From NCBI GenBank assembly GCA_947629095.1, contig CANRCK010000001.1:124001-188000 (forward strand): DNA of 64,000 nucleotides, read 5' to 3'. The DNA is from an uncultured Clostridia bacterium (GTDB taxonomy: Bacteria; Bacillota; Clostridia; Christensenellales; Borkfalkiaceae). The notes under the pieces were generated by a model. It was not told where the DNA came from. It searched no databases and saw nothing but the letters and a program-made list of their open reading frames with translations. Below, piece after piece: positions 1 to 64,000 of the stretch (position 1 is its first letter; each line of letters opens with the position of its first letter). The position numbers and the translations under genes were made by a program.

Positions 1-3000
1 TATGGTAAAATCATTTCCATAATAGCCGTGGATTGAGAATTCGGGTTCCGATTCGTTGTAGACGCCGTTCTTGGTAGTCTCCATTATTACCTTTACTTCC
101 AACTTGCTGATCGCAAACAGAAGCTGTGCAGAGTATCCTTTGAATTCATCGGTATCTATCCACGCGATTGCCGTATATCTACCTGCATTGAGGAAAAGTT
201 CACGCGACCAACCGTCGGGCGCAAAATTTTTATCTGCGCCAACCCAGCTGAGGGTTTGCTTGGGAGTTTCCGTACCTCTCGGTGCATACAGAAGAACAAA
301 GTCGGTGTTGAACCGGAAGTAGTGCGTTACGCCCTCTGAATAGTAGGCAACTTTTGCACTTTCGTTGGGCGACTGGCTGTAAGGGAATTCAAGTTCGGGC
401 GAATTGGCGTCCATACCGAAGAATTCCACTATGTTGATATTTCTACCATCGCCGTCGGTTGCCACTATCGAGAAGGTGAGCAATCTCCAATCCTGGTTTT
501 CGTCGGGAACCCAGCAATAGTTATTGGGGTCCTTGAGATGTATACGGAAATCATAGGTGCCGACCGCCTTGTATTTGACGTTGTACTCGTTCTTTACCAC
601 GTAAATTTTGTCGTAGTAGAAGTTATCCTTAACGGCGTCTACCGCAGAATGTTCCATGCCGTCCCAATCGAAAGTCTTGACGATAAGCAAATCGCTGAAT
701 ACGCGCGCCTTTGTGATAATAAAGTCGTCCTCTATGGAATTGATCTTCTCGCCCGTTTCGTCCACAAGCACAAAGTTGCGGTTGTATGAGTAACCCTCGC
801 TCTTTTCGTTCATTCCCAAACGGACGCGTATCTTGTACTCGCCTGCCTGTGTGGGAGCTTCCGAAATATAATCTTCCATCGCGTGGCGCCATGTCATGTC
901 GTAGGAATTTCCGTAGTAGGCATATTCCATGGTGACGCGGCTGAGGAACATATTATGGCTCTGGGGTTCGCCGCCGTAGAAGGACAATACTGCCGACGCA
1001 GGCAGGATCGTGGAGCCGTACTCGCCGCCCATAAGCGCCTGGTCGCGGAAGCTGATACTCAGTTTGCGGGGCGTGATTGAGATGGGAAGAAGGTTGGACG
1101 AGCACCCTGCATAATTGACCGTATCGGGAATTACTATCTGCAATTTGTATTCGCCAACGTCTACAGGAGTATAGTCTATCGGATTATCCTTGCCATTCTC
1201 TACCTTGTAGAATTTGTATTGGGCGGTAGCTTTGCCGAACTTGGCCGTAAACTCATAGAAGCCTTTGTGCGGCTCTACCGTAAGATCTTCGCTTGTACCT
1301 GCCTCATAGCCATCGTACTCCCACGAGGCTGTCTTGCCTCCGAATACGCTCAAATATACGCTGTTGCCCGCTTTGCGGATTTCAAAGTTAATATCCGCAG
1401 AATCGGAGTTTGTCGTATCCCACATATAGTTGGCTGCGACGCTCTCTGAAAGGGTGAGATGTACGGCGTAAACCCCGACGTCCGTACCCTTGTCGGAAAC
1501 TGCCGTAAACGGAGCGTATATTCTGTCTTTTTCAAGCAGGAAGTCTTCATCCTGACGCATCAATTGTATAAATGCGTTCAAATCAGCGTTCGTCACGCCC
1601 TGTTCTCTGCCCGTATAAACGGGTGCAAAGTGATAACGGTTGTAAGTATCGCCGAAAGGACCCGGCTCTTCCGCCTCTTCCACTGTATACAAACTGTCAG
1701 CCATAGACTGAACATCGGCAACCGAAAGAACAAGTTTGTTGATTAAATATGCAGAGGTGTTTCTGCCTGTAATGTTGAAGTTGACTGCATCGTCGCCCTC
1801 AAAAATCATTACGACCTCGTACATGCCTGCGTTGAGGGGCTTGCTGCCTACTGTTTTGGGTTCACCCACGGTTGCGACCTGCGTGAACAGGAAGCCGACC
1901 GTTGCGCCGCAAGGCAACTCGTCGCCGAGTCCATAGAGCATTTCATCGTTTACAAGTTTGACTTTTACCGTGTAAGTATCTCCGTAAGCGATTACGGTTG
2001 AACCGTCCTTATCGTTTGTTACTTCCACTCTTTCCACCTCGATATTGGTCGCGGTGAGAGTTAAGCTGCCGTCCGTAAACAGGATGGTGTAGTTACTGTT
2101 GACGCTGTTTTCCACGTATTCGCCTGTAATGGCATAAGGTATGCCGACTTTATAGGGAGCCGCAGCGGTATTGACAAGATATACTCCTATACCGAGGTTG
2201 TCTTTGTCTTTTTCCAACAGAATGGATTCGCCGTCTATATGCCACTTTGTATCGTCGGGGTTAGGAGCTTCCGATTGGTATTTTTTGTTGTATTCGAGCG
2301 ACTGGTCTTCAATGACGACCTTAAGTTCCCGCTTTTCTACGTCAAGTACGCCGTTTTCCACCTTGCTTGCAACTATTATGTAGTTGCCGAACTCGATGGC
2401 GCCGCCGTTATAGCTAATGTCGTACTTGCCTACCGGACTGCCGACCGCGTAAATTCCGTGGTCCCCTGTTTGCGCTTTGACAACGAGATGCTCGCGGAAG
2501 GCGACTATCTGCAATGCCCAGCCCGAGCTTGCCGCGTCATCAACCCTTTCACCCTCAGCCGCGCCGTTATGCGGCGTTTTATAGCCCGTTACCGTGAGCG
2601 TGAATGCGGCGGGCTCGTCGCCGTAGGTTATGGTTTGATCCTCTATCTTTACCGTCAGCTCTGCACGCGTGATGCTGAACTCAGTCTGTTTGTCCGCTCC
2701 TGCGTAGTTGGTTGTTCCGTCTACATATGCGCGGATCATATAGCTGCCGGCATTTGCGGGTAAGCCCAATATCCAATCGCCGTCAACATAGTCTTCGGTT
2801 TTCTTTACGGCATATGCATACTTCACTTCGCCGAATTCTGCCGATGCCTCTATCACGTAGCTGTCGCCGTAGATCGCAGTTTTGGGCTGCTTGCTCCACG
2901 AGAGCGAGTTTGCCGCCTTATTTATCGTCCAGCTTACCGTTATACTTTGGCTGTCGGTTGCTGCCCAGCGATAGTTTTTAAATACGGTTTCGCTTATTTT

Positions 3001-6000
3001 GAGCTGATATTCATATGTGCCGGCTTCCGTCTTCTTTTCAAGCCCGTCAACGGTGTACAACTCAGCTATGTCGAACAAGCTTTCGCTATAACCTTCTACA
3101 ATTTCCTTTTCGGGTCCAAGCAAACTCTTATTATATGTGTATGGCGTTTCGTTGACCTTGCCTACGATAAGGCTGTGGTCGAGCTGCTTCTTGTTTATGG
3201 TGTAGCTTGTAACGTTGGCGCCCGTGACGTTGTAGTTTTTGGTGTCGTTTCCGTCCAGGACAAGCGCAACCTCATACAGACCCGCGTTTATGGGCTGTTG
3301 CGTCGAACCGCTGCCGATGCCGCTGTATGACGATTCAACAAACTCAAAGCGCACCGTCGCACCGCAAGGCAATATTGCACCCACGATGTACTCTATGCCG
3401 CCCACAACGACCTTTACGGTGTATTCGTCGCCGTACGTTACGTCCGTCAAAAGAGAATTGTTATTCGTTACCTTTATGGATTCAACGGTTATATCCTGCT
3501 TGGTGAGGGTAAGGTTTGCGGAAACGAAGGTTATCGAGTAGTTTTTGTTGTATTCGTTTTCACCCATGATCTCGCCGTTTATCACATATTTCGTGCCGTC
3601 GGCAAAGTAAGGCGCAGCTCCCTTGTCTTCAAGATATACGCCTATATTAAGGTGTTCCTTATCCTTTTCCAACAGAATGGATTCGCCGTCTATATGCCAC
3701 TTTGTATCGTCGGGGTTAGGAGCCGAGGTCGCATAATCCTGTATATAAGGCAGAATTTGATCCTCGACCACAACGGTGATGCTGCGTTCTTTTACGGTGA
3801 GCGTTCCGCCAATAACTTCTTTCGCAACTATTGTGTAGTTGTCAAGCGTTATATTCCCGCCCGTATAGGTAACGGTATAATCGCCAACGTTGCTGCCCGG
3901 CTCGTAATCGACGCCGCCCTTCTGCACCCTTATGCCGTTGCGGAAGGCGGCTATCTGAAGCGCCCAGCCCGAGCTTGCCGCGTCGTCGGTTGCTCCCGCA
4001 ACCGTTCCGTTATACGGCATTTTATAGCCCGTTACGGTAAGCGTGAATGCAGCGGGTTCGTCGCCGTAGGTGATGGTTTGGTTCTCTATCTTTACTTTCA
4101 GCTCTGCACGCGTGATGCTGAACTCAGTCTGTTCGTCCGCTCCTGCGTAGTTGGTTGTTCCGTCTACATATGCGCGGATCATATAGCTGCCGGCATTTGC
4201 GGGTAAGCCCAATATCCAATCGCCGTCAACATAGTCTCCGTCTTTCTTTACGGCATATGCATACTTCACTTCGCCGAATTCTGCCGATGCCTCTATCTCA
4301 TAGCTGTCGCCGTAGACCGCCGTTTCGGGCTGCTTGTTCCACGAGAGCGAGTTGTCCGCTTGCCCTATCTTCCAGCTTACGGTTATGCTTTGGCTGTCGG
4401 TTGCTGCCCAGCGATAGTTTTTAAATGCGGTCTCCGCGATTATCAGGCGGTATTCATAGGTAGCGGCTTCCGTCTGCTTTGTAAGCCCTTCAACGGTGTA
4501 AAGCTCCGCTATGCCGAACAAGCTTTCGCTATAACCTTCTACAATTTCCTTTTCGGGTCCAAGCAAACTCTTGTTATATGTGTATGGCGTTTCGTTGACC
4601 TTGCCTACGATAGCTGTGTGGTCGAGCTGCTTTTTGTTTATTATTATGGTAGTTTCGAAGCTGCCCTTTACGGTGTAATTTTCAGCCTCGGTATATATGC
4701 CGTCTGCGCCGACCTCGCCGTCGGTAAGCACGAGCTTTACGCTGTAGGTGCCCGCGTCGGTGGGGTGCTTGTAGCCGCCATCTCTTGCCGAGAATAGGCT
4801 TATGCCGGCAATTCCGGGACCTGCGGGGTCAGAGGCTGTCGCCGCGAGCAGCGTGTAGACAAAGTGCACGAATACGCCGGCGGAGAACTCATCGCCCTCC
4901 TTGTAATGTTTGCCGTTTATGTAGACCTCAGCCTCATAGTCGTCGCCGTAGGTGATGGTCACGCTGCCGAGCTGGGGCTTGCCGTCTATATCCGTGCCGT
5001 GACCTGTGTTGCCCTCGGCAATTTCGGGTGTGATCGCAAGTCCGCCCTGAATCGCGCCGCCATCCTGCTTCTCCTCCACAGTGAAGTCTGCGGGGGTTAT
5101 GGTGAGAATGCCGTAGCCTTCCTCCACAACGGTGATCGTGTAATTTTTATTGGTTTCGTTCGCTTCGATTTTAAGGTCGATGGTGTAGGACGTTCCCACG
5201 TTGAAGGGAGCGCTCTGCTGCAGCACAAGGGTTATGCCAAGCTTTGCCCTGTCCTCTCCGTACACGGAGTAGCCCTCGGCGGCATGCCACTTGTCGCTGT
5301 CGATTGCGGGAGCGGCGGAAGCGTAATCCGCGCTGTACACTACCTGCTGGTTCTCTATAACGATCTTAAGCTCGCGTTCGGTCACTTTGATCTCGCCCGA
5401 TACTACCTTCAATGACTTTATCACATAATTGCCGAGCTCTATATCTCCGTTGTCATATGTTATGGGATAGGTTCCCTTAGGGCTGCCAACCAAATAGTCG
5501 TGGCTGAGGAAGGAGCGGAAGGTGGGCTCGTAAACTGTCCAGCCCGAGGTGTCCGCCGTATCCTTCTCCCCCGCCTGCCGCCCGCTGTAGGGAGCCTTAT
5601 AGCCCGAAACGGTGAGCTCTATCGCGCCGAGCTCGTTGCCGTATACCACTTCGGGACTGCCTATCGTAACGGTGAGTTCCGCCGCGGTTATGGTAATTTC
5701 CTTGGTAACTTCTGCACTTGCATAGTTTTCGTTGCCCTCCGCAAGGGCGCGGATGACATACTTGCCGACGGAAGAGGGAAGTCCCGTAAACCAATCCTCG
5801 GCAGCATATTCGCCGCCCTCCTCATAGAGCGCATAGGCGTACTTAATGCCATCGGCTCCCCACGTTGCCGTGGCTGTTGCGTTGTAGGGCTCGCCGTAAA
5901 CCGTGTTCTGAGGCGCTGCCGTCCATGAGGCGGTGTTCCCCGCCTTATTTATCGTCCAGCTCGCAGTCACAACGTCGTTATCCGTAACCAACCAACGATA

Positions 6001-9000
6001 GTTGCTGTTCGCTATCTTCAACTCATAGGTGTAGTCCCCGGCATTTGTCTGCTTTTTAAGCCCGTCAACAGTGTAGAGGTTCGCAACTCCAAACAACTCT
6101 TCGGAGTAGCCCACTACTTCGCTCACTTCGGGTCCCTGCTCGTCGCCCTTATAAGTATAAGTCGTGCCGTTTACCTTGTTTACTATATTTTCGCTGTCTA
6201 TGGATTTTTTATCTATGACAAACGTGGCTTCGGTGGAGCCTGTGAGCACGTAGTTGTCCGCATCGGCGCCTTCCAGCACAAGGCGCACATTGTATGTGCC
6301 TGCGTTTTTGGGCAGATCTGCGCTCGGTTCTGCGTTATCCACAAAGTATTTGACTATTATCTTTACCTGGCCTTTGATATACTCATAGCCGCTTTCAAGA
6401 TTGTCGTCCTTGTCTTTTATGTTGAATGTCGCTGCCGTGACGGAACCGTAAACGGTGTTGTCGGCGTTGATTTTGGCGATTTCTATCTGAGCCTCAACAA
6501 TTTGCAGAGCGCCGGGACGGAAGGTTATGGAGTAGTTCTTAACGCTCTCGCCCTGCGTACCGTTTATGGTATATGCCGTCGCATTGTACTTTTCGGCGGT
6601 CTCAACCGCAAGGATAATATCCTCTCCGCTTACAAATTCGCTGTCGCCATCCTCAAGCGCGCCGTCGTCCACAAGCTCCCATTGCGTCTGGTCTATTTCG
6701 GGCTTTTCGCCGCCCTTATATGTAGCCGTCTGGGGCAGTATGTTCACCTGTATCTGCTTGGGCAGGACATTGAACGAAGCGTCATTTACCGTGACCGTGT
6801 AATTCTTGAGTGTGATCGTTTCAAGCGTCACGTAATATTCGCCTACAACAAACTTCTTGCCCGTCATATCGCCCTTTCCGGCGTCGAGGAACTTATATGT
6901 GAGGGTAACGTTGAGTGTGCTCCACCTCTCGCCGTACTGCAAGCCGTCGGCGGATACGCCGAAGCTTTCGGGCATTCTGCCGCCGTAGCGGTATTCCCCG
7001 CTCTCGCTTATGGTGACCGTTACGGTCAGAGCCGCCTTCTTGATTTCGGCTTTCACGTAATCGTACGCAGCCTCGTAATTGCCCGTCTTTTCGAGCTCGG
7101 CGCGTATCCAGTACTTGCCCGCGTCCTTGGGACCGTTTGAGCCCCAAGGCTGCCATACGGATACGTCCAGACCCTGCGCTTCGTCGTTATATGCGGCGTA
7201 CCAGAACTTGAATTCTGTCGCAAAATCGGAGATCGCGCTCACCGCGAAATATTCGCCGTAGGTGACGTCCGATACCTCTTCGAGCGTAACGCTGCCCGCA
7301 ACGTTCAAAATACTCCATGTGACGGTGATATCCTTTGTGCCATCCGCTTCGTCAGCCCATTTATAGTTTGCCGTGTCAATGAGGCTTACGGTAAATACAT
7401 ATGTGTTGACGTTTATGGCGCGGAGACGGGGTATAAGCTGCGATCCCTCTTCCTCTGCTGAGGTGTAGGAGAGCGTAAGCCCTTCGGTTACCGTCTTGAC
7501 GTCCATTATGGCGAGGTCTACGTCCTTCAGGTCGGCTGTCTGATATGCGCCGTTGTAGTTGTACGAAGCCCCGGGGTAGTCGTTGGGCGACTTGATCTTT
7601 TCCACCGTGCGCTTTTCGATAGTGAACGTAAGCACGCCCGATTCGGCGGTATTTACAAAGTTCTCCGTTTCGGAAAGCCTCAGCTTCACGCTGTATGTGC
7701 CCGCCATATAGGGAAGCTCCAAAGTCCAGCGGTCGCTTACGTTATACAAAACGCTTACCTTGCTTTTGTCTATCGTAAGCTCGTTTCCGCCCGCGGTGAC
7801 CTTATATACTATGTTCGTGCGCGAGGCTTCGTCGAGATAGGTCCACTTCGCTACGTCCGAGTAGGTAAGCACCTTATCCTCGGGCTCCTCCGTACCGTGG
7901 GCAGTCACCGAGAACGTTATGCTCGTGAGCTCTACCGCGGCAGTCACTCTGTTTATGGTGAAGAACAGAGGCACGGAATCGGTGCGTTCGTCGGCAATGT
8001 TTTCGCCCGCAAAGCGCGCCCAGTGATGGTTCTGGTCCTTGAGCGTTACGTTGAAGGAATAGGTGCCCGCGTTGGTGCCCGTGACATCCTCTACGCTCCA
8101 AAGCTTATCATAGCCCTCTACGTTGTCCTTTACGGCATCTGCCGCAGTGTGCGCCTTTGCGTCGTAATTAAAGGATTTTACAACAACGTCGTTGCCGTAA
8201 ACTGCAGCTCGGGGCACAATGTAGTGGGGCTCGGCGCCCTCTACCGCGCAGTTTTCTGCGTTTGCTATAACAAAGCAGGTCGCGCACGTGCCGTCGGCTG
8301 TCGCCATTATAGAGTACTTGCCGGCTTCCACCTTGACGCCGTTAAATTTGCTGCCGCCGAACGAAGCGCCCGAATAGGTGAATGTCGCCTTAAGCGAGGC
8401 GGTGATAATGCCTATCGCGTTGTCCTCGCCAAGTATGCTGCCGGAATTTTCGCCGTCGATAAACTCATATGTGGGCGCGGTGAGCTGCTCCAAGGTCAAG
8501 CTGTCGTTGTAGTCGGGGCCTATATAGTCCTTGCCGCCGTTTACCTTGATGAGCACGTTCCTCGGCTTTATTTCATAGCTCAATATTTCCGTTTCGGCTG
8601 CGGCGTAATTTTCCGTTTCGCCCAGCTTAATGTAAATCCAGTGCATGCCCGCCATGGCAGCCGCGCTGTTTACGGCTATAGCCTGTTCATAGGTGAGCTC
8701 CGTCCACTTATCGGTCTCATCCTTTCGGGGCTGAACCCCGCCCGAGGCTACGTACACGGTTATATCGCCTATGTTGGGATTTATCTTGAAATCCTTGAAC
8801 ACGCGCACGTTGGAGGTCATCTTCAATTTGTCGGCGTTGAATTTGCCGTCGAAGATATGCTCCGTCGTCGCCGTGTTTTCGGAATATATTTTCGTTTCCT
8901 GCTGCCTTTCTATTTCAAAGGTCAGGTCGGCGGTCTCCGCATACACGGGAGCCTCTCCCCTTACCCAGCTATAGTTTGCCGCAGCCGCGGTAGTGAACGC

Positions 9001-12000
9001 TATGGGAATATTGTAGGTCCCCACGTTCAGACCCTCGGAATATTCGCCCACGGAGAACGACCCTTCGAGCGTTGCCTGCGCCGTGCCGTCGCCCGAGGCA
9101 TAGAGCTCCGCAAGAGCGCGCTTCACGTCGCCCTCCACGGTAGCCTTGTCGGGCTTATATTGCTCGCCGTTATAAGTGTGCTTGTAGCTTGTTTTTGCCT
9201 GTATTTTTGCTATATCGAGTTCGAACCTCTCGATAATGTACACGTCGTAGCGCGCGGAGCTTGTGCCCGTGAGCTCTACCTGGTCCTCGTACTCCTCGGC
9301 AAGGAGTATGCTTGCACGGTAGGTGCCCGCCTTTACGGGTGCTTTGGTAACCTCCTCGGTGTTGCCGTAGCGGTCGTTCAGATTGTCGCTGCCCGAATAG
9401 GTCACGCGAAGATACTTCTCGTAGCCCTCTATGCCTATTTTGCTTTCGGCTTGCTCGCACGTCTGCTCGCTGTTATCCGCGGGCGTATATTGCAGGAAAA
9501 TATGCAGGGGCACTGCGTTGCCGTGGTTATAGATTATTTTCGTGCCGTCCGCGGGCTTTACCTCGGTGTGCGTAAACTCGATAGTCAGCCGCTCGACGTC
9601 GATATAGCCGCCGTTCACGGTAACCTTATAGTTTGCCTGCGCGCCCTCCTCATAGTCGTTGTCCACCGTGCCCGTGAGCTCATATCTGCCCACCTTGTAC
9701 CGGTTGTCTGCCGCCGCGGCGAGAGAAAGCTTGATTTGGAGCTTGTCGCTGCCGTAAACGGAGCCGGAAACAACGTTGATATAGTCCGAGCCCTCTGTTA
9801 CCGAATATACTACGGTCGGGGCGAATTCGGGAGCCTTGAAGTCGTTGAAGTACTTGGAAAGGGTCTTTATGGTCAGGGTCAGGCTGCGGGGCACTACCTT
9901 GAGGTATGCCTCACCCTGCTTGCCCTCATTTACGGTGACCGTAAAGTTGTCGAGCGTTGCGCTATTCAGCTGTATTTTTATGGGGTAGCCGTTGTCCGCA
10001 GACACGCCTTTGCCCGGCGCGTAGCCATCCGCCGAGCTCGTTATCCCGAGCTCTGCAAGCAGATCGGCAAGCTCCTCGCCGAACAGGTCGGAGTCGGTCA
10101 TATAGGTAAATTCGGGAGCCACGTCGCCGTATTCCACCTCGGCGCCCGCCGTGTATATCTTAAGCGCCGCCTTGCCGATAGTCAGCGTGCCTATCTCCGT
10201 CCATTCTTTTATGCCGGAGTAGTTGTTGCCGCCGTCCGCGACCTTGGCATAAATTCTATATTCTCCTGCCGGTTTGGGCGCAATTTCCGAAATAGCCGCG
10301 TCGCCGACCGTATTTTTATAGCCGTAGGTGACCTCAAAGTCCTTAAACGTCGCGCCGTCGTTGAGATTTTCAAAGGATACGACGGTATTGGGGGTATATT
10401 CGCTGCCGTAGGTAGTGGAAATATCGTTGCCCGTGCTCACCTTTACCGTGTTTTGTTTTATGGTATAGGTCGTTACGGGATCCTGCGTTTCGCCTTTCCA
10501 AACGTAGTTTTTGGCGTCCTTCAATATCCATTTGATTGTGTAGTCGCCCGCCTCGGTCGCGCTGAGCACTGTGACAACGCCGCCATCCGCCTCTTTGTTG
10601 GTTATGGTAAGCCCGCTGTCCGCAATATATTCCATGGTTGCGGAGTTGAAGTCGGTTATGTTCATGCTGTGCTCGTTGCCGTTATAGTAGCAAACGTCGT
10701 GTCCGCCCTCGGGCGTGAGCGTGGGAACGGCAAGGTCCAGCTTCGATATTTCAAAGTAGCAAGCGGATACCGCGCTGGCGTAGTCCACCTGCTCGGAGAG
10801 CGTGGCATACACAAGGTAGCTGCCCGCGTCCTTGTTCTCTATTACGGTTGTGACCGTTCTCGCCTTCAACAGCTTTTCGAGCTCGTTGAGAATATTCTGC
10901 CTTTCGCCCTTGTCGAGCTCTGTATTGGCAAGCTGTTCGGAATAGCCCTTCCACGTTGCTATATCTCCCTCCAGCAGGGCGATATATTGATACTGCACGA
11001 CGGGGTTGGATATCGTGAGCTTGGTCTGGTATTTCGGCAGGTTTGCATCCTCGCTGAATTGGCTGTATTTCCAGCCCGTTATCTGCACGGTAAAGCCCAC
11101 GTCGTCCAAAATCACACGGAACGTAAGCACGAGCGTGCTTGAACCTGAGTCGGCTGAGGTCGCCACGAGCGTGTAGTCGTATTCGTTTTTAAGCGTTACT
11201 GTGCCTACGCCCGTGCCCGCGCCCTTGATGGTCACCGTTACACCCGAGTCGGAGAGCTCGAAATCCTCAACGGGAGCGCTGTCGAATGCATAGCTGAAAT
11301 TCATTATGCGCCGGTCGAAGGCGTCTATGCTGTTCTCCTTGGTGCCGTCCTGGATCAGCGGATATCTCCACTGCAGGGTTATCTTCTGTTTCTCGATAAC
11401 ATATTCGAGCTCCGTTTCGGTTGCGCCCTTCGCGAACTTATAGTTGTAGTCGCTCAAATCGTTCTGCGGCAAAGCAAGTTTCACTTGGAATCTGCCCGCA
11501 CGCTGGGGAACGTCTTCAACGAAGCCGTTTTTACCCGCAAACTCCGCCATCGGGTCGTTATAATCACCCTTATAGGTGATCGTAGCGCTCGGCTCGAAGC
11601 CCTCGCATTCATTTGCATATCCGATCTCGGCGGGCAGAGGCTTGTTGCCCCTTGCGTCGTCGTCCTCGAACTGCCTGTTGTTGTTGGAGACCGTGGGGGT
11701 GATCGTGCGGGAAACGACCGTCATTATAACGCCCTCGGCGAACTCTACCGTGTAGTTGACGAAGAATATATCCTTATCGTCTTGGTTCTTTACGGTAACC
11801 TTATATTTGCTGCCCGCAATGGACGATCCCGCCGCATACGTTTCCTGTGTAGGATAGTTCTGCTGCACGTTTTCAAACGTGAACTCCTGCAGAAGCTCAG
11901 GATTGGAGGAGATATCCTCGCCCACCCAACCGGAATAGGACACGCCGTACTTGGGCGTATCGCCGAAGGTAATATTCAGCCCGTTGTCGCCCGTGCCGTT

Positions 12001-15000
12001 AATGATTATAACCGTTACGGTTAGTTTTGCGCGCACAACGGTGAATGTGCCCGCCTTGCCGGCGTAGTCGCCCTCTCCCCAGCTGCCCGTAAAGGTTATG
12101 TCGTAGTCGGGGTCGTTGTCGGCGGGAACGAGGGCGTGCGTGCCGACGTTATAGCCCTCCACCGTGAAGGATATCTGCAGATTTTTAACGTTATCGCCGT
12201 CAACTGCCGTGTTGAGGGTGCAGCCCTCGAGCGTCAGAATGGGCTGATACCTTTCCTCTAAGCGCGCCACGGTGAACTCGCCGCCGATATATACGCTCCC
12301 CTCTTCGGGGTCGGCTATCTTGACGGTTATGGATCTGGGCACTACCGTAAGCTTGCCGTAATCCTCGCAGGTCACATTATAGTTATCTGCCGTTATGCCG
12401 GAAAGCTTTATTTTGGTAGAGTAGCCCGCGCTGTTGCTTTGGTTGTATTGGTCGGCTTCAATGGAAATTCCGCCCTTGTTCAGGACGCCTTCCTTGATAT
12501 GTCCGCCCTCGATATCGTGCTCGACAAGACCGCGGGTTTCGGTGTAGCCGCCGTCCATGGGCGACTCGCTGAACAACAGCTCGAGCCCTTCTATAAACGT
12601 CCCGTCAAACGCGTCGCCGTAGGGGATATCCGCATCCTTCACCTGCACATAGAGATCCTTTTTGTTGATGGTGAACGTAAACGCCCACGAGTCTCTGCTG
12701 GTCGTGTGGAAATCGTAGTTTTCGGGCGAGTTCAGGGTGACCGTTATGCGGTATGCGCCCGCGTTGAGCGTATTCCATTTGATAACGCCGCCCTCTACGG
12801 TGATATTTTCGTCCGCGTCGGTCAAGGTCTGCTGGCTGCCGTTGAACGTGCCGTCCTTGGAGTACTCGAGCTTGTAGGACATTACCTCTTTTGAGATAAA
12901 TTCGTCCCTGTCGCCCACGTAATTTTTAACGGTAAACGCGTTGAGCTCGCCGTTGTAGGTCATACTATTTGCGCCGCCGGGATAGGTTGCCGAAGCGTCG
13001 TCTACGACCTTTTGCGAAACGGTGATCTGCGAAGGTCTTTGTTTGATAGCGTAGTTTCCGCAGTCCTGCCAATCGTCCCCGCCGGCGTTGTACTGTACCT
13101 TCGCGTAAACATTATAGGTGCCCGCGCCGATAACCTTATTCTCCTCGCCGCCTGTCTTTTGATAGGTTACGTATATGCGTATTTTGCCGCTGTCGGCAAA
13201 AACCACCTTTGCGTCGGCGTTGTTGCCGTCCTTCCACGTGTCCTCGTCCGCGGTCTGCGTGTTAAACGTGCCCTCAACGATATACTCGCGCATGTAGTAG
13301 ACAATATCGCCGCCGGCAGGCAGAAGCTCCATGCCGCCGTCCGTGCCGTACCACTTGGTCTGATAGGTCACGTCTATCTGCTTGGGAACGATCTCGAACT
13401 CCTCTTCGGCGGTGGCTGCGGTGTAGTTGTCCTTGCCCGCGCCGCTGAGGGTGAAGCCCACCTTGTATTTGCCCACGTTGACGGGAGCCTCTACGTTCAA
13501 TTCTATGGTGTAGTCTTCCGAATCCCACTGATAGTAGACAATGGTAGCGCTCAAAGAGCTTTCCGCACCCTGAACGTTACCCGCTTGGAACGTCTTTTGG
13601 TGACCGGTGTAAACAAACTTGCCTGTGCCCGCGTCATAGCCGTCGGTCGGTTTTATGACAACAATCGTAACGTCCGCGGGAGCGATATGGAATATGCCGC
13701 ACTTGCCCGCCTCGGGCTCCGAGGCATGGCTGTTGGTCTCCGTGGTCTTGCCCCACTGACCGGCAAAGCTTATCACGTAGTTCTTGCCGTAGCCCGTAGG
13801 ATCGTAGCTCACGCCGGTTATCTTGTAGTAGCCCGCGTCCGAGGTCGCATTGGTGTTGATATCGGCAACCTTGTAGCCGGGCTCCGTATTCCACTTCAAG
13901 GCGTCCGTGGTGAGGCGTATTACCTTTGAAATTTCATCGCTATAGAAATTTGTATAATGGGTGCCGTCCCCGGAATTTGTGTTCTTGACGGTGACCATTT
14001 TCGACAGGTCGTCAAACCACTGGATATCCTCTTTAGCTTTGCTGATGTTGAAGTTATACTTGTTCTCCTTGTCGGAAATGGTGACGGTGAGTGCGCGGGG
14101 CTTAACGGTGAGCATGCCGGGGTTCTCGCCATTTTCGTTGATATTCAAAGTATAGTTGTCGCTTGCACCCGCGCCCCACGTGAGGGTTATATAATAGTCT
14201 CCCACGCTGCCGTTTTCATAGCCCTTCTCATAGTCGTCGTTGCCTCTGAGCGTTTTAACGATCCTATACGTTCTGGACGAAGTGTCTAACGCCGACTCTC
14301 CCTCGCCGTTTACATAGCCCGTAATTGTGGTTTTGGGAAGGGCGGGCGCGTCTTCGCCGTAGAATATCGAGTCGTTATCGGTTTTTACGGTGAGTTCCTT
14401 TTTGCCGACCGTGAATTCTACGGTCTCCACGGAAATTGCCTCGTAGTTTTCCGTTGCGGGCATGGAGTAGGTCACTGTGTATTCGCCCGCGCCGAGCAGC
14501 GCGCCGTTTTTATAGCTTTCCTTGCCCGACGTTTTGCTGTTTTGCGAGAGCCAGCCCTGTATGGACGAGGCATAGAAGTCCATGGCAAAGCCTTCCACAG
14601 GCTTGCCGTCCTTTGTGAGCGTAACGTCGGGCACAACGTTCATTTTTTCCGTCGCGTTGGCGCCCTCGCTGCCGTCAACGCCGAATTTGCGGTTGAATTT
14701 GGCAACGGGTATCGTCTCGGTTATGTCGCTGCTGTCGTAGCCGGTGGGGTTATTTTCGGCTTTTGCGCCGTATATCCACGCATTGCCATTCACATTGCGA
14801 CCATTGAGCTCATACTGATTGAGCCACGTATTTTTGGCTTTGGCTATCTTGCCAGTAAGCTTGCCGAAGACGGTAGTGTGGTTGTCAAGCTTCAGACGGT
14901 AGTGCAGAATGTACGTGCCCGCGTCGATTATCTGCGGGTTTTCGCCCTTTTTATAAATTACGTCCTTGTCGCTTGCATAGTCATTGTCGAAGAAGTCGTC

Positions 15001-18000
15001 GTCTTTATAGTAGTCCTCGCCCGACTCCGTTTTGTTGTTTATAAATATTACAAACGTCCAGCCGATAGCCTTGTTATCCGCCGCGGTCGCATACTGCGAG
15101 AGCTCCTTGTTACCCGCCTCCTGCTCGTTTTCGTCGTGGCTGTCGCCGAGGTGAAGGGCATAGTGGAACTGCTCGTCATAATCCTTGCCGCCCGCGCCCG
15201 CAACGTTGGTCGAGCCGTAGGCATGAACGGCGTTCAGCTTTATTGTGGCGGCAGTGATCTCAAAGCCGTTCTCTATGTACGTGCCCGCGTCGTGCTTCAC
15301 CTCGTTGCCCGACTCCGAAACGAGGGTCACATCGTAGCACTGCCCGCCGTTTCCTGCATATGCGAACGAGATATTGTGCTTGCCCACGCCGAGCGTCGTG
15401 CTTTCGTCGGGGATAGCCTCTGACGAGAGCGTGAAGAATTTAACGCCCGTTTTTCCGTCCTTATAGTCGCTTTCGAATATATCCGATATCTCCTCTCCGT
15501 TGATATAGTTTACGCCGTCTTTTACCTTGATGGCGTAGGCATCGCCGAGCTTGTTGAGGTCGTAGCGTGTCTCCTTTGCCGTTGCGGCGTTATAGTAGTA
15601 GGTATTTTTAGCTTTCGAGTCGTAAACGGTCACGGTTACGGGAAGAAGTTTTACCTTTACATGGTTTGCCTCGGCGCCCTCCGCCGAATATGCCTTTGCC
15701 TTGAAGGTATAGTCCGTGGCGGTGAAAGCCGCGAAGCCGAGCTCGAGCTGGTAATCGCCCGAGGGATCGCCCGCCTTATAGTCTTGACCGCCCTGCTTCT
15801 TTATTTTCCACGTTATCTGCGACACGTCCGAGATATTCATGGCTTTGCTTACGCCGGCGCCGTCATCTTCGGCTTCGCCGCTCATAAAGCCCTCGAATTT
15901 GTATTCGGGATTATAGCCCTCGAAATCTTCGCTGTAATAGCCCTCAAAGTTGGCGTAAACCTCTACGTCTGCCTTGCTTATTGTAACCTCTATATATTTG
16001 TTTTCGCCGAACAAATACTCGTGGTTTTCGGCAAGCACGGCGTAATACACCTTGTACGTGCCCGCATGCTTGAACTGCGGCATCGCCGTCTGCCATGTGT
16101 AGCCGTCCGCCGAGGAGAGCGAGCCGTCCGTATATGTGAATCCGGGAGCTTTCCACTCCGTATTCCAATCTGCTTCGGAGCCGCTTTCGGCGTTCCAGCC
16201 GTCGGTCAGGCGGAAGTAAACCGCAAAGTAGTTGTCGTTTGCGCCCTTTGCAGCGCCGTCCCATGCGGAGTATTCCTGTAAAACGCCCTTATTGTCGTAG
16301 TATGTGCCATTGATACCGTTTTCGGCGGCAAGCGCGCCGTGAATGGCTGCGTTGTAGACGCCCGCGTACGCGCTGATGGTAAACCCGTTGTCCAATATTT
16401 TGGAGGCGGTAACTATATAGCCATTGTCTGCCGTGCACTGCTCGCCTTTATCGTCCGCCGTACCGTGGCTGCTCGAGCCGTTGTGATAGTCCATCTTGAA
16501 CGTGACGGAATAGTTGTCGTCTATCAGGGTGAGAACGACCTTGTATCTGCCGACGTCGGGATATTCCTCGGACGTTATTATGTTTATATCGCCGTTTAAA
16601 GCCTCTATTTTGAATACGTTTTCATTTTTGTGCCCGTTTACAAGCGTAGCCGAGCCCTTGCCGCCAAGTGACGTATAGCTGTCGCCGAGCGCGACCGCAA
16701 CGTGCGAGGCGGGATCCTGCCTCGCCGCGCCGTACTCGTGCTCCTGCCTGTCGTAGGTCACCACAAGCGGGCGGGCGTTCACGGTTATCGCCGCGCTTGT
16801 AAAGTGAACGTGATAGTCGTAGCCGCCCTGACCGTTGGAAGTATCCAAGTCGGTCTTGCCGCTCGTCACGAAGTAGCCGCCGTCGAAATTCGCGTCCTCG
16901 CCGTTGAATATCAGCTTGAATTCATTGTTTAATACGCCCTTGCCCGTTTCTTTGGTAAGGGTTTTGACGGCTATCCAGAAGTTCTTTGCCTCGGCTTCGG
17001 TGAGGAATTGGTTTTCCTCGCCCTCGCTGCCGTCGCCGTATTCCCAACCGCCGGCTTCGCCGTTCCATACGGGCACCTCGTCGCCGTAAACATAGCTTAA
17101 ATCGCCCGCTTTAAGGTATATGTCGCGCGCCATGAGATAGACGTTGTTGAAACGGTTATCATAGCCGTCCACGCCGTAAGTGGGCAACTGATAGTTTAAA
17201 CCCTGTTCCGCACCGGAGAATTCATAGGCATAGAAGCGGTATGCCTCTTCGTTTTCCTTTACGTACTTGAAGGGAATGGGAGTGGTCAAAGATGAGTTGT
17301 CTTTTATCGCGCGGACGAGCAGATATACCTTTATGGGTGCGCCCGTCTCGTCCTTTTCGGTTGCGGACTCATAGTAGGCGAGCCAAGCCTTGGTGCCGTT
17401 TTGGGTCCTGTCGGTGCCGTCGTAGTAGAAAGTGAGATCCCCGTCCCACTTGACCGTTACCGTGCGCTTTGCTACGGTGTGCGTGCCTTCCGTAACCCTG
17501 ATTACGTAGTTGTTTGTAGTAACTTCGGCGGATATAAGCTCGCCGTCCTTGTAGATCTGCGTCTTATATGTGCTTACATTCGCCGCTATGCCCGAAGCGG
17601 TGGATTGTACCGTGAGGGTGAAAGTTGTCAACGCGTCATTTTGCGTGCGGTCGTCAATTGCACCCTCCGACCATTCGGACTCGCCGCCGTCAACGATGAA
17701 GTGCGCGCTTGAACCGTTGTACGTCCACGCAAGGTCGCCCGCCTTGAAGTCGTCGCCGTAAATTGTGGTGACGGTGTTGGCCGTTATGCTTACCTCGCGC
17801 CTGTTCATTGTGAACTCATAGCTCTGCTTCGAAGTATCAGAGATTTCGAGCGTGTAGTTCTCGTCGCCGGAATCCACTATGGTGAAGGTGTATTTGCTCT
17901 CCGAGGCATACTTGAAGCCGCCCGACGCCTCTTCGCCGCCCAGCTTTATGGTGACGGAAGGCGCGATGCGCTTGCCCGTGCCGTCGGCCGCGGAATAATA

Positions 18001-21000
18001 TACGAAGTCTGTCTCGTGGTCGATATATTGGTTTGCGCCGTTATATACGTATGTCTCGTTGGCGCTGTTCCACGTAACGTCCGTTATCACCTTGGGCGTT
18101 ATTGTAAACACGCCCTCCGAATCCGTGTAATCGAACTTGTAGTTTTTGTAATCGTCCTTGTATTCTTCCTTGATCTCGACAACGGTCTTATACGCTCTGC
18201 CCGCCTTGGATATGGGGGTGGTGCGCTGTATAAGGCTATTGTCCTGCGTGCGGCAATATACGTTGAACGCGCTGCCGAAAATCGTGCTCAGCGTTTCGTC
18301 GCCCTTAACGAACTCTCCGTCCGCTATTTTGTAATACTTGGAGCCGAGGGCCGCGTCGCCGTAGCTCGTTTCGCCTGTAATCGTGTCGCCGTATTGGCGG
18401 GTTATATTCTCGGCTTTGAGCTTTATGACGGCGGGATTTATCTTGAAATCGTATGTTGTGCGCTTAGCCTCTTCGGGCAGTTTGTAGTTTGCCGCCGAAA
18501 CGCCCGTTATTGCCGTTGCGCGCATGGTGTATGTGCCGATGGCCGCACCCGTCTCGCTGCGGTTGACGTCCTTGGGACCTTCTGCATCGAGCGAGCCGTC
18601 CTCCTTTACCCACTGCACGGTGAGCTCGGTTACGTCCGCGGAAAGGTCGCCCGTGTCTTTATGGTTGGTGACGGGGTCGCTTATGTACGCCTTTGCGAGG
18701 TGATTTTTACCGTCGTAAGTCACCTCCATATTGTCCTCGCCCTGACGCCATGCAACGGTGGCTTCGCGCGGGGCGATGGTGAAGAACACTTCCCATACAA
18801 CGGCGTCGAGCGTGGTTTCGCCGCCGCCGTCGTTGCCGTTTTCGGCATAGTGAATGAGAGCAACGTAGTCGCCCGCCTTGTAGGGCAGTTTGTAGGGAAT
18901 GATGGTTTCCGCTTTCTTGCTGACGTTGTTGCCGCTTACGTCCTCCAAATGGCCGCCGTCAGAGTATCTGTTAAAGAGCAGGTCGTCCTCGGCCACGTCA
19001 ATTCTTCTGCCGCCCTCTATCTTCTGATAGGTGACGTTGCGCCCGTTCTTTTCCGTGTCGAAATCCCACGTGTCGGGCTCTTTACCGGCGGTGAATTCGC
19101 GTTTGATGGTTATAAGCGCCGTGCCGTAAACTTCGCCTATGCGCTGGTTGGCAAGGTCGCCGTAGTTCCACGCGGTGGCGCGGTCGTCTATATCCGTGCC
19201 GTTCACCTGCAAGGTGAAGGTTGCGGAATATCTGCCCTTCAATATTCTGTAATAGAGCTTTATCGTGACATGCTCTGCCGTGGTTTTGGGCGCGTCGTTA
19301 TAGGTGGGAGCAAGGTAGCTGTTGACCTGCGTTCCTTCGTAACTTCCCTCCGTGGTGGAGAACGAGGACACCCACGCGTAGTCGGTTGCCGTTTCGCCGT
19401 TCAATATGAGGGTCAGCTCAATGTAATAGTAGCCTACGTCCACGCTGTCTGTGATGAGCGTGTCTGTAATATCCTTGCCGTCGGAGACCCTGTAATATTT
19501 TACGGTGAAAGTGATTTCCCACGCATCTTCTCCGTCCACATTCTTTTTATATGTGCCTTTTTCGCCCGTAACGCCCGGCACCTTTTTGCTGTGGTTGACG
19601 GTGTCGAGGGCGCCGTCGAAATCGGGATAGAGCGGGCTGCCTGTACGGGGCTGGGCGCGGAAGTTCAGACTTTCGCTCTCCGCCAGCATGGGAGCGGCTA
19701 TGGTGCGCTGTTTTATCTCCCAGAAATCCTTGTACTCGTCCACAAGTGCGTCTATGCCCGTTGTGGCGTCGGGCTTGCGGTCCGCACTCTCGTAATTTGC
19801 GGTCGCCCAGCAATAGTTTTCTGAGTCTTTGAGGGAAATTTCAAAGGAATATTTGCCCGCGTGCTTTGCCGTAAGTTGCAGGTTGCCGTCAACAGTTTGA
19901 TTTTCTATTTCGCTTGAAATTTCGTTGTCCGTGCTGTCCGTGCCCTTGAAGTCGCTTATCTCCATGAGGGAATCTTTCCAATTCTCCAATTGGAAATTCT
20001 GGCTATTTTTGTTGTACACGTAGTCGGCGGGGTTATCGCCCGAGCGCACGGGCTTTTCGAGCTTTTGTTTGTAGATGGTATATGTAACCTCCACGGAGCT
20101 ATCGGCACTGCCGTTGGAGTCCGCTCCCGTGGTGTAACTGTTGATATAGTAGTTGCCCGCTTGGTCGCCGGAAATGGCGGTGACAGTTGCGGTGTAGTAG
20201 CCTGCGTTCACGGCTTTCGTGTTATCACTAATGGTCGCGCTGTCCGTGCCGTCGGCGGAGGTAAGTTTGTATTCTACCTTGACGTCGTCGTCCGCATGGT
20301 CGCCGGCAAGCTGCACCTCAAGCCCCTGCGCTTCGGCGGTGTAGGTTGCCGTGGGCGCCGCAACATAGGAGCGGTCGTCCGCGCCCTTCCACTCTACCTC
20401 GAGAGCTATGGGGTTGATACGGAATGAGAAGGATTTATTTACCCTGTCAAGAGAGCTGCCTGCCGTCCCGTTTTTCCAGACGAAATTCTCGCTTGCAAGC
20501 TCTACCGTAATTTCGTATGCCTCAACAACCGCGCTGTCGCCGTCGCCCGTGCCGCGCTTGACGTCCGTCTTTGAAACGACGTCGTCTGTTCCGTAATAAA
20601 TCTTAACGCGGTCCTCGCTGTCCGAGCCGAGCTTTGCATTATAATACTCTTCGGGATTGGTGAGCGCGCTCTTGAACTCCTGCGGCGCGCCGTTGTAGTC
20701 CGTCTCGTACACGTTACCTACGCCGTCGATTTCGGGCGCGTCCAGCTCATAGGGCTTTATCTGCAGATAGAAGGTATAAGCCTCGTCCGCGTTCTTGGCG
20801 TTGCCCGCCCACGAGTAGTTGTCGTGGTCGGCAATGTAGTAATTGATTTCGTAATAGCCGAGCTCGCTGCCCACGGCTACCCATTTTACGTTGATAAATT
20901 TAGGCGCCTTGTCTTTGACCTCGTTTTCGGACGTTTCGTAGTCGGCTGAGGTGATCTTTATGAGTTCCGCTATCTCTTCCCAGTTGGATATATAGTTGTT

Positions 21001-24000
21001 GAAAAGATAGTTTTCGCCCTTATATGTTACGATTATAGTGTCGTTAGCCTGCTCGTGTGTGCCGAATTCCGCGCCGTCTGAAAGCTGCAGCACGGGAACA
21101 GCCACGCTCTGCGAGGTTATGTTGAACGATATCTCCACGCACTTTACATCGCCTGCGAAAATATAGTTGTCGGCAATGCACACATAGTTTTCGCCGCTCT
21201 CGTAAATATCTTCGATTTTTGCACTGTTTATGCACTCTCGGATCGAAAGGTCGTATTCCAGCACGGACCAATACCCGTTGTAGGCCTCTGTGGGGTTTTC
21301 TTTGAGCGCGTCGCCTGCTTTGTCCTTATATACCTTGGGCAGGAACGTGAGCCTATCCGAGCCTGCGTTCGTGGCCGTGGGAACGGGAGCGTGGCCCTCT
21401 CCGTCGTAGGTAAAGGTTGTCGGGGCCCAAGTTATTGTAAGCTCCTTGCGGTTCAGCTTGAAAACAACATCGCACGTTGCGGGATAATCGTCGCCGCCGT
21501 CCGTTGCGGGCGAATCGCCCGCCCAGCGATAGTTTTCGGGGTTATCCAGCGTGAAAGTAACGGTGTACGTGCCGGCATATGTCACGCCCGCAGTCAATTT
21601 GTTCCCGCTTGTGTCGTAGTTGGTGTAGTAGTGTTGGTCGTTATGGTCCGTGGCTGTTTTGAACACGGCTTCCGAATAGGAAACGCCGTTAAGAGTTGCC
21701 TGCGTGGTATTCGTATCGAAGTTTTTGAATTCAAATATCACATGCTCGCCCGTATATGTCTTTTCCGCGTCGGTGGTGGGCTTAACCATGGACTTTTTGA
21801 GGATCTTCCACTCAATTGCGTAATTTTCCTGCACGGCGGCGGGCGCGGCAAGGGCGGCGGCGTCCGTTTCATTTATATAATAGTTGTCCGTGGGCTTTAA
21901 ATACAGGGTGTATTTGCCCGCGTTTACGGCTTTGGACACGCCCTCGCTCGATACAAGGGTGACATACGAGCCGAGCGCGCCCGTCTGTGAATAGGTTGTG
22001 CTCATTCCCGATTTTGTAAACCGCGCGTCCATATCCGAACCGGTGTATTCATGCTCTTCGGGCACGAAGAAAGGATAGTCCGAAGTGTTTTTCGGGTCTA
22101 TGCGCATGCGGTTGATAGTCCACGTTATAACCGCGTACTTTGTTCCGTCGACGTCCGTAAACGCAATGTTGTCGTTGCCCGTGGTCTCGTCCCAGACGTC
22201 GTTGGCATAGTTTTTCAGCCTTACATAGATCTTATATACGTCCGCATTTGTCGCACTGACGTAGTCATCCATTGTTGTAATGGGGCTTTGAGTGCCGTGT
22301 ACGGTGCTCTTTGTGAGAGTGGAATATAATTCCATTGTCGCTTCCGGATCGGAAACGGCGTTGAAGTTTTGCAGTTCGGCGGTCTGTTCAGCCGCATTGT
22401 AGGTCACTTCGTAATTTTCCAGCGTGGGCGCGGCGATTTTGCGCTTCAGAATTTTGAAGGGCGTGATATACTCGCAGAAATTGTAGTCCTGGAAATCATA
22501 GTCGAGACCGCTTCTGTTCTCTTCTTCGTTGAGGATATATGTGCTGTAAACTATCGCATAGTACTCATTTTCCTCGTCCGCGCCGAGAGTGTAGGCATTG
22601 GCCTCGGGCGTGCGGGTCACGTTTTTGTCCTGTAAGAATTTATAGAAGCCGCCGTTGGGTATCTGCCCCGTTTCGGCATAGCTTGCCGTATATTGTTCGT
22701 AATACGTTTTGTACGTTTCGTTGCTTATGACGGCCACTTCGTAATTGCCGTAGAAAGGCTCGCTTGTGACTTTGCCCTTGATTTCCGAACGGCTGTAATA
22801 GGGGCGCATGGGCAAAACGTCCTGCATTGTCCAGCCGTCGCCTTCCCTTTCGGTAAATTCCGCCTCTATGGTGTTGCCCTCGTACTTGGCTATTTCGAAT
22901 TCGAGTTTGAGTTCCAGCCCGTCCTTACTGCTGCATATACCGCCGTTATCGGGCAGATAGTTGTCGGCGTGCCAGTCGTATATCCTTGCGTACTTGTCGT
23001 TTAATTTTATATGAATATTGTATTTGCGCGCGTGCGTGAGGCTTTCAACAGGCGCGCCCGCTACGCCGCCCTGATTGGAGTTTTCAAAGGTTATAATCCA
23101 ATCGAAGTCGTCGCCTTCGTGGCTATCCTTGTCGAATTTCGTATTTTGGTCGTCGTAAAATACTACCTTGTAAAAGTCGTAAAGGTTGTAAGGTTTGCCG
23201 TTGTAAACGGGGGCCTTGATTTTTACCACGTTGGGGTTTTCGGGGTCGGATTCATAGGTTTCGCCAATCCATTTGAGCATGAGCTGGCGCGCGTTTATGG
23301 TGAAATATTTTGTCACCTGCTGAACGCTGTAGTTGCCGTCCGGCCAGATATCTATCTGCACGGCGTAATAGCCCGGCTCCGTGGGCGCGCCGTTTAAATC
23401 GTAATATGTAGTGCCTTCCGATCCGGGGAAGGATATGCGGTATTTTTTACCTTCTTCGCCGAGAGGGCCGCCAAACTCGTCATTCTTCGTGTATTGGGCG
23501 TACACCTTTCTCTGTTCGCCCGAGCCGACATACAGCGTTATGGTGTATGTAAAGCTCTCTTTATAGCCGATGGTTGTGGGTATATCCACTTCCATAGAGA
23601 GGGTAAGGCCCTTTACTTCGAAGGTGACATACCTGTACAGCTGGCTGTCCACAGGCAGGGTGTCGTCCGTTCGGCTCTTGCCTGCGTTTGCGAGGCCCCA
23701 ATCCGCTTCCTCGTCCGACGGGGCGGCTATACCGCCGCTCTCGGGGTTCCACACATAGCTGCCGTCCTTATACAGCGAATCGTACATACGGTAGTTGCCC
23801 ACTACCGAATCGCCCGTCAGTTTGAGATAGTATCTGCCGTTAGATCTGTTTTGGACTATCTCCACCTTGACGCCGAGACTGTCGTTCACCATCTCTACGG
23901 ACCATGTGCCGCGGGGTCTTGTAGGGTCGAAAGGTTCATCTTGCTTGTATGTGGTTTTGGCGAGGAATTCCCACTTGTCATTCACATAGCGGTAGAATTG

Positions 24001-26544
24001 CAGGCTGTAACGCGCGCCGTTTATGCCGTCGTGATACATATTCGCTGCGGCAAAATTGTTGAGCTGAAGCTCGGCGCCCGATTGCGGAAGCACTTTGCCC
24101 TCCGCGTCCTTCTGGGTTTCGTCCAGAGCATACACAAGGTCGCCGTAGCTTACGGTGCTGTTGGCGAAAGTGGGAATGGAGATTTGGGAGCTTGCAAGCT
24201 CAAACATGTCGCCTATTTCGTAGTCCTTATAAAAGGCCTTGGCGTGTTGGATAACCTTGCCTTCCGCGCCTTCTGCTCCGACAGTCTTGATTTCGTCTAT
24301 CACGTACACAAGGCGCACGTACTTGATTTCCGAGCGCAGACGGGTATAGGGATTGCCGTCCGTTCCGATCGAGCCTTTGAAATAATTATATATGGTATTT
24401 GCGTCGGGGCCGTCGCCTCCGTCCAGCGGAATTTCTTTAAAATCCTTGTTTCTGTTAAACGGATATTTTTGTACCGCCGACTCGCTTGTGAAATCTTCCT
24501 CCTTGTAGTAGTAGATTGCAAGATAGCCGAGGCCCGGCTGATAGCCCGACGTTGCATTGAACGAAGGATGCTGGAAAATGACGCCATTGTCCGCCGTCTT
24601 TTTCTCGCCCGTGCGCCCGTTTATTCTCAACCCCATTTTCATTGTATTAGTGAAAGCCCTGTCCTCGCCATGCTGATAGGTAAACATAAACGTAGTTTCA
24701 GACCCTGAGGCGTTGAAGTTGAATTCGCCGTTGATGATCTGTGTACCCGGGCTGCCTGCGAGATTCACGCCTATGATCTCTTCATAGGAAACGCGCACGG
24801 GGAAATAAGTGACAGTGCCGGAGTAATTGCAGGATAACCACCTGACAAATGTGCCGTCCTGATATTCATCGTAATTTTTGATTTCATCATTGGTTACGTA
24901 ATAGCTCTGTTTTTGGGTTACGGGGTCTCCGTTGCCGGAAAATAGCAACCCACGCGTTTCGGGTATAATCTGCCTGCCCGAACGCTTGTAATGGATTATG
25001 CTGAACCGACCTTTGTTTTGAAGCAACTTCAGCATGTTGTCTTCGTAATCGAAAAATTCCGAAGGGGTGATGGGGTTAACAAGCTCGCCCTCGGTCTTTT
25101 TATATCTGTTGTCTACGGCCGCCTGCCATACCGTATTCCCGTCGCTGCCCTTTACCTCTTGCTCATAACTTATATCGTTGTAATAGCCGCCCTCGTCGTT
25201 GAACTTGATTTGGATCACGTTGGACTTGATTGGATTGGTTTTGCCGTAAACAAGGGCGATGGGATATTTGCTTACCTCGTCGGGATTGGAGGGAATCGGA
25301 GTGTCTGCGGATATGTTCATTTCGGGATCCGTGCCGAGCACCGTCTTCATGCCGCCGTTGTTATCGTAAATGTGCGCCAGAATACCGAAACGGGTTATAT
25401 ATTGATAGTCCTCCGTATTGCTGCCGCTGCCGATAAAGTTGTAATAGGCGTGTTGCGAAGTGCTTGAATAGTACTTTACGGACGTGCCGGGCTGGGCGCC
25501 ATCCTTTACGGGCACTTCCGCGCCGCGGGCGCGATACCATGTGCCGGAACCATCCTCATAAGTGTTGTAAACCGTGCCCTGCAAAAGGTCGGGGTTCGAA
25601 TTTTCGGGGTTGCGGCTATCATACCCTACGACTTCGTGACTGTTTCCCGGCGTCTGATTTATTCTTATACGGACAGCCTTAACGGAAAGCTCGCCGCCCG
25701 TCGGCTTCAATATGGTGGTGCTGTCGTTTTCTGCGCCCTCTTCCTTGAACTTTTCGTCAGGGTAAGTCAAAGCGACGGTGACGTTGTTGCTATCCGAAGT
25801 TCCGAACACAAATTCGGAAACGCTGGAACTTGCAAAAGACAGTTCGAGCAGCTCGCGGGGAACCTCCACCTTGCTGCCGCCCTTGAGGGTCGCCGTTATG
25901 CTTGCGCGGTAGTCGAAGGAGTAAATATTGTGCCCCTGCAGTTTTGTGGTAGAATAGACGGCGTCGGCGGGAGGCGTACCCGTCAGCGTGCCCTTTTCAA
26001 ATGCGGGGTCGGGAGACAGAGTCACCGACAGAGTGGGATTGTTTTCCACGTGCGAGGACTCTATTTCCTTTGCGATATACAGCGTGACCTCGAACGAGCC
26101 TTCCGCCGTTTCCATTTCGGCAAAAGGCTTGAAATCTGCGCCGTTTTTGCGGTCGCCGTAGGTCTGGGCGCCTATCTGTATTGTGATATTGAACTCGTTG
26201 GGCTTCAACAGGCGGTTATCGTCCGTTCTGTCGCCGTCCGTGGAGGTGTTGACGTTAGCCCTTGCGACGATACGCGACTTTATATCCCACAGCGTGGTGC
26301 GCATATACACGTTGCCTGCCGTTTCGCCGTAATGTTCGGTGTCGAACGTGGGCGAACCCACCCAGTTGTTGAAGTGGGTAATGTCGCTGTCTATGTATTC
26401 GGCTACCGTATCCTCCTCGGCGGACACGACGACCGGATTGTCGCCCGGTTTCACGAGCGTTACAACGCCCATGACCGCAGTGACCAGCGCCAAAATAGCG
26501 CAAAGAACAATTGCCAATAATTTTTTGGAATATCGTTTACTCAT
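1..26544 (-). CDS. Giant secreted MBG-repeat surface protein (3' end beyond window)
   Basis: The frame starts at ATG 26544-26542 behind a good ribosome site (AAGGAG, about 5 nt spacing) and stays open to base 1, giving 8,848 codons, roughly 950 kDa, without a stop. I read codons in frame in the first 1.2 kb, the last 2.5 kb and many places between; the start frame and the left-edge frame agree. Residues 1-45 look like a signal peptide (MSKRYSKKLL, then a hydrophobic core). About 700 residues of less repetitive sequence follow, then a long series of 85-100-residue beta domains. Each has a KxLTVT-type strand, a VYGxE or YNG motif, AGxYxVxVxL, and NYxW or NYTI before the next unit. These resemble MBG/MBG_2 domains of bacterial surface adhesins; I estimate 80-90 units. 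Cysteine is very rare. The cell anchor must lie beyond the left edge. The likely role is a surface fibre or adhesin; the ligand is unknown. Confidence 0.93.
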   Translation of the reverse strand, partial: MSKRYSKKLLAIVLCAILALVTAVMGVVTLVKPGDNPVVVSAEEDTVAEYIDSDITHFNNWVGSPTFDTEHYGETAGNVYMRTTLWDIKSRIVARANVNTSTDGDRTDDNRLLKPNEFNITIQIGAQTYGDRKNGADFKPFAEMETAEGSFEVTLYIAKEIESSHVENNPTLSVTLSPDPAFEKGTLTGTPPADAVYSTTKLQGHNIYSFDYRASITATLKGGSKVEVPRELLELSFASSSVSEFVFGTSDSNNVTVALTYPDEKFKEEGAENDSTTILKPTGGELSVKAVRIRINQTPGNSHEVVGYDSRNPENSNPDLLQGTVYNTYEDGSGTWYRARGAEVPVKDGAQPGTSVKYYSSTSQHAYYNFIGSGSNTEDYQYITRFGILAHIYDNNGGMKTVLGTDPEMNISADTPIPSNPDEVSKYPIALVYGKTNPIKSNVIQIKFNDEGGYYNDISYEQEVKGSDGNTVWQAAVDNRYKKTEGELVNPITPSEFFDYEDNMLKLLQNKGRFSIIHYKRSGRQIIPETRGLLFSGNGDPVTQKQSYYVTNDEIKNYDEYQDGTFVRWLSCNYSGTVTYFPVRVSYEEIIGVNLAGSPGTQIINGEFNFNASGSETTFMFTYQHGEDRAFTNTMKMGLRINGRTGEKKTADNGVIFQHPSFNATSGYQPGLGYLAIYYYKEEDFTSESAVQKYPFNRNKDFKEIPLDGGDGPDANTIYNYFKGSIGTDGNPYTRLRSEIKYVRLVYVIDEIKTVGAEGAEGKVIQHAKAFYKDYEIGDMFELASSQISIPTFANSTVSYGDLVYALDETQKDAEGKVLPQSGAELQLNNFAAANMYHDGINGARYSLQFYRYVNDKWEFLAKTTYKQDEPFDPTRPRGTWSVEMVNDSLGVKVEIVQNRSNGRYYLKLTGDSVVGNYRMYDSLYKDGSYVWNPESGGIAAPSDEEADWGLANAGKSRTDDTLPVDSQLYRYVTFEVKGLTLSMEVDIPTTIGYKESFTYTITLYVGSGEQRKVYAQYTKNDEFGGPLGEEGKKYRISFPGSEGTTYYDLNGAPTEPGYYAVQIDIWPDGNYSVQQVTKYFTINARQLMLKWIGETYESDPENPNVVKIKAPVYNGKPYNLYDFYKVVFYDDQNTKFDKDSHEGDDFDWIITFENSNQGGVAGAPVESLTHARKYNIHIKLNDKYARIYDWHADNYLPDNGGICSSKDGLELKLEFEIAKYEGNTIEAEFTEREGDGWTMQDVLPMRPYYSRSEIKGKVTSEPFYGNYEVAVISNETYKTYYEQYTASYAETGQIPNGGFYKFLQDKNVTRTPEANAYTLGADEENEYYAIVYSTYILNEEENRSGLDYDFQDYNFCEYITPFKILKRKIAAPTLENYEVTYNAAEQTAELQNFNAVSDPEATMELYSTLTKSTVHGTQSPITTMDDYVSATNADVYKIYVRLKNYANDVWDETTGNDNIAFTDVDGTKYAVITWTINRMRIDPKNTSDYPFFVPEEHEYTGSDMDARFTKSGMSTTYSQTGALGSYVTLVSSEGVSKAVNAGKYTLYLKPTDNYYINETDAAALAAPAAVQENYAIEWKILKKSMVKPTTDAEKTYTGEHVIFEFKNFDTNTTQATLNGVSYSEAVFKTATDHNDQHYYTNYDTSGNKLTAGVTYAGTYTVTFTLDNPENYRWAGDSPATDGGDDYPATCDVVFKLNRKELTITWAPTTFTYDGEGHAPVPTATNAGSDRLTFLPKVYKDKAGDALKENPTEAYNGYWSVLEYDLSIRECINSAKIEDIYESGENYVCIADNYIFAGDVKCVEISFNITSQSVAVPVLQLSDGAEFGTHEQANDTIIVTYKGENYLFNNYISNWEEIAELIKITSADYETSENEVKDKAPKFINVKWVAVGSELGYYEINYYIADHDNYSWAGNAKNADEAYTFYLQIKPYELDAPEIDGVGNVYETDYNGAPQEFKSALTNPEEYYNAKLGSDSEDRVKIYYGTDDVVSKTDVKRGTGDGDSAVVEAYEITVELASENFVWKNGTAGSSLDRVNKSFSFRINPIALEVEWKGADDRSYVAAPTATYTAEAQGLEVQLAGDHADDDVKVEYKLTSADGTDSATISDNTKAVNAGYYTATVTAISGDQAGNYYINSYTTGADSNGSADSSVEVTYTIYKQKLEKPVRSGDNPADYVYNKNSQNFQLENWKDSLMEISDFKGTDSTDNEISSEIENQTVDGNLQLTAKHAGKYSFEISLKDSENYCWATANYESADRKPDATTGIDALVDEYKDFWEIKQRTIAAPMLAESESLNFRAQPRTGSPLYPDFDGALDTVNHSKKVPGVTGEKGTYKKNVDGEDAWEITFTVKYYRVSDGKDITDTLITDSVDVGYYYIELTLILNGETATDYAWVSSFSTTEGSYEGTQVNSYLAPTYNDAPKTTAEHVTIKLYYRILKGRYSATFTLQVNGTDIDDRATAWNYGDLANQRIGEVYGTALITIKREFTAGKEPDTWDFDTEKNGRNVTYQKIEGGRRIDVAEDDLLFNRYSDGGHLEDVSGNNVSKKAETIIPYKLPYKAGDYVALIHYAENGNDGGGETTLDAVVWEVFFTIAPREATVAWRQGEDNMEVTYDGKNHLAKAYISDPVTNHKDTGDLSADVTELTVQWVKEDGSLDAEGPKDVNRSETGAAIGTYTMRATAITGVSAANYKLPEEAKRTTYDFKINPAVIKLKAENITRQYGDTITGETSYGDAALGSKYYKIADGEFVKGDETLSTIFGSAFNVYCRTQDNSLIQRTTPISKAGRAYKTVVEIKEEYKDDYKNYKFDYTDSEGVFTITPKVITDVTWNSANETYVYNGANQYIDHETDFVYYSAADGTGKRIAPSVTIKLGGEEASGGFKYASESKYTFTIVDSGDENYTLEISDTSKQSYEFTMNRREVSITANTVTTIYGDDFKAGDLAWTYNGSSAHFIVDGGESEWSEGAIDDRTQNDALTTFTLTVQSTASGIAANVSTYKTQIYKDGELISAEVTTNNYVIRVTEGTHTVAKRTVTVKWDGDLTFYYDGTDRTQNGTKAWLAYYESATEKDETGAPIKVYLLVRAIKDNSSLTTPIPFKYVKENEEAYRFYAYEFSGAEQGLNYQLPTYGVDGYDNRFNNVYLMARDIYLKAGDLSYVYGDEVPVWNGEAGGWEYGDGSEGEENQFLTEAEAKNFWIAVKTLTKETGKGVLNNEFKLIFNGEDANFDGGYFVTSGKTDLDTSNGQGGYDYHVHFTSAAITVNARPLVVTYDRQEHEYGAARQDPASHVAVALGDSYTSLGGKGSATLVNGHKNENVFKIEALNGDINIITSEEYPDVGRYKVVLTLIDDNYSVTFKMDYHNGSSSHGTADDKGEQCTADNGYIVTASKILDNGFTISAYAGVYNAAIHGALAAENGINGTYYDNKGVLQEYSAWDGAAKGANDNYFAVYFRLTDGWNAESGSEADWNTEWKAPGFTYTDGSLSSADGYTWQTAMPQFKHAGTYKVYYAVLAENHEYLFGENKYIEVTISKADVEVYANFEGYYSEDFEGYNPEYKFEGFMSGEAEDDGAGVSKAMNISDVSQITWKIKKQGGQDYKAGDPSGDYQLELGFAAFTATDYTFKAKAYSAEGAEANHVKVKLLPVTVTVYDSKAKNTYYYNAATAKETRYDLNKLGDAYAIKVKDGVNYINGEEISDIFESDYKDGKTGVKFFTLSSEAIPDESTTLGVGKHNISFAYAGNGGQCYDVTLVSESGNEVKHDAGTYIENGFEITAATIKLNAVHAYGSTNVAGAGGKDYDEQFHYALHLGDSHDENEQEAGNKELSQYATAADNKAIGWTFVIFINNKTESGEDYYKDDDFFDNDYASDKDVIYKKGENPQIIDAGTYILHYRLKLDNHTTVFGKLTGKIAKAKNTWLNQYELNGRNVNGNAWIYGAKAENNPTGYDSSDITETIPVAKFNRKFGVDGSEGANATEKMNVVPDVTLTKDGKPVEGFAMDFYASSIQGWLSQNSKTSGKESYKNGALLGAGEYTVTYSMPATENYEAISVETVEFTVGKKELTVKTDNDSIFYGEDAPALPKTTITGYVNGEGESALDTSSRTYRIVKTLRGNDDYEKGYENGSVGDYYITLTWGAGASDNYTLNINENGENPGMLTVKPRALTVTISDKENKYNFNISKAKEDIQWFDDLSKMVTVKNTNSGDGTHYTNFYSDEISKVIRLTTDALKWNTEPGYKVADINTNATSDAGYYKITGVSYDPTGYGKNYVISFAGQWGKTTETNSHASEPEAGKCGIFHIAPADVTIVVIKPTDGYDAGTGKFVYTGHQKTFQAGNVQGAESSLSATIVYYQWDSEDYTIELNVEAPVNVGKYKVGFTLSGAGKDNYTAATAEEEFEIVPKQIDVTYQTKWYGTDGGMELLPAGGDIVYYMREYIVEGTFNTQTADEDTWKDGNNADAKVVFADSGKIRIYVTYQKTGGEENKVIGAGTYNVYAKVQYNAGGDDWQDCGNYAIKQRPSQITVSQKVVDDASATYPGGANSMTYNGELNAFTVKNYVGDRDEFISKEVMSYKLEYSKDGTFNGSQQTLTDADENITVEGGVIKWNTLNAGAYRITVTLNSPENYDFHTTSRDSWAFTFTINKKDLYVQVKDADIPYGDAFDGTFIEGLELLFSESPMDGGYTETRGLVEHDIEGGHIKEGVLNKGGISIEADQYNQSNSAGYSTKIKLSGITADNYNVTCEDYGKLTVVPRSITVKIADPEEGSVYIGGEFTVARLEERYQPILTLEGCTLNTAVDGDNVKNLQISFTVEGYNVGTHALVPADNDPDYDITFTGSWGEGDYAGKAGTFTVVRAKLTVTVIIINGTGDNGLNITFGDTPKYGVSYSGWVGEDISSNPELLQEFTFENVQQNYPTQETYAAGSSIAGSKYKVTVKNQDDKDIFFVNYTVEFAEGVIMTVVSRTITPTVSNNNRQFEDDDARGNKPLPAEIGYANECEGFEPSATITYKGDYNDPMAEFAGKNGFVEDVPQRAGRFQVKLALPQNDLSDYNYKFAKGATETELEYVIEKQKITLQWRYPLIQDGTKENSIDAFDRRIMNFSYAFDSAPVEDFELSDSGVTVTIKGAGTGVGTVTLKNEYDYTLVATSADSGSSTLVLTFRVILDDVGFTVQITGWKYSQFSEDANLPKYQTKLTISNPVVQYQYIALLEGDIATWKGYSEQLANTELDKGERQNILNELEKLLKARTVTTVIENKDAGSYLVYATLSEQVDYASAVSACYFEISKLDLAVPTLTPEGGHDVCYYNGNEHSMNITDFNSATMEYIADSGLTITNKEADGGVVTVLSATEAGDYTIKWILKDAKNYVWKGETQDPVTTYTIKQNTVKVSTGNDISTTYGSEYTPNTVVSFENLNDGATFKDFEVTYGYKNTVGDAAISEIAPKPAGEYRIYAKVADGGNNYSGIKEWTEIGTLTIGKAALKIYTAGAEVEYGDVAPEFTYMTDSDLFGEELADLLAELGITSSADGYAPGKGVSADNGYPIKIQLNSATLDNFTVTVNEGKQGEAYLKVVPRSLTLTIKTLSKYFNDFKAPEFAPTVVYSVTEGSDYINVVSGSVYGSDKLQIKLSLAAAADNRYKVGRYELTGTVDNDYEEGAQANYKVTVNGGYIDVERLTIEFTHTEVKPADGTKIIYNHGNAVPLHIFLQYTPADNSEQTCEQAESKIGIEGYEKYLRVTYSGSDNLNDRYGNTEEVTKAPVKAGTYRASILLAEEYEDQVELTGTSSARYDVYIIERFELDIAKIQAKTSYKHTYNGEQYKPDKATVEGDVKRALAELYASGDGTAQATLEGSFSVGEYSEGLNVGTYNIPIAFTTAAAANYSWVRGEAPVYAETADLTFEIERQQETKIYSENTATTEHIFDGKFNADKLKMTSNVRVFKDFKINPNIGDITVYVASGGVQPRKDETDKWTELTYEQAIAVNSAAAMAGMHWIYIKLGETENYAAAETEILSYEIKPRNVLIKVNGGKDYIGPDYNDSLTLEQLTAPTYEFIDGENSGSILGEDNAIGIITASLKATFTYSGASFGGSKFNGVKVEAGKYSIMATADGTCATCFVIANAENCAVEGAEPHYIVPRAAVYGNDVVVKSFNYDAKAHTAADAVKDNVEGYDKLWSVEDVTGTNAGTYSFNVTLKDQNHHWARFAGENIADERTDSVPLFFTINRVTAAVELTSITFSVTAHGTEEPEDKVLTYSDVAKWTYLDEASRTNIVYKVTAGGNELTIDKSKVSVLYNVSDRWTLELPYMAGTYSVKLRLSETENFVNTAESGVLTFTIEKRTVEKIKSPNDYPGASYNYNGAYQTADLKDVDLAIMDVKTVTEGLTLSYTSAEEEGSQLIPRLRAINVNTYVFTVSLIDTANYKWADEADGTKDITVTWSILNVAGSVTLEEVSDVTYGEYFAVSAISDFATEFKFWYAAYNDEAQGLDVSVWQPWGSNGPKDAGKYWIRAELEKTGNYEAAYDYVKAEIKKAALTVTVTISESGEYRYGGRMPESFGVSADGLQYGERWSTLNVTLTYKFLDAGKGDMTGKKFVVGEYYVTLETITLKNYTVTVNDASFNVLPKQIQVNILPQTATYKGGEKPEIDQTQWELVDDGALEDGDSEFVSGEDIILAVETAEKYNATAYTINGTQGESVKNYSITFRPGALQIVEAQIEIAKINADNTVYGSVTAATFNIKDKDDNLESGYEYIKGQVKIIVKYFVDNAEPSADLPKNAGTYNVRLVLEGADADNYVLTGSTEATFVIDKKSIDSENIVNKVNGTTYTYKGDEQGPEVSEVVGYSEELFGVANLYTVDGLKKQTNAGDYTYELKIANSNYRWLVTDNDVVTASWTINKAGNTASWTAAPQNTVYGEPYNATATATWGADGIKYAYALYEEGGEYAAEDWFTGLPSSVGKYVIRALAEGNENYASAEVTKEITITAAELTVTIGSPEVVYGNELGAIELTVSGYKAPYSGRQAGEKDTADTSGWTVYEPTFRSFLSHDYLVGSPKGTYPITYDNGDIELGNYVIKSLKVVSGEIKVTERELKIVIENQQVVYSADYASAAPAIDSDKWHAAEGYSVYGEDRAKLGITLVLQQSAPFNVGTSYTIDLKIEANETNKNYTITVVEEGYGILTITPADFTVEEKQDGGAIQGGLAITPEIAEGNTGHGTDIDGKPQLGSVTITYGDDYEAEVYINGKHYKEGDEFSAGVFVHFVYTLLAATASDPAGPGIAGISLFSARDGGYKHPTDAGTYSVKLVLTDGEVGADGIYTEAENYTVKGSFETTIIINKKQLDHTAIVGKVNETPYTYNKSLLGPEKEIVEGYSESLFGIAELYTVEGLTKQTEAATYEYRLIIAETAFKNYRWAATDSQSITVSWKIGQADNSLSWNKQPETAVYGDSYEIEASAEFGEVKYAYAVKKDGDYVDGDWILGLPANAGSYMIRAYVDGTTNYAGADEQTEFSITRAELKVKIENQTITYGDEPAAFTLTVTGYKMPYNGTVAGATDDAASSGWALQIAAFRNGIRVQKGGVDYEPGSNVGDYTVTYTGGNITLDNYTIVAKEVIGGTLTVKERSITVVVEDQILPYIQDYATSAPNPDDTKWHIDGESILLEKDKEHLNIGVYLEDKGAAPYFADGTKYVINGEIMGENEYNKNYSITFVSANLTLTKQDITVESIKVTNNNSLLTDVTYGDEYTVKVVVGGIEYIVGAILPCGATVRFEFVESSYSGIGSGSTQQPINAGLYEVALVLDGNDTKNYNVTGANVTSYTINKKQLDHSLIVGKVNETPYTYNKSLLGPEKEIVEGYSESLFDIAELYTVDGLEKKTEAGTYEYQLKISETVFKNYRWAATDSQSITVSWTINKAANSLSWSKQPKTAIYGDSYVIEASAEFGEVKYAYAVKKTEDYVDGDWILGLPANAGSYMIRAYVDGTTNYAGADKQTEFSITRAELTVKIEDQTITYGDEPAAFTLTVTGYKTPHNGAAEGERVDDAASSGWALQIVAFREHLVVKAQTGDHGIYAVGSPVGKYDISYNGGAIEFGNYIIVASKVENGVLDVEKRELKVVIEDQSLEYNKKYQSEAPNPDDTKWHIDGESILLEKDKDNLGIGVYLVNTAAAPYKVGIPYAITGEYVENSVNSNYTILFTDGSLTLTATNIEVERVEVTNDKDGSTVIAYGDTYTVKVKLVNDEMLYGLGDELPCGATVGFLFTQVATVGEPKTVGSKPLNAGMYEVVMIFEGDDAVNFNITGRNTSAYLINKLVLSVADVQSMADSLYTVEEAEEPGPFGDTYNRYHFAPVYTGREQGVTNADLNAFIQLMRQDEDFLLEKDRIYAPFTAVSDKGTDVGVYAVHLTLSESVAANYMWDTTNSDSADINFEIRKAGNSVYLSVFGGKTASWEYDGYEAGTSEDLTVEPHKGFYEFTAKFGKATAQYKFYKVENGKDNPIDYTPVDVGEYKLQIVIPDTVNYAGCSSNLLPISITPRKLSISFRDQALMGGEYGSTILPASAVLSFYGGEPQSHNMFLSRVTMEYAYYGNSYDMTWRHAMEDYISEAPTQAGEYKIRVRLGMNEKSEGYSYNRNFVLVDETGEKINSIEDDFIITKARVFSDLLIVKTFDWDGMEHSAVDAVKDNFYYDKIYVVKNEYNVKYKAVGTYDFRIHLKDPNNYCWVPDENQDWRLLTFSIVATDGDGRNINIVEFFGMDANSPELEFPYSQSPNESAKVAYYSEGVTHYFRFNTDFVLLYAPRGTETPKQTLSWVGADKNFAPDGWSRELFLNAGRYTAIAWIDTDEFKGYSAQLLFAISKLEVKVIMETTKNGVYNESEPEFSIHGYYGNDFTI
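1740..6215 (-). repeat. Three tandem copies of a ~1.45-1.6 kb super-repeat inside the giant gene
   Basis: Blocks of about five MBG-like domains (about 480 residues) recur at roughly 1740-3180, 3183-4625 and 4626-6215. The first two are very close: the segment near 2700-2800 recurs nearly unchanged 1,443 bp later, with exact runs of about 90 bases. The segment at 2213-2271 recurs exactly 1,455 bp later, so a 12-bp indel lies between the two anchors. The third copy is recognisable but more diverged, with a spacing near 1,590 bp. Boundaries are approximate. This shows recent internal duplication and possible length variation by recombination. Confidence 0.8.
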
Positions 26545-26647
26545 ACTTACTCCTTACTTGCGCCGATATCTTTCGCGCGGCGCGTGCGCGTATTATTTGT
26601 TAAAAGTTTTGTTTATAGATTCTACGTCAAACGTTGTTTTTTTGATA

Positions 26648-26688
26648 AGCAGCACTGAATTTGTTTTTTTAACGTATTTCAGTGTGCT
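26648..26688 (-). promoter_or_regulatory. Hairpin in the leader of the giant gene
   Basis: On the transcribed strand, 11 bases at 26688-26678 pair with 26659-26648 (AGCACACTGAA with TTCAGTGCTGCT, one bulge), leaving an A-rich loop. It lies about 100 nt before the start codon and has no clean U-run after it, so it is not a convincing terminator. A second small GC-rich stem (GCGCC/GGCGC) sits just before the ribosome site. Either could tune translation or mRNA stability. No known riboswitch class was recognised. Confidence 0.4.
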
Positions 26689-26772
26689 GTTAAAATACAA
26701 CTTAAACGGCAAACGGATACCGCTTACCTGTGTGCCGCCACGAAAAATGACGAAATATGATATATGGCTATG

Positions 26773-26801
26773 ATTATAGCATATAAATTGTTAAATGGAA
26801 C
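26773..26801 (-). promoter_or_regulatory. Possible extended -10 promoter for the giant gene, outside the invertible segment
   Basis: The minus strand reads TGCTATAAT at 26781-26773, an extended -10 with a perfect hexamer, but the -35 region 16-17 bp upstream (TTCCAT/GTTCCA) matches poorly. If active it would give the giant gene some transcription whatever the state of the switch. The 12-mer TGCTATAATCAT is also present on the plus strand at 26959-26970 inside the invertible segment. Confidence 0.4.
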
Positions 26802-26887
26802 CGTGCTTTTTAAATCCTAACAATTCTTAACAATAAAAAAACCGAACAAAAAATGTTAAAATATCACACGCTAATACAGGTGGCAAA

Positions 26888-26910
26888 TTCATCTATTAGA
26901 ATAATAGACG
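26888..26910 (+). repeat. Left inverted repeat of the switch
   Basis: This 23-bp site contains TCTATTA-GAA-TAATAGA, two 7-bp inverted arms around an asymmetric centre, the layout expected of a tyrosine-recombinase core. It matches the reverse complement of 27037-27059 at 21 of 23 positions; the two differences are one base in the left arm and one near the right end. Confidence 0.8.
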
Positions 26911-26958
26911 AACAAGAAGCCCTATTCTATCAATCTGCAAGGCAAATTATGTAAGTTT

Positions 26959-26967
26959 TGCTATAAT
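26959..26967 (+). promoter_or_regulatory. Extended -10 element inside the switch segment
   Basis: TGCTATAAT lies on the plus strand with no good -35 box. It points the same way as the stronger promoter at 26994-27022, so it would also turn toward the giant gene upon inversion. Confidence 0.4.
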
Positions 26968-26993
26968 CATGTCGTATATTTGTTATTTTTTTC

Positions 26994-27022
26994 TTGACTA
27001 TTTAACATAATAGTGATAAAAT
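26994..27022 (+). promoter_or_regulatory. Strong promoter inside the invertible segment, pointing away from the giant gene
   Basis: TTGACT, 17 bp, TAAAAT with a TG extension before the -10. The predicted start is near 27029, so in this orientation the transcript crosses the right repeat and runs antisense into the 3' end of the recombinase gene. Its placement fully between the inverted repeats is the main argument for a promoter switch. Confidence 0.75.
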
Positions 27023-27036
27023 TCGTGCAAGAAATG

Positions 27037-27059
27037 CATCTATTATTCTATTAGATGAA
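27037..27059 (-). repeat. Right inverted repeat of the switch
   Basis: Read on the minus strand it carries TCTAATA-GAA-TAATAGA, the partner of 26888-26910 with 21 of 23 positions equal. It lies 27 bp beyond the stop codon of the recombinase gene. Confidence 0.8.
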
Positions 27060-27086
27060 CAAAATCGCGGGCATGTCCTGCGGTTT

Positions 27087-28001
27087 TTATTCTTGTTTTA
27101 GGTTTTTACCAAGTTTATTCATCATTGCGCACTTGTGTTCCATAAAGCTGTGAACATATCTTTTAAGCGTTATTGCGGGGTTGTTATGCCCCAAAATCTC
27201 GGATAATGTTTTTACGTCCATTCCGCACTCTATAGCCCGTGTGGCAAATGTGTGCCGCAAGCTGTGAAATCCCTTGTGCGGTATTTTAAGGTGGTTTTGC
27301 AGTAATTCAAAAGTCCGTTGATATGACCTGATTGATATTTCCTTGCCGTCACATCCGCTTATTACATAATTGCTTTTACTATATTTTTTCATCTCTCTCA
27401 TATGCGGTATAAGAGCTTGAGGAACCGGGATTATCCTTTTGGAGGATTTGGTTTTTGGCGAACCGATTATTTTTTTATATTTTCCATTTTCCCAATTATC
27501 CTGACAGGTCTTTGATATTGTAATAAGCCCCTTTTTAAAATCAATATCGTCCCATTTGAGCGCCATTAATTCTCCTATGCGTAATCCTGTATAGAGGCAC
27601 ACCAGAATACCATAATGCTTATAATTTTTATGTTTCAGTACATACTGCTCAATTTGTCGTTGTTCTACTATAGAAAAACTTTCAATTTCCCTTTCCTCAC
27701 TTCTCGGATATTGGACACAGTTTGAATATTGTTTTTCGATTACACCCGTTTTTTCTGCGCGTTGAAGTGAATTTTTCAGAACGCTTATTATGCCGTTTAC
27801 CGTATTCGCAGAATACTTTTCGGTTAAATCCGCAGTAAAGTTCTGAAGCACAGATACAGTAAGCAAAGCTATCTCATATTCACCTAATTGCGGAATTAAA
27901 ATTTTTTTTACAATGTCATTGTATTTTTTATATGTTTTGATTTTTTTAAACGGTTTAACGGTTGTTTCAAGCCATTCTGTCAGCCATTGTCTGTATTTCA
28001 T
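27087..28001 (-). CDS. Tyrosine recombinase / integrase, candidate invertase of the adjacent switch
   Basis: This 304-residue protein is a site-specific recombinase that would cut and rejoin DNA through a tyrosine-DNA link. Residues 1-95 form the helical core-binding domain and about 105-290 the catalytic domain. The full catalytic set is visible: R141 (TGLRIGEL), a lysine in the beta-hairpin (KTKSSKR, near 183-188), H246 and R249 (HSLRH), H272 (LGHNN) and Y282 (LKRYVHS). The start has a perfect AGGAGG site. It lies between the inverted repeats and two Cro/CI-like genes, and is separated from the latter by a terminator. It is AT-rich compared with the giant gene, suggesting acquisition. Alternatives are the integrase of a decayed integrative element; both could be true. 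That it acts on the 26888-27059 sites is inferred from position. Confidence 0.9.
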   Translation of the reverse strand: MKYRQWLTEWLETTVKPFKKIKTYKKYNDIVKKILIPQLGEYEIALLTVSVLQNFTADLTEKYSANTVNGIISVLKNSLQRAEKTGVIEKQYSNCVQYPRSEEREIESFSIVEQRQIEQYVLKHKNYKHYGILVCLYTGLRIGELMALKWDDIDFKKGLITISKTCQDNWENGKYKKIIGSPKTKSSKRIIPVPQALIPHMREMKKYSKSNYVISGCDGKEISIRSYQRTFELLQNHLKIPHKGFHSLRHTFATRAIECGMDVKTLSEILGHNNPAITLKRYVHSFMEHKCAMMNKLGKNLKQE

Positions 28002-28033
28002 AATTTCCTCCTGAAGTTGATTTTGAAAAATTA

Positions 28034-28062
28034 AACGCCGTTCCCGTTGAACGACGTTTTTT
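28034..28062. terminator. Terminator between regulators and recombinase
   Basis: A 10-bp stem with one mismatch (AACGCCGTTC/GAACGACGTT) is followed by a T-run on the plus strand and by TTTAATTTTT on the minus strand. It would end the regulator transcript, so the recombinase probably has its own weak promoter or depends on read-through. Confidence 0.6.
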
Positions 28063-28083
28063 ACGTTATTATATCTGATTTTT

Positions 28084-28401
28084 CTATCTTTTTAAAATCT
28101 GAAAAGTTTCTATCATTTTACGGAGAGTTTCTTTCTCCAAATCAGATAAAGAGAACCATTCGCGCAAGACTCTTTCCTCGTTGGGCAGTAGCTCATATCT
28201 CTCAGTTCCGCAAAAGAACTGACCCGGAGTTATACCAAGCGCTTCGCACACTTTCATAATGCTTGAAAGTGACGGCGTTGCACCCGACTTATTCCAATCA
28301 TATATGGTATTCGTAGAAATATTCGTCTGCTTGGACAATTCGTAATTGGACCACCCTTTTTGTTCAAGCAACTCATTTATCCTCTTAACCACGTCTATCA
28401 T
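28084..28401 (-). CDS. Cro/CI-type (XRE) regulator, second of a tandem pair
   Basis: This 105-residue DNA-binding protein has an N-terminal helix-turn-helix of about 65 residues (NYELSKQTNISTNTIYDWNK), then an acidic helical tail ending in LSDLEKETLRKMIETF. The ATG overlaps the stop of the upstream regulator by 4 bp, so the two are translationally coupled. The two proteins are clear paralogues (GWSxYxLSKxT in both), so the pair arose by tandem duplication. Location between a recombinase and a tRNA suggests either regulators of the switch or remnants of an element. Targets are unknown. Confidence 0.85.
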   Translation of the reverse strand: MIDVVKRINELLEQKGWSNYELSKQTNISTNTIYDWNKSGATPSLSSIMKVCEALGITPGQFFCGTERYELLPNEERVLREWFSLSDLEKETLRKMIETFQILKR

Positions 28402-28733
28402 ATTCTCCTCGCTTCCTTAAACGCTTCTATAGTTAAAAAGATTGCCTGCTTTTCCTTGTCCGAAAGCGTCATCCAATCGCTCAGTAGATTATGCTCATCC
28501 TCAGACAGTTTATCCACGCCTTTATCATAAAAGAATTGCTCGATTGTTATATTTGCCGCATTACATATGCGCTGTATGTTTGCAAGCGAAGGCACTATCC
28601 CCGAATTAATCCAACTATATACAGAATTGGGTGATATACCCGTCCTTTTGGATAAATCATACCTGCTCCAACCTTTTTTCTTTAACAACCTTTTTAAGCG
28701 TACTATAACTTCATTATCTCTATCCGTCGACAA
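28398..28733 (-). CDS. Cro/CI-type (XRE) regulator, first of a tandem pair
   Basis: This 111-residue protein has a helix-turn-helix at about residues 7-70 (RYDLSKRTGISPNSVYSW) and a C-terminal helical tail (LSDKEKQAIFLTIEAF). The start is TTG at 28733-28731, 8 nt after AAGGGG; the nearby ATG at 28741 is out of frame. It may sense its partner by dimerising through the tail, as is usual for this family; no ligand domain is present. A dyad between its probable -10 box and the start codon suggests self-repression. Confidence 0.85.
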   Translation of the reverse strand: MSTDRDNEVIVRLKRLLKKKGWSRYDLSKRTGISPNSVYSWINSGIVPSLANIQRICNAANITIEQFFYDKGVDKLSEDEHNLLSDWMTLSDKEKQAIFLTIEAFKEARRI

Positions 28734-28760
28734 AGCGTCATCCCCTTAGTTAATTGTTGC

Positions 28761-28794
28761 GGAACGCAGTAATACGTCATTCTGTTCCATTATA
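28761..28794 (-). promoter_or_regulatory. Probable promoter and operator of the regulator pair
   Basis: TATAAT on the minus strand at 28794-28789 is followed at once by a dyad of GGAAC and GTTCC arms (28761-28788, one unpaired base). The -35 box is poor. The position fits an autorepressed Cro/CI-type operator, but this is inference. Confidence 0.35.
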
Positions 28795-29125
28795 AATTCC
28801 TGCGTACTTATTACCGTTTCTGTTTTATGGTGCTTTATCATTTTGTTATATGAAAGATTGAGCAGCATTGCAAACCGCGATTTCTATGCCGGTTTTATTT
28901 GATTTTTTCCTTATTGGACCTTTTTATCCCTCCTTTTCCACCCAAATTAAGGACACCCTTTGCGAATTTGCCCGAAATTGAGAAATAAATTTTAGTAAAA
29001 ACCGTTAGATTTAGATATATTCTTCTTGGGGCAACGGGCACAGACTTATCATTTATGATATTGCTGTTTTGAGAAAACGTTAAAAAATATTCGACTTTTT
29101 TATTTGCAATAAATTTAGGGCGCTA
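28795..29125. other. AT-rich gap without a recognised gene
   Basis: About 330 bases between the regulator promoter and the tRNA promoter. Short frames only, none with a good ribosome site. No repeat, attachment site or known RNA was recognised. It may be the worn edge of an inserted element. Confidence 0.5.
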
Positions 29126-29154
29126 TTGACAAAGCGCTCGTTTTGCTATATAAT
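29126..29154 (+). promoter_or_regulatory. Consensus promoter of the tRNA-Ala locus
   Basis: TTGACA, 17 bp, TATAAT: a perfect sigma-A promoter. Its start near 29161 lies about 33 nt before the partial tRNA copy at 29194, the spacing expected for the original tRNA gene. Confidence 0.85.
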
Positions 29155-29193
29155 AGTTTTTGCAAGTAATGTAACTAAAAACCTTTTATACTT

Positions 29194-29223
29194 GGGGATA
29201 TAGCTCAGTTGGTAGAGCGCTTG
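29194..29223 (+). repeat. Duplicate of the first 30 nt of tRNA-Ala
   Basis: These 30 bases equal the 5' end of the complete tRNA at 29351-29380 (acceptor strand, D arm, first anticodon-stem bases); then the match stops abruptly. It cannot make a tRNA by itself. It looks like one side of a duplication made by insertion of about 157 bp into or beside the gene. Confidence 0.85.
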
Positions 29224-29350
29224 CGCGAGCCTAAAAGGCGACGCTTTGGCTGTTCCGCCAAAATTGCATTCGGCTTGGAGGAGTTCCTACGACAAGCCGT
29301 AATGACATTCACACATTTGAAACGGCAAACTTAATACGTTTTGACATTTT
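29224..29350 (+). other. Hairpin-rich insert between the two tRNA-Ala 5' ends
   Basis: Two perfect small stems are visible: TTTGGC/GCCAAA at 29245-29262, and CGGCTTG/CAAGCCG at 29271-29299. It is transcribed from the tRNA promoter as a long leader to the true tRNA. No known RNA family was recognised. It may be a small mobile remnant or a processed leader. Confidence 0.5.
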
Positions 29351-29426
<76 letters not shown>

Positions 29427-29435
29427 AATCAAAAT

Positions 29436-29489
29436 AATCCGAACTCAACAAGGGCAATTATTACCCGAGATTGGTTCGGATTGTTTTTT
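29436..29489 (+). terminator. Terminator of the tRNA-Ala transcript
   Basis: A 9-bp perfect stem AATCCGAAC/GTTCGGATT with a long loop is followed by GTTTTTT. Confidence 0.75.
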
Positions 29490-29524
29490 AGTGCAACTCA
29501 ATTGCAATTATGCGGAAAGAGTAC

Positions 29525-29558
29525 GGGGTTTGCGGCAAAACCGCAAACCCCTCTTTTT
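29525..29558. terminator. Strong bidirectional terminator
   Basis: An 11-bp stem GGGGTTTGCGG/CCGCAAACCCC with a five-base loop, then TCTTTTTG. It separates the plus-strand tRNA from the minus-strand small gene at 29580. Confidence 0.85.
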
Positions 29559-29579
29559 GTAAAAATATGCTCTTTTAAC

Positions 29580-29744
29580 TTACTCGTGGTCCATTACCCA
29601 GTAGCCGCCCTCATGCTGAAGAGGCGGGAACGTGGTGCCCTTTTCAAGATAAGTTTTTTCGTTGTCGTGGCTTTGACCGTTCTTATCATAAGCCTTGTAG
29701 TGGCAGGTCATAGGAACGATTTCGCCTGATTTGAATTTTTGCAT
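29580..29744 (-). CDS. Small hypothetical protein (54 aa), possibly YjzC-like
   Basis: This short gene has a GGGGG ribosome site 8 nt before ATG 29744 and a stop at 29580, just before a strong terminator. The product is soluble, with a FKSGEIVP start, a central TCHYKAYD stretch, KGTTFPP and a GGYWVM end. The FxxGxxxP...KGxxFPP layout recalls the small YjzC-type proteins of Firmicutes, but I cannot confirm membership. It has one cysteine, so no full zinc ribbon. Function is unknown. Confidence 0.7.
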   Translation of the reverse strand: MQKFKSGEIVPMTCHYKAYDKNGQSHDNEKTYLEKGTTFPPLQHEGGYWVMDHE

Positions 29745-29794
29745 ATCATTTACCCCCATACCTCTATTATGCGCAGGTTTTAAAATTTAATGTA

Positions 29795-32170
29795 TTATTT
29801 TTTTAAAGTTAAGCGCTGGGCAGATTTTACAGTGAAAAAGTCTGCCCATGGGTCGGCACCCAAACGCTTTAGAGCAGTGCGTACGTTTATGCCCGCCGGC
29901 GGGATTTTTGAAAGCTCCTCCCACGCTATGGGCATAGATACTGCGGCGCCCGACCGCGCCCTTACGCTGTACGGCGCAACCCACGTTGCCCCCGGACTGT
30001 TGCGCTGCCAATCGATAAAAATTTTGCCTGTTCGTTCTTTTTTTGATATTGAGGACGTGTAACGGTTGGGAAATTTGCTTTCCAGAAGCCCGGCGACGTT
30101 TTTTGCAAAGTCGCGGAAAAGCTGTCCGTCTGCGCCCGTTTTAAAGGGAACGACAATATGATAGCCCTTGCCGCCGCTGGTTTTGAGAAAGGATTTCAGC
30201 CCAAGACCTTCGAGAACTTCTTTTAAATCCTTTACTCCCCTACGCACGTCTTTAAGCGGCAGACCTTCGTCGGGGTCGAGGTCGAATACCATTATGTCGG
30301 GACGGTACGGGGTTGATTTTTTGCTGCCCCAGACGTGAAATTCAATAGCGTTGTACTGCGATAAAAATATAAGCGATTTTGTATCGGTAATATAAAAGTA
30401 CTCGCCGTCTTTGGCGGGGGCGCGCTTTATGCCCGCAAATTCCACGTCGAAATGCCTGCGGAAAAATTGTTCGCCCCCAATGCCGGAAGGACAGCACACG
30501 AGGCTTAAAAATCTATCCTTTAAATAGGGCAGCGCACGCTCCGCAACGGCGGCATAGTATGCGGCAAGCTCCTTTTTGGTGATTTGGGGATTGGGAAACA
30601 TGACCTTTTGGGGGCTTGAAATTGTTACTTCGAGCACTTCCGCCGTATCCCTTTTGCCGGGCTTTGGAATGGGTTTTTCATCAGTAATTCCAGCTGCGGG
30701 TTTATCTGTGCGCAAGCCTTTGAAACTCGCCTGACGGAGAACGCCCGAAGATGTTACCTCGGCATAGTGGACCTGAGCGGCATAGACGGGCTTTACCCAC
30801 TCTGCTCCCCTTGTATACTCCTTAGGAATTTGGGAAAACGGAGAGGTTTTGCGGGGGATTTTTGAAAATTTTTGCAAAAGTTCCCTTTTGGAAAGGGCGT
30901 TAAAACCCGTGCCGACGCAGCCCGCGAAATCGAGTTTGCCGTCCTTGTAAAATCCCACGAGAATGGAACGGAGATTGCCGCTTTCCGAAAGACAATATCC
31001 GCCTATTACGAATTCTCTGTCGTTCCTGAATTTGAATTTTTGCCAATCGCCGTTTTTGCCTGCGGAATACTCTGAATTTTTAAGCTTTGCCACAATCCCT
31101 TCCATTCCCTGCGCTTTGAGCGTTTGAATCCGGGCTTTGCCCATTTTATCGGTATGCTCGCTGTACGAAATTATGGCAGGAGCGCCTTTTATGAGAGCTT
31201 TGAGTTTTTTCTTGCGCTCGGAAAGGGGTAACTTTCGCAAATCCTCGCCGTCAAGGGCAAGAAGGTCGAAAACAACGTAATTGAGCCCGTCGCCGCCGCT
31301 TTTTATAAACCGCTGCAAAGCGCCGAAATCGGGCACGCCGTTTTTGCCAGCCACTACCATTTCTCCGTCCAATACCGCCGCTCTGCCGCGCAATATCTCG
31401 GATACGGCTTCGGCGGCGGGCGAAAACGCCGACGGACATTTTAGTCCGTTACGGGAAAAGAGCGTTGTAACGCCGTTTTGGGAAAATGCAAGCACGCGGT
31501 GACCGTCGTATTTAAGCTCGTATATCCATTCCCCGCCTGCGGGAAGCTCTACGACAGGCTTTGCAAGCATAACCTCCGCGCTTCGGAAAGGGTTGGCTTT
31601 TGCGGATTCGGAAATTTCCGCCATGGTCTTAGCCGAGCGGACCCCGCGCGAAAAATGGCTTATACCCGCAGCGTTTTTTGCATATTCGTCATTTTCCTTT
31701 ATCAACAGCCACGGTTCGGAGGAGCCGCCGTCCTTATTTTTTATTTTGACGAGCGCCCAATCGCCCTTTAATCTTTCGCCCTCGAGGCGGAATTTCAACG
31801 AGCCGTCTTTTAATCCTTTATCGGGGTCGAAGCGCGGAATCCATATGCCCTCGTCCCACAGCATAACCGTGCCGCCGCCGTATTCGCCCTTTGGAATTGT
31901 GCCCTCAAAGTCCATATAATCTACGGGGTGATCCTCCACCCGCATTGCAAGCCGTTTGTCGGCAGTGCGAAATGATGGTCCCTTGGGGATAGCCCAACTT
32001 AAAGCCACGCCGTTGAGTTCAAGCCGCAAATCGTAATGATCTGCGCGCGCGATGTGGTGCTGGACGGAAAATTTGAGTTTTTTGCGGTTTGAACGCCCGG
32101 GCTTGCCCTGCGGCTCGGACGTTATTGCAAAATTGCGTTTGGAATTATACTTTTGAAGCTTATCTGACAT
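29795..32170 (-). CDS. ligD: Multifunctional ATP-dependent DNA ligase D (end joining)
   Basis: This 791-residue enzyme seals double-strand breaks together with Ku. Domain order is phosphoesterase, ligase, polymerase. Residues 10-160 form the 3'-phosphoesterase (VQHHIARADHYDLRL, with H39, H45 and D47 as likely metal and phosphate ligands). Residues 195-480 are the ligase, with K220 in ELKYDG as the AMP-bound lysine. Residues 520-785 are the primase-like polymerase, with D630 and D632 in MVFDLDPDEG and the SGGKGYHIVVP nucleotide motif. Length and order match full LigD of the PE-ligase-polymerase type. It is divergent from ku, 91 bp apart, so the two probably share a control region. In Bacillus such pairs act in germinating spores; whether this holds here is inference. 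Confidence 0.96.
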   Translation of the reverse strand: MSDKLQKYNSKRNFAITSEPQGKPGRSNRKKLKFSVQHHIARADHYDLRLELNGVALSWAIPKGPSFRTADKRLAMRVEDHPVDYMDFEGTIPKGEYGGGTVMLWDEGIWIPRFDPDKGLKDGSLKFRLEGERLKGDWALVKIKNKDGGSSEPWLLIKENDEYAKNAAGISHFSRGVRSAKTMAEISESAKANPFRSAEVMLAKPVVELPAGGEWIYELKYDGHRVLAFSQNGVTTLFSRNGLKCPSAFSPAAEAVSEILRGRAAVLDGEMVVAGKNGVPDFGALQRFIKSGGDGLNYVVFDLLALDGEDLRKLPLSERKKKLKALIKGAPAIISYSEHTDKMGKARIQTLKAQGMEGIVAKLKNSEYSAGKNGDWQKFKFRNDREFVIGGYCLSESGNLRSILVGFYKDGKLDFAGCVGTGFNALSKRELLQKFSKIPRKTSPFSQIPKEYTRGAEWVKPVYAAQVHYAEVTSSGVLRQASFKGLRTDKPAAGITDEKPIPKPGKRDTAEVLEVTISSPQKVMFPNPQITKKELAAYYAAVAERALPYLKDRFLSLVCCPSGIGGEQFFRRHFDVEFAGIKRAPAKDGEYFYITDTKSLIFLSQYNAIEFHVWGSKKSTPYRPDIMVFDLDPDEGLPLKDVRRGVKDLKEVLEGLGLKSFLKTSGGKGYHIVVPFKTGADGQLFRDFAKNVAGLLESKFPNRYTSSISKKERTGKIFIDWQRNSPGATWVAPYSVRARSGAAVSMPIAWEELSKIPPAGINVRTALKRLGADPWADFFTVKSAQRLTLKK

Positions 32171-32261
32171 ACAACAAGTATGTGGAAAGCGGGCGTTTTT
32201 ATAAAATAAGATTAAAAAATCAGAGACGGTTAATAACTTTAAAAAAACGGAGAGTGAATTT

Positions 32262-33080
32262 ATGGCGGTGGTTCAAAAGGGCGCGATATCCTTCGGGCTT
32301 GTGTATATACCCGTCAATCTTTATACGGCGACACAGGACAGCGACATAAGCTTTAACCAATTGCACAAGACGGACAAATCGCGTATTCGCTATAAAAAAG
32401 TTTGCGCGCACTGCGGAAAGGAGGTTGAAGCAAAAGACATAGTGCGCGGGTTTCAGTATGCAAAGGACCAATACGTGGTGATTACTGACGAGGAAATAGA
32501 AAAAATCAAGACGGAAAAAGATAAGACTATTACCATTATGAGCTTTACCGCACTCGATGAAATAAGCCCAGTATATTACGACAGAGCCTATCATGTAGTG
32601 CCGCAAAAGGGCGGCGGCAAAGCCCTGGAGCTTTTGCGGCGGGCTATGCTGAAAACCAAACGGGCAGCGCTGGGACGGACTGTTTTGGGAAACTCGGAAA
32701 AATTGCTTGTTATTATCCCGCGGGAGGACGGAATGTTGATTCAGACCCTCCTCTATCAGGACGACATAAAGGAAATTCCCGTTGCATACGAAAAACCGAA
32801 GGTTTCGGAAGCCGAACTTGCAATGGCTGAAAAGCTTATCGAAGGTATGGAAGAAAAGTTTGAGCCGGAAAAATACAAGGATGAATTTCAGGAAAAATTA
32901 AAGGCGCTTATAGACGATAAAATAGCCGGCAAAGCCGTGGAAAAACCGAAAGAAGAAAAACCCGGCAAAATCATTGACCTTATGGAGGCATTGAAAGCGA
33001 GCATAAAAAATACGGACCTTCAAAAGCCCGCGCAAAAAGTTGCCCGTCCCAAGGCGGCAAAGCCTAAAAAACGGGCGTAG
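32262..33080 (+). CDS. ku: Ku homodimer protein of non-homologous end joining
   Basis: This 272-residue protein is expected to form a ring on broken DNA ends and recruit LigD. The start MAVVQKGAISFGLVYIPVNLY and the YDRAYHVVPQKGGGKALELL and LGRTVLG stretches are typical of bacterial Ku. A CAHCGKE motif near residue 48 is present. The tail after residue 225 is rich in lysine, proline and alanine (KPKAAKPKKRA), as in Ku proteins with DNA-binding tails. A GGAGAG site precedes ATG 32262. It is divergent from ligD. Confidence 0.97.
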   Translation: MAVVQKGAISFGLVYIPVNLYTATQDSDISFNQLHKTDKSRIRYKKVCAHCGKEVEAKDIVRGFQYAKDQYVVITDEEIEKIKTEKDKTITIMSFTALDEISPVYYDRAYHVVPQKGGGKALELLRRAMLKTKRAALGRTVLGNSEKLLVIIPREDGMLIQTLLYQDDIKEIPVAYEKPKVSEAELAMAEKLIEGMEEKFEPEKYKDEFQEKLKALIDDKIAGKAVEKPKEEKPGKIIDLMEALKASIKNTDLQKPAQKVARPKAAKPKKRA

Positions 33081-33120
33081 AATCTGATTTTTATAATTAA
33101 TGACTGAGTGTTAATGCCGA

Positions 33121-33885
33121 TTATAAATTATTTATACCGGTTAAATCTTTTATAACTTCTCCGGCAATTATAAGTCCCACGACCGACGGAACGAAAGCAA
33201 TACTGCCCGGTATATCCCGTCGGGCTGTGCATTTTCTCTTCGTTCCGGAGGGACAAATGCAGTTACTGCGGCAACTTATTTCCGAATCCTCCACGGGTCT
33301 TATGGGCTGCTCCTTGGAATAGACTACTTTCAAGCTGTCTATCCCCATTTTTTTTAGCTCCCTGCGCATTGTCTTGGCAAGAGGGCAAACCGAAGTTTTG
33401 TAGATGTCCGCAACCTCGAAAGCGGTAGGGTCGAGCTTGTTGCCTGCGCCCATAGAGCTGATTACCGGAACTTTTGCAGCCTTTGCGTTTTTAATTATGC
33501 AAAGCTTGCCCGTCACCGTGTCGATAGCGTCCACTATATAATCGTACAGAGTAAAATCGAACTCGTCCGCCGTGGACGGCAGATAAAACGTTTTATATGT
33601 TTGCACTTTGCAGTTGGGATTGATATCGGCTATGCGCTCCGCGGCGACGTCCGTCTTGTAGCTACCCACTGTTTTGTGAGTGGCAAAAATCTGGCGGTTT
33701 ATGTTTGTCAGGCAGATTTTGTCGTCGTCTATCAAATCAAGCGCGCCTATACCCGAACGGGCGAGAGCTTCCACAACGTATCCGCCCACTCCGCCTATAC
33801 CGAATACTGCCACGCGCGAGGCGGCGAGCTTTTGCATTGCCTCTTCGCCCAAAAGAAGTTGTGTTCTCGAAAATTGGTTGAGCAT
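33121..33885 (-). CDS. tcdA: tRNA threonylcarbamoyladenosine dehydratase
   Basis: This E1-like enzyme uses ATP to turn t6A37 of tRNA into its cyclic form. The protein is 254 residues from MLNQFSRTQL. It shows the nucleotide loop FGIGGVGGYV near residues 25-34, the SLxNINRQI-type motif (TNINRQIFATH), VDAIDTVTGK, and a cysteine cluster (CRSNCICPSGTKRKC) that is usual in Firmicutes members. I chose start 33885, not the longer frame from 34107, because family members start here and a perfect promoter ends 6 nt before this ATG. That implies a leaderless mRNA. The gene is alone on its strand, convergent with ku. Confidence 0.93.
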   Translation of the reverse strand: MLNQFSRTQLLLGEEAMQKLAASRVAVFGIGGVGGYVVEALARSGIGALDLIDDDKICLTNINRQIFATHKTVGSYKTDVAAERIADINPNCKVQTYKTFYLPSTADEFDFTLYDYIVDAIDTVTGKLCIIKNAKAAKVPVISSMGAGNKLDPTAFEVADIYKTSVCPLAKTMRRELKKMGIDSLKVVYSKEQPIRPVEDSEISCRSNCICPSGTKRKCTARRDIPGSIAFVPSVVGLIIAGEVIKDLTGINNL

Positions 33886-33891
33886 AGTTAA

Positions 33892-33920
33892 AATATATAA
33901 AAAAATGCCGACAATGTCAA
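33892..33920 (-). promoter_or_regulatory. Promoter of tcdA giving a leaderless transcript
   Basis: TTGACA at 33920-33915, 17 bp, TATATT at 33897-33892, then six bases, then the ATG. The usual start distance places the first RNA base at or next to the A of ATG. No ribosome site is present upstream of this ATG. Confidence 0.75.
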
Positions 33921-34027
33921 CAAATTCCGATTGTATTTTTATTATTGAGATTATAGTCAGTATGTAAATTAAATAAAAACTTTTTTTGTGCGGTTTAAAA
34001 AGTGCAAAATTGCGGTATATATAAAAT

Positions 34028-34158
34028 GAACAAAGGAAGACGGTAGGCGTCACGGGCGCACCGCTCTTCGGGAAAACCGAAAAACGGTTTTGTATCAACG
34101 CGACCACCGCAGCCTCCCGAAAGTTATAAATAAATTATAATTTAAGGAGATTTGAACT
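34028..34158 (+). promoter_or_regulatory. Structured leader of hsp20, possible RNA thermometer
   Basis: A TATATATAAAAT box near 34015 precedes a leader with GAAGA/TCTTC and CCGAAAAACGG-type stems. Close to the gene, CTCC (about 34111-34116) can pair with the GGAG of the ribosome site (34146-34149), with TTATAA/TTATAA forming an inner stem. This would hide the ribosome site until heated. It does not match a known thermometer family that I recognise. Confidence 0.45.
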
Positions 34159-34572
34159 ATGAAACATTATTTACAGACAAGAAACAATAATTACGACATT
34201 TTTGACGCATTCGACGACTTTTTCAAGCCTATGTTCTACGATGAAAGCAGGGATTTGAGAACGGACATAAAAGAAACCGACTCAAGTTATGAGCTTGAAA
34301 TGGAGTTGCCCGGCTACGCGAAAAACGAGATAAAAATTTCCCTTGAAAACGGATATCTTACGGTGAACGCCTCCAAACAAAGGAAAGAGGAAAACGGTAA
34401 AAAGTATCTGCGCAGGGAGATTTCGGAGAACACTTCGAGAAGTTATTACGTAGGCACGGACGTAACCCGCGAAGCGATAAAGGCAAAGTTTGACAACGGT
34501 ATGCTCACACTCACCGTGCCCAAGTCCGAGCCAAAACAGTTGAAGGGCAATAATTTTATAGAAATAGAATAA
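34159..34572 (+). CDS. Small heat-shock protein, Hsp20/alpha-crystallin family
   Basis: This 137-residue chaperone binds unfolding proteins without ATP. The alpha-crystallin domain covers about residues 33-125 (RTDIKETDSSYELEMELPGYAKNEIKISLENGYLTV to DNGMLTLTVPK), with the family's ELPG and GxLTLxVPK motifs. The N-terminal arm is short (DIFDAFDDFFKPMF). An IEIE end takes the place of the usual I-x-I tail. AAGGAG precedes ATG by 10 nt. A structured leader suggests temperature control, and a terminator follows. Confidence 0.95.
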   Translation: MKHYLQTRNNNYDIFDAFDDFFKPMFYDESRDLRTDIKETDSSYELEMELPGYAKNEIKISLENGYLTVNASKQRKEENGKKYLRREISENTSRSYYVGTDVTREAIKAKFDNGMLTLTVPKSEPKQLKGNNFIEIE

Positions 34573-34593
34573 TAACCGAACCAATATAAAAGA

Positions 34594-34622
34594 GAGTACC
34601 TTTTGGGGGTACTCCCTTTTTT
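34594..34622. terminator. Terminator after hsp20
   Basis: GAGTACC/GGTACTC stem followed by CCCTTTTTT on the plus strand. It lies 10 bp before the 3' end of the convergent gene at 34633. Confidence 0.8.
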
Positions 34623-34632
34623 ATTGCCGGAT

Positions 34633-35454
34633 TTATTTGTTGTTCTTTGACGAAACCGCCACTATATTCAGCAAGATTTTGAGAATGAGCTTTATAAGTT
34701 CCAGCAAGTTGATCAAGAAATCGCATATATATGCCGCCTGATAGGTTTTGAACACCCTTGCAACCTTCTCCTGCTCGTCCGGGGTGAGAAAGTTGTAATT
34801 TTTGATAATTTCAAGCGTTTCCCTGTTTGCCCTGCCCTCTACTTTAAGCACGAGTATCGAAAGCACGAAACCGGCGATGAAGTAGATAAAGCCCAAAAGC
34901 ACGGCAATCAGCGTAAATATGCCCGTGAAGGCACCGCCCGTGATGCACAGCATCACAAAGTCGCATACGATGCCGACTATGACGATTGGCATGAAGAAAA
35001 TCGGTCCGAAAACGGATATCTTTTGCAAGCGCCAACGAGACCTGACGGAACCGTTGCGCTTATCCTGAATTACAAGCCCCACTTTTTGAAGGGCAAGACC
35101 TATTGCGGTGAGATGGTCGCCGTAGTACGTAGATCTGCGGAGATATATGGTTTTTTTGTTTGGATTGTAGTGATTGCCGAAAAACAACGCGCGGAAAAAG
35201 CCGCCCATTTCGACTTTGACGTCACCGTAGCCGAGGTCTTTTAAAAATTCGGTAGCGGCGGTATATCCGTTGTAACCGCCCTCGGTTTTTTGGCGGTTGG
35301 TTATCCAGTAGTTGAAGAAAATTTTAATGCGAAGCGCCAATGCCACAAGCGTGGCAACGCCTATGAGAATGGAAACGACGACGATTGCAATTATAAGGAT
35401 TACGCTCAATGCCTCGCCGTTTGATTCCGCAAGCAGATTTGTCAACATATTCAT
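34633..35454 (-). CDS. YugP-like membrane protein with a destroyed zinc-protease motif
   Basis: The 273-residue protein follows the plan of the YugP/DUF membrane zinc peptidases (Zn_peptidase_2). It has an N-terminal membrane helix (about 17-45), the GYGDVKVE and NHYNPNKKTIYLRRSTYYGDHLTAIGLA stretch, then two central membrane helices (about 150-205) and a C-terminal hydrophobic end. In active family members the next residues are AHEVGHAIQ. Here they read LQKVGLVIQ (122-130), so both zinc histidines and the catalytic glutamate are gone (Q123, K124, L127). It is therefore probably a non-catalytic paralogue. The start may be M3 (35448), which is better spaced from GGGAGG. It lies downstream of a two-component system on the same strand. 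Confidence 0.85.
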   Translation of the reverse strand: MNMLTNLLAESNGEALSVILIIAIVVVSILIGVATLVALALRIKIFFNYWITNRQKTEGGYNGYTAATEFLKDLGYGDVKVEMGGFFRALFFGNHYNPNKKTIYLRRSTYYGDHLTAIGLALQKVGLVIQDKRNGSVRSRWRLQKISVFGPIFFMPIVIVGIVCDFVMLCITGGAFTGIFTLIAVLLGFIYFIAGFVLSILVLKVEGRANRETLEIIKNYNFLTPDEQEKVARVFKTYQAAYICDFLINLLELIKLILKILLNIVAVSSKNNK

Positions 35455-35506
35455 ACCCTCCCTTTTACCTAATATATCACAACGGGGAGGGCACTGTCAA
35501 CACGCG

Positions 35507-36946
35507 CTAACTGCCAAAATTTTCTGTGCCGTCGGGCATATTGGCTGGAACGCAGGGGAAATCCACCCAGAATGTGGAGCCTTTCCCCTCCTCGCTTTCA
35601 ACGCCGAAATCGAAGGAGTGGTTTTGAAGTATAACCTTTACTATGTTCAAGCCGAGACCGGTGCCCTTTACAGGGCGGATGTGGTTGCTTTCAAAGCGGT
35701 AGTACCTCTCCCAGATGTTCGGAATTTCGTCCTTGGGAATGCCCTTGCCCGTGTCGCGCACGGAGAGCTTGATTCTCTGCCCGTCCATGGAGGTTTTAAG
35801 GCTTATATATACCGTTTTATCCTCGCCCGTGTAGTTTACGGCGTTGCCCATAAGATTATATATGACCTGACCTATCTTCTCCTCGTCGGCACGGGTGTAC
35901 CTGTCGGGGTCGATATCGAGCATAAGGTTATAGCCGCTCTGCCTCAAATACCCGAATTTGAGTATGATGCCGTATAAATATTCCGTTAAATTGAAAACCT
36001 TGGGGTTGAGATTGCCCAGATTGGAATTGACTTTGGAGACGGAGAGAACGTCGTTTACAAGCCCCGTGAGCCTATCCGTTTCGTCGATTATGACTTGCAG
36101 GTGCATATCCCTCTTTTCGGGATTGTCGCCTGAAATTTCCTTTATCATGGAGGCGTACGCCTTTATCATGGTGAGCGGAGTTTTTAAATCGTGGGTGACG
36201 TTTGCAAGAATTTCTCGCTGGAAATCGCCGCTCTTTTTAACCTCGTCACGAAGCTCGTTCAACGTGTCGGAGAGCTGCGCCACTTCCTTATAGTCCACGT
36301 TAACGAACTGAACGGAGTAGTCGCCCTTGGCAAGCTTGACCGCAGAGTCGGACAAGGACTTTAAGCCGCGGGTGAGCTTTTGGGAAATGGAATAGGCTAT
36401 TACAAACGCCAGAACGAGGGCGATGCCGCTCACGAGCAAGAGATATATTTGCAGACCCGTTACCGTGTCGCGCACGACGCCAAGGGAACAGGACACAAGG
36501 AGAACGCCGCTATTGCCGTTTATTTTTACGTTTGTGCAGAAGTTCATAAAACCTTCCGAACGGTAAGCCGCGTCCTCGTTTTGCGCAAGCCGTGAAGCAT
36601 GCGAAAGAGCCGCGTCTATGCGCGTGGCGGAAACTTCTACGTCGGCGGGGCGCAAAACATTGCCGTCGTCCGAAAAAATATAGGAAATTATGCCCTCTTC
36701 ACGATAGCGCAGAAGAACGGAATCGAGTATGGCACCGTCGGAGCCATGGTCGATAATGCGCACTACCTCGTTGCCGACGCTGACTACCCTGTTGCGGGAC
36801 TGCTTTTCAAGCGTTGCGGAGACGGTTAAAAAAAACACGACGTCCACGAGCACGAGAATGAGCACGCTGAGAAGGCAAAAGTAGGCGAACATTACGTAGT
36901 TGACGCTTTTAAGTTTTAACTTTTTGGGGGATTTTTCAGACTTCAA
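35507..36946 (-). CDS. Membrane sensor histidine kinase
   Basis: This 479-residue kinase senses a signal outside the membrane and phosphorylates the response regulator encoded just upstream. It has TM1 at about 19-41, an extracytoplasmic region 42-165, TM2 at about 166-186, a HAMP linker 187-240, a HisKA dimer domain with phospho-acceptor H252 (NVTHDLKTPLTM), and an ATPase domain with NLMGNAVNY, DTGKGIP and GTGLGLNIVK. The PhoR/WalK-like plan is clear; the signal is unknown. Its start overlaps the regulator's end by 11 bp. Confidence 0.95.
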   Translation of the reverse strand: MKSEKSPKKLKLKSVNYVMFAYFCLLSVLILVLVDVVFFLTVSATLEKQSRNRVVSVGNEVVRIIDHGSDGAILDSVLLRYREEGIISYIFSDDGNVLRPADVEVSATRIDAALSHASRLAQNEDAAYRSEGFMNFCTNVKINGNSGVLLVSCSLGVVRDTVTGLQIYLLLVSGIALVLAFVIAYSISQKLTRGLKSLSDSAVKLAKGDYSVQFVNVDYKEVAQLSDTLNELRDEVKKSGDFQREILANVTHDLKTPLTMIKAYASMIKEISGDNPEKRDMHLQVIIDETDRLTGLVNDVLSVSKVNSNLGNLNPKVFNLTEYLYGIILKFGYLRQSGYNLMLDIDPDRYTRADEEKIGQVIYNLMGNAVNYTGEDKTVYISLKTSMDGQRIKLSVRDTGKGIPKDEIPNIWERYYRFESNHIRPVKGTGLGLNIVKVILQNHSFDFGVESEEGKGSTFWVDFPCVPANMPDGTENFGS

Positions 36947-37598
36947 ATTTATATCCTAAACCGCGGAGAGTTACTATGAATTTGCGGTATTGTTTAAGAT
37001 TGGAGCGGAGCATTTTTATGTGGGTGTCCACCGTTCTGTCGTCGCCGTAAAAATCAAAGCCCCAGACGTCCATAAGAAGCTTTTCCCGCGTGAGGGCAAT
37101 GCCGCGGTTTTTTACGAAGTAAAATAAAATTTCATATTCCTTTGGGGTTAGCTCTGCCTTTTCGCCGTCTACGTAAACGTTTCTGCCCGCCATATCTATG
37201 GTTAGCCCTTCGAAGGTGACGACGTCGCTTACGGTTTCCTCGCCGTAGCGCTTTAAAACGGCGTGTATGCGCGCCATAACCTCCTTGGGGGAAAAGGGCT
37301 TTGTTACGTAATCGTCCGCGCCGATTTCGAAACCGAAGAGCTTATCGTACTCCTCGCCGCGCGCGGAGAGCATTATAACGGGAATATTTTTGGATTTTTT
37401 TATTTCCTTTACAGCCGAAAAACCGTCGAGGCGGGGCATCATTATGTCCATAAGAATTATATCGAAGTCGGATTCGCGGCACATTTTTACCGCCTGCATT
37501 CCGTCGGCTGCCTCGTACGCCTCCCCTCCCTCGAACTCCACGTATTCTTTAAGGACGTTGCGTATCATCTCTTCATCGTCAACTATGAGAACTTTCAT
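36936..37598 (-). CDS. Response regulator, OmpR/PhoB family
   Basis: The 220-residue regulator has a receiver domain (1-120) with D7-D8, phospho-acceptor D51 (ILMDIMMPRLDG), and K in TKPF near 103. A winged-helix DNA-binding domain follows (about 127-220, TPKEYEILFYFVKNRG and DDRTVDTHIKMLRSNL). A GGAGAAAG site precedes ATG 37598. A palindrome and extra half-sites upstream suggest it controls its own operon. Confidence 0.96.
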   Translation of the reverse strand: MKVLIVDDEEMIRNVLKEYVEFEGGEAYEAADGMQAVKMCRESDFDIILMDIMMPRLDGFSAVKEIKKSKNIPVIMLSARGEEYDKLFGFEIGADDYVTKPFSPKEVMARIHAVLKRYGEETVSDVVTFEGLTIDMAGRNVYVDGEKAELTPKEYEILFYFVKNRGIALTREKLLMDVWGFDFYGDDRTVDTHIKMLRSNLKQYRKFIVTLRGLGYKFEV

Positions 37599-37620
37599 AA
37601 AACTTTCTCCGTTAAAGTAA

Positions 37621-37691
37621 TTTCACTTTAATAATAAACCGCTTTGTAAATGGTTAATTTATATTAGTGTGAAACATAGGTGAAATTTCAC
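37621..37691 (-). promoter_or_regulatory. Candidate operator cluster of the two-component system
   Basis: A perfect 12-bp palindrome GTGAAATTTCAC (37680-37691) lies near two more half-sites, GTGAAA at 37669 and TTTCAC at 37621. Repeated half-sites are usual for OmpR-type regulators. The minus-strand promoter is not obvious, so activation by the regulator is plausible. Confidence 0.55.
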
Positions 37692-37750
37692 AATAAGTGT
37701 AACACAAAAAAATTTTTTAGTCAACGGTATAAAAAATTTACAAAAAAGGG

Positions 37751-37779
37751 TTGACACACGCGGTGCGCGGTGATATAAT
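37751..37779 (+). promoter_or_regulatory. Consensus promoter of the radical-SAM operon
   Basis: TTGACA, 17 bp, TATAAT with TG before the -10. The start near 37786 gives a leader of about 145 nt. Confidence 0.85.
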
Positions 37780-37800
37780 ACAATTATAAACAAATGTTTA

Positions 37801-37889
37801 TATGCTGCTTTTCGGGTTTTTAGAGCGGCATATGGGCATAAATCGGGTAGATTCCGCCGGGAAAGCCGTTCTCCTTTCTCCCGGCGGAA
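37801..37889 (+). promoter_or_regulatory. Two-hairpin leader before the radical-SAM operon
   Basis: Stem one is TATGCTGCT/AGCGGCATA (37801-37832, one G-U pair). Stem two is an 11-bp perfect TTCCGCCGGGA/TCCCGGCGGAA (37852-37889) with no proper U-run after it. An attenuator or cis-acting RNA is possible; no known riboswitch was recognised. Confidence 0.5.
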
Positions 37890-37931
37890 ATTTACACTAT
37901 TAAAAACGGCTATACGCGGCAGGGCGAATAT

Positions 37932-39188
37932 ATGATAGACGAGAGAAAGCTTGAAATTTTAACGGAGAGCGCGAAGTACGACGTGAGCTGCTCCTCCTCC
38001 GGTTCGGGAAGAAAAAATAAGCCCGGCGGGCTGGGGAACGCCTCGGTGGGCGGGATATGCCATTCCTTTACGCCGGACGGGCGGTGCATATCGCTTTTGA
38101 AAATTTTGATGAGCAACGAATGCCTGTATGACTGTGAGTACTGCCCGAACCGCCGAAGCGCGGATGTGCCGAGGGCAAGGCTCACCCCCGACGAAATATG
38201 CGAGCTGACGATAAATTTTTATAAGCGGAACTATATCGAGGGGCTGTTCCTCTCCTCCGCAGTATTCGATTCCCCCGACAGGACCATGGAGCTGCTTTGC
38301 GAGACGGTTGCAAAGCTGCGCAAGGTATATAATTTTAACGGATATATACACTTAAAGGGAATACCGCACGCGGACGGGGCGCTGATGATGAGGGCGGCGC
38401 GGCTGGCGGACAGAATGAGCTATAACATAGAGCTGCCGAGCGAAAAATCGTTGAAGCTTCTGGCGCCGCAGAAGAGCAAACAGAGCTTGCTTGTACCTAT
38501 GCGGGGGCTGAAAGAGGCAATGGACGGAGACCGCATAAACAAGGTGAGAAAAAACAGGGTGCTGCCCGCGGGACAGACTACGCAGATGATAATAGGCGCC
38601 TCGCCCGAGAGCGACGGACAAATATTGAAGCTCACCGAGGCGCTGTACAGAAATATGGATTTGAAGAGGGTGTACTACTCCTCCTATATTCCCGTGGTAA
38701 AGTCAAACAAGCTGCCGTCGGTGGGCGCGGGGCTGCTGCGCGAACATAGGCTGTACCAGGCGGACTGGCTGATAAGGTTTTACGGGTTCAACGTGGACGA
38801 AATTTGCGGGGAAAACGAAAATCTTTCGCCGGACTACGACCCTAAATGCGCGTGGGCACTGAGGAATATGCAGTACTTTCCCGTTGAAGTGAACACCGCG
38901 CCGCTTGCAATGCTGTTGAGGGTGCCCGGCATAGGCGCAAAGGGTGCGTATAAAATTTGCGAGGCAAGAAAATTTGCAAAGCTGGACTTTGATAATCTTG
39001 CAAAAATGCGCATAGTATTAAAGAGGGCGAAGCACTTTATAACCTGCAAGGGAAAATTTTATGGCTCCGAGAGCCAATCGCAGATAAGAGCTTCGCTGAT
39101 GCTGGAGGGCGCAAGGGAATCCCAAACGCAACTTTCAATGTTTTCGGACTCCTCCACCGCACTCTCGGTTCTGACCGGTGAATTATGA
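37932..39188 (+). CDS. Radical-SAM protein, putative DNA modification/repair (TIGR03916 type)
   Basis: This 418-residue enzyme carries the radical-SAM cluster motif C64-x3-C68-x2-C71 (CLYDCEYC), followed by a TIM-barrel-like domain and a C-terminal helix-hairpin-helix (LRVPGIGAKGAYKI, about 345-358) that would hold DNA. The pairing with the next gene is the hallmark of the family linked to uracil-DNA glycosylase-like repair. The substrate is not known. An early SSSGSGRKNKPGG stretch is typical of the family. The start ATG 37932 follows a weak ribosome site (GGCAGGGCG). The next gene overlaps by 4 bp. Confidence 0.92.
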   Translation: MIDERKLEILTESAKYDVSCSSSGSGRKNKPGGLGNASVGGICHSFTPDGRCISLLKILMSNECLYDCEYCPNRRSADVPRARLTPDEICELTINFYKRNYIEGLFLSSAVFDSPDRTMELLCETVAKLRKVYNFNGYIHLKGIPHADGALMMRAARLADRMSYNIELPSEKSLKLLAPQKSKQSLLVPMRGLKEAMDGDRINKVRKNRVLPAGQTTQMIIGASPESDGQILKLTEALYRNMDLKRVYYSSYIPVVKSNKLPSVGAGLLREHRLYQADWLIRFYGFNVDEICGENENLSPDYDPKCAWALRNMQYFPVEVNTAPLAMLLRVPGIGAKGAYKICEARKFAKLDFDNLAKMRIVLKRAKHFITCKGKFYGSESQSQIRASLMLEGARESQTQLSMFSDSSTALSVLTGEL

Positions 39189-39913
39189 AGATTTTTATTA
39201 CCGACGGCGGCTCCTACGGTTTTTTTACTGCAGTGTTCAACGCGTATAACGAGAGCGCGTGCGTTATAACCTCCGACGAAAACGTGCAGCTGAGCTTTGA
39301 CAGCGAAGTGGTGCGCGTTGAAGCGGACGGCGAAAAATGCGCGCGGGTGCAGAAAAAAATAGAGGCGTGCGACCCTGCCGCCGTAGACGATATTCTGTTG
39401 GTTTTGAGAAGCTGCGACAGCTTAAAAGAGCAGATTGCTTTTGAATATATAAAGAGGCTGATAGAGAAAAAGTCGCCCATAAGCAGGGCGTTCAATCTGC
39501 CTGAGGTTATAATTTTTGACGAGTTGAAGAATAAAGTAACCAACGAAGTGCACAAAATGACGGGATTTTTGAGGTTTATGGAGAGCGACAGCGGGGCTTT
39601 TTATGCGCCGTATTCACCCGACAACGATATAACGGACCTGTTGATGCGGCACTTTGCAAAGAGATTTATGAACGAGAGATTCGTTATACATGACGTGGGC
39701 AGAAAAATTGCGGGGATATACGACGGACACGAGTGGATTATGAGCTACGCCGGCGAAGCGGAGATTTACCTTTCGGAATACGAAACGGTGTTCCAAACGC
39801 TGTGGAAAAAGTACTACAAGGCAGTGAACATAGAGCAACGCCCGCATGAAAAACAGATGAAGGGATATATGCCCGTGAGATATTGGAAATTTTTGCCGGA
39901 AAAAAAGATATAA
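39185..39913 (+). CDS. TIGR03915-family partner of the radical-SAM protein
   Basis: The 242-residue protein starts at an ATGA overlap with the radical-SAM gene. It contains KNKVTNEVHKMTGFLRFM, APYSPDNDI, LLMRHFAKRF and ERFVIHDVGRKIAGIYDG, the known signature of the TIGR03915 putative DNA-repair family. In relatives this part is often fused to a uracil-DNA glycosylase domain; here no such domain follows. A mechanistic role is not known. A strong terminator ends the operon. Confidence 0.9.
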   Translation: MKIFITDGGSYGFFTAVFNAYNESACVITSDENVQLSFDSEVVRVEADGEKCARVQKKIEACDPAAVDDILLVLRSCDSLKEQIAFEYIKRLIEKKSPISRAFNLPEVIIFDELKNKVTNEVHKMTGFLRFMESDSGAFYAPYSPDNDITDLLMRHFAKRFMNERFVIHDVGRKIAGIYDGHEWIMSYAGEAEIYLSEYETVFQTLWKKYYKAVNIEQRPHEKQMKGYMPVRYWKFLPEKKI

Positions 39914-39915
39914 AT

Positions 39916-39945
39916 TCAGCGGCGGGGTGAAAACCCCGCCGCTCT
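39916..39945. terminator. Bidirectional terminator between the radical-SAM operon and the 5'-nucleotidase gene
   Basis: A 10-bp GC-rich stem AGCGGCGGGG/CCCCGCCGCT with a TGAAAA loop, then CTTT. It separates two convergent genes. Confidence 0.8.
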
Positions 39946-39960
39946 TTGACGTTTGTTGTT

Positions 39961-41895
39961 TTACTTTGTAAAGCAGAATTGATAGTACCCTTCCGTCGTG
40001 TGAACGGTGCCTGTGCCCGAGTAGTTATTTACATATACATAATTGGAATATCCCTCGAGGAACAGCGTATGCGCGCCCTTTTGTACGGTAAAGGTTATAT
40101 AGCCCTCGGCGTCGGTGGTGAGCTGCGTCGCTTCGCCGCCGTCAACAATTAAGCTTACCGAACGGTTTGCCGCGGGGCTTTCGCCCTCTTTTACCTGAAG
40201 CTTTACTTCATAATTTTCGGGGGACTTGTCGTTGGCGATTTTTATGCGGTTGTAAGCGCAGTCGTATTCGAGCACGCCGTTGTTCTGACCGCTGACAAAC
40301 AGGATATAGTCCTCTATTATAATATCCTCGCCGCCCAGCTCGCCGAGCTTTTCACCCTTTGTGAACGAGGAAGAGACATAGCTGTTAGTGGCAAGAAGGA
40401 GCTTGTTTTCGGCGTCTTCCCTGCTTAAAACCGTGCCGTTATCGAGCTTTACCTCCGTTACCCTGCTGCCTGCCACGCCTGCGGGATCGTATGTATAGGA
40501 AAAGCCGCTGCACTGTACAAAGCTGCCGCTGACGCGCTCTATCTGCAACAAACCCGTTTCATCCTGACCGGTGGTTGCAAGACCTTTTTCTATTACGGCA
40601 AATAGCTCTGCCGGGGAGACCTTTAAAACCTCCACCATGTTGCCGTGGTTGAAGGCGCTGAGCACATCTCCGCGCGTTACCTTTGAGCCGTTGTAGTGCC
40701 ATGTGGGCAGGCTTTGGGAAATGCCGCCGCCGTTTTCCACGGCGATTACGGGGAGATTGAGCGATTCGTTTGCGGCGAATTGCACGGCATAATATTTGAA
40801 AGCGTCGGTGACAAAATCGCCGTAGGACGTTTCAACCGCGCGCGATTCTACATAATCATAGCAGATATATCCTCCCCAAAGGGGCGCTTTGAGCTTGCAC
40901 AATTCCTCGTTCAGAACTTCCGCCTGCCGCTCGGATATGGCTCCCATAACCGCGGAAACCTCTTCGCCCTTGGACGTGCCCGCCGCCGTAACCGGATAGT
41001 TCATAGCCTCGTCATAGCTAAGGACATCGCCCTGCGCCTTGAAGCTTACGCCATTGTCGCTCTCCTTGAAATTTATTGTTATTTTGCCGAGATTTTTAAA
41101 GTTTACGCCCGTCTGGATTACGGGAACGCCCTCCACCGACGTTTCCTCAACGGTGTGGCTGTGACCGTCTATTATTGCGGCAACATTGCCCCTCTCTTCG
41201 GCAGAAAAGGATTCTATAAGCATTTCGCTGGTGCAGGAGACAGCCGAGGCGTTGTCGCCCATATGGCAGACGAGCACTATTGCGTCCGTTTTATCCTTTA
41301 AGTTTGCCATTTCGGCTTTTGCTGCGGCGATCTCGTCTTCAAACGTGATTCCGCCGAGAAGCGTGGGATTTGTGGAAGTTGCCGTTGAAACGGTGGTCAA
41401 GCCTATAAAACCTATTTTATAGTCAGCCCTCTCTATAACAACCGAGCTTTGAAGAAAAGCAGAGCCGTCCTTTTTTACGTTTGCGGCAAGTATGGGGAAA
41501 TCGGCGTTTTGGGCGTTTTGCAGGAGGACATCGGCGCCGTAATCGAACTCGTGATTGCCGGCAGCCATAAGGTCGTAGCCCGCTGCGTTCATTGCCGTTA
41601 TAACGTCGGCTCCGCGCGATATCGACGCAAACGAGGCGCCCTGCGTGGCGTCGCCCGCGTCAACGAGAATGGAATCGGGAGTAGACGCCTTTATTTTTGC
41701 CGTTTGAACCAAACCTATCACTTCGCCGTCGTTCACAAGCGAACCGTGCGTATCGTTTGTTGTGAATATTGTTACAGCCGCGCTATCCCGCGGGCTGGAC
41801 GCACCCTGTCCCGCGCCGTCCGCGCAGGCGGCAAGCCCGAACGCGGCAATAAACGCAAGCGCAGCCGACAAGATGGAAGCTATTGTTCTTTTCAT
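39961..41895 (-). CDS. 5'-nucleotidase / metallophosphatase lipoprotein (UshA family)
   Basis: This 644-residue lipoprotein has a signal peptide with lipobox LAAC (C24), so it sits on the outer face of the membrane. Residues 40-290 form the metallophosphatase domain: TTNDTHG, DAGDATQG, GNHEFDYG and GHSH are all present. Residues 330-540 match the 5'-nucleotidase C-terminal substrate domain (VENGGGI, NHGNMVEVL). The last 80 residues form an extra beta domain (YEVKLQVKEGESP, GYITFTVQKGAHTLFLEGY) resembling carboxypeptidase regulatory-like folds. It probably salvages nucleotides outside the cell; substrate is not certain. An AGAGGAA site precedes ATG 41895. Confidence 0.93.
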   Translation of the reverse strand: MKRTIASILSAALAFIAAFGLAACADGAGQGASSPRDSAAVTIFTTNDTHGSLVNDGEVIGLVQTAKIKASTPDSILVDAGDATQGASFASISRGADVITAMNAAGYDLMAAGNHEFDYGADVLLQNAQNADFPILAANVKKDGSAFLQSSVVIERADYKIGFIGLTTVSTATSTNPTLLGGITFEDEIAAAKAEMANLKDKTDAIVLVCHMGDNASAVSCTSEMLIESFSAEERGNVAAIIDGHSHTVEETSVEGVPVIQTGVNFKNLGKITINFKESDNGVSFKAQGDVLSYDEAMNYPVTAAGTSKGEEVSAVMGAISERQAEVLNEELCKLKAPLWGGYICYDYVESRAVETSYGDFVTDAFKYYAVQFAANESLNLPVIAVENGGGISQSLPTWHYNGSKVTRGDVLSAFNHGNMVEVLKVSPAELFAVIEKGLATTGQDETGLLQIERVSGSFVQCSGFSYTYDPAGVAGSRVTEVKLDNGTVLSREDAENKLLLATNSYVSSSFTKGEKLGELGGEDIIIEDYILFVSGQNNGVLEYDCAYNRIKIANDKSPENYEVKLQVKEGESPAANRSVSLIVDGGEATQLTTDAEGYITFTVQKGAHTLFLEGYSNYVYVNNYSGTGTVHTTEGYYQFCFTK

Positions 41896-42003
41896 TTTTT
41901 ATTCCTCTGTAAATTTTATTTATTTGAGGCTTATTTTAGCACTTCAGCCTGCTTACCGCAAACAAATAAAGCCGTATTTATTTAAAAATTGTGTGAAAAA
42001 ATC

Positions 42004-42038
42004 AATTCCCGCGGCAAAACCTTTTTACCACGGGAATT
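42004..42038 (-). terminator. Terminator after the Mrp gene
   Basis: On the minus strand AATTCCCGTGG pairs with CCGCGGGAATT, followed by GATTTTTTC. Confidence 0.75.
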
Positions 42039-42049
42039 TTTATAAATAT

Positions 42050-42883
42050 TTACTTTTTTTGGGTCTGTTGAATTATCTTATCCAAAAAGCCTGCCAAAAC
42101 GTCGTCTCTATATTCGAGTTTGCCGAGGTCGGCGGCTTTTGTAAGCTCGGGGTCGATGGGAAGTTTTGCAACGGCGGGGATTCCATACTCCAACGCCAAC
42201 GCGTCCACTCCGCTTTCACCGAACACGGAAATCTTTTTGCCGCAGTCGGGGCAGGTGATATAGCTCATATTTTCAACTATGCCGAGAACGGGAATATTCA
42301 TCAGATTTGCCATATTTACGGCTTTTTTAACTATCATGCCCACCAAATCCTGCGGTGTAGTGACGATGACGATGCCGTCTATGGGAATGCTTTGGAATAC
42401 CGTTAAGGGCACGTCGCCCGTGCCGGGGGGCATATCGATGAACATAATATCTACGCCCGTCCAGATGACGTCCGTCCAGAACTGCATAACCGTACCGGAA
42501 ATGAGGGAACCGCGCCAAACCACAGGCTCCGCCTCGTTTTCGAGGAGTACGTTCATGGACATAACCTGTATTCCGCTTTCGGTTACAACGGGAAGTATGC
42601 CCAGCTCGGTGCCGGTTGCGCGCTCGGTTATGCCGTACATTTTTGGAATGGAAGGACCCGTAATATCGGCGTCCATAACGGCGGTAATTTTACCCGAGGA
42701 CTGAGCAGCCGCTGCAAGAAGGGCGCAAGTCATTGATTTGCCAACACCGCCCTTGCCGCTGACTACGGCGATTACTTTTTTGATATCGCTCATTTGGTGG
42801 GGCTTTTTTAATAGGCTTTGCTTATCACGCGAGGGACAGCTTTTGCCGCACGAGGAGCAATCGTTATTGCAATTTTCTGCCAT
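42050..42883 (-). CDS. mrp: Mrp/NBP35-type ATPase, iron-sulfur carrier
   Basis: The 277-residue P-loop ATPase has a deviant Walker A (SGKGGVGKS, 42-50), an IDMPPGTGD switch region, and a CPDC motif (Cys pair near 215) that binds a bridging Fe-S cluster in the dimer. The N-terminus carries an extra cysteine cluster (C5, C9, C12, C16: NCNNDCSSCGKSC), as in NBP35-like proteins. It probably builds or carries Fe-S clusters to target enzymes. AAGGAG precedes ATG. It is a single-gene unit. Confidence 0.94.
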   Translation of the reverse strand: MAENCNNDCSSCGKSCPSRDKQSLLKKPHQMSDIKKVIAVVSGKGGVGKSMTCALLAAAAQSSGKITAVMDADITGPSIPKMYGITERATGTELGILPVVTESGIQVMSMNVLLENEAEPVVWRGSLISGTVMQFWTDVIWTGVDIMFIDMPPGTGDVPLTVFQSIPIDGIVIVTTPQDLVGMIVKKAVNMANLMNIPVLGIVENMSYITCPDCGKKISVFGESGVDALALEYGIPAVAKLPIDPELTKAADLGKLEYRDDVLAGFLDKIIQQTQKK

Positions 42884-42976
42884 AAATCTCCTTATATTTT
42901 AAGTGTGTTTCGACAAGATTATTTATATACATTTTAAATATAGGGCAAAAAAAAGTCAAGCTATAAAGCAATTTAC

Positions 42977-43005
42977 TTGCAAATTAAAAAAATATCTGCT
43001 AAAAT
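42977..43005 (+). promoter_or_regulatory. Promoter of the SRP RNA gene
   Basis: TTGCAA, 17 bp, TAAAAT with TG two bases before the -10. The start falls near 43012, at the first base of the closing stem of the RNA. Confidence 0.8.
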
Positions 43006-43011
43006 AGCTTT

Positions 43012-43285
43012 ACTGTGCTGGGTGGGGAGTTTGCGGTGCCCTGAACCTGCAATCCGCAATAGCAGGACCGACCGTCTTTCCCGACGGAGCACGTGGAAGG
43101 CCGCGCCTTATAAGGAGCGTTGATAACAAGGTCTCATGCAATCGCAGGCTGCGAATCGTGTCAGGATAGGGATATAGCAGCACTAAACAGTTTTAGCGGT
43201 GTGCCATGAGGTAGCTTTGAAGGAGCCGCCTGTAAGGTTAACGCTTCGGCGTGCCCCGGCAAAAAAGACTGCACAGCTTTTTTTT
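43012..43285 (+). ncRNA. ffs: Signal recognition particle RNA, large Bacillus-type
   Basis: The roughly 270-nt RNA starts with the Alu-domain pattern GGGGAGTTTGCGGTGCCCTG, then CCTGCAATCCGC. Its helix-8 tip is GTCAGGATAGGGATATAGCA: the tetraloop is GGGA (GNRA) closed by AUA/UAU, in place of the common GGAA. The 5' CTGTGC pairs with 3' GCACAG just before the T-run at 43278-43285, which also ends transcription. It forms the protein-targeting particle with Ffh. Having an Alu domain marks a Firmicutes-type SRP. Confidence 0.95.
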
Positions 43286-43294
43286 AAAACGATA

Positions 43295-43318
43295 GCCTCC
43301 GGCGAGATTGCCGGAGGC
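43295..43318. terminator. Terminator between SRP RNA and uppP
   Basis: Perfect 9-bp stem GCCTCCGGC/GCCGGAGGC between convergent units, just before the uppP stop. Confidence 0.75.
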
Positions 43319-43338
43319 TTATTTATATATTTGTTTTA

Positions 43339-44172
43339 TTAAATTGCGCCCAAATGCCCCGTGAAGTTTAAAACGAAGCAGACTACCGAAAGCATGGCGA
43401 GATAGAGCGAAAACCACTTATAATTTGCCTTTTGGACGGCTTTTAGCATAACTTTTATTGCAAACAGCCCCACCGCCGCGGAAATTACAAAGCCGAGCGC
43501 AACGCCCACGGCAAAACTCGTGCCGCCCGCGGCAAACGTTGCCTGTATTTCGCCGTGCCAAAGCCCCTTTGCGAGGTCAACGGCAAATCCGCCCAAAATT
43601 ATGGGGATTGACATAAGGAAAGAAAATTTTGCGATTTCCTCTCCCCTGCCATTTACAAGCGCGCCCGCGCAGATTGTGGAACCGCTCCTCGATATCCCCG
43701 GAAGAACGGCAACCGCCTGCGCAAGTCCCATTGGGATTACAGTGCGCCAGCCTATTCCGGCACAGCCGCCCTCCCCCGCCCTTGCGCGCTTTTTTACAAG
43801 CGTTTCGGTAACGAGAAGAAGCGACGCGGTAATCAAAAAGAATACCGAAAGGAATATTCCCACATAGTTGCCGCCGCTTATGAAATCTTCGATATAGTCG
43901 TCCGCAAACAGACCTACAAGCCCTGCGGGGATTGTGGCAAGCGCCAAAAAGCCGAGCGTTTTGAAGGGTTTTTTGAACAGTGCCAAAATATCTTTAAAGA
44001 AAACAGTGCATACCGCAACAAGCGTGCCGAGATGGAGAACGAGCGGAATGAACAAGCCTCCGTCAAGCCCGAAAAGCCTTTGTAGGAATATCAGATGCCC
44101 TGATGACGATACGGGAAGAAATTCCGTAAGTCCCTGTACAAGCCCCAAAACTGCCGCTTGCCAAATTTCCAT
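43339..44172 (-). CDS. uppP: Undecaprenyl-diphosphatase (bacitracin resistance)
   Basis: This 277-residue membrane enzyme removes one phosphate from undecaprenyl diphosphate so that the lipid carrier can be used again for wall synthesis. The motifs VQGLTEFLPVSSSGHL (12-27) and PGISRSGSTI (about 159-168) carry the catalytic glutamate, serine and arginine. About eight membrane helices are visible. It starts 9 bp after the SurA-like lipoprotein gene and is probably in its operon. AAGGAAA precedes the ATG. Confidence 0.97.
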   Translation of the reverse strand: MEIWQAAVLGLVQGLTEFLPVSSSGHLIFLQRLFGLDGGLFIPLVLHLGTLVAVCTVFFKDILALFKKPFKTLGFLALATIPAGLVGLFADDYIEDFISGGNYVGIFLSVFFLITASLLLVTETLVKKRARAGEGGCAGIGWRTVIPMGLAQAVAVLPGISRSGSTICAGALVNGRGEEIAKFSFLMSIPIILGGFAVDLAKGLWHGEIQATFAAGGTSFAVGVALGFVISAAVGLFAIKVMLKAVQKANYKWFSLYLAMLSVVCFVLNFTGHLGAI

Positions 44173-44181
44173 AAAGTTTCC

Positions 44182-46410
44182 TTAATTATCTAAATCCAGA
44201 AGGTCCTTATATGCCTCGGGTTTTTTGGTTACGGTTTCGTCCTTGTTGAACTGCGTCATTATCTGAGTTCTGCGGACGGAGGATATCTCGGAGATGTTTT
44301 TACTCTTTACCCATTCGTAGAAAAGATTTTCAAACGTTCCCTCAACGGTTGCGTTGTTTTTCCAGTCAAGCTCCTTGTATACCGCGCCGCCTTCGCTGTT
44401 GTAGGTATAGGTTACGTATATAAGGTGCCAGCCGTAGTCGCCCGCGCATACGGTGAAATGACCTGCGCCGCCCTGTATTGCCTGCTGAGCGGCATATTCG
44501 AACTCCTTGATGTAGCCCGTGCTGTCGCCTATATTCACGGAATAGCCCAAATACTTTGAAAGAATACCCGTGTCGGTGGTATATGCGTACTGAAGCTCGT
44601 TGACAGCCGCAAGAGCCTTGTATTGGTCGCTGCCCTTATAGAGAAGGTTGGAAGCCGTGCTGTCGCCGAGGTTTACGGAACCGGAAGCATATATGAAATT
44701 TTGATAGTCGATTTCCTTTTCGTCGGCTGCGGGGTCCTTATAGAGGACTTCGTCCGTCAGGTCGGCGTAGTAGCCATCGTTGCCGGTTTTAGGGTCGTAG
44801 CCCTCAAAGGTTACCCTTCCATCGCCGCCGAATACGTAGTTAATATATTCTTTGAACTCGCCGAGCATACCGTCGATATTGAGTTTGTTGGGGATTAATT
44901 GATATTTACCCTCGTCAAGCTCGTACACCCTGCCGTTATAGGAATATTGACCTATATACTTTTCAAGCGGCTTGTATTGGGTGTTGCCCGTGAGATTGTT
45001 TTTGAAGAACAGATAGTTGCGGTTTGCGTCGCCGCCGTTATAATATTCAAAACCGTCCTCGGCTTTGAAGGAATAGTCGGTTGTGCCGTTGAACCACGCT
45101 GCGCGCTGGTCGGTTATGACGATTTGCTTTAACAGCTTATTCCTTTCATTATAATATCCGACGGTGTAATTTACGGTACTGTCGTCGCCGTCATCCTTGT
45201 CCTCATAGCGGGTCTGCAAGGTTGTGAGCTGTGCGCTCTGCGTTGCGCTGAAAGGAAGCAAAATGTTGTATACAAAGCCGTAGGTGCCGCCTGCGGATTC
45301 GGAGGTGTTGGGCGCATAGAGAATGAAGGAAGTATCCGAGAGGCTATCCATCGTGCTTGTAAAGCCGGTATTTTGGTTGCTTTGCGCCTGGCTGCTGAGC
45401 TGGCTTTCGTACACTGCCTGAAGATATTCGTAGGCGCCGTCGTCGGTGAGCTTGCTCTCCTGCTCGTCCTCATACAAATCGTAATATTTATAGATAACGC
45501 GGTTTTCAAGCTGGGAGATATATTCCCTCTGCATATAGGCTATGCCGTCCTCGTTGTTGCCGATGCCGCCGCAGATATTGCGGAGAGCGTCGGTTTCGGG
45601 GTCCACGAGGTCGTTGTTGACGAGCGCTATTATAAAGTTGTTGTACGCCGTGGTTCTGGTGATCTGGTTGGACCCTTCGAGCATATCGTCCTTATAAACG
45701 CCGCTGTCGGCAATGAGATTGCCCTTATAGCCCGTATATACGCCGTAGTTTAAAGACTTGTCGGCATTTGCGGGATAATAGTCGTCCTCCTCGGCGTCAA
45801 CGCCTGCGGGAACATCGCGCGAGTCGGTGCCGGCAGTGGAATCCTCTTCCTCGAGAAGTTCCTGCTCGTAGGAGTCTATAGCCTCGTTGAGGGACTTATA
45901 GAGATTGTATTTTGCAATCTTCACGTCCTTGTCGGGGTCTTCCGCGCTGACGCTTTGGTCGGTGAGAAGATACTCGAGCTTGGATATATAGGAATCCTTG
46001 GAGTTGTATTCGCTTACAACCGTTGCGGGATTGCCCGTGCCTGCCTTGTTGTTGAGAAGGTACATTATTGCGTACTGCGTTATTACGGCATTTTCAACAA
46101 GCCCGTCGACGAGCATGTTGAACACGTCGGTATACGAGTAGCCGCTGTTGACATAGGAAATACCGACGTTGATGTAGTATGCAACCAGCTCGCTCTTGTA
46201 AATTTCGGTAGTGCCGACTGCCGATTTGTAGTTGTTGATGAGGTTGGTATCAAAGGCGTCCATACCCTCCGCGTTGGATATGTCAACGGTGGCTATAACC
46301 TTGTTCATATCCATAACAGAGTCCTCTTTATTCAGGGCACAGCCTGTAAGCGACGCCGTCAATGCTATTGTGGACGCCAGAACGACGCCTGCAATTCTTT
46401 TCTTTTTCAT
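44182..46410 (-). CDS. Large SurA/PrsA-like lipoprotein, possible extracytoplasmic foldase
   Basis: The 742-residue protein has a lipoprotein signal (C24 in LTGC). Residues 45-200 are helical and resemble a SurA N-terminal chaperone region (DGLVENAVITQYA, YKSLNEAIDSYEQELLEEE). The centre is an acidic, tyrosine-rich stretch with no recognised domain. Near residue 650 FTVCAGDYGWHLIYVTY matches the end of parvulin domains (GWHIIxV). So it looks like a peptidyl-prolyl isomerase-type foldase with a long insertion; enzyme activity is uncertain. A good promoter lies just upstream, and uppP follows by 9 bp. It might help fold large exported proteins such as the MBG giants; that is speculation. Confidence 0.75.
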   Translation of the reverse strand: MKKKRIAGVVLASTIALTASLTGCALNKEDSVMDMNKVIATVDISNAEGMDAFDTNLINNYKSAVGTTEIYKSELVAYYINVGISYVNSGYSYTDVFNMLVDGLVENAVITQYAIMYLLNNKAGTGNPATVVSEYNSKDSYISKLEYLLTDQSVSAEDPDKDVKIAKYNLYKSLNEAIDSYEQELLEEEDSTAGTDSRDVPAGVDAEEDDYYPANADKSLNYGVYTGYKGNLIADSGVYKDDMLEGSNQITRTTAYNNFIIALVNNDLVDPETDALRNICGGIGNNEDGIAYMQREYISQLENRVIYKYYDLYEDEQESKLTDDGAYEYLQAVYESQLSSQAQSNQNTGFTSTMDSLSDTSFILYAPNTSESAGGTYGFVYNILLPFSATQSAQLTTLQTRYEDKDDGDDSTVNYTVGYYNERNKLLKQIVITDQRAAWFNGTTDYSFKAEDGFEYYNGGDANRNYLFFKNNLTGNTQYKPLEKYIGQYSYNGRVYELDEGKYQLIPNKLNIDGMLGEFKEYINYVFGGDGRVTFEGYDPKTGNDGYYADLTDEVLYKDPAADEKEIDYQNFIYASGSVNLGDSTASNLLYKGSDQYKALAAVNELQYAYTTDTGILSKYLGYSVNIGDSTGYIKEFEYAAQQAIQGGAGHFTVCAGDYGWHLIYVTYTYNSEGGAVYKELDWKNNATVEGTFENLFYEWVKSKNISEISSVRRTQIMTQFNKDETVTKKPEAYKDLLDLDN

Positions 46411-46455
46411 AAATCAAAAACTCCGAAAAGGTTGGTTACGATAAAATCTTTTAAC

Positions 46456-46484
46456 ATTATATAATATTTGAAATATTATAGCAA
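46456..46484 (-). promoter_or_regulatory. Promoter of the lipoprotein-uppP operon
   Basis: TTGCTA, 17 bp, TATAAT on the minus strand; the spacer holds the palindrome AATATTTCAAATATT. It lies between the mfd stop and the lipoprotein start. Confidence 0.7.
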
Positions 46485-46490
46485 TTGATT

Positions 46491-49400
46491 TTAGGCGCTT
46501 TGAAGGGCAAATTTCAAAAATTTTGTCATTCCGAGCATAGTTTTTTTGGGCGGAAGCCCGCTGTTGAACACTATGAGCGGGGCGCGCGCCATGGAAAGAG
46601 TTACGCCGCCGCGGAATTTTTCGAGCGCGGCGTTCAAGCCGACGTGTTCGAGGCTGTTTATGGATGGCAGCTCTATAAAGTTGCTCTCCCTGCCTACGGA
46701 TATCTTTTTTACGTTGAATTTTTGCGCGTACGCCTTGAGGACGGCAATTATCATGAGGTTCAAAACCGGCTCCGGCATAACGCCGTAGTTGTCCTCTATG
46801 GAGCGGCACACGCGCTTGTAGTCGTCAACGGTGCGGATTTCGGCAATCTGCTTGTAACAGTCGAGCCTGCCCGCGCTGCTCTCTATATAATTTTCGGGAA
46901 TGTAAGCCGTAACGTTGATATCAAGCTCGGCGGAGAACTGAGGCTCTCCCGTGAGTTCCTCCTTCAAAAGCTTGGAGTACAGCTCGTAGCCGACCTTATC
47001 CATATGCCCGTGCTGTTCGGCGCCGAGTACGTTGCCCGCGCCGCGGATTTCAAGGTCGCGCATGGCTATTTTAAAGCCGGAGCCGAGTTCGGTGAACTGC
47101 ATTATGGCTTTTAAACGTTCGGTGGCGTCCGATGTAAGCACTTTTTCCGCTTTGAAAGTAAAATATGCCTGCGCAAGACGGGAACTTCTGCCCACTCTCC
47201 CGCGCAATTGGTAGAGCTGGGATATGCCGAGGCGGTCGCTGTCTATAACTATGAGAGTGTTGGCGTTGGGAAGGTCTATGCCGTTCTCTATTATCGTTGT
47301 GGTGACGAGCACATTGGTTTCTCCGCGGTAGAATGAAAATACGGAATTTTCCAAAGTATCCCTGTCCATTCTGCCGTGGGCGTACGTAACCTTAGCTTCG
47401 GGGATTATGGCGCAAATGCGCGCGGTAAACGTGGCGATACTCTCCACGCGGTTATATAAAATGAATACCTGACCCCCGCGGGAAATTTCGCGGATGACGG
47501 CGTCGCGTATAAGCGTTTCGCTTTCCTCCACGACGTAGGTCTGCACGGGCAAACGCTTTTGCGGGGGCGTGTTGATTGTGGAGATATCGCGTATGCCCGC
47601 AAGCGACATATGAAGGGTACGCGGAATCGGGGTGGCGGTCATAGTGAGGCAGTCAACGTCCTTTTTGACGTGCTTTATTTTCTCCTTGTGCTCCACGCCG
47701 AAGCGCTGTTCCTCATCGAGAACCAAAAGCCCCAGATCATAGAATTTGACGTCGTCCGAAAGAAGCCTGTGCGTGCCTATTATTACGTCTATATCGCCGT
47801 TTGCAAGCGCCTTTATGGTCTGCGCCTGCTGCGCGGGGGTTTTGAAGCGGTTCAATTTGTCCACGCGCACGCCGAATTCGGCGAAGCGCTTTACAGCAGT
47901 GTTGTAGTGCTGTTCCGACAGAATTGTGCTGGGGCACATTATTGCAGCCTGTTTGCCGCCGAGAACGGAGAGATATACTGCGCGCAGCGCAACTTCGGTT
48001 TTTCCGTAACCGACGTCGCCGCAAAGAAGTCTGTCCATAACCTTGCCCGAGCACATATCGTTTTTTATTTCCTCTATGGAAATTAGCTGGTCGGGAGTTT
48101 CCTCGTATTCGAAACTGTCCTCGAACTCCTGCATCATGGCTGCGTTTTGAGGGAAGGCGTAGCCCTTTTTTGCGCTGCGTTCCGCATAGAGCGCCTTTAA
48201 GTCGAAGGCAAGTTTTTTTATGGATTGGCGCACCCGCTCCTTTACGCGCTCAAAGTCGGCGCCGCCTATTTTGGAGAGCGCGGGCGAGCCGTCGCCGACG
48301 TATTTGGAGAGGATATCCATCTGCTCGACGGGCACGTAGAGCGTATCGCCGTCCCTATATTCTATTGCAACGTATTCCTTTATTCCGTCGATGGTCTCTA
48401 TCTTTTTGGTGCCGGTGATTTTGCCTATTCCGTGCTTTTCGTGGACGCAGTAGTCGCCTATTTCGGGCGCGACGAACATATCGCCGCGGCGGCGTTTGAT
48501 GCGCTTTGCCGCAGGCTTTGTGAAGAGATCGGAGCTACCTATGATTACGAGCTTACACTCGTGGATAATAAGCCCGTGGGCAAGCTCTTCGCTCGAAACT
48601 GCCACGCCGCGGAGGGCTTCGAGCCTGTCGGGAACGGGATATACGGGAAGATATTCGTCGCAAAGCCCGTCGCAGAGCTTCTGATATCTGTCGATACTGC
48701 CGCCGAAAATAAGAATACGGTAGCCCGTACTGAGCCATGTTTTGGCGTCGGCTATAAGCTGCGGCATGGAATTCAGGTATGAGGGCACGGGCGTAGAGTG
48801 CATATTGAAGGTTTTGAGAGGGCTGAAAAAGCCCGTACCGGAGGTGAACGTCTGGACGGCAAGATTGCGAAATTTTGAAAATTGCCCCGCTATATATTGC
48901 GGCGAAACAAGTTGGTTTAAAGAAAAATCAAACGCTTCGCCGCCGTTTTTCAAGTCCTTTACGCGTTCGATATGCTCACGGTAAATCCCCTCCGCCCTGT
49001 CGGTAACCGATTTACATTCATCTAAGATTACGAGAACGTCGGAGGGCAGAAAACTCAACACGGTATGCGAATTTTCGAGCAAAGGAGCCACGAAAGAGAC
49101 ACCCGTAAACGGCGTGCCGAGGGCAAGCTTTTCGCAAATTTCATCGGAAAGCGCGCGCGCCCTCTCGTATGCCTTTGCGTTGGGCGATTTTTTGGTTTCT
49201 GCGCGCAATATCTCCTTTATGCGCCCGACCTCCCCGGGGTTGAACGTAAAATCAGCCGCGGCGATGATTTCAAGGGTATCGCTCTCCTCCAAGCGCTCTC
49301 CGCTCGCCCGGTCGTATGGGCGGATTTTTTCAACCGTGTCGCCGAAAAAGTCAACACGTGCGGGGTTTTCCGCATTTATTGGGTAAATATCGAGGATATC

Positions 49401-49904
49401 GCCGCGGACGGCAAAGGAGCCTCGGCTCTCGGCGGAATACTCCCTTACATAGCCCATTGAAACGAGCTTTTGGGGCAGGGTTTGATAGTCGAAGTCCTCT
49501 CCCTTTTTTAAAATTACCCTTTCTATGTGCGAGGGTGCGAGCTGCATTAAAGCTTCAATGTCGGCAACGACAACCTCCGCGCCGTTTTCCATTTCCGAAA
49601 GGGCGCAGAGGCGATTGAAAATTGCGTCCTTGGATAGGGCGTCCTTATATAAAATCACCTCGTCCTTTGACGTTAAAAGAGTGCATTTTTTGCCCGAAAG
49701 AGTTGAGATTGCAGCGTGCGCGCTGCGGGCGGACAGGGAGTCCGCCGTGACGTATAAAATTTTGTCGGGAACGGCTGCCGCAGTCAGATATTTTTGTGCG
49801 TCGGACAGCCCAAATACCGCCGTCGGCGTGCCGAGGCGGAGTTCTTCGGATAGGGCGCAGTAGTCGCCCGACAGATTGCGGTAAGTGAAAAATTTTGTGT
49901 TCAA
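46491..49904 (-). CDS. mfd: Transcription-repair coupling factor
   Basis: The 1,137-residue ATPase removes RNA polymerase stalled at DNA damage and recruits UvrA. It shows the UvrB-like N-terminal module (about 1-350), the RNA polymerase-interaction domain (about 470-540, GDYCVHEKHGIGKITG), a helicase core with GDVGYGKTEVALRA and DEEQRFG, and the C-terminal TRCF domain. The start is TTG at 49904 with no strong ribosome site, so translation may depend on coupling to pth 50 bp upstream. Length is normal. Confidence 0.97.
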   Translation of the reverse strand: MNTKFFTYRNLSGDYCALSEELRLGTPTAVFGLSDAQKYLTAAAVPDKILYVTADSLSARSAHAAISTLSGKKCTLLTSKDEVILYKDALSKDAIFNRLCALSEMENGAEVVVADIEALMQLAPSHIERVILKKGEDFDYQTLPQKLVSMGYVREYSAESRGSFAVRGDILDIYPINAENPARVDFFGDTVEKIRPYDRASGERLEESDTLEIIAAADFTFNPGEVGRIKEILRAETKKSPNAKAYERARALSDEICEKLALGTPFTGVSFVAPLLENSHTVLSFLPSDVLVILDECKSVTDRAEGIYREHIERVKDLKNGGEAFDFSLNQLVSPQYIAGQFSKFRNLAVQTFTSGTGFFSPLKTFNMHSTPVPSYLNSMPQLIADAKTWLSTGYRILIFGGSIDRYQKLCDGLCDEYLPVYPVPDRLEALRGVAVSSEELAHGLIIHECKLVIIGSSDLFTKPAAKRIKRRRGDMFVAPEIGDYCVHEKHGIGKITGTKKIETIDGIKEYVAIEYRDGDTLYVPVEQMDILSKYVGDGSPALSKIGGADFERVKERVRQSIKKLAFDLKALYAERSAKKGYAFPQNAAMMQEFEDSFEYEETPDQLISIEEIKNDMCSGKVMDRLLCGDVGYGKTEVALRAVYLSVLGGKQAAIMCPSTILSEQHYNTAVKRFAEFGVRVDKLNRFKTPAQQAQTIKALANGDIDVIIGTHRLLSDDVKFYDLGLLVLDEEQRFGVEHKEKIKHVKKDVDCLTMTATPIPRTLHMSLAGIRDISTINTPPQKRLPVQTYVVEESETLIRDAVIREISRGGQVFILYNRVESIATFTARICAIIPEAKVTYAHGRMDRDTLENSVFSFYRGETNVLVTTTIIENGIDLPNANTLIVIDSDRLGISQLYQLRGRVGRSSRLAQAYFTFKAEKVLTSDATERLKAIMQFTELGSGFKIAMRDLEIRGAGNVLGAEQHGHMDKVGYELYSKLLKEELTGEPQFSAELDINVTAYIPENYIESSAGRLDCYKQIAEIRTVDDYKRVCRSIEDNYGVMPEPVLNLMIIAVLKAYAQKFNVKKISVGRESNFIELPSINSLEHVGLNAALEKFRGGVTLSMARAPLIVFNSGLPPKKTMLGMTKFLKFALQSA

Positions 49905-49954
49905 AGCGTTACCGAGTTTGTAAAAATTAAATACGTATGCGTATTTTTAACCTT

Positions 49955-50518
49955 TCAGCCGTTATAGTCAGTCATTACGAGTTCCACAGGCTGACCTTTT
50001 GCTATTGCAATTGCGGCGTCCGCAGCACGGGTGCAGGCGGATATAAACAGCTCGTAGTCCTCCTTGCGTACTTCGGACAAGACGTAGTTTATGAGCGGAA
50101 TATTTATTTCTTCGTCGCGTATGCCTATTCTTATGCGGGTGAAGTTCTGCGTGCCGGTTTCGGCAATGACAGAGCGCATACCGTTGTGGGTGCCTGCGCT
50201 GCCCGAGGGGCGGATCCTCACCTTGCCCTTGGGGAGGTCGTAGTCGTCGTAAATTACGATGAGATTTTCCGTAGGGGTTTTATATTTTGCAAGAAGCTGT
50301 TTTACCGCCCTGCCGCTGTTGTTCATATATGTTACGGGGCGGGCGATTATGAGCTTTTCACCGTTGAGATTTGCTTCGGCAACGAATGCCTCGCACTCCT
50401 TTTTTTTAAACTTTACGCCGAGCTTTGCCGCCACGTCGCCCGCGGCGATATAGCCCATATTATGAAAAGTTTTTAAATATTTTTCCTCGGGATTGCCGAG
50501 ACCGACTATTATATACAT
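49955..50518 (-). CDS. pth: Peptidyl-tRNA hydrolase
   Basis: The 187-residue enzyme frees tRNA from peptidyl-tRNA lost by ribosomes. Active-site residues are visible: N9 (GLGNP), H19 (FHNMGY), D near 92 (IYDDYDLPKG) and N in GTHNGMRS. The order pth-mfd is conserved in many Firmicutes. A terminator after prs separates it from the upstream gene, and its ribosome site is weak (GGA). Confidence 0.97.
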   Translation of the reverse strand: MYIIVGLGNPEEKYLKTFHNMGYIAAGDVAAKLGVKFKKKECEAFVAEANLNGEKLIIARPVTYMNNSGRAVKQLLAKYKTPTENLIVIYDDYDLPKGKVRIRPSGSAGTHNGMRSVIAETGTQNFTRIRIGIRDEEINIPLINYVLSEVRKEDYELFISACTRAADAAIAIAKGQPVELVMTDYNG

Positions 50519-50537
50519 AGATCCGATAATATTTTAA

Positions 50538-50559
50538 AAGCCGCAACACGGTGCGGCTT
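50538..50559 (-). terminator. Terminator after prs
   Basis: Minus-strand stem AAGCCGCA/TGCGGCTT followed by TTAAAATATT; it lies between the prs stop and the pth start. The U-run is imperfect. Confidence 0.6.
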
Positions 50560-50566
50560 ACGTACG

Positions 50567-51514
50567 TTAATCGTAGATTTTCGACATTGACTTGTCGAGG
50601 TAGACGTTTTCGATTGCCGCGGCAAATATGGGCGCCGTTGAAACCATTTTGAAGATGGGGAGCATCTTCTCCTTGGGAATGTTGATAGTGTCGAGCATGG
50701 CAAGCTCGGTTATGGGTGAAGAGGCGAGACGCTCGATTGCGGGTCCCGAGAGAACCGCGTGGGAGCAGCAGCCGTAAATCTCCTTGGCGCCAGCAGCCTT
50801 TAACGCCTTGGCGCCCTCCACTATCGTACCCGCAGTGTCTATCATATCGTCGACCATAAGACAATTTTTGCCCTGTACGTCGCCTATGATATTCATTACT
50901 TCCATTACATTTGCCTTGGGGCGGCGCTTATCTATTATAGCCATTTTGGCATCCATTCTTTCGGCTACCTTGCGCGCCCTTGCAACCGAGCCGATATCGG
51001 GGGAGACTACTACGAAATTTTCGTCCACCTTGGGTTTGAAATAGTTGTAGAGCGTGGGACCGCCCACGAGATTATCGAGAGGAATATCGAAAAAGCCCTG
51101 AATCTGCATGCAGTGCAAGTCCATTGTAAGGACCCTGTCCGCGCCTGCGCTCGTGATGAGATTTGCAACGAGTTTTGCGGTTATAGGTTCGCGCGAGCGC
51201 GCCTTTCTGTCCTGCCGGGCATAGCCGAAGTAGGGAATTACCGCCGTTATTCTGCCCGCACTGGCACGCCTTGCGGCGTCGATCATAATGAGAAGCTCCA
51301 TTAGGTTGTTGTTTACGGGGTTGCTTGTGGACTGAACGAGAAAGACATCCATACCGCGGATGGTTTCATCGAAACGGACGTAAACTTCACCGTCGGAGAA
51401 GTGGGTCACTTCCATTTTGCCGAGCGTTGTGTTAAGGCGCGCAGCAATAGCTTCAGCCAATGGAACGTTGGAGTTACCTGCAAAAATTTTGATTTCGTTG
51501 CCGTGGTTGATCAT
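50567..51514 (-). CDS. prs: Ribose-phosphate pyrophosphokinase (PRPP synthase)
   Basis: The 315-residue enzyme makes PRPP from ribose 5-phosphate and ATP for nucleotide, His and Trp synthesis. [47 protein letters not shown] and the PRPP loop [12 protein letters not shown] are intact. AGGAGAAAG precedes ATG 51514. Prs-pth-mfd is a common Firmicutes order. Confidence 0.98.
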
Positions 51515-51671
51515 TAAGGCTTTCTCCTATAATTTTCTTTTGTAATGACGCCGCGTTTACCCGCGATAATCAGCTGAATACATTTTATAATGCATAATGT
51601 TGCAAAGTCAACCGCGGAGAGTGTAGTTTTGCAATTGAAAAATTCACACACATAAATTTTATAAATTAACG

Positions 51672-51703
51672 AAAAGCGGACAAGCAGAGAGACGCCTGTC
51701 CGC
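51672..51703 (-). terminator. Terminator after tadA
   Basis: Minus-strand stem GCGGACA/TGTCCGC followed by TTTTCG; it overlaps the region just beyond the tadA stop. Confidence 0.7.
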
Positions 51704-51711
51704 AGAAATAA

Positions 51712-52164
51712 TTATTTACCCTCGCGCTTGCGCATATCGGAAAAGAACGCAGAGAGAATTTTTGAGCACTCCTCCTCCATAACGCCCCCCTCCACCTCAA
51801 CCTTGTGGTTGAGAAGGTTGGCTGAGGCGATTTCGTTGGTGAGCGACCTGCCCTTTGCCTCATACGCGCCGAAATATACTTTTTTTATGCGGGCGTTGAG
51901 CGCTGCGCCCATACACATGGGGCATGGCTCCAAGGTGACGTAGAGTTCGCACCCGGGTATGCGCCAGCTGCCGAGTTTTTTGCAAGCCTTTTCAATCGCC
52001 TCTATTTCCGCATGGGCAGTGGCGACCTGTTTTTTTGTTCTTCTGTTATGTCCGCGGGAGATGATTTTGCCGTTTAGCACTACTACCGCGCCTATGGGCA
52101 CTTCGCCTTCGGAAAGAGCAGTCTGCGCGCATTTCAGCGCGGCTTTCATATATTTATTATCCAT
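51712..52164 (-). CDS. tadA: tRNA adenosine(34) deaminase
   Basis: The 150-residue enzyme turns A34 of tRNA-Arg(ACG) into inosine. The zinc site is complete: H51 and E53 (HAEIEAI), C81 and C84 (PCPMC). The ATG overlaps the M14 peptidase stop by 8 bp, so translation is coupled. It is the last gene of a four-gene operon. Confidence 0.97.
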   Translation of the reverse strand: MDNKYMKAALKCAQTALSEGEVPIGAVVVLNGKIISRGHNRRTKKQVATAHAEIEAIEKACKKLGSWRIPGCELYVTLEPCPMCMGAALNARIKKVYFGAYEAKGRSLTNEIASANLLNHKVEVEGGVMEEECSKILSAFFSDMRKREGK

Positions 52165-52885
52165 AATTCAAAGTGAAACAACTCAATATGCCGTAACATT
52201 CCTTGATGCGGCGGAGTTTTTTTATGGGGTGCCTGAGCCTATCCGCCCCACACTCCACAGTATATGCGGGAATGCGCAGTTTTTGTATGCACCAATCCTT
52301 ATAGCCGCCGCAGCTGCCGTAAATTTTGCGCACCTTATAGCCTGTACACCCGGCGATGATTTCGGCGCCGCGGATATCCCCCCTGCCGCCGTACTCATAG
52401 TATATTTCGCCGCCCTTAGTGTGGAAACTGAGCGTTACGAAGGGCTTGACCTTTAAGGTGAAATTGCGCACAGCCGCGGATTCCGGTTCGGAAAAGGGGC
52501 TGTCCCCTATGCAATTTTCGCTGCCGCGGAGCTTTGTGTTGAGTCTGCCGCAGCCCCAATCGGCGTCAAAATTGCAATTTAAATCCACCCCGCGGGCGTT
52601 TGCCTTCCACGTGGGGTCCTTGGTTTCGCAAAGATATGCGCCGTCGGGATTAACGAGTGGGATTATCCAGCCGCCGCCCCTCTTCAAGCCCTTTTTAATG
52701 TGCTTGATAGCCAGCCGAGCCGTTATCCATTCCCTGCCGTGCACGCCGTAGACGGCGATGAACTGTTTGCCGAAATTTTCACCGACGTGGAGAGCAAAAA
52801 TCTCCCTGCCGCGGACGGAATAGCCTATTATGCATTTTCTGCCGGTATAACTTAAATAAAATCTTTTTACTTCATTGAATATCAC
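52157..52885 (-). CDS. M14-family zinc carboxypeptidase with an altered substrate-binding motif
   Basis: The 242-residue protein has the M14 zinc ligands H49 and E52 (GVHGREW) and H155 (SFHTKGG), and the catalytic glutamate E211 (YTVECG). In M14 enzymes the motif LNRNF gives the Arg that holds the substrate carboxylate; here it reads LNCNF (C104), so that Arg is missing. No signal peptide is present, so the enzyme is probably cytoplasmic. Related proteins cut gamma-D-Glu-DAP peptides of the wall; that role is a guess here. The start is GTG at 52885 without a clear ribosome site, inside a hairpin shared with the rlmH stop. Confidence 0.85.
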   Translation of the reverse strand: MIFNEVKRFYLSYTGRKCIIGYSVRGREIFALHVGENFGKQFIAVYGVHGREWITARLAIKHIKKGLKRGGGWIIPLVNPDGAYLCETKDPTWKANARGVDLNCNFDADWGCGRLNTKLRGSENCIGDSPFSEPESAAVRNFTLKVKPFVTLSFHTKGGEIYYEYGGRGDIRGAEIIAGCTGYKVRKIYGSCGGYKDWCIQKLRIPAYTVECGADRLRHPIKKLRRIKECYGILSCFTLNYG

Positions 52886-52919
52886 ACAATAGAATATGAT
52901 TTATTTACTTGTGATATTC
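52877..52919 (-). promoter_or_regulatory. Hairpin joining the rlmH stop and the M14 start
   Basis: A perfect 10-bp inverted repeat GAATATCACA/TGTGATATTC. One arm holds the end of rlmH, the other the GTG start of the peptidase. Ribosomes finishing rlmH would open it, suggesting translational coupling. Confidence 0.5.
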
Positions 52920-53342
52920 ACTCCCCGAGTTAATCATAAACGCGCGGTAGACCTGTTCAAGAAGTATCACCCGCATAAGCTGATGAGGGAAAGTCATGGA
53001 GGAAAATGAAAGCTTAAAGTCGCTTTTTTCCTTGACGGAGCCGTCAAGCCCGCACGAGGAGCCGATAATAAGCGAAATTTCTTTGCCTGCATCGCAGAGG
53101 GTTTTGATTTTTTTTGCGAATTCTTCGCTTGAAAGGCGTTCGCCCTCCACGCAAAGAGCAATTTTGTAGCCCTTTGCCGCTTTTAACAGAGGTTCAGCCT
53201 CTTCCTTTAACGATTTGCCCTCTGGCAGTTCCTTTATTTCGACCTTTGCAAAGCGGGAAAGGCGCTTTAAATACTCGGCTATTGCCGAACGGAGATATTC
53301 CTCTTTTATTTTTCCCACGCAAACTATATTGATTTTTTGCAT
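52905..53342 (-). CDS. rlmH: 23S rRNA (pseudouridine1915-N3)-methyltransferase
   Basis: The 145-residue SPOUT methyltransferase modifies helix 69 of 23S rRNA. Family signs are the MQKINIVCVGKIKEEYL start, LIIGSSCGLDGSV (usual GGSDG, here GSSCG), LSFSSMTFPHQLMRVILLEQVYRAF and the YHK end. It is about 10 residues shorter than common. It follows the CPBP gene by 3 bp (AAGG site). Confidence 0.96.
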   Translation of the reverse strand: MQKINIVCVGKIKEEYLRSAIAEYLKRLSRFAKVEIKELPEGKSLKEEAEPLLKAAKGYKIALCVEGERLSSEEFAKKIKTLCDAGKEISLIIGSSCGLDGSVKEKSDFKLSFSSMTFPHQLMRVILLEQVYRAFMINSGSEYHK

Positions 53343-53345
53343 TGC

Positions 53346-54254
53346 TTACCTTATAAAAAACGAAAGAATCCACACGACCGCAAGAATGGCGACGCCGACC
53401 CACGCGGTTATAAAAAAGTTTTTTACGCCGCCCTTGCCGCCCTTTGAGAGGGGCTTTTTATCGAGTGCGAGCCACACTATGCCGCCCACAAAGGCAACCG
53501 CGGCAAGAACGGTTACGGTTATATCGGCTGCCGCGGGAAGGGCGAGACTGCCGTTTGCGTCGGTTGCGCCGCAGGCATAGAGAATTATTATAAGCGCGTT
53601 GTTTGCAAAGTGCATTAAAACGCACGGCAATACCGAACCTGAGCGCACGGCAAGAAAGGCAAACACGCAGCCGCAGATGAACTGGTAAATGGTCTGTTCG
53701 GGAGAGGCGTGAAAGAGCGCAAAACAAAATCCCACGATGAATATCGCGCGGATATCGCCCGTTGAAGCGCGAGTGTTTGAAAGTATTATACCGCGGAACA
53801 AAAATTCCTCCATTACCGCGGGCAGAACGGCTATTACGAGGAGCGCGGGCACTATGAGTCCGCCGCCGAGAGAGGGAAGATAAGAACTTTCCTCCCTTGG
53901 GGTGTAGCCGAATAATTTTAAAAATTCCAGAGTGAGAACGTTGAGACCGCTGACGGAAAACAATAACCCGAAAATGAGCAATGCGGCGATTACATAGTAC
54001 TTAACGCCGCACTTGATGGGGGCAACGTCACGAATAGACTGTTTGCGGAAGAGCATTATGAACGCGCTGCCCGCCGCAAGCGCAACGGGAGCGGCAAGAT
54101 AACTCAAATATTTATATGCGTCGGTCTCCTCCCCTATCTTTGCGCCGGTGACTATGAGAGAAACTATTAAGCTTGCAAAAATATACAAAACGACGTTTGC
54201 GGAAAAAGCTATGCCGGCGTCGGCAGAATTGAGTTTTGGATTTGCCTGGTTCAT
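53346..54254 (-). CDS. CPBP-family intramembrane metalloprotease (CAAX-like)
   Basis: The membrane protein has about eight helices and the CPBP motifs EEFLFRG (with the catalytic glutamates) and FALFHASPEQTIYQF (His ligand). Substrate is unknown; in Firmicutes these act in peptide maturation or immunity. I chose M at 54254: the -10 box of a promoter ends six bases before it, so the mRNA seems leaderless. An in-frame ATG at 54269 would overlap the promoter. A proline- and lysine-rich linker precedes the last helix. First gene of the operon CPBP-rlmH-M14-tadA. Confidence 0.88.
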   Translation of the reverse strand: MNQANPKLNSADAGIAFSANVVLYIFASLIVSLIVTGAKIGEETDAYKYLSYLAAPVALAAGSAFIMLFRKQSIRDVAPIKCGVKYYVIAALLIFGLLFSVSGLNVLTLEFLKLFGYTPREESSYLPSLGGGLIVPALLVIAVLPAVMEEFLFRGIILSNTRASTGDIRAIFIVGFCFALFHASPEQTIYQFICGCVFAFLAVRSGSVLPCVLMHFANNALIIILYACGATDANGSLALPAAADITVTVLAAVAFVGGIVWLALDKKPLSKGGKGGVKNFFITAWVGVAILAVVWILSFFIR

Positions 54255-54260
54255 AAGTTG

Positions 54261-54289
54261 ATTATACATTAAAATGAAAATTTAGTAAA
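54261..54289 (-). promoter_or_regulatory. Promoter of the CPBP-rlmH-M14-tadA operon, leaderless
   Basis: TTTACT at 54289-54284, 17 bp, TATAAT at 54266-54261 with a preceding TG. Six bases then separate it from ATG 54254; no ribosome site is present. Confidence 0.7.
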
Positions 54290-54299
54290 CAGTTTTTAA

Positions 54300-54328
54300 T
54301 TTACTTTTTGGGGAGATTGTATTACAAT
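54300..54328 (+). promoter_or_regulatory. Promoter of the fumarase operon
   Basis: TTTACT, 17 bp, TACAAT. It is back to back with the CPBP promoter, 10 bp between -35 boxes. Confidence 0.65.
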
Positions 54329-54356
54329 GTAGATGAATTTATTAAGGAAGTATCGT

Positions 54357-55193
54357 ATGCGTATTGTAAACACAAAGGAAATTTCCGACGCAGTATATAA
54401 AATGGCGCTGCACGCGGGCGTGAATATTACGGAATCCTGCAAGGAAGCGTTGACCGAGGCGTGCAAAAATGAGGACGGCGCGGCGGAATTTGCGCTTGAA
54501 ACCATTTTGAAAAACGCCACGGTGGCGGTTGAAAAAGGTATACCCGTCTGCCAGGACACGGGTATGGCTGTTGTGATTTTGGAGATAGGACAAGAGGTGT
54601 TCTTGGATGGCGAGCTTTTGGGCGACGCGGTGAACGACGGCGTGCGCAGGGCTTACCGGGACGGATACTTCCGTAAATCGGTGTGCAACCCCATAACGCG
54701 CGTGAACACGGGCGACAACACGCCCGCCGTTATTCACACCGAGATAGTTGCGGGCGATAAAATAAAAATTACCTATCTTCCCAAGGGATTCGGAAGCGAA
54801 AATATGTCCAAGCTGTATATGCTTAAACCCGCGCAGGGCGTTGAGGGGATAATTTCGGCGATTGTTGAAACAGTGAAGTCGGCGGGTTCCCGCCCCTGCC
54901 CTCCCGTTTATGTGGGCGTTGGGATAGGCGGGTCGTTCGACACGTGCGCATATCTTGCAAAAAAAGCCATAACGCGCGACGTGGGCACAAAAAATCCCGA
55001 CGGGGAGATTGCAAAAATAGAGGACGAAGCTTTGAAGAGAATAAACGCCCTGAACATAGGTTGCCAAGGGTTCCACGGAAGGACTACGGCGATAGGCGTG
55101 AGCTGCGAATGGGCGCCCACGCACATTGCGGGGCTGCCCGTGGCGGTGAATATACAGTGCCATTGCGTGCGCTGCGAAAAGGAGATAATATGA
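54357..55193 (+). CDS. Fumarate hydratase class I, alpha subunit
   Basis: The 278-residue subunit forms, with the next gene, an iron-sulfur hydratase for fumarate and malate (tartrate dehydratase is a close relative). Cluster-type cysteines lie in PVCQDTGM, GGSFDTC and the CHCVRC end. PRPCPPVYVGVGIGG is typical. I chose ATG 54357 behind AAGGAAG; a frame from 54333 exists but lacks a ribosome site. It overlaps the beta gene by 4 bp. No other TCA-cycle gene is nearby. Confidence 0.92.
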   Translation: MRIVNTKEISDAVYKMALHAGVNITESCKEALTEACKNEDGAAEFALETILKNATVAVEKGIPVCQDTGMAVVILEIGQEVFLDGELLGDAVNDGVRRAYRDGYFRKSVCNPITRVNTGDNTPAVIHTEIVAGDKIKITYLPKGFGSENMSKLYMLKPAQGVEGIISAIVETVKSAGSRPCPPVYVGVGIGGSFDTCAYLAKKAITRDVGTKNPDGEIAKIEDEALKRINALNIGCQGFHGRTTAIGVSCEWAPTHIAGLPVAVNIQCHCVRCEKEII

Positions 55194-55708
55194 TAAAACT
55201 TACCTTGCCGTTGGATAAAGAGACGGTTAAAAGCCTGAAAGCGGGCGACAGCGTGCTTATAAGCGGCACTATCATGACGGCGCGGGACTGCGCGCATAAG
55301 AGGATTTTCGAGTATATAAAAGAGGGCAAAAAACTGCCCTTTGATTTGAAGGACGCAATTATTTATTATGCGGGTCCCTGCCCCGCAAAGCCCGGAATGG
55401 CTTCGGGCAGCTGCGGCCCCACCACCTCCGCCAGAATGGACAGCTTTGCCCCCGCACTTCTGGATATGGGATTGGGCGGAATGATAGGCAAAGGCGAAAT
55501 GAGCGGTGAGGTGCGCGAGGCGATAAAACGCAATACATGCGTGTATTTTGCGGCGATAGGCGGCGCTGGCGCACTGTATGGCAACGCCATTGAAAAGAGC
55601 GAGTGCATAGCTTTTGCCGACCTATTATCCGAGGCGGTTTATAAGCTGGAAGTTGTTGATTTCCCCGCCGTTGTGGCATACGACTGCGAGGGAAATTCGA
55701 TTTATTGA
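55190..55708 (+). CDS. Fumarate hydratase class I, beta subunit
   Basis: The 172-residue subunit begins MIKLTLPLDKETVKSLKAGDSV behind AAAAGGAG, at an ATGA overlap with the alpha gene. It has ISGTIMTARDCAHKR, YYAGPCPAKPGMASGSCGPTTSARMD and FAAIGGAGALYG, all typical. A longer frame from 54944 is only the antisense-free overlap with alpha and was not used. Confidence 0.93.
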   Translation: MIKLTLPLDKETVKSLKAGDSVLISGTIMTARDCAHKRIFEYIKEGKKLPFDLKDAIIYYAGPCPAKPGMASGSCGPTTSARMDSFAPALLDMGLGGMIGKGEMSGEVREAIKRNTCVYFAAIGGAGALYGNAIEKSECIAFADLLSEAVYKLEVVDFPAVVAYDCEGNSIY

Positions 55709-55740
55709 ATCAATGTTTTGGAATTTGTAGCATACGGACA

Positions 55741-55779
55741 AGCCGCCCGCGCAAAACTTGCGCGGGCGGCTTTATTTTT
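55741..55779 (+). terminator. Terminator after the fumarase operon
   Basis: A 14-bp perfect stem AGCCGCCCGCGCAA/TTGCGCGGGCGGCT with a three-base loop, then TTATTTTT. Confidence 0.9.
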
Positions 55780-55820
55780 GAAGTGCGGAATAATAAAACA
55801 AACTATTTTTAAAAAAGGGG

Positions 55821-55849
55821 TTGACAGCCGCGGGTTTGCACGATATAAT
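55821..55849 (+). promoter_or_regulatory. Consensus promoter of the GntR/ABC operon
   Basis: TTGACA, 17 bp, TATAAT. It is followed by the direct repeat AATACAGAT twice (55851-55869), which could bind the YtrA-like repressor. Confidence 0.85.
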
Positions 55850-55880
55850 TAATACAGATAATACAGATTTGGACTTAATT

Positions 55881-56225
55881 ATGGGCGGTAGACCGAACGT
55901 TTACGAGAGTATTGTGAGCGGAATTAAAAGAGATATAGAGCTGGGCATTTTACGGGAGGGCGACAGGTTGCCGTCCTGCCGTGAAATGGCGTTGAAGCTT
56001 GGCGTGAACCCGAACACGGTGCAGAGGGCATATTCGGCGCTGGAGGGCGAAGGGCTTATATATACCCTGCCCAAAAAGGGCGTTTACGTTGCGGATAAAA
56101 AGAGGGAAGATTCCGCCGAGGAACACGCAAGGCGGGCGTTGGAGGCTTTAAAGGCGGAAGGATTGTTGAAAGAACACCTATTGAAACTTTTGAACGAACT
56201 GTTCGGGGAGGACGGAGATGATTGA
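55881..56225 (+). CDS. GntR-family regulator, YtrA subfamily
   Basis: The 114-residue repressor has a winged helix (about 5-75, GDRLPSCREMALKLGVNPNTVQRAYSALEGEGLIYTLPKKGVYV) and a short dimer tail, as in YtrA. A longer frame would start at 55821 inside the promoter, so ATG 55881 is preferred; its ribosome site is weak (GGA). It overlaps the ABC gene by 8 bp and probably represses the operon. Confidence 0.92.
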   Translation: MGGRPNVYESIVSGIKRDIELGILREGDRLPSCREMALKLGVNPNTVQRAYSALEGEGLIYTLPKKGVYVADKKREDSAEEHARRALEALKAEGLLKEHLLKLLNELFGEDGDD

Positions 56226-57093
56226 AATTAGAAATCTCGGGAAGAGCTTCGGCGAAAAACAGGTGCTTTCGGGCGCGGAGCTAAGCGTTGAGAAAGGCTC
56301 GGTGTTCGGGCTTATAGGAATAAACGGCGCGGGGAAAAGCACGCTTTTGAGACTGATAGCCGGCGTTTTAAAACCGGACTGCGGAGAAATTCTGATAGAC
56401 GGGGAGCCGGTATACGAAAACGAAAGCGTAAAGAAAAAAATCTTTTTTTTGCAGGACGACCCCTACTATACCACTAATCTGACGGCAAGGACGCAGGCGG
56501 AGTTTTATAAAAATTTTTACGACTTTGACGACGGCGTGTTTTTGAGTTACGCAGACAAGTTTAAGCTGAACATATCAAAGCCGCTGAGAAATTTTTCAAA
56601 GGGAATGAAGCGGCAGACATTTATTTCGCTGGCGCTTGCCTGTAAGCCCGAATATATGCTTTTGGACGAGGCGTTCGACGGGCTGGACCCTTTGGCAAGG
56701 CTGGAGTTTAAGCGCGGGATTATAGAGCTTGCCGAAAAGGGAACTACATTTTTGATTGCCTCCCACTCCCTCCGCGAGCTTGAAGATATTTCGGACAGCT
56801 TTGCCCTTTTGGACGATAAAACGGTTAAAGCCTACGGAAATTTGCAGGGAGAGCTTGCAAAGTTAAGCAAGTTCCAGCTTGTTTTCGAGGACGATAAATC
56901 GCGGGAAGATATGCCATTTGAATGTTTGCACTTTGAAAAGACGGGCAGGGTTATACGACTTGTGGCAAAGGGCGATCCACAAACAATACGCGCCTGTATT
57001 GAAAATATGAAGCCCGTGGTGATGGACGAAATACCCATGGACTTTGAAGATATGTTTATTTACGAGGTGGGCGAACGGGGGTATCTTAAATGA
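56218..57093 (+). CDS. ABC transporter ATP-binding protein
   Basis: The 291-residue ATPase has Walker A GINGAGKST (about 34-42), the signature NFSKGMKRQ (a YtrB/BcrA-like form of LSGGQ), Walker B YMLLDEAFDGLD and a switch His in SHSLREL. It energises the membrane protein of the next gene, 4-bp overlap. Related systems export or sense wall-active peptides; the substrate is unknown. Confidence 0.95.
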   Translation: MIEIRNLGKSFGEKQVLSGAELSVEKGSVFGLIGINGAGKSTLLRLIAGVLKPDCGEILIDGEPVYENESVKKKIFFLQDDPYYTTNLTARTQAEFYKNFYDFDDGVFLSYADKFKLNISKPLRNFSKGMKRQTFISLALACKPEYMLLDEAFDGLDPLARLEFKRGIIELAEKGTTFLIASHSLRELEDISDSFALLDDKTVKAYGNLQGELAKLSKFQLVFEDDKSREDMPFECLHFEKTGRVIRLVAKGDPQTIRACIENMKPVVMDEIPMDFEDMFIYEVGERGYLK

Positions 57094-58163
57094 AAAAATA
57101 TTTTTTGTATTACCTTAAAAAATGTATTCTTCCCTTTATTATCCTCACAGTGTTTGCCATAATTGTGTACGTTGTGCCCATTGAAGTGCACAATTATTCG
57201 GGCTGGAATAACCCGGAAACGCTGCCCGAGGGATATCCCGAGTACCTTGCAAACCGCGTAAACCTGTACTACGCCGAATTTTTGGTTTCGGTGGTTTTAA
57301 TGGCTGTGATAACGCCCGTATATGTGTTCAATTATAAAATGAACAAGCGGAGCGCGGATATGTTCTACTCCCTGCCCCTCTCCCGCACGAAAATTTTTGC
57401 AGTGCATTTTTTGACGGGACTTTTGGGCATTTACGCCGCGGCTACCGTTGCGTATTGGCTGGGATTTGCCGCCATTGCCGCGCGGGTGAGGCGGTTGCAT
57501 CTTATATACTACCTCTACGCATATCTCGCCCTACCCGTGCCGATATTCACCTGTTACTCCCTTGCCGCATTTTTATTTACCCGGGCAAACACCGTGGAGG
57601 ACGGCGTGGTGAGCGTTTTGGGCGGGTTCCTTGCGGGAATAGCGCTTATGTACGCCATAGATGACATCACATTCAGATTTTCCTTTTTCTATTCCTTTAA
57701 TTTGATTTCGTTTACGCCGTTCGGAATTATGCAGGCGCTCGCCCCGCTCTTTGAAGCGGCGTACCTCAAAGACGGCATTGCGTTATGGAGTTTTGCGGGA
57801 GGCGTTCCCGGTCCCGCGCTGAACAATATTTTGATACTTTCGGGCGGGATATTATATACCCTGCTTGCAGGCGCGGCAACCGCGTATATGTTATTAACCG
57901 AAAAAAACCGCCGCGCCGAGAACTGCGAACAGATTACGGAGAGTTTATTCTGCTATAAAGCATATATTCCATTCTATTTGATTATCATATGCGCCATAGC
58001 GACAATAGACTCGGCGGCTTTTGTGTGCATTACCGTGCTTGCGGCTGCAGTGGCTACCATTGCCTGGCGGAGAACTTTTAAAATAGGCGTAAAACACGCC
58101 GTGCTGCTGTGCGTGTACATTGCCGTTGCGCTTATTCTTGCCTGCATCTTTTCTATGTTCTAA
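57090..58163 (+). CDS. ABC transporter membrane subunit
   Basis: The 357-residue protein has eight or so membrane helices (first at about 15-31) and a KRSADMFYSLPLSRTKIF segment after the second helix, typical of ABC-2-like permeases of YtrA operons. It overlaps the ATPase by 4 bp. Cargo is unknown. Confidence 0.88.
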   Translation: MKKYFLYYLKKCILPFIILTVFAIIVYVVPIEVHNYSGWNNPETLPEGYPEYLANRVNLYYAEFLVSVVLMAVITPVYVFNYKMNKRSADMFYSLPLSRTKIFAVHFLTGLLGIYAAATVAYWLGFAAIAARVRRLHLIYYLYAYLALPVPIFTCYSLAAFLFTRANTVEDGVVSVLGGFLAGIALMYAIDDITFRFSFFYSFNLISFTPFGIMQALAPLFEAAYLKDGIALWSFAGGVPGPALNNILILSGGILYTLLAGAATAYMLLTEKNRRAENCEQITESLFCYKAYIPFYLIIICAIATIDSAAFVCITVLAAAVATIAWRRTFKIGVKHAVLLCVYIAVALILACIFSMF

Positions 58164-58246
58164 ACAAGGAGAAAATAAATACGTAGCACAATAAAATTGC
58201 GGAAAGCGGAAAATATTTGTATATTGACGCGGGCGTGTAAAATAAG

Positions 58247-58275
58247 TTGACAACGATAAAAATTTTAAATATAAT
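58247..58275 (+). promoter_or_regulatory. Consensus promoter of the pheST leader
   Basis: TTGACA, 17 bp, TATAAT. The start near 58282 gives a leader of over 500 nt before pheS, far longer than a T-box alone needs. Confidence 0.8.
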
Positions 58276-58281
58276 TTTATT

Positions 58282-58530
58282 TGTTTTGAAAGAGTGCAGG
58301 CACGGCTTGCCGAGCTTTTTGTGAACTATTCTAAATAATTACGGCGCAAGGAAAATCACAATTTTCCGCAGCGCGACCCAATTTGCAAACCCTTTTGCCT
58401 CAGCGGGGTGAATGCCTGCGATTATATAATCGTGGGCACTTAAAAATCGCAGGCATAGGGGCAGCGCTCCTAAAAATCACGAAAAATTTGAGTGTGCGCA
58501 ACCACACGAAAATTTTTGTGAAAAACTTAA
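58282..58530 (+). ncRNA. Unassigned structured RNA upstream of the T-box
   Basis: This 250-nt stretch holds several stems: CGGCTTGCCG (near 58303) followed by AGCTTTTT; GGAAAAT/ATTTTCC; an exact 11-bp ATGCCTGCGAT/ATCGCAGGCAT enclosing 23 nt (about 58412-58456); and a long stem CACGAAAAATTT/AAATTTTTGTG with GTGTG/CACAC inside (about 58476-58523). No open frame is credible. It may be a separate small RNA or an added leader domain; I do not recognise a family. Confidence 0.45.
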
Positions 58531-58534
58531 ATAA

Positions 58535-58770
58535 AGGCGTTGAACGGGACAGACGTGCGCAGATACTCCCCTTAAGAGAGAAAAATCCGTGGGCTGAGAG
58601 GTTTTTTACGGGAGTGCGGACGGTATTCACCCACGAGCCGAAGCGTGAAAGGAAACGATTAGCGCTCTCCGCTTAACCTTGGCGTTATAAGGCAATAAGA
58701 CGTCACCCTGTGGCGTGAATCAGGTGGTACCGCGAAAAATTTTCGCCCTGTGCTTTGCACGGGGCTTTTT
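58535..58770 (+). promoter_or_regulatory. T-box riboswitch (Phe) controlling pheST
   Basis: The leader binds uncharged tRNA-Phe and lets transcription go on. Stem I shows AGATA, AAGAGAG and GAGTGCGG elements. The specifier codon TTC (Phe) is at 58626-58628 within GGTATTCACC. The conserved T-box GGTGGTACCGCG is at 58723-58734. The terminator is GCCCTGTGC/GCACGGGGC then TTTTT at 58745-58770. The specifier and the gene agree. Confidence 0.95.
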
Positions 58771-58794
58771 ATTATAAATATTTAAGGAGAATTT

Positions 58795-59823
58795 ATGGAA
58801 ATTCACGAGAAAATAAAGGAGATTGAAGCTAAAATTTCCGAAGCGCTTGCGAACGTTAAAATTTCCAGACACTTGCAGGAAGTTAAAATGAAGTTTTTGG
58901 GAAAAACGGGCGAAATTTCCGAACTTATGAAAGGAATGCGCGAAGTGCCGCCCGAAAAGAAGCGCGAAGTGGGACAGCTTTTAAACGAGTTGAGAACGCG
59001 CGCAGAACAGCGGTTTGACGAGTTGAATTCAAAACTCAAAGAAAAAGAGCTTGAAGAGAGATACGCCGCAGAGACGATTGACGTTACCATGCCCGCCAAA
59101 AAGGCGGAGAGCGGCTCCTTCCACCCCAACACTTTAATCCGCAACGAGCTTGTTTCCATATTTTCGGGAATGGGCTTTGAGGTATTCGAAGGACCGGAAA
59201 TAGAGAACGATTACTATAACTTTACGGCTTTGAACACGCCGAAGGACCACCCTGCAAGAGATATGCAGGATACCTTTTATCTTGCGCCCGACCTGCTTTT
59301 GAGGACGCAGACATCGGCGGGGCAGATACGCGTTATGGAAAATAAAAAGCCGCCCATTAAAATTCTTTCCCCGGGGAAGGTTTACAGAAGCGACGACGAC
59401 GCAACGCACTCCCCTATGTTTTCGCAGATGGAGGGCTTGGTTGTGGACAAGGGCATTACCCTTTGCGACCTTAAGGGAATGTTGGACGAGTTTGCGCGCA
59501 AGGTGTTCGGCGAGGGCGTGAAAACGCGGCTGCGCCCCTCCTACTTCCCCTTTACCGAGCCTTCGGTTGAAGTGGACGTGAGCTGCTTTGAATGCGGCGG
59601 CAAAGGTTGCAGGCTGTGCAAGGGAACGGGCTGGATTGAGGTTTTGGGCGCAGGTATGGTGAACAGGCGCGTTTTGGAGGGCTGCGGCGTGGACCCCGAC
59701 GTGTACTCCGGCTTTGCATTCGGCATGGGCATTGAAAGAATTGCGATGCTTAAATACGGCATAAACAATATGAAGCTGCTCTTTGAGGGCGACACGAGAT
59801 TTTTAAAACAATTTAAGGATTGA
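58795..59823 (+). CDS. pheS: Phenylalanyl-tRNA synthetase alpha subunit
   Basis: The 342-residue catalytic subunit has an N-terminal coiled coil (1-90), class II motif 2 ([20 protein letters not shown]) and motif 3 ([14 protein letters not shown]), and a cysteine quartet [17 protein letters not shown] (about 262-278). AAGGAG precedes the ATG. It forms a heterotetramer with PheT and is T-box controlled. Confidence 0.98.
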
Positions 59824-59831
59824 GGTAGAAT

Positions 59832-62243
59832 ATGAAGGCACCTTTAAGTTGGCTGAAAGATTACGTTGATATAGATATCCCCGCAGAAGAGCTGATGCAA
59901 AAGCTGTTTTCGTGCGGGTTCGAGGTTGAAGAACTCATTGAAGTGGGCAAGGATATTTCGGGCGTTGTAGTTGGCGAAGTTGTGGAGTGCGAACCTGTGG
60001 AAGGAACGCATTTGCACGTGTGCAAGGTTGACTGCGGAAAGCACGGAGTTTTGCAGATTTGCTGCGGCGCGGACAATGTTAAAAAGGGAATAAAAGCCCC
60101 CGTTGCGCTTGTAGGCGCAACCGTTTACGCGACGGGCAAGGACCACGTTACCGTGGAGGGCGTTATGACCATTAAAAAGGGAAAGCTCCGCGGCATAGAG
60201 AGCGACGGTATGCTTTGCTCGGGCGTGGAAATAGGCGTGAACGGGGATACGTTTGAGGGCGGAGATTACTGCGGGCTGCTCCTCTTGCCCCGCGAATTTG
60301 AAAACGGCGCGGATATAAAGCCTCTCGTAGGGCTAAACGACTATATTTTCGACATAGCGGTTACGGCAAACCGACCCGACTGTCAATCCATTTTGGGTAT
60401 AGCGCGCGAAGTAGCCGCCGTGCTCGGTAAAAAAGTTAAGGAACCCGACTGCTCCTACACTGCCGTTGCGGGAAAATACGGGGAAATTAAAATTTCGGAC
60501 CTGGCGCCCGAGCTTTGCCCGAGATATATAGGGCACTATGTTAAGGACGTTAAAATAGGTCCTTCTCCCATGTGGCTGAAAAAGAGGCTGTCCTCGTGCG
60601 GGCTGCGCTCCATAAATAATGTTGTGGACATTACGAACTTTATATTGCTTGAAATGGGGCAGCCGATGCATGCCTTTGACTTGAATACGCTCGGGGGTCG
60701 GGAGATTGTTGTGCGCAGGGCGCGCGACAAGGAAAAAATAGTTACGCTTGACAACAATGAATTTGAGCTGAATAGCGAAAATCTTGTTATATGCGACGGC
60801 GAAAAACCCGTTGCGCTTGCCGGCGTTATGGGCGGGCTTAACAGCGAAATTACCGAAAATACGGGCGAAGTTCTGTTTGAAGCGGCTAAGTTTGCGCGCG
60901 ACAGCATAAGAAAGACGGCGAGGGCTTTGGGACAGCATACCGATAGCTCGGCGCTGTTTGAAAAAGGCGTGAACGAATATACCACCGAAAAAGCCATGGC
61001 AAGGGCTTTGCACCTGATACAGGAATTGAACTGCGGAACCGTTACAGACGTTCATAAGGACGTTAAAACGGAATATTCAAAGCTCGAAAACAAAAAGATG
61101 ACTGTGAGCGTGGAAAAAATAAACGCGCTGCTGGGGATTACTGTGCCCACCGACAAAATAGTGGAAATTTTGAAGAGCCTGAGCTTTGAAGTGGCTGTGA
61201 ACGGCGACAGCCTGCAACTTACCGTGCCCCGCTGGCGCGAGGATATAGACCTTTACCCCGATATTGCCGAAGAAATTATAAGATTGTACGGCTACGAACA
61301 CATCAACGGAACGTTTATGCCCTCGGCTTCGATTACGAACGGCGGTTATTCCCCCGAACAGAAAGCCGAAATGAGGCTTAAACAGGCTCTGTCGGGCAAG
61401 GGGCTTTATGAAATTTCAACCTACTCATTCTATTCGCAAAAGGATTTGGATACTCTGCATATTCCCGAAAACGACGGGCGCAGAAACGCAATACGTATTC
61501 TGAACCCCATAAGCGAGGAATTATCTATTATGCGCACGACGCTTGCGCCCTCGGTGATGCAGGTGATAGTGAGGAACCTCAGGCGTGGGAATATGGAAGG
61601 AAATGTTTACGAGCTTGCAAAAATTTATCTTGCAAAGGAGCTGCCGATAGCCTCGTTCCCCGAAGAGCGCGCAACGCTTGCAATAGGCATGTGGGGAAAG
61701 TGCGACTTTTTTGACCTGAAGGGCGCGGTTGAAACGGTTGCTGACGTACTGAACACAAAATTCGAATACGTTCCCTCAAAAAAAGAGTTTTTACACCCCG
61801 GAATTACAGCTTCGGTTATATGCGACGGAGTTGAAGTTGGGTATTTGGGAATGGTTTCGCCGCAGATTGCGGGGGAGCTTGCGCTGGACCGCCCGGCGTT
61901 TATTGCCGAGCTTGACTACGAGGAGCTTAAAAACCACGCGAAGCCCTTCCGCTACTCTCCCCTCCCCAAATTTGCCGTTGAAACGCGCGACCTTGCGCTT
62001 GTTTGCGACAAAAATATAACCTGCGGAGAGATTGAAAAAGCAATTTACGGCGCATGCAAATACGTTACCGACGTAAAGCTGTTTGACGTGTATGCGGGCG
62101 GACAGGTTGGCGAAGGTAAAAAGTCGATGGCGTTCACCGTTACGTTTACCCCGAAGGACGAGGAAATTTCCACGCGCATAGACGGATTTGTTAAAAAGAT
62201 ATTGGGCAACCTTAAATATAATCTGGAAATCGATCTGAGATAA
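59832..62243 (+). CDS. pheT: Phenylalanyl-tRNA synthetase beta subunit
   Basis: The 803-residue subunit has the tRNA-binding OB domain (about 40-150), B3/B4 editing domain (about 210-380), two B5 domains and the C-terminal ferredoxin-like anticodon domain (about 710-803, PKFAVETRDLALV). It lies 8 bp after pheS with a ribosome site GAGG. Normal length. Confidence 0.98.
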   Translation: MKAPLSWLKDYVDIDIPAEELMQKLFSCGFEVEELIEVGKDISGVVVGEVVECEPVEGTHLHVCKVDCGKHGVLQICCGADNVKKGIKAPVALVGATVYATGKDHVTVEGVMTIKKGKLRGIESDGMLCSGVEIGVNGDTFEGGDYCGLLLLPREFENGADIKPLVGLNDYIFDIAVTANRPDCQSILGIAREVAAVLGKKVKEPDCSYTAVAGKYGEIKISDLAPELCPRYIGHYVKDVKIGPSPMWLKKRLSSCGLRSINNVVDITNFILLEMGQPMHAFDLNTLGGREIVVRRARDKEKIVTLDNNEFELNSENLVICDGEKPVALAGVMGGLNSEITENTGEVLFEAAKFARDSIRKTARALGQHTDSSALFEKGVNEYTTEKAMARALHLIQELNCGTVTDVHKDVKTEYSKLENKKMTVSVEKINALLGITVPTDKIVEILKSLSFEVAVNGDSLQLTVPRWREDIDLYPDIAEEIIRLYGYEHINGTFMPSASITNGGYSPEQKAEMRLKQALSGKGLYEISTYSFYSQKDLDTLHIPENDGRRNAIRILNPISEELSIMRTTLAPSVMQVIVRNLRRGNMEGNVYELAKIYLAKELPIASFPEERATLAIGMWGKCDFFDLKGAVETVADVLNTKFEYVPSKKEFLHPGITASVICDGVEVGYLGMVSPQIAGELALDRPAFIAELDYEELKNHAKPFRYSPLPKFAVETRDLALVCDKNITCGEIEKAIYGACKYVTDVKLFDVYAGGQVGEGKKSMAFTVTFTPKDEEISTRIDGFVKKILGNLKYNLEIDLR

Positions 62244-62283
62244 ATTTATAACCTGTGAGCAGTGGACAAAGATAGTTGTTTTT

Positions 62284-62319
62284 AAAGCGCCGACCGCGTT
62301 GAATGCGGTCGGTGCTTTG
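62284..62319. terminator. Bidirectional terminator between pheT and yunB
   Basis: Stem AAAGCGCCGACCGC/GCGGTCGGTGCTTT with one mismatch, then GTTTT on the plus strand; A/T tracts lie on both sides. Confidence 0.85.
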
Positions 62320-62321
62320 TT

Positions 62322-62996
62322 TTACGGGACGAGCGCGGAGTCCGAATTGATTATGCCGGCTTGCAGGTATGTGTTGGGAATTTTGCCGGCAATTACGCTT
62401 TCACATATGAGCACTTCTGTTGTCGACGCAAGGTTGGTTGACTTTGACGGCATGATTATTGAGATATCGGAGACGATTTCGAGATACAGGGAATGGAGAG
62501 TCTGGTTTATGCCCGCGTCCCTGAATTTTGAAACGAAGCGGCACTCTACATTGGAAATGGGTATGATTTTGATATTGATGGGCTGCCCGAAGCCTGCAAG
62601 CGCCTCTATGCCCGTGAGTGCGCCGAGCGGCACCATTATCCCCTCCGCGCTCATTCTGTTTAGGTTCTCCTGCGACAGATACGCCGTATCCCTGGCAATT
62701 CTGTTGATTTTGAGGCTGTCGGTAGTGATGGACGTGACGTTGCCGGCTTCGTCGCGCTCTATGGTAATCAAATCCTCATAGCGGACGGCGTCGTTTAAAG
62801 TGTAATATATGGCGTCGTTTACAGCTACGGTGGTTATAGAGCGGATTGTGGCTTCGCTTATGGATATCAAAACGCGGGTAACATTTTTTTGAAAATATAC
62901 CAGCACGCAGACTACCAAAAGTAAAATTATTGCCACGAGCACCTTGAAACGGCGGAATTTTTTGTTTTTGATTTTGTGGTTACGGTTGCGCGACAT
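62322..62996 (-). CDS. yunB: Sporulation protein YunB
   Basis: The 224-residue protein has one N-terminal membrane helix (about 18-35) and the family core MVPLGALTGIEALAGFGQPINIKIIPI, FRDAGINQTLHSLYLEI and SVIAGKIPNTYL. In Bacillus it is made in the mother cell under sigma-E and is needed for normal sporulation. Upstream a sigma-E-type -10 element lies directly before the ATG, and no ribosome site is close. It shows the genome belongs to a spore-forming lineage. Confidence 0.92.
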   Translation of the reverse strand: MSRNRNHKIKNKKFRRFKVLVAIILLLVVCVLVYFQKNVTRVLISISEATIRSITTVAVNDAIYYTLNDAVRYEDLITIERDEAGNVTSITTDSLKINRIARDTAYLSQENLNRMSAEGIMVPLGALTGIEALAGFGQPINIKIIPISNVECRFVSKFRDAGINQTLHSLYLEIVSDISIIMPSKSTNLASTTEVLICESVIAGKIPNTYLQAGIINSDSALVP

Positions 62997-63001
62997 ACAA
63001 T

Positions 63002-63009
63002 ATTGTATG
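63002..63009 (-). promoter_or_regulatory. Sigma-E-like -10 element of yunB
   Basis: The minus strand reads CATACAAT, equal to the sigma-E -10 consensus, then five bases, then ATG 62996. The -35 region is unclear (AT-rich). The mRNA would be leaderless or nearly so. Confidence 0.55.
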
Positions 63010-63080
63010 GCTTTTAAACCTTTTTTAAAACGGAAAGGATTGTTATAACATTTTTGTTGTTTTAAACGGTTTTACGATAT

Positions 63081-63107
63081 GCGCCCGCAGGCTTTGCCTG
63101 CGGGCGC
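63081..63107. terminator. GC-rich hairpin between yunB and the right-edge surface gene
   Basis: A 12-bp perfect stem GCGCCCGCAGGC/GCCTGCGGGCGC with a TTT loop, followed by GGTTTGTGTT on the plus strand. It is 17 bp beyond the minus-strand stop at 63124 and probably ends that gene, though the minus-side U-run is poor. Confidence 0.55.
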
Positions 63108-63123
63108 GGTTTGTGTTGCGGAG

Positions 63124-64000
63124 TTAACCCTTATATTTTTTTACGTAAATTGCCGTGCTTATCGTCGCAAATATGAGCGTTACAACCGATAGGGCGATAA
63201 GAATGTACCACAGGATATCCCAGTTGAATCCGTCTGCCGTTTGTATGGGTTCGTCGGGAGTATCGGGCTTATCCGGTTGATCGGGCTGGTCCGGTTTATC
63301 CGGCTGGTCGGGATTATCGGGATTATCGGGGTTGTCGGGATTGTCGGGCTGGTCCGGTTTATCCGGCTGGTCGGGATTATCGGGATTATCGGGGTTATCG
63401 GGGTTGTCGGGATTGTCAGGGTCTACGGGAGGTGCCGAAGGAGCTGTGATTGTGAACGCTTTTTCGGTTTCACCACTCAACTCGTAGTTGCGCGAGTTGA
63501 CAAGCTCCACCTTAACAGTGTACTCACCTGCCGCAACCGGCGTGCCCTGTATATCTTTGCCGTCCTTGGTATAGATTACGCGTACGAGATTATCATAGTC
63601 GCCGTTCATACCGTTATACGGAGTATGGGGTGCGCCGTCCTGCTCGAACGAGGTGGAATCGCCCCAATTGACGGTGATGGGCTTTTTGGTGATTACCACG
63701 GTTATGCCATCTACCGTGACGCCTTTATAATTTTCCGTTTCGGGAACGCTTACTACTACTGCGTACAAGCCTGCGTTAACCGGTTCGATGGTATAGCCGT
63801 TATAGGTTACCCTTACGGGCAGCGTTGCGTCGGAGACGTGCACCGTTATGGGATGGCTTTCGCCGTCGTAAACCACTGCCTCAGCCTCGTCTACCGAAAC
63901 CTGAGGGATTGCCTTTTGAATGGTGAACGTAAATCTTAAATCCACAGAGCTGCCGTCCGCCCACTCGGTGTTCCGCTTATCCGAAAGTACTACCCTCACC
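63124..64000 (-). CDS. C-terminal part of a second MBG-domain surface protein (5' end beyond window)
   Basis: The frame is open to the right edge; a GTG at 63999 lies inside a domain and is not the start. At least two MBG-like domains are visible (VSVDEAEAVVYDGESHPITV; DGITVVITKKPITVNWGDS with AGEYTVKVELVNSRNYELSG). Then comes a stalk of about 60 residues made of PDN, PDQ and PDK triplets, and a single membrane helix (WDILWYILIALSVVTLIFA) with a short KKYKG tail. There is no LPXTG motif, so it is anchored by this helix. The domain family is that of the giant at the left edge, and the giant may end in the same way. Convergent position with yunB is not seen; both are on the minus strand. Confidence 0.92.
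   Translation of the reverse strand, partial: VRVVLSDKRNTEWADGSSVDLRFTFTIQKAIPQVSVDEAEAVVYDGESHPITVHVSDATLPVRVTYNGYTIEPVNAGLYAVVVSVPETENYKGVTVDGITVVITKKPITVNWGDSTSFEQDGAPHTPYNGMNGDYDNLVRVIYTKDGKDIQGTPVAAGEYTVKVELVNSRNYELSGETEKAFTITAPSAPPVDPDNPDNPDNPDNPDNPDQPDKPDQPDNPDNPDNPDNPDQPDKPDQPDQPDKPDTPDEPIQTADGFNWDILWYILIALSVVTLIFATISTAIYVKKYKG
63247..63432 (-). repeat. Pro-Asp triplet repeat stalk
   Basis: About 20 copies of a 9-bp unit coding NPD, QPD or KPD. A larger block of NPD-run plus QPDKPDQPD occurs twice, so the array grew by tandem duplication. It likely spans the cell wall; its length may vary between strains. Confidence 0.85.

What the first reader, a model, noticed from the sequence alone, without database searches (positions are those of the whole stretch)
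26888..27059. Invertible promoter switch controlling a giant surface protein
Seen: 23-bp inverted repeats (21/23 matching), each with palindromic arms around an asymmetric GAA, enclose 126 bp that contains a strong promoter (TTGACT-17-TAAAAT with TG extension). The promoter points away from the giant gene; mirror positions after inversion place it pointing into that gene. A full-length tyrosine recombinase gene abuts the right repeat. Known: Clostridioides difficile turns cwpV and flagellar genes on and off with similar 150-200 bp elements and a tyrosine recombinase. Inference: this is an ON/OFF switch for an 8,800+ residue fibre, shown in its OFF state. I know of no such switch described for MBG giants.
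Basis: partly seen in the sequence, partly recalled or inferred. Interest (0 to 1): 0.93.

Follow-up and report, generated by a model that had tools for sequence, protein, structure and literature searches.

The report
Invertible promoter cassette beside giant gene
A bacterium related to uncultured Clostridia carries a 172-base DNA segment, bounded by mirror-image repeats and lying beside a recombinase gene, that is likely flipped to point a predicted promoter toward or away from a gene for a 9,228-residue predicted surface protein; the same compact arrangement precedes dozens of other genes in related species, some with the segment inverted.

Summary
Observation confirmed. At 26888-27059, 23-bp inverted repeats (21/23) enclose 126 bp holding TTGACT-17-TAAAAT beside an intact tyrosine recombinase gene; the own genome has no third site. 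It belongs to a family: of 116 related recombinase genes, 59 have a repeat pair just downstream (6 of 1160 shuffles), 40 of these with promoter score >=10 (14 of 295 shuffles). The promoter points away from the next gene in 40, toward it in 16, unclear in 3, and three pairs of relatives show the segment inverted between collinear flanks. Homology between the window's module and its nearest relative stops at the distal repeat, beyond which the genes are unrelated: an apparent exchangeable cassette. Not shown: inversion in this genome (its two nearest paired relatives share its orientation) or any expression. Against clean ON/OFF: two promoter-like sites lie between switch and giant gene, and both giant homologues found lack a switch, one with a strong fixed promoter. 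The cwpV/flagellar analogy is imprecise, since those switches act after initiation; closer are C. difficile cmr/pdcB, Cdi7, and clostridial inverton-recombinase pairs.

The parts
26888..27059 (.). predicted invertible segment including both repeats
   Evidence: family comparison
26888..26910 (+). left (target-proximal) inverted repeat; its outer end is the edge of module homology with L055
27037..27059 (-). right (recombinase-proximal) inverted repeat
26994..27022 (+). promoter-like TTGACT-17-TAAAAT with TG, pointing away from the giant gene in the assembled orientation
   Evidence: scores
27061..27087 (+). terminator-like hairpin (11 pairs, -13.1 kcal/mol, z -3.45) between segment and recombinase gene, facing the promoter as assembled
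   Evidence: my own script did not count it for the window
27087..28001 (-). tyrosine recombinase gene, 304 aa, no internal stop
1..26544 (-). giant secreted-protein gene (9,228 aa; ends 1,143 bp left of the window), predicted target
26545..26887 (-). 343-nt leader between switch and giant start codon
26858..26886 (-). promoter-like TTGCCA-17-TATTTT with TG, outside the segment, pointing into the giant gene
26773..26801 (-). extended -10 element (TATGCTATAAT) with weak -35, outside the segment, pointing into the giant gene

Best explanation
The 172-bp segment at 26888-27059 is likely an invertible promoter, predicted to be flipped by the tyrosine recombinase encoded beside it, which would switch on or raise transcription of the adjacent 9,228-residue gene; as assembled, its promoter-like sequence points away from that gene. 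Shown: the repeats, the promoter-like sequence, the intact recombinase gene, the family of like modules, and inversion of the segment between relatives. Inferred: the recombinase binds the two 23-bp sites and, because their centres are in inverted register, inverts rather than deletes the DNA between; in the flipped form the promoter's -10 would end 380 nt upstream of the giant's start codon; as assembled, transcription would run toward the 3' end of the recombinase gene and stop at the hairpin at 27061-27087. The module (recombinase, hairpin, repeat-promoter-repeat) looks like an exchangeable cassette inserted upstream of the giant. Whether the assembled state is truly OFF is open, because promoter-like sites lie between switch and gene.
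For: Two and only two sites in the held genome. Family: of 116 distinct related recombinase genes with at least 250 bp of 3' DNA, 59 have a repeat pair at score >=13 (shuffles 6/1160; upstream side 2/55) and 56 at >=14 (shuffles 2/1160; upstream 2/55). More distant recombinases, scanned over a wider stretch: 3 of 31 downstream and 1 of 31 upstream at >=14 (shuffles 1/305). Best promoter score >=10 in 40 and >=11 in 29 of 59 segments against 14 and 3 of 295 shuffles; 40 point away from the next gene, 16 toward, 3 unclear. Orientation changes at least 11 times on the recombinase tree of 56 rows. Inverted segments between collinear flanks: L067/L069, L135/L165, L071/L119. Next ORF runs the same way as the recombinase in 54 of 59 (3 opposite, 2 not callable). 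Terminator-like hairpin between recombinase and segment in 42 of 59 (shuffles 35/590). Module homology with L055 ends at the outer end of the window's distal repeat.
Against: No inverted form of this copy was found; L055 and L060 have the same orientation. Two of the four closest recombinases, L056 and L057 (71 and 68% identity), and the own-genome paralogue (59%; L035, whose 331-bp-spaced terminator-like arms pass the score) lack a convincing repeat pair. 57 of the 116 genes have no pair at score >=13. Of 28 members with secreted-type targets listed (23 with a leader long enough to score), the window is the only one with a fixed promoter-like site scoring above 8 in its leader (10.9; 1 of 300 shuffles as high). 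Giant homologues G084 and G055 have no such switch upstream and no recombinase relative within 6 kb, and G084 has a strong fixed promoter. No expression or read data.
Confidence: 0.72

Rival explanations
1. The segment inverts, but the giant gene is mainly transcribed from fixed promoters between the switch and its start codon, so the switch only modulates expression or is a recently acquired bystander.
For: TTGCCA-17-TATTTT (TG) and TATGCTATAAT in the 343-nt leader; the leader is long (median 68.5 nt among members); G084's homologous giant has TTGATA-17-TATAAT 189 nt from its start and no switch.
Against: The invertible promoter scores highest of the three (12.2 against 10.9 and 9.8); placement and direction match the other members.
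Confidence: 0.3
2. The switch is a decayed or locked relic: the module was functional in relatives but no longer inverts here.
For: Same orientation in L055 and L060; L056 and L057 have lost the pair.
Against: The recombinase frame is intact with the expected active-site residues aligned; the two sites still match 21/23 although sites differ in sequence between family members.
Confidence: 0.15
3. A terminator switch of the cwpV kind: the segment carries no working promoter but forms a terminator in one orientation, gating transcription from upstream.
For: Recombinase and target run in the same direction, so read-through is conceivable; cwpV is a clostridial precedent (passages of PMC2784873).
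Against: No terminator-like hairpin inside 26888-27059 as assembled (the flipped form was not scanned for terminators), and a promoter-like sequence is present there and, at score >=10, in 40 of 59 members.
Confidence: 0.05
4. The recombinase is the integrase of a mobile element and the paired repeats are a coincidence of palindromic attachment sites.
For: Its nearest solved relatives are 'Int protein' chains, and two repressor-like HTH genes lie upstream.
Against: Repeat pair, promoter and target placement recur in 59 of 116 relatives but in 3 of 31 more distant recombinases; the one protein scan of the viral collection, which reaches close relatives only, found none.
Confidence: 0.03

Closest known systems
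Clostridial inverton group 139 with invertase group 35 (Microbiome 2025, PMC11892184; section 8 and passages read)
   Same: Clostridia; short invertible segment with a nearby tyrosine-type recombinase; orientation shifts measured in some members
   Different: Group 139 is defined by sequence similarity of its repeats and region, whereas here repeats mostly differ between modules; whether the two recombinase groups are one lineage could not be tested; the words 'giant' and 'MBG' do not occur in its text
C. difficile Cdi7 switch with adjacent recombinase CDR20291_3416 (PMC5903667, passages)
   Same: Switch with a recombinase gene next to it
   Different: The only such case in that genome; sequence not compared here
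C. difficile cmr and pdcB promoter switches (PMC9286219, passages)
   Same: Promoter inside an invertible segment flanked by short inverted repeats (pdcB: 174 bp, imperfect 19-bp repeats); pdcB also has a second promoter
   Different: RecV is required for the cmr switch and the pdcB recombinase was unidentified; only Cdi7 has a recombinase in its vicinity; pdcB's extra promoter lies upstream of the switch, here the extra sites lie between switch and gene
C. difficile cwpV switch (PMC2784873, abstract and passages)
   Same: 195-bp segment, imperfect 21-bp repeats, large surface protein
   Different: Promoter lies outside the segment, proposed terminator mechanism, recV not in the vicinity
E. 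coli fim switch (as described in PMC2784873 passages; otherwise recalled)
   Same: Tyrosine recombinases encoded in the same locus; inversion switches a surface structure
   Different: Two recombinases, distant host; not known to me as a cassette found at many unrelated genes (recalled)

Membership tests
Tyrosine-recombinase invertible promoter (inverton) | Short inverted repeats flanking a small intergenic segment | tested here: met
   21/23 over 23 bp, 126-bp spacer
Tyrosine-recombinase invertible promoter (inverton) | Promoter inside the segment | tested here: met
   TTGACT-17-TAAAAT with TG; sequence match only
Tyrosine-recombinase invertible promoter (inverton) | Intact tyrosine recombinase | tested here: met
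   PF00589 1.3e-28; Arg, His-x-x-Arg, His and Tyr regions align with 6en0; residue roles recalled
Tyrosine-recombinase invertible promoter (inverton) | Inversion occurs in this copy | not testable with these tools
   No reads and no second genome of the species; relatives show inversion
Tyrosine-recombinase invertible promoter (inverton) | Orientation controls the target's expression | not testable with these tools
   Needs RNA or reporter data
cwpV-type terminator switch | Promoter outside the switch and terminator formed in the OFF transcript | tested here: not met
   A promoter-like sequence lies inside and no terminator-like hairpin lies inside as assembled; outside promoter-like sites lie downstream of the switch, not upstream
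Inverton group 139 / invertase group 35 | Membership of those sequence groups | not testable with these tools
   Group sequences are in supplements, not available here

The most novel reading that the evidence does not exclude
This is one copy of a portable, self-contained cassette of about 1.2 kb (recombinase, insulating terminator, repeat-promoter-repeat, mostly with private sites) that one family of uncultured Clostridia moves from gene to gene, putting giant MBG surface proteins, leucine-rich and InlB-type repeat lipoproteins, pseudopilins, transporters and restriction-modification genes each under its own independent switch, and so creating combinatorial phase variation within a cell.
Probability: 0.5. 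Interest if true: 0.75.

Novelty: new variant of a known kind. Interest (0 to 1): 0.6.

Why it matters
Invertible promoters are known, but a single recombinase lineage spread as an exchangeable cassette over many unrelated genes, mostly with private recombination sites, would explain how small-genome uncultured Clostridia diversify their surfaces and defences, and would offer a set of recombinases and sites for testing recognition specificity. It also makes a gene for a 9,228-residue protein a testable case of phase variation: making such a protein only in part of a population would be an obvious saving (inference).

Tried and rejected
Other copies of the site in the own genome: none. Exact site in viral contigs: none. 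Recombinase relatives in viral contigs: none in one scan that reaches close relatives only. Rfam in 26400-27200: none up to E 1. Giant orthologues with a switch: two homologues found in the other 100 genomes searched, neither with one; the best repeat pair upstream of the G055 homologue (score 15, so above my cut-off of 14) is C/G-run sequence 613 nt from its start, and no recombinase relative lies within 6 kb of either homologue's start. Close relatives with an inverted copy of this very module: none; L055 and L060 are in the same orientation. cwpV-type and mobile-element readings disfavoured as above. Literature: ten full-text searches, judged by listings and by passages of four papers, showed no report of a switch of MBG giants; the library holds open-licence PMC papers only, so this is not proof of absence. 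Structure prediction was not used.

Limits of the counts: the promoter scores use sigma-70 weights recalled from E. coli. The 59 include a few likely false positives, for example L035 (own-genome paralogue, 331-bp spacing, terminator-like arms) and L152 (weak promoter). Members at score 13-14 are the least sure. Not every recombinase place listed was fetched (mostly lower-scoring ones were left out), and that list was itself cut. The control of distant recombinases used a 700-bp stretch and a wider arm position than the family scan. My hairpin script scored the window and L055 as lacking a terminator, although one search finds one in the window. Targets were called by simple ORF rules, and 'secreted' or 'lipoprotein' by simple patterns; in L067 the ORF picked by rule is not the frame of the gene homologous to L069's LytTR target.

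Full report
Observation. The repeats, spacer, promoter-like sequence and recombinase gene are as described. Sites 26888-26910 and 27037-27059 match at 21 of 23 positions in inverted register, and a search with up to 3 mismatches finds only these two in the held 1,492,526-base genome (85% complete), with no control match. The recombinase is 304 aa, has PF00589 and an N-terminal SAM-like domain, and aligns through its active-site regions with solved 'Int protein' chains. The giant ORF runs to 9,228 aa, with a hydrophobic N-terminal segment, a C-terminal hydrophobic segment with a charged tail, no LPXTG motif, and three MBG_2 stretches in the part inside the window.

A family of modules. The recombinase has relatives at E<=1e-60 in 120 of 398 genomes of its family (12 of 18 genera), up to five per genome in that search. 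From the DNA fetched, 120 distinct genes passed my length filters, and 116 had at least 250 bp of 3' DNA. An inverted repeat pair with its first arm within 160 bp of the gene's matched end scores >=13 in 59 of 116 (6 of 1160 Markov shuffles; 2 of 55 on the upstream side) and >=14 in 56 (2 of 1160; 2 of 55). Among 31 more distant recombinases (32-43% identity) from the wider order, class and phylum, scanned over a longer stretch, 3 have a downstream pair at >=14 and 1 an upstream pair (shuffles 1 of 305); the strongest of them (L168) is from the same order. So the arrangement belongs mainly to one recombinase lineage.

Promoter and orientation. Within the 59 segments the best promoter scores >=10 in 40 (14 of 295 shuffles) and >=11 in 29 (3 of 295). 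It points away from the next gene in 40, toward it in 16, and is unclear in 3. On a tree of the 56 clear cases the orientation changes at least 11 times (shuffled mean 14.1; 16-19 of 500 shuffles as low, so near relatives resemble each other a little). The next ORF is co-directional with the recombinase in 54 members, opposite in 3 and not callable in 2. A terminator-like hairpin lies between recombinase and segment in 42 of 59, in 37 on the strand facing the promoter of the 'away' orientation (35 of 590 shuffles on either strand); that script missed the window's own hairpin, which one search finds and folds.

Inversion seen between relatives. L067 and L069 (G093, G028) are collinear over about 17 kb at 82%, with the recombinase on the same strand, but 123 bp of the 204-bp segment align on the opposite strand (80%; over the whole interior 67% flipped against 43% direct). 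L135 and L165, two modules in one genome (G198), have collinear flanks (76 and 87%) and an inverted segment (83%). L071 and L119 (G052, G371) have an inverted segment at 91%. These support inversion by members of the lineage; they do not show it in this window. L055 and L060 have the window's orientation.

An exchangeable cassette. Window and L055 align at 71.6% over 1,168 columns, from 39 bp before the recombinase start codon (28040) to 26888, the outer end of the window's distal repeat; beyond it the window has the giant gene and L055 an ORF with leucine-rich (LRR_5) and Flg_new repeats. L063, L064 and L095 share a switch at 89-92% but their targets diverge just before or shortly after the start codon, and L119 and L038 share a switch but not a target. 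Pfam scans of 19 chosen targets (some in part only) found LRR_5, Flg_new and InlB-type repeats, a pseudopilin methylation motif, an ABC transporter, a solute-binding protein, LytTR, GrpE, a restriction enzyme (Tsp45I), DNA methylases and a helicase-associated protein; 4 of the 19 had no family. Sites of different modules in one genome are on average less alike than the two sites of one module (mean similarity 12.0, n = 16 pairs, against 19.5), with exceptions: L071/L038 (30), L135/L165 (23) and L134/L153 (18).

The weak point. The giant's leader is 343 nt (median 68.5 nt among members) and holds two promoter-like sites on the giant's strand, TTGCCA-17-TATTTT (score 10.9; 1 of 300 shuffles as high) and GTTCCA-17-TATAAT with an extended -10 (9.8; 6 of 300); the flipped invertible promoter would score 12.2. 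Giant homologues occur in 2 of the other 100 genomes searched (G084, 41%; G055, 37%). Neither has a recombinase relative within 6 kb upstream; the best upstream pair scores 10 at G084 and 15 at G055, the latter a C/G-run sequence 613 nt from the start. G084 has a strong fixed promoter ending 189 nt before its start codon. The module may thus have been added upstream of an already functional promoter. I put inversion competence of this copy at about 0.8, and clear control of the giant at about 0.6.

Against what is known. The cwpV and flagellar switches of C. difficile act after transcription initiation, and cwpV's promoter is outside its switch (passages); cmr and pdcB are promoter switches. 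Only Cdi7 in C. difficile R20291 has a recombinase in its vicinity (passages of PMC5903667). The closest published set is inverton group 139 with invertase group 35 in gut Clostridia (PMC11892184, section 8 and passages). The kind is therefore known; what is added is the exchangeable, mostly private-site cassette and its placement at a giant gene.

Noticed in passing
window 29795-32170 (-): Three-domain LigD (phosphoesterase, ligase, primase-polymerase; non-homologous end joining) near the switch.
   Followed up: no
window 28084-28401 and 28398-28733 (-): Two tandem HTH_26/RstR-like repressor genes directly upstream of the recombinase; homology with L055's module stops before them.
   Followed up: partly
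L073 (G009:C3; same place seen as L021): Two tandem repeat pairs with different site sequences downstream of one recombinase gene.
   Followed up: partly
L071 and L038 (both G052): Two modules in one genome share nearly the same site, in opposite orientations, so cross-talk or larger rearrangements are possible.
   Followed up: partly
L067, L075, L077, L038: The recombinase-proximal recombination site is itself a hairpin followed by a T run, so the site may double as a terminator (read by eye, where these places appear as L014, L024, L026 and L038).
   Followed up: partly
L075, L126, L142, L135/L165: Restriction enzyme (Tsp45I), type III methylase, MmeI-like methylase and helicase-associated genes as switch targets: possibly phase-variable defence.
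   Followed up: partly
window 26708-26728 (-): Stable 9-bp hairpin (-12.5 kcal/mol, z -3.43) in the giant's leader, downstream of all three promoter positions.
   Followed up: no
L072 versus L114: Same switch (92.6%), but about 7 kb following it in L072 is absent in L114: gain or loss of a target cluster behind a fixed switch.
   Followed up: partly
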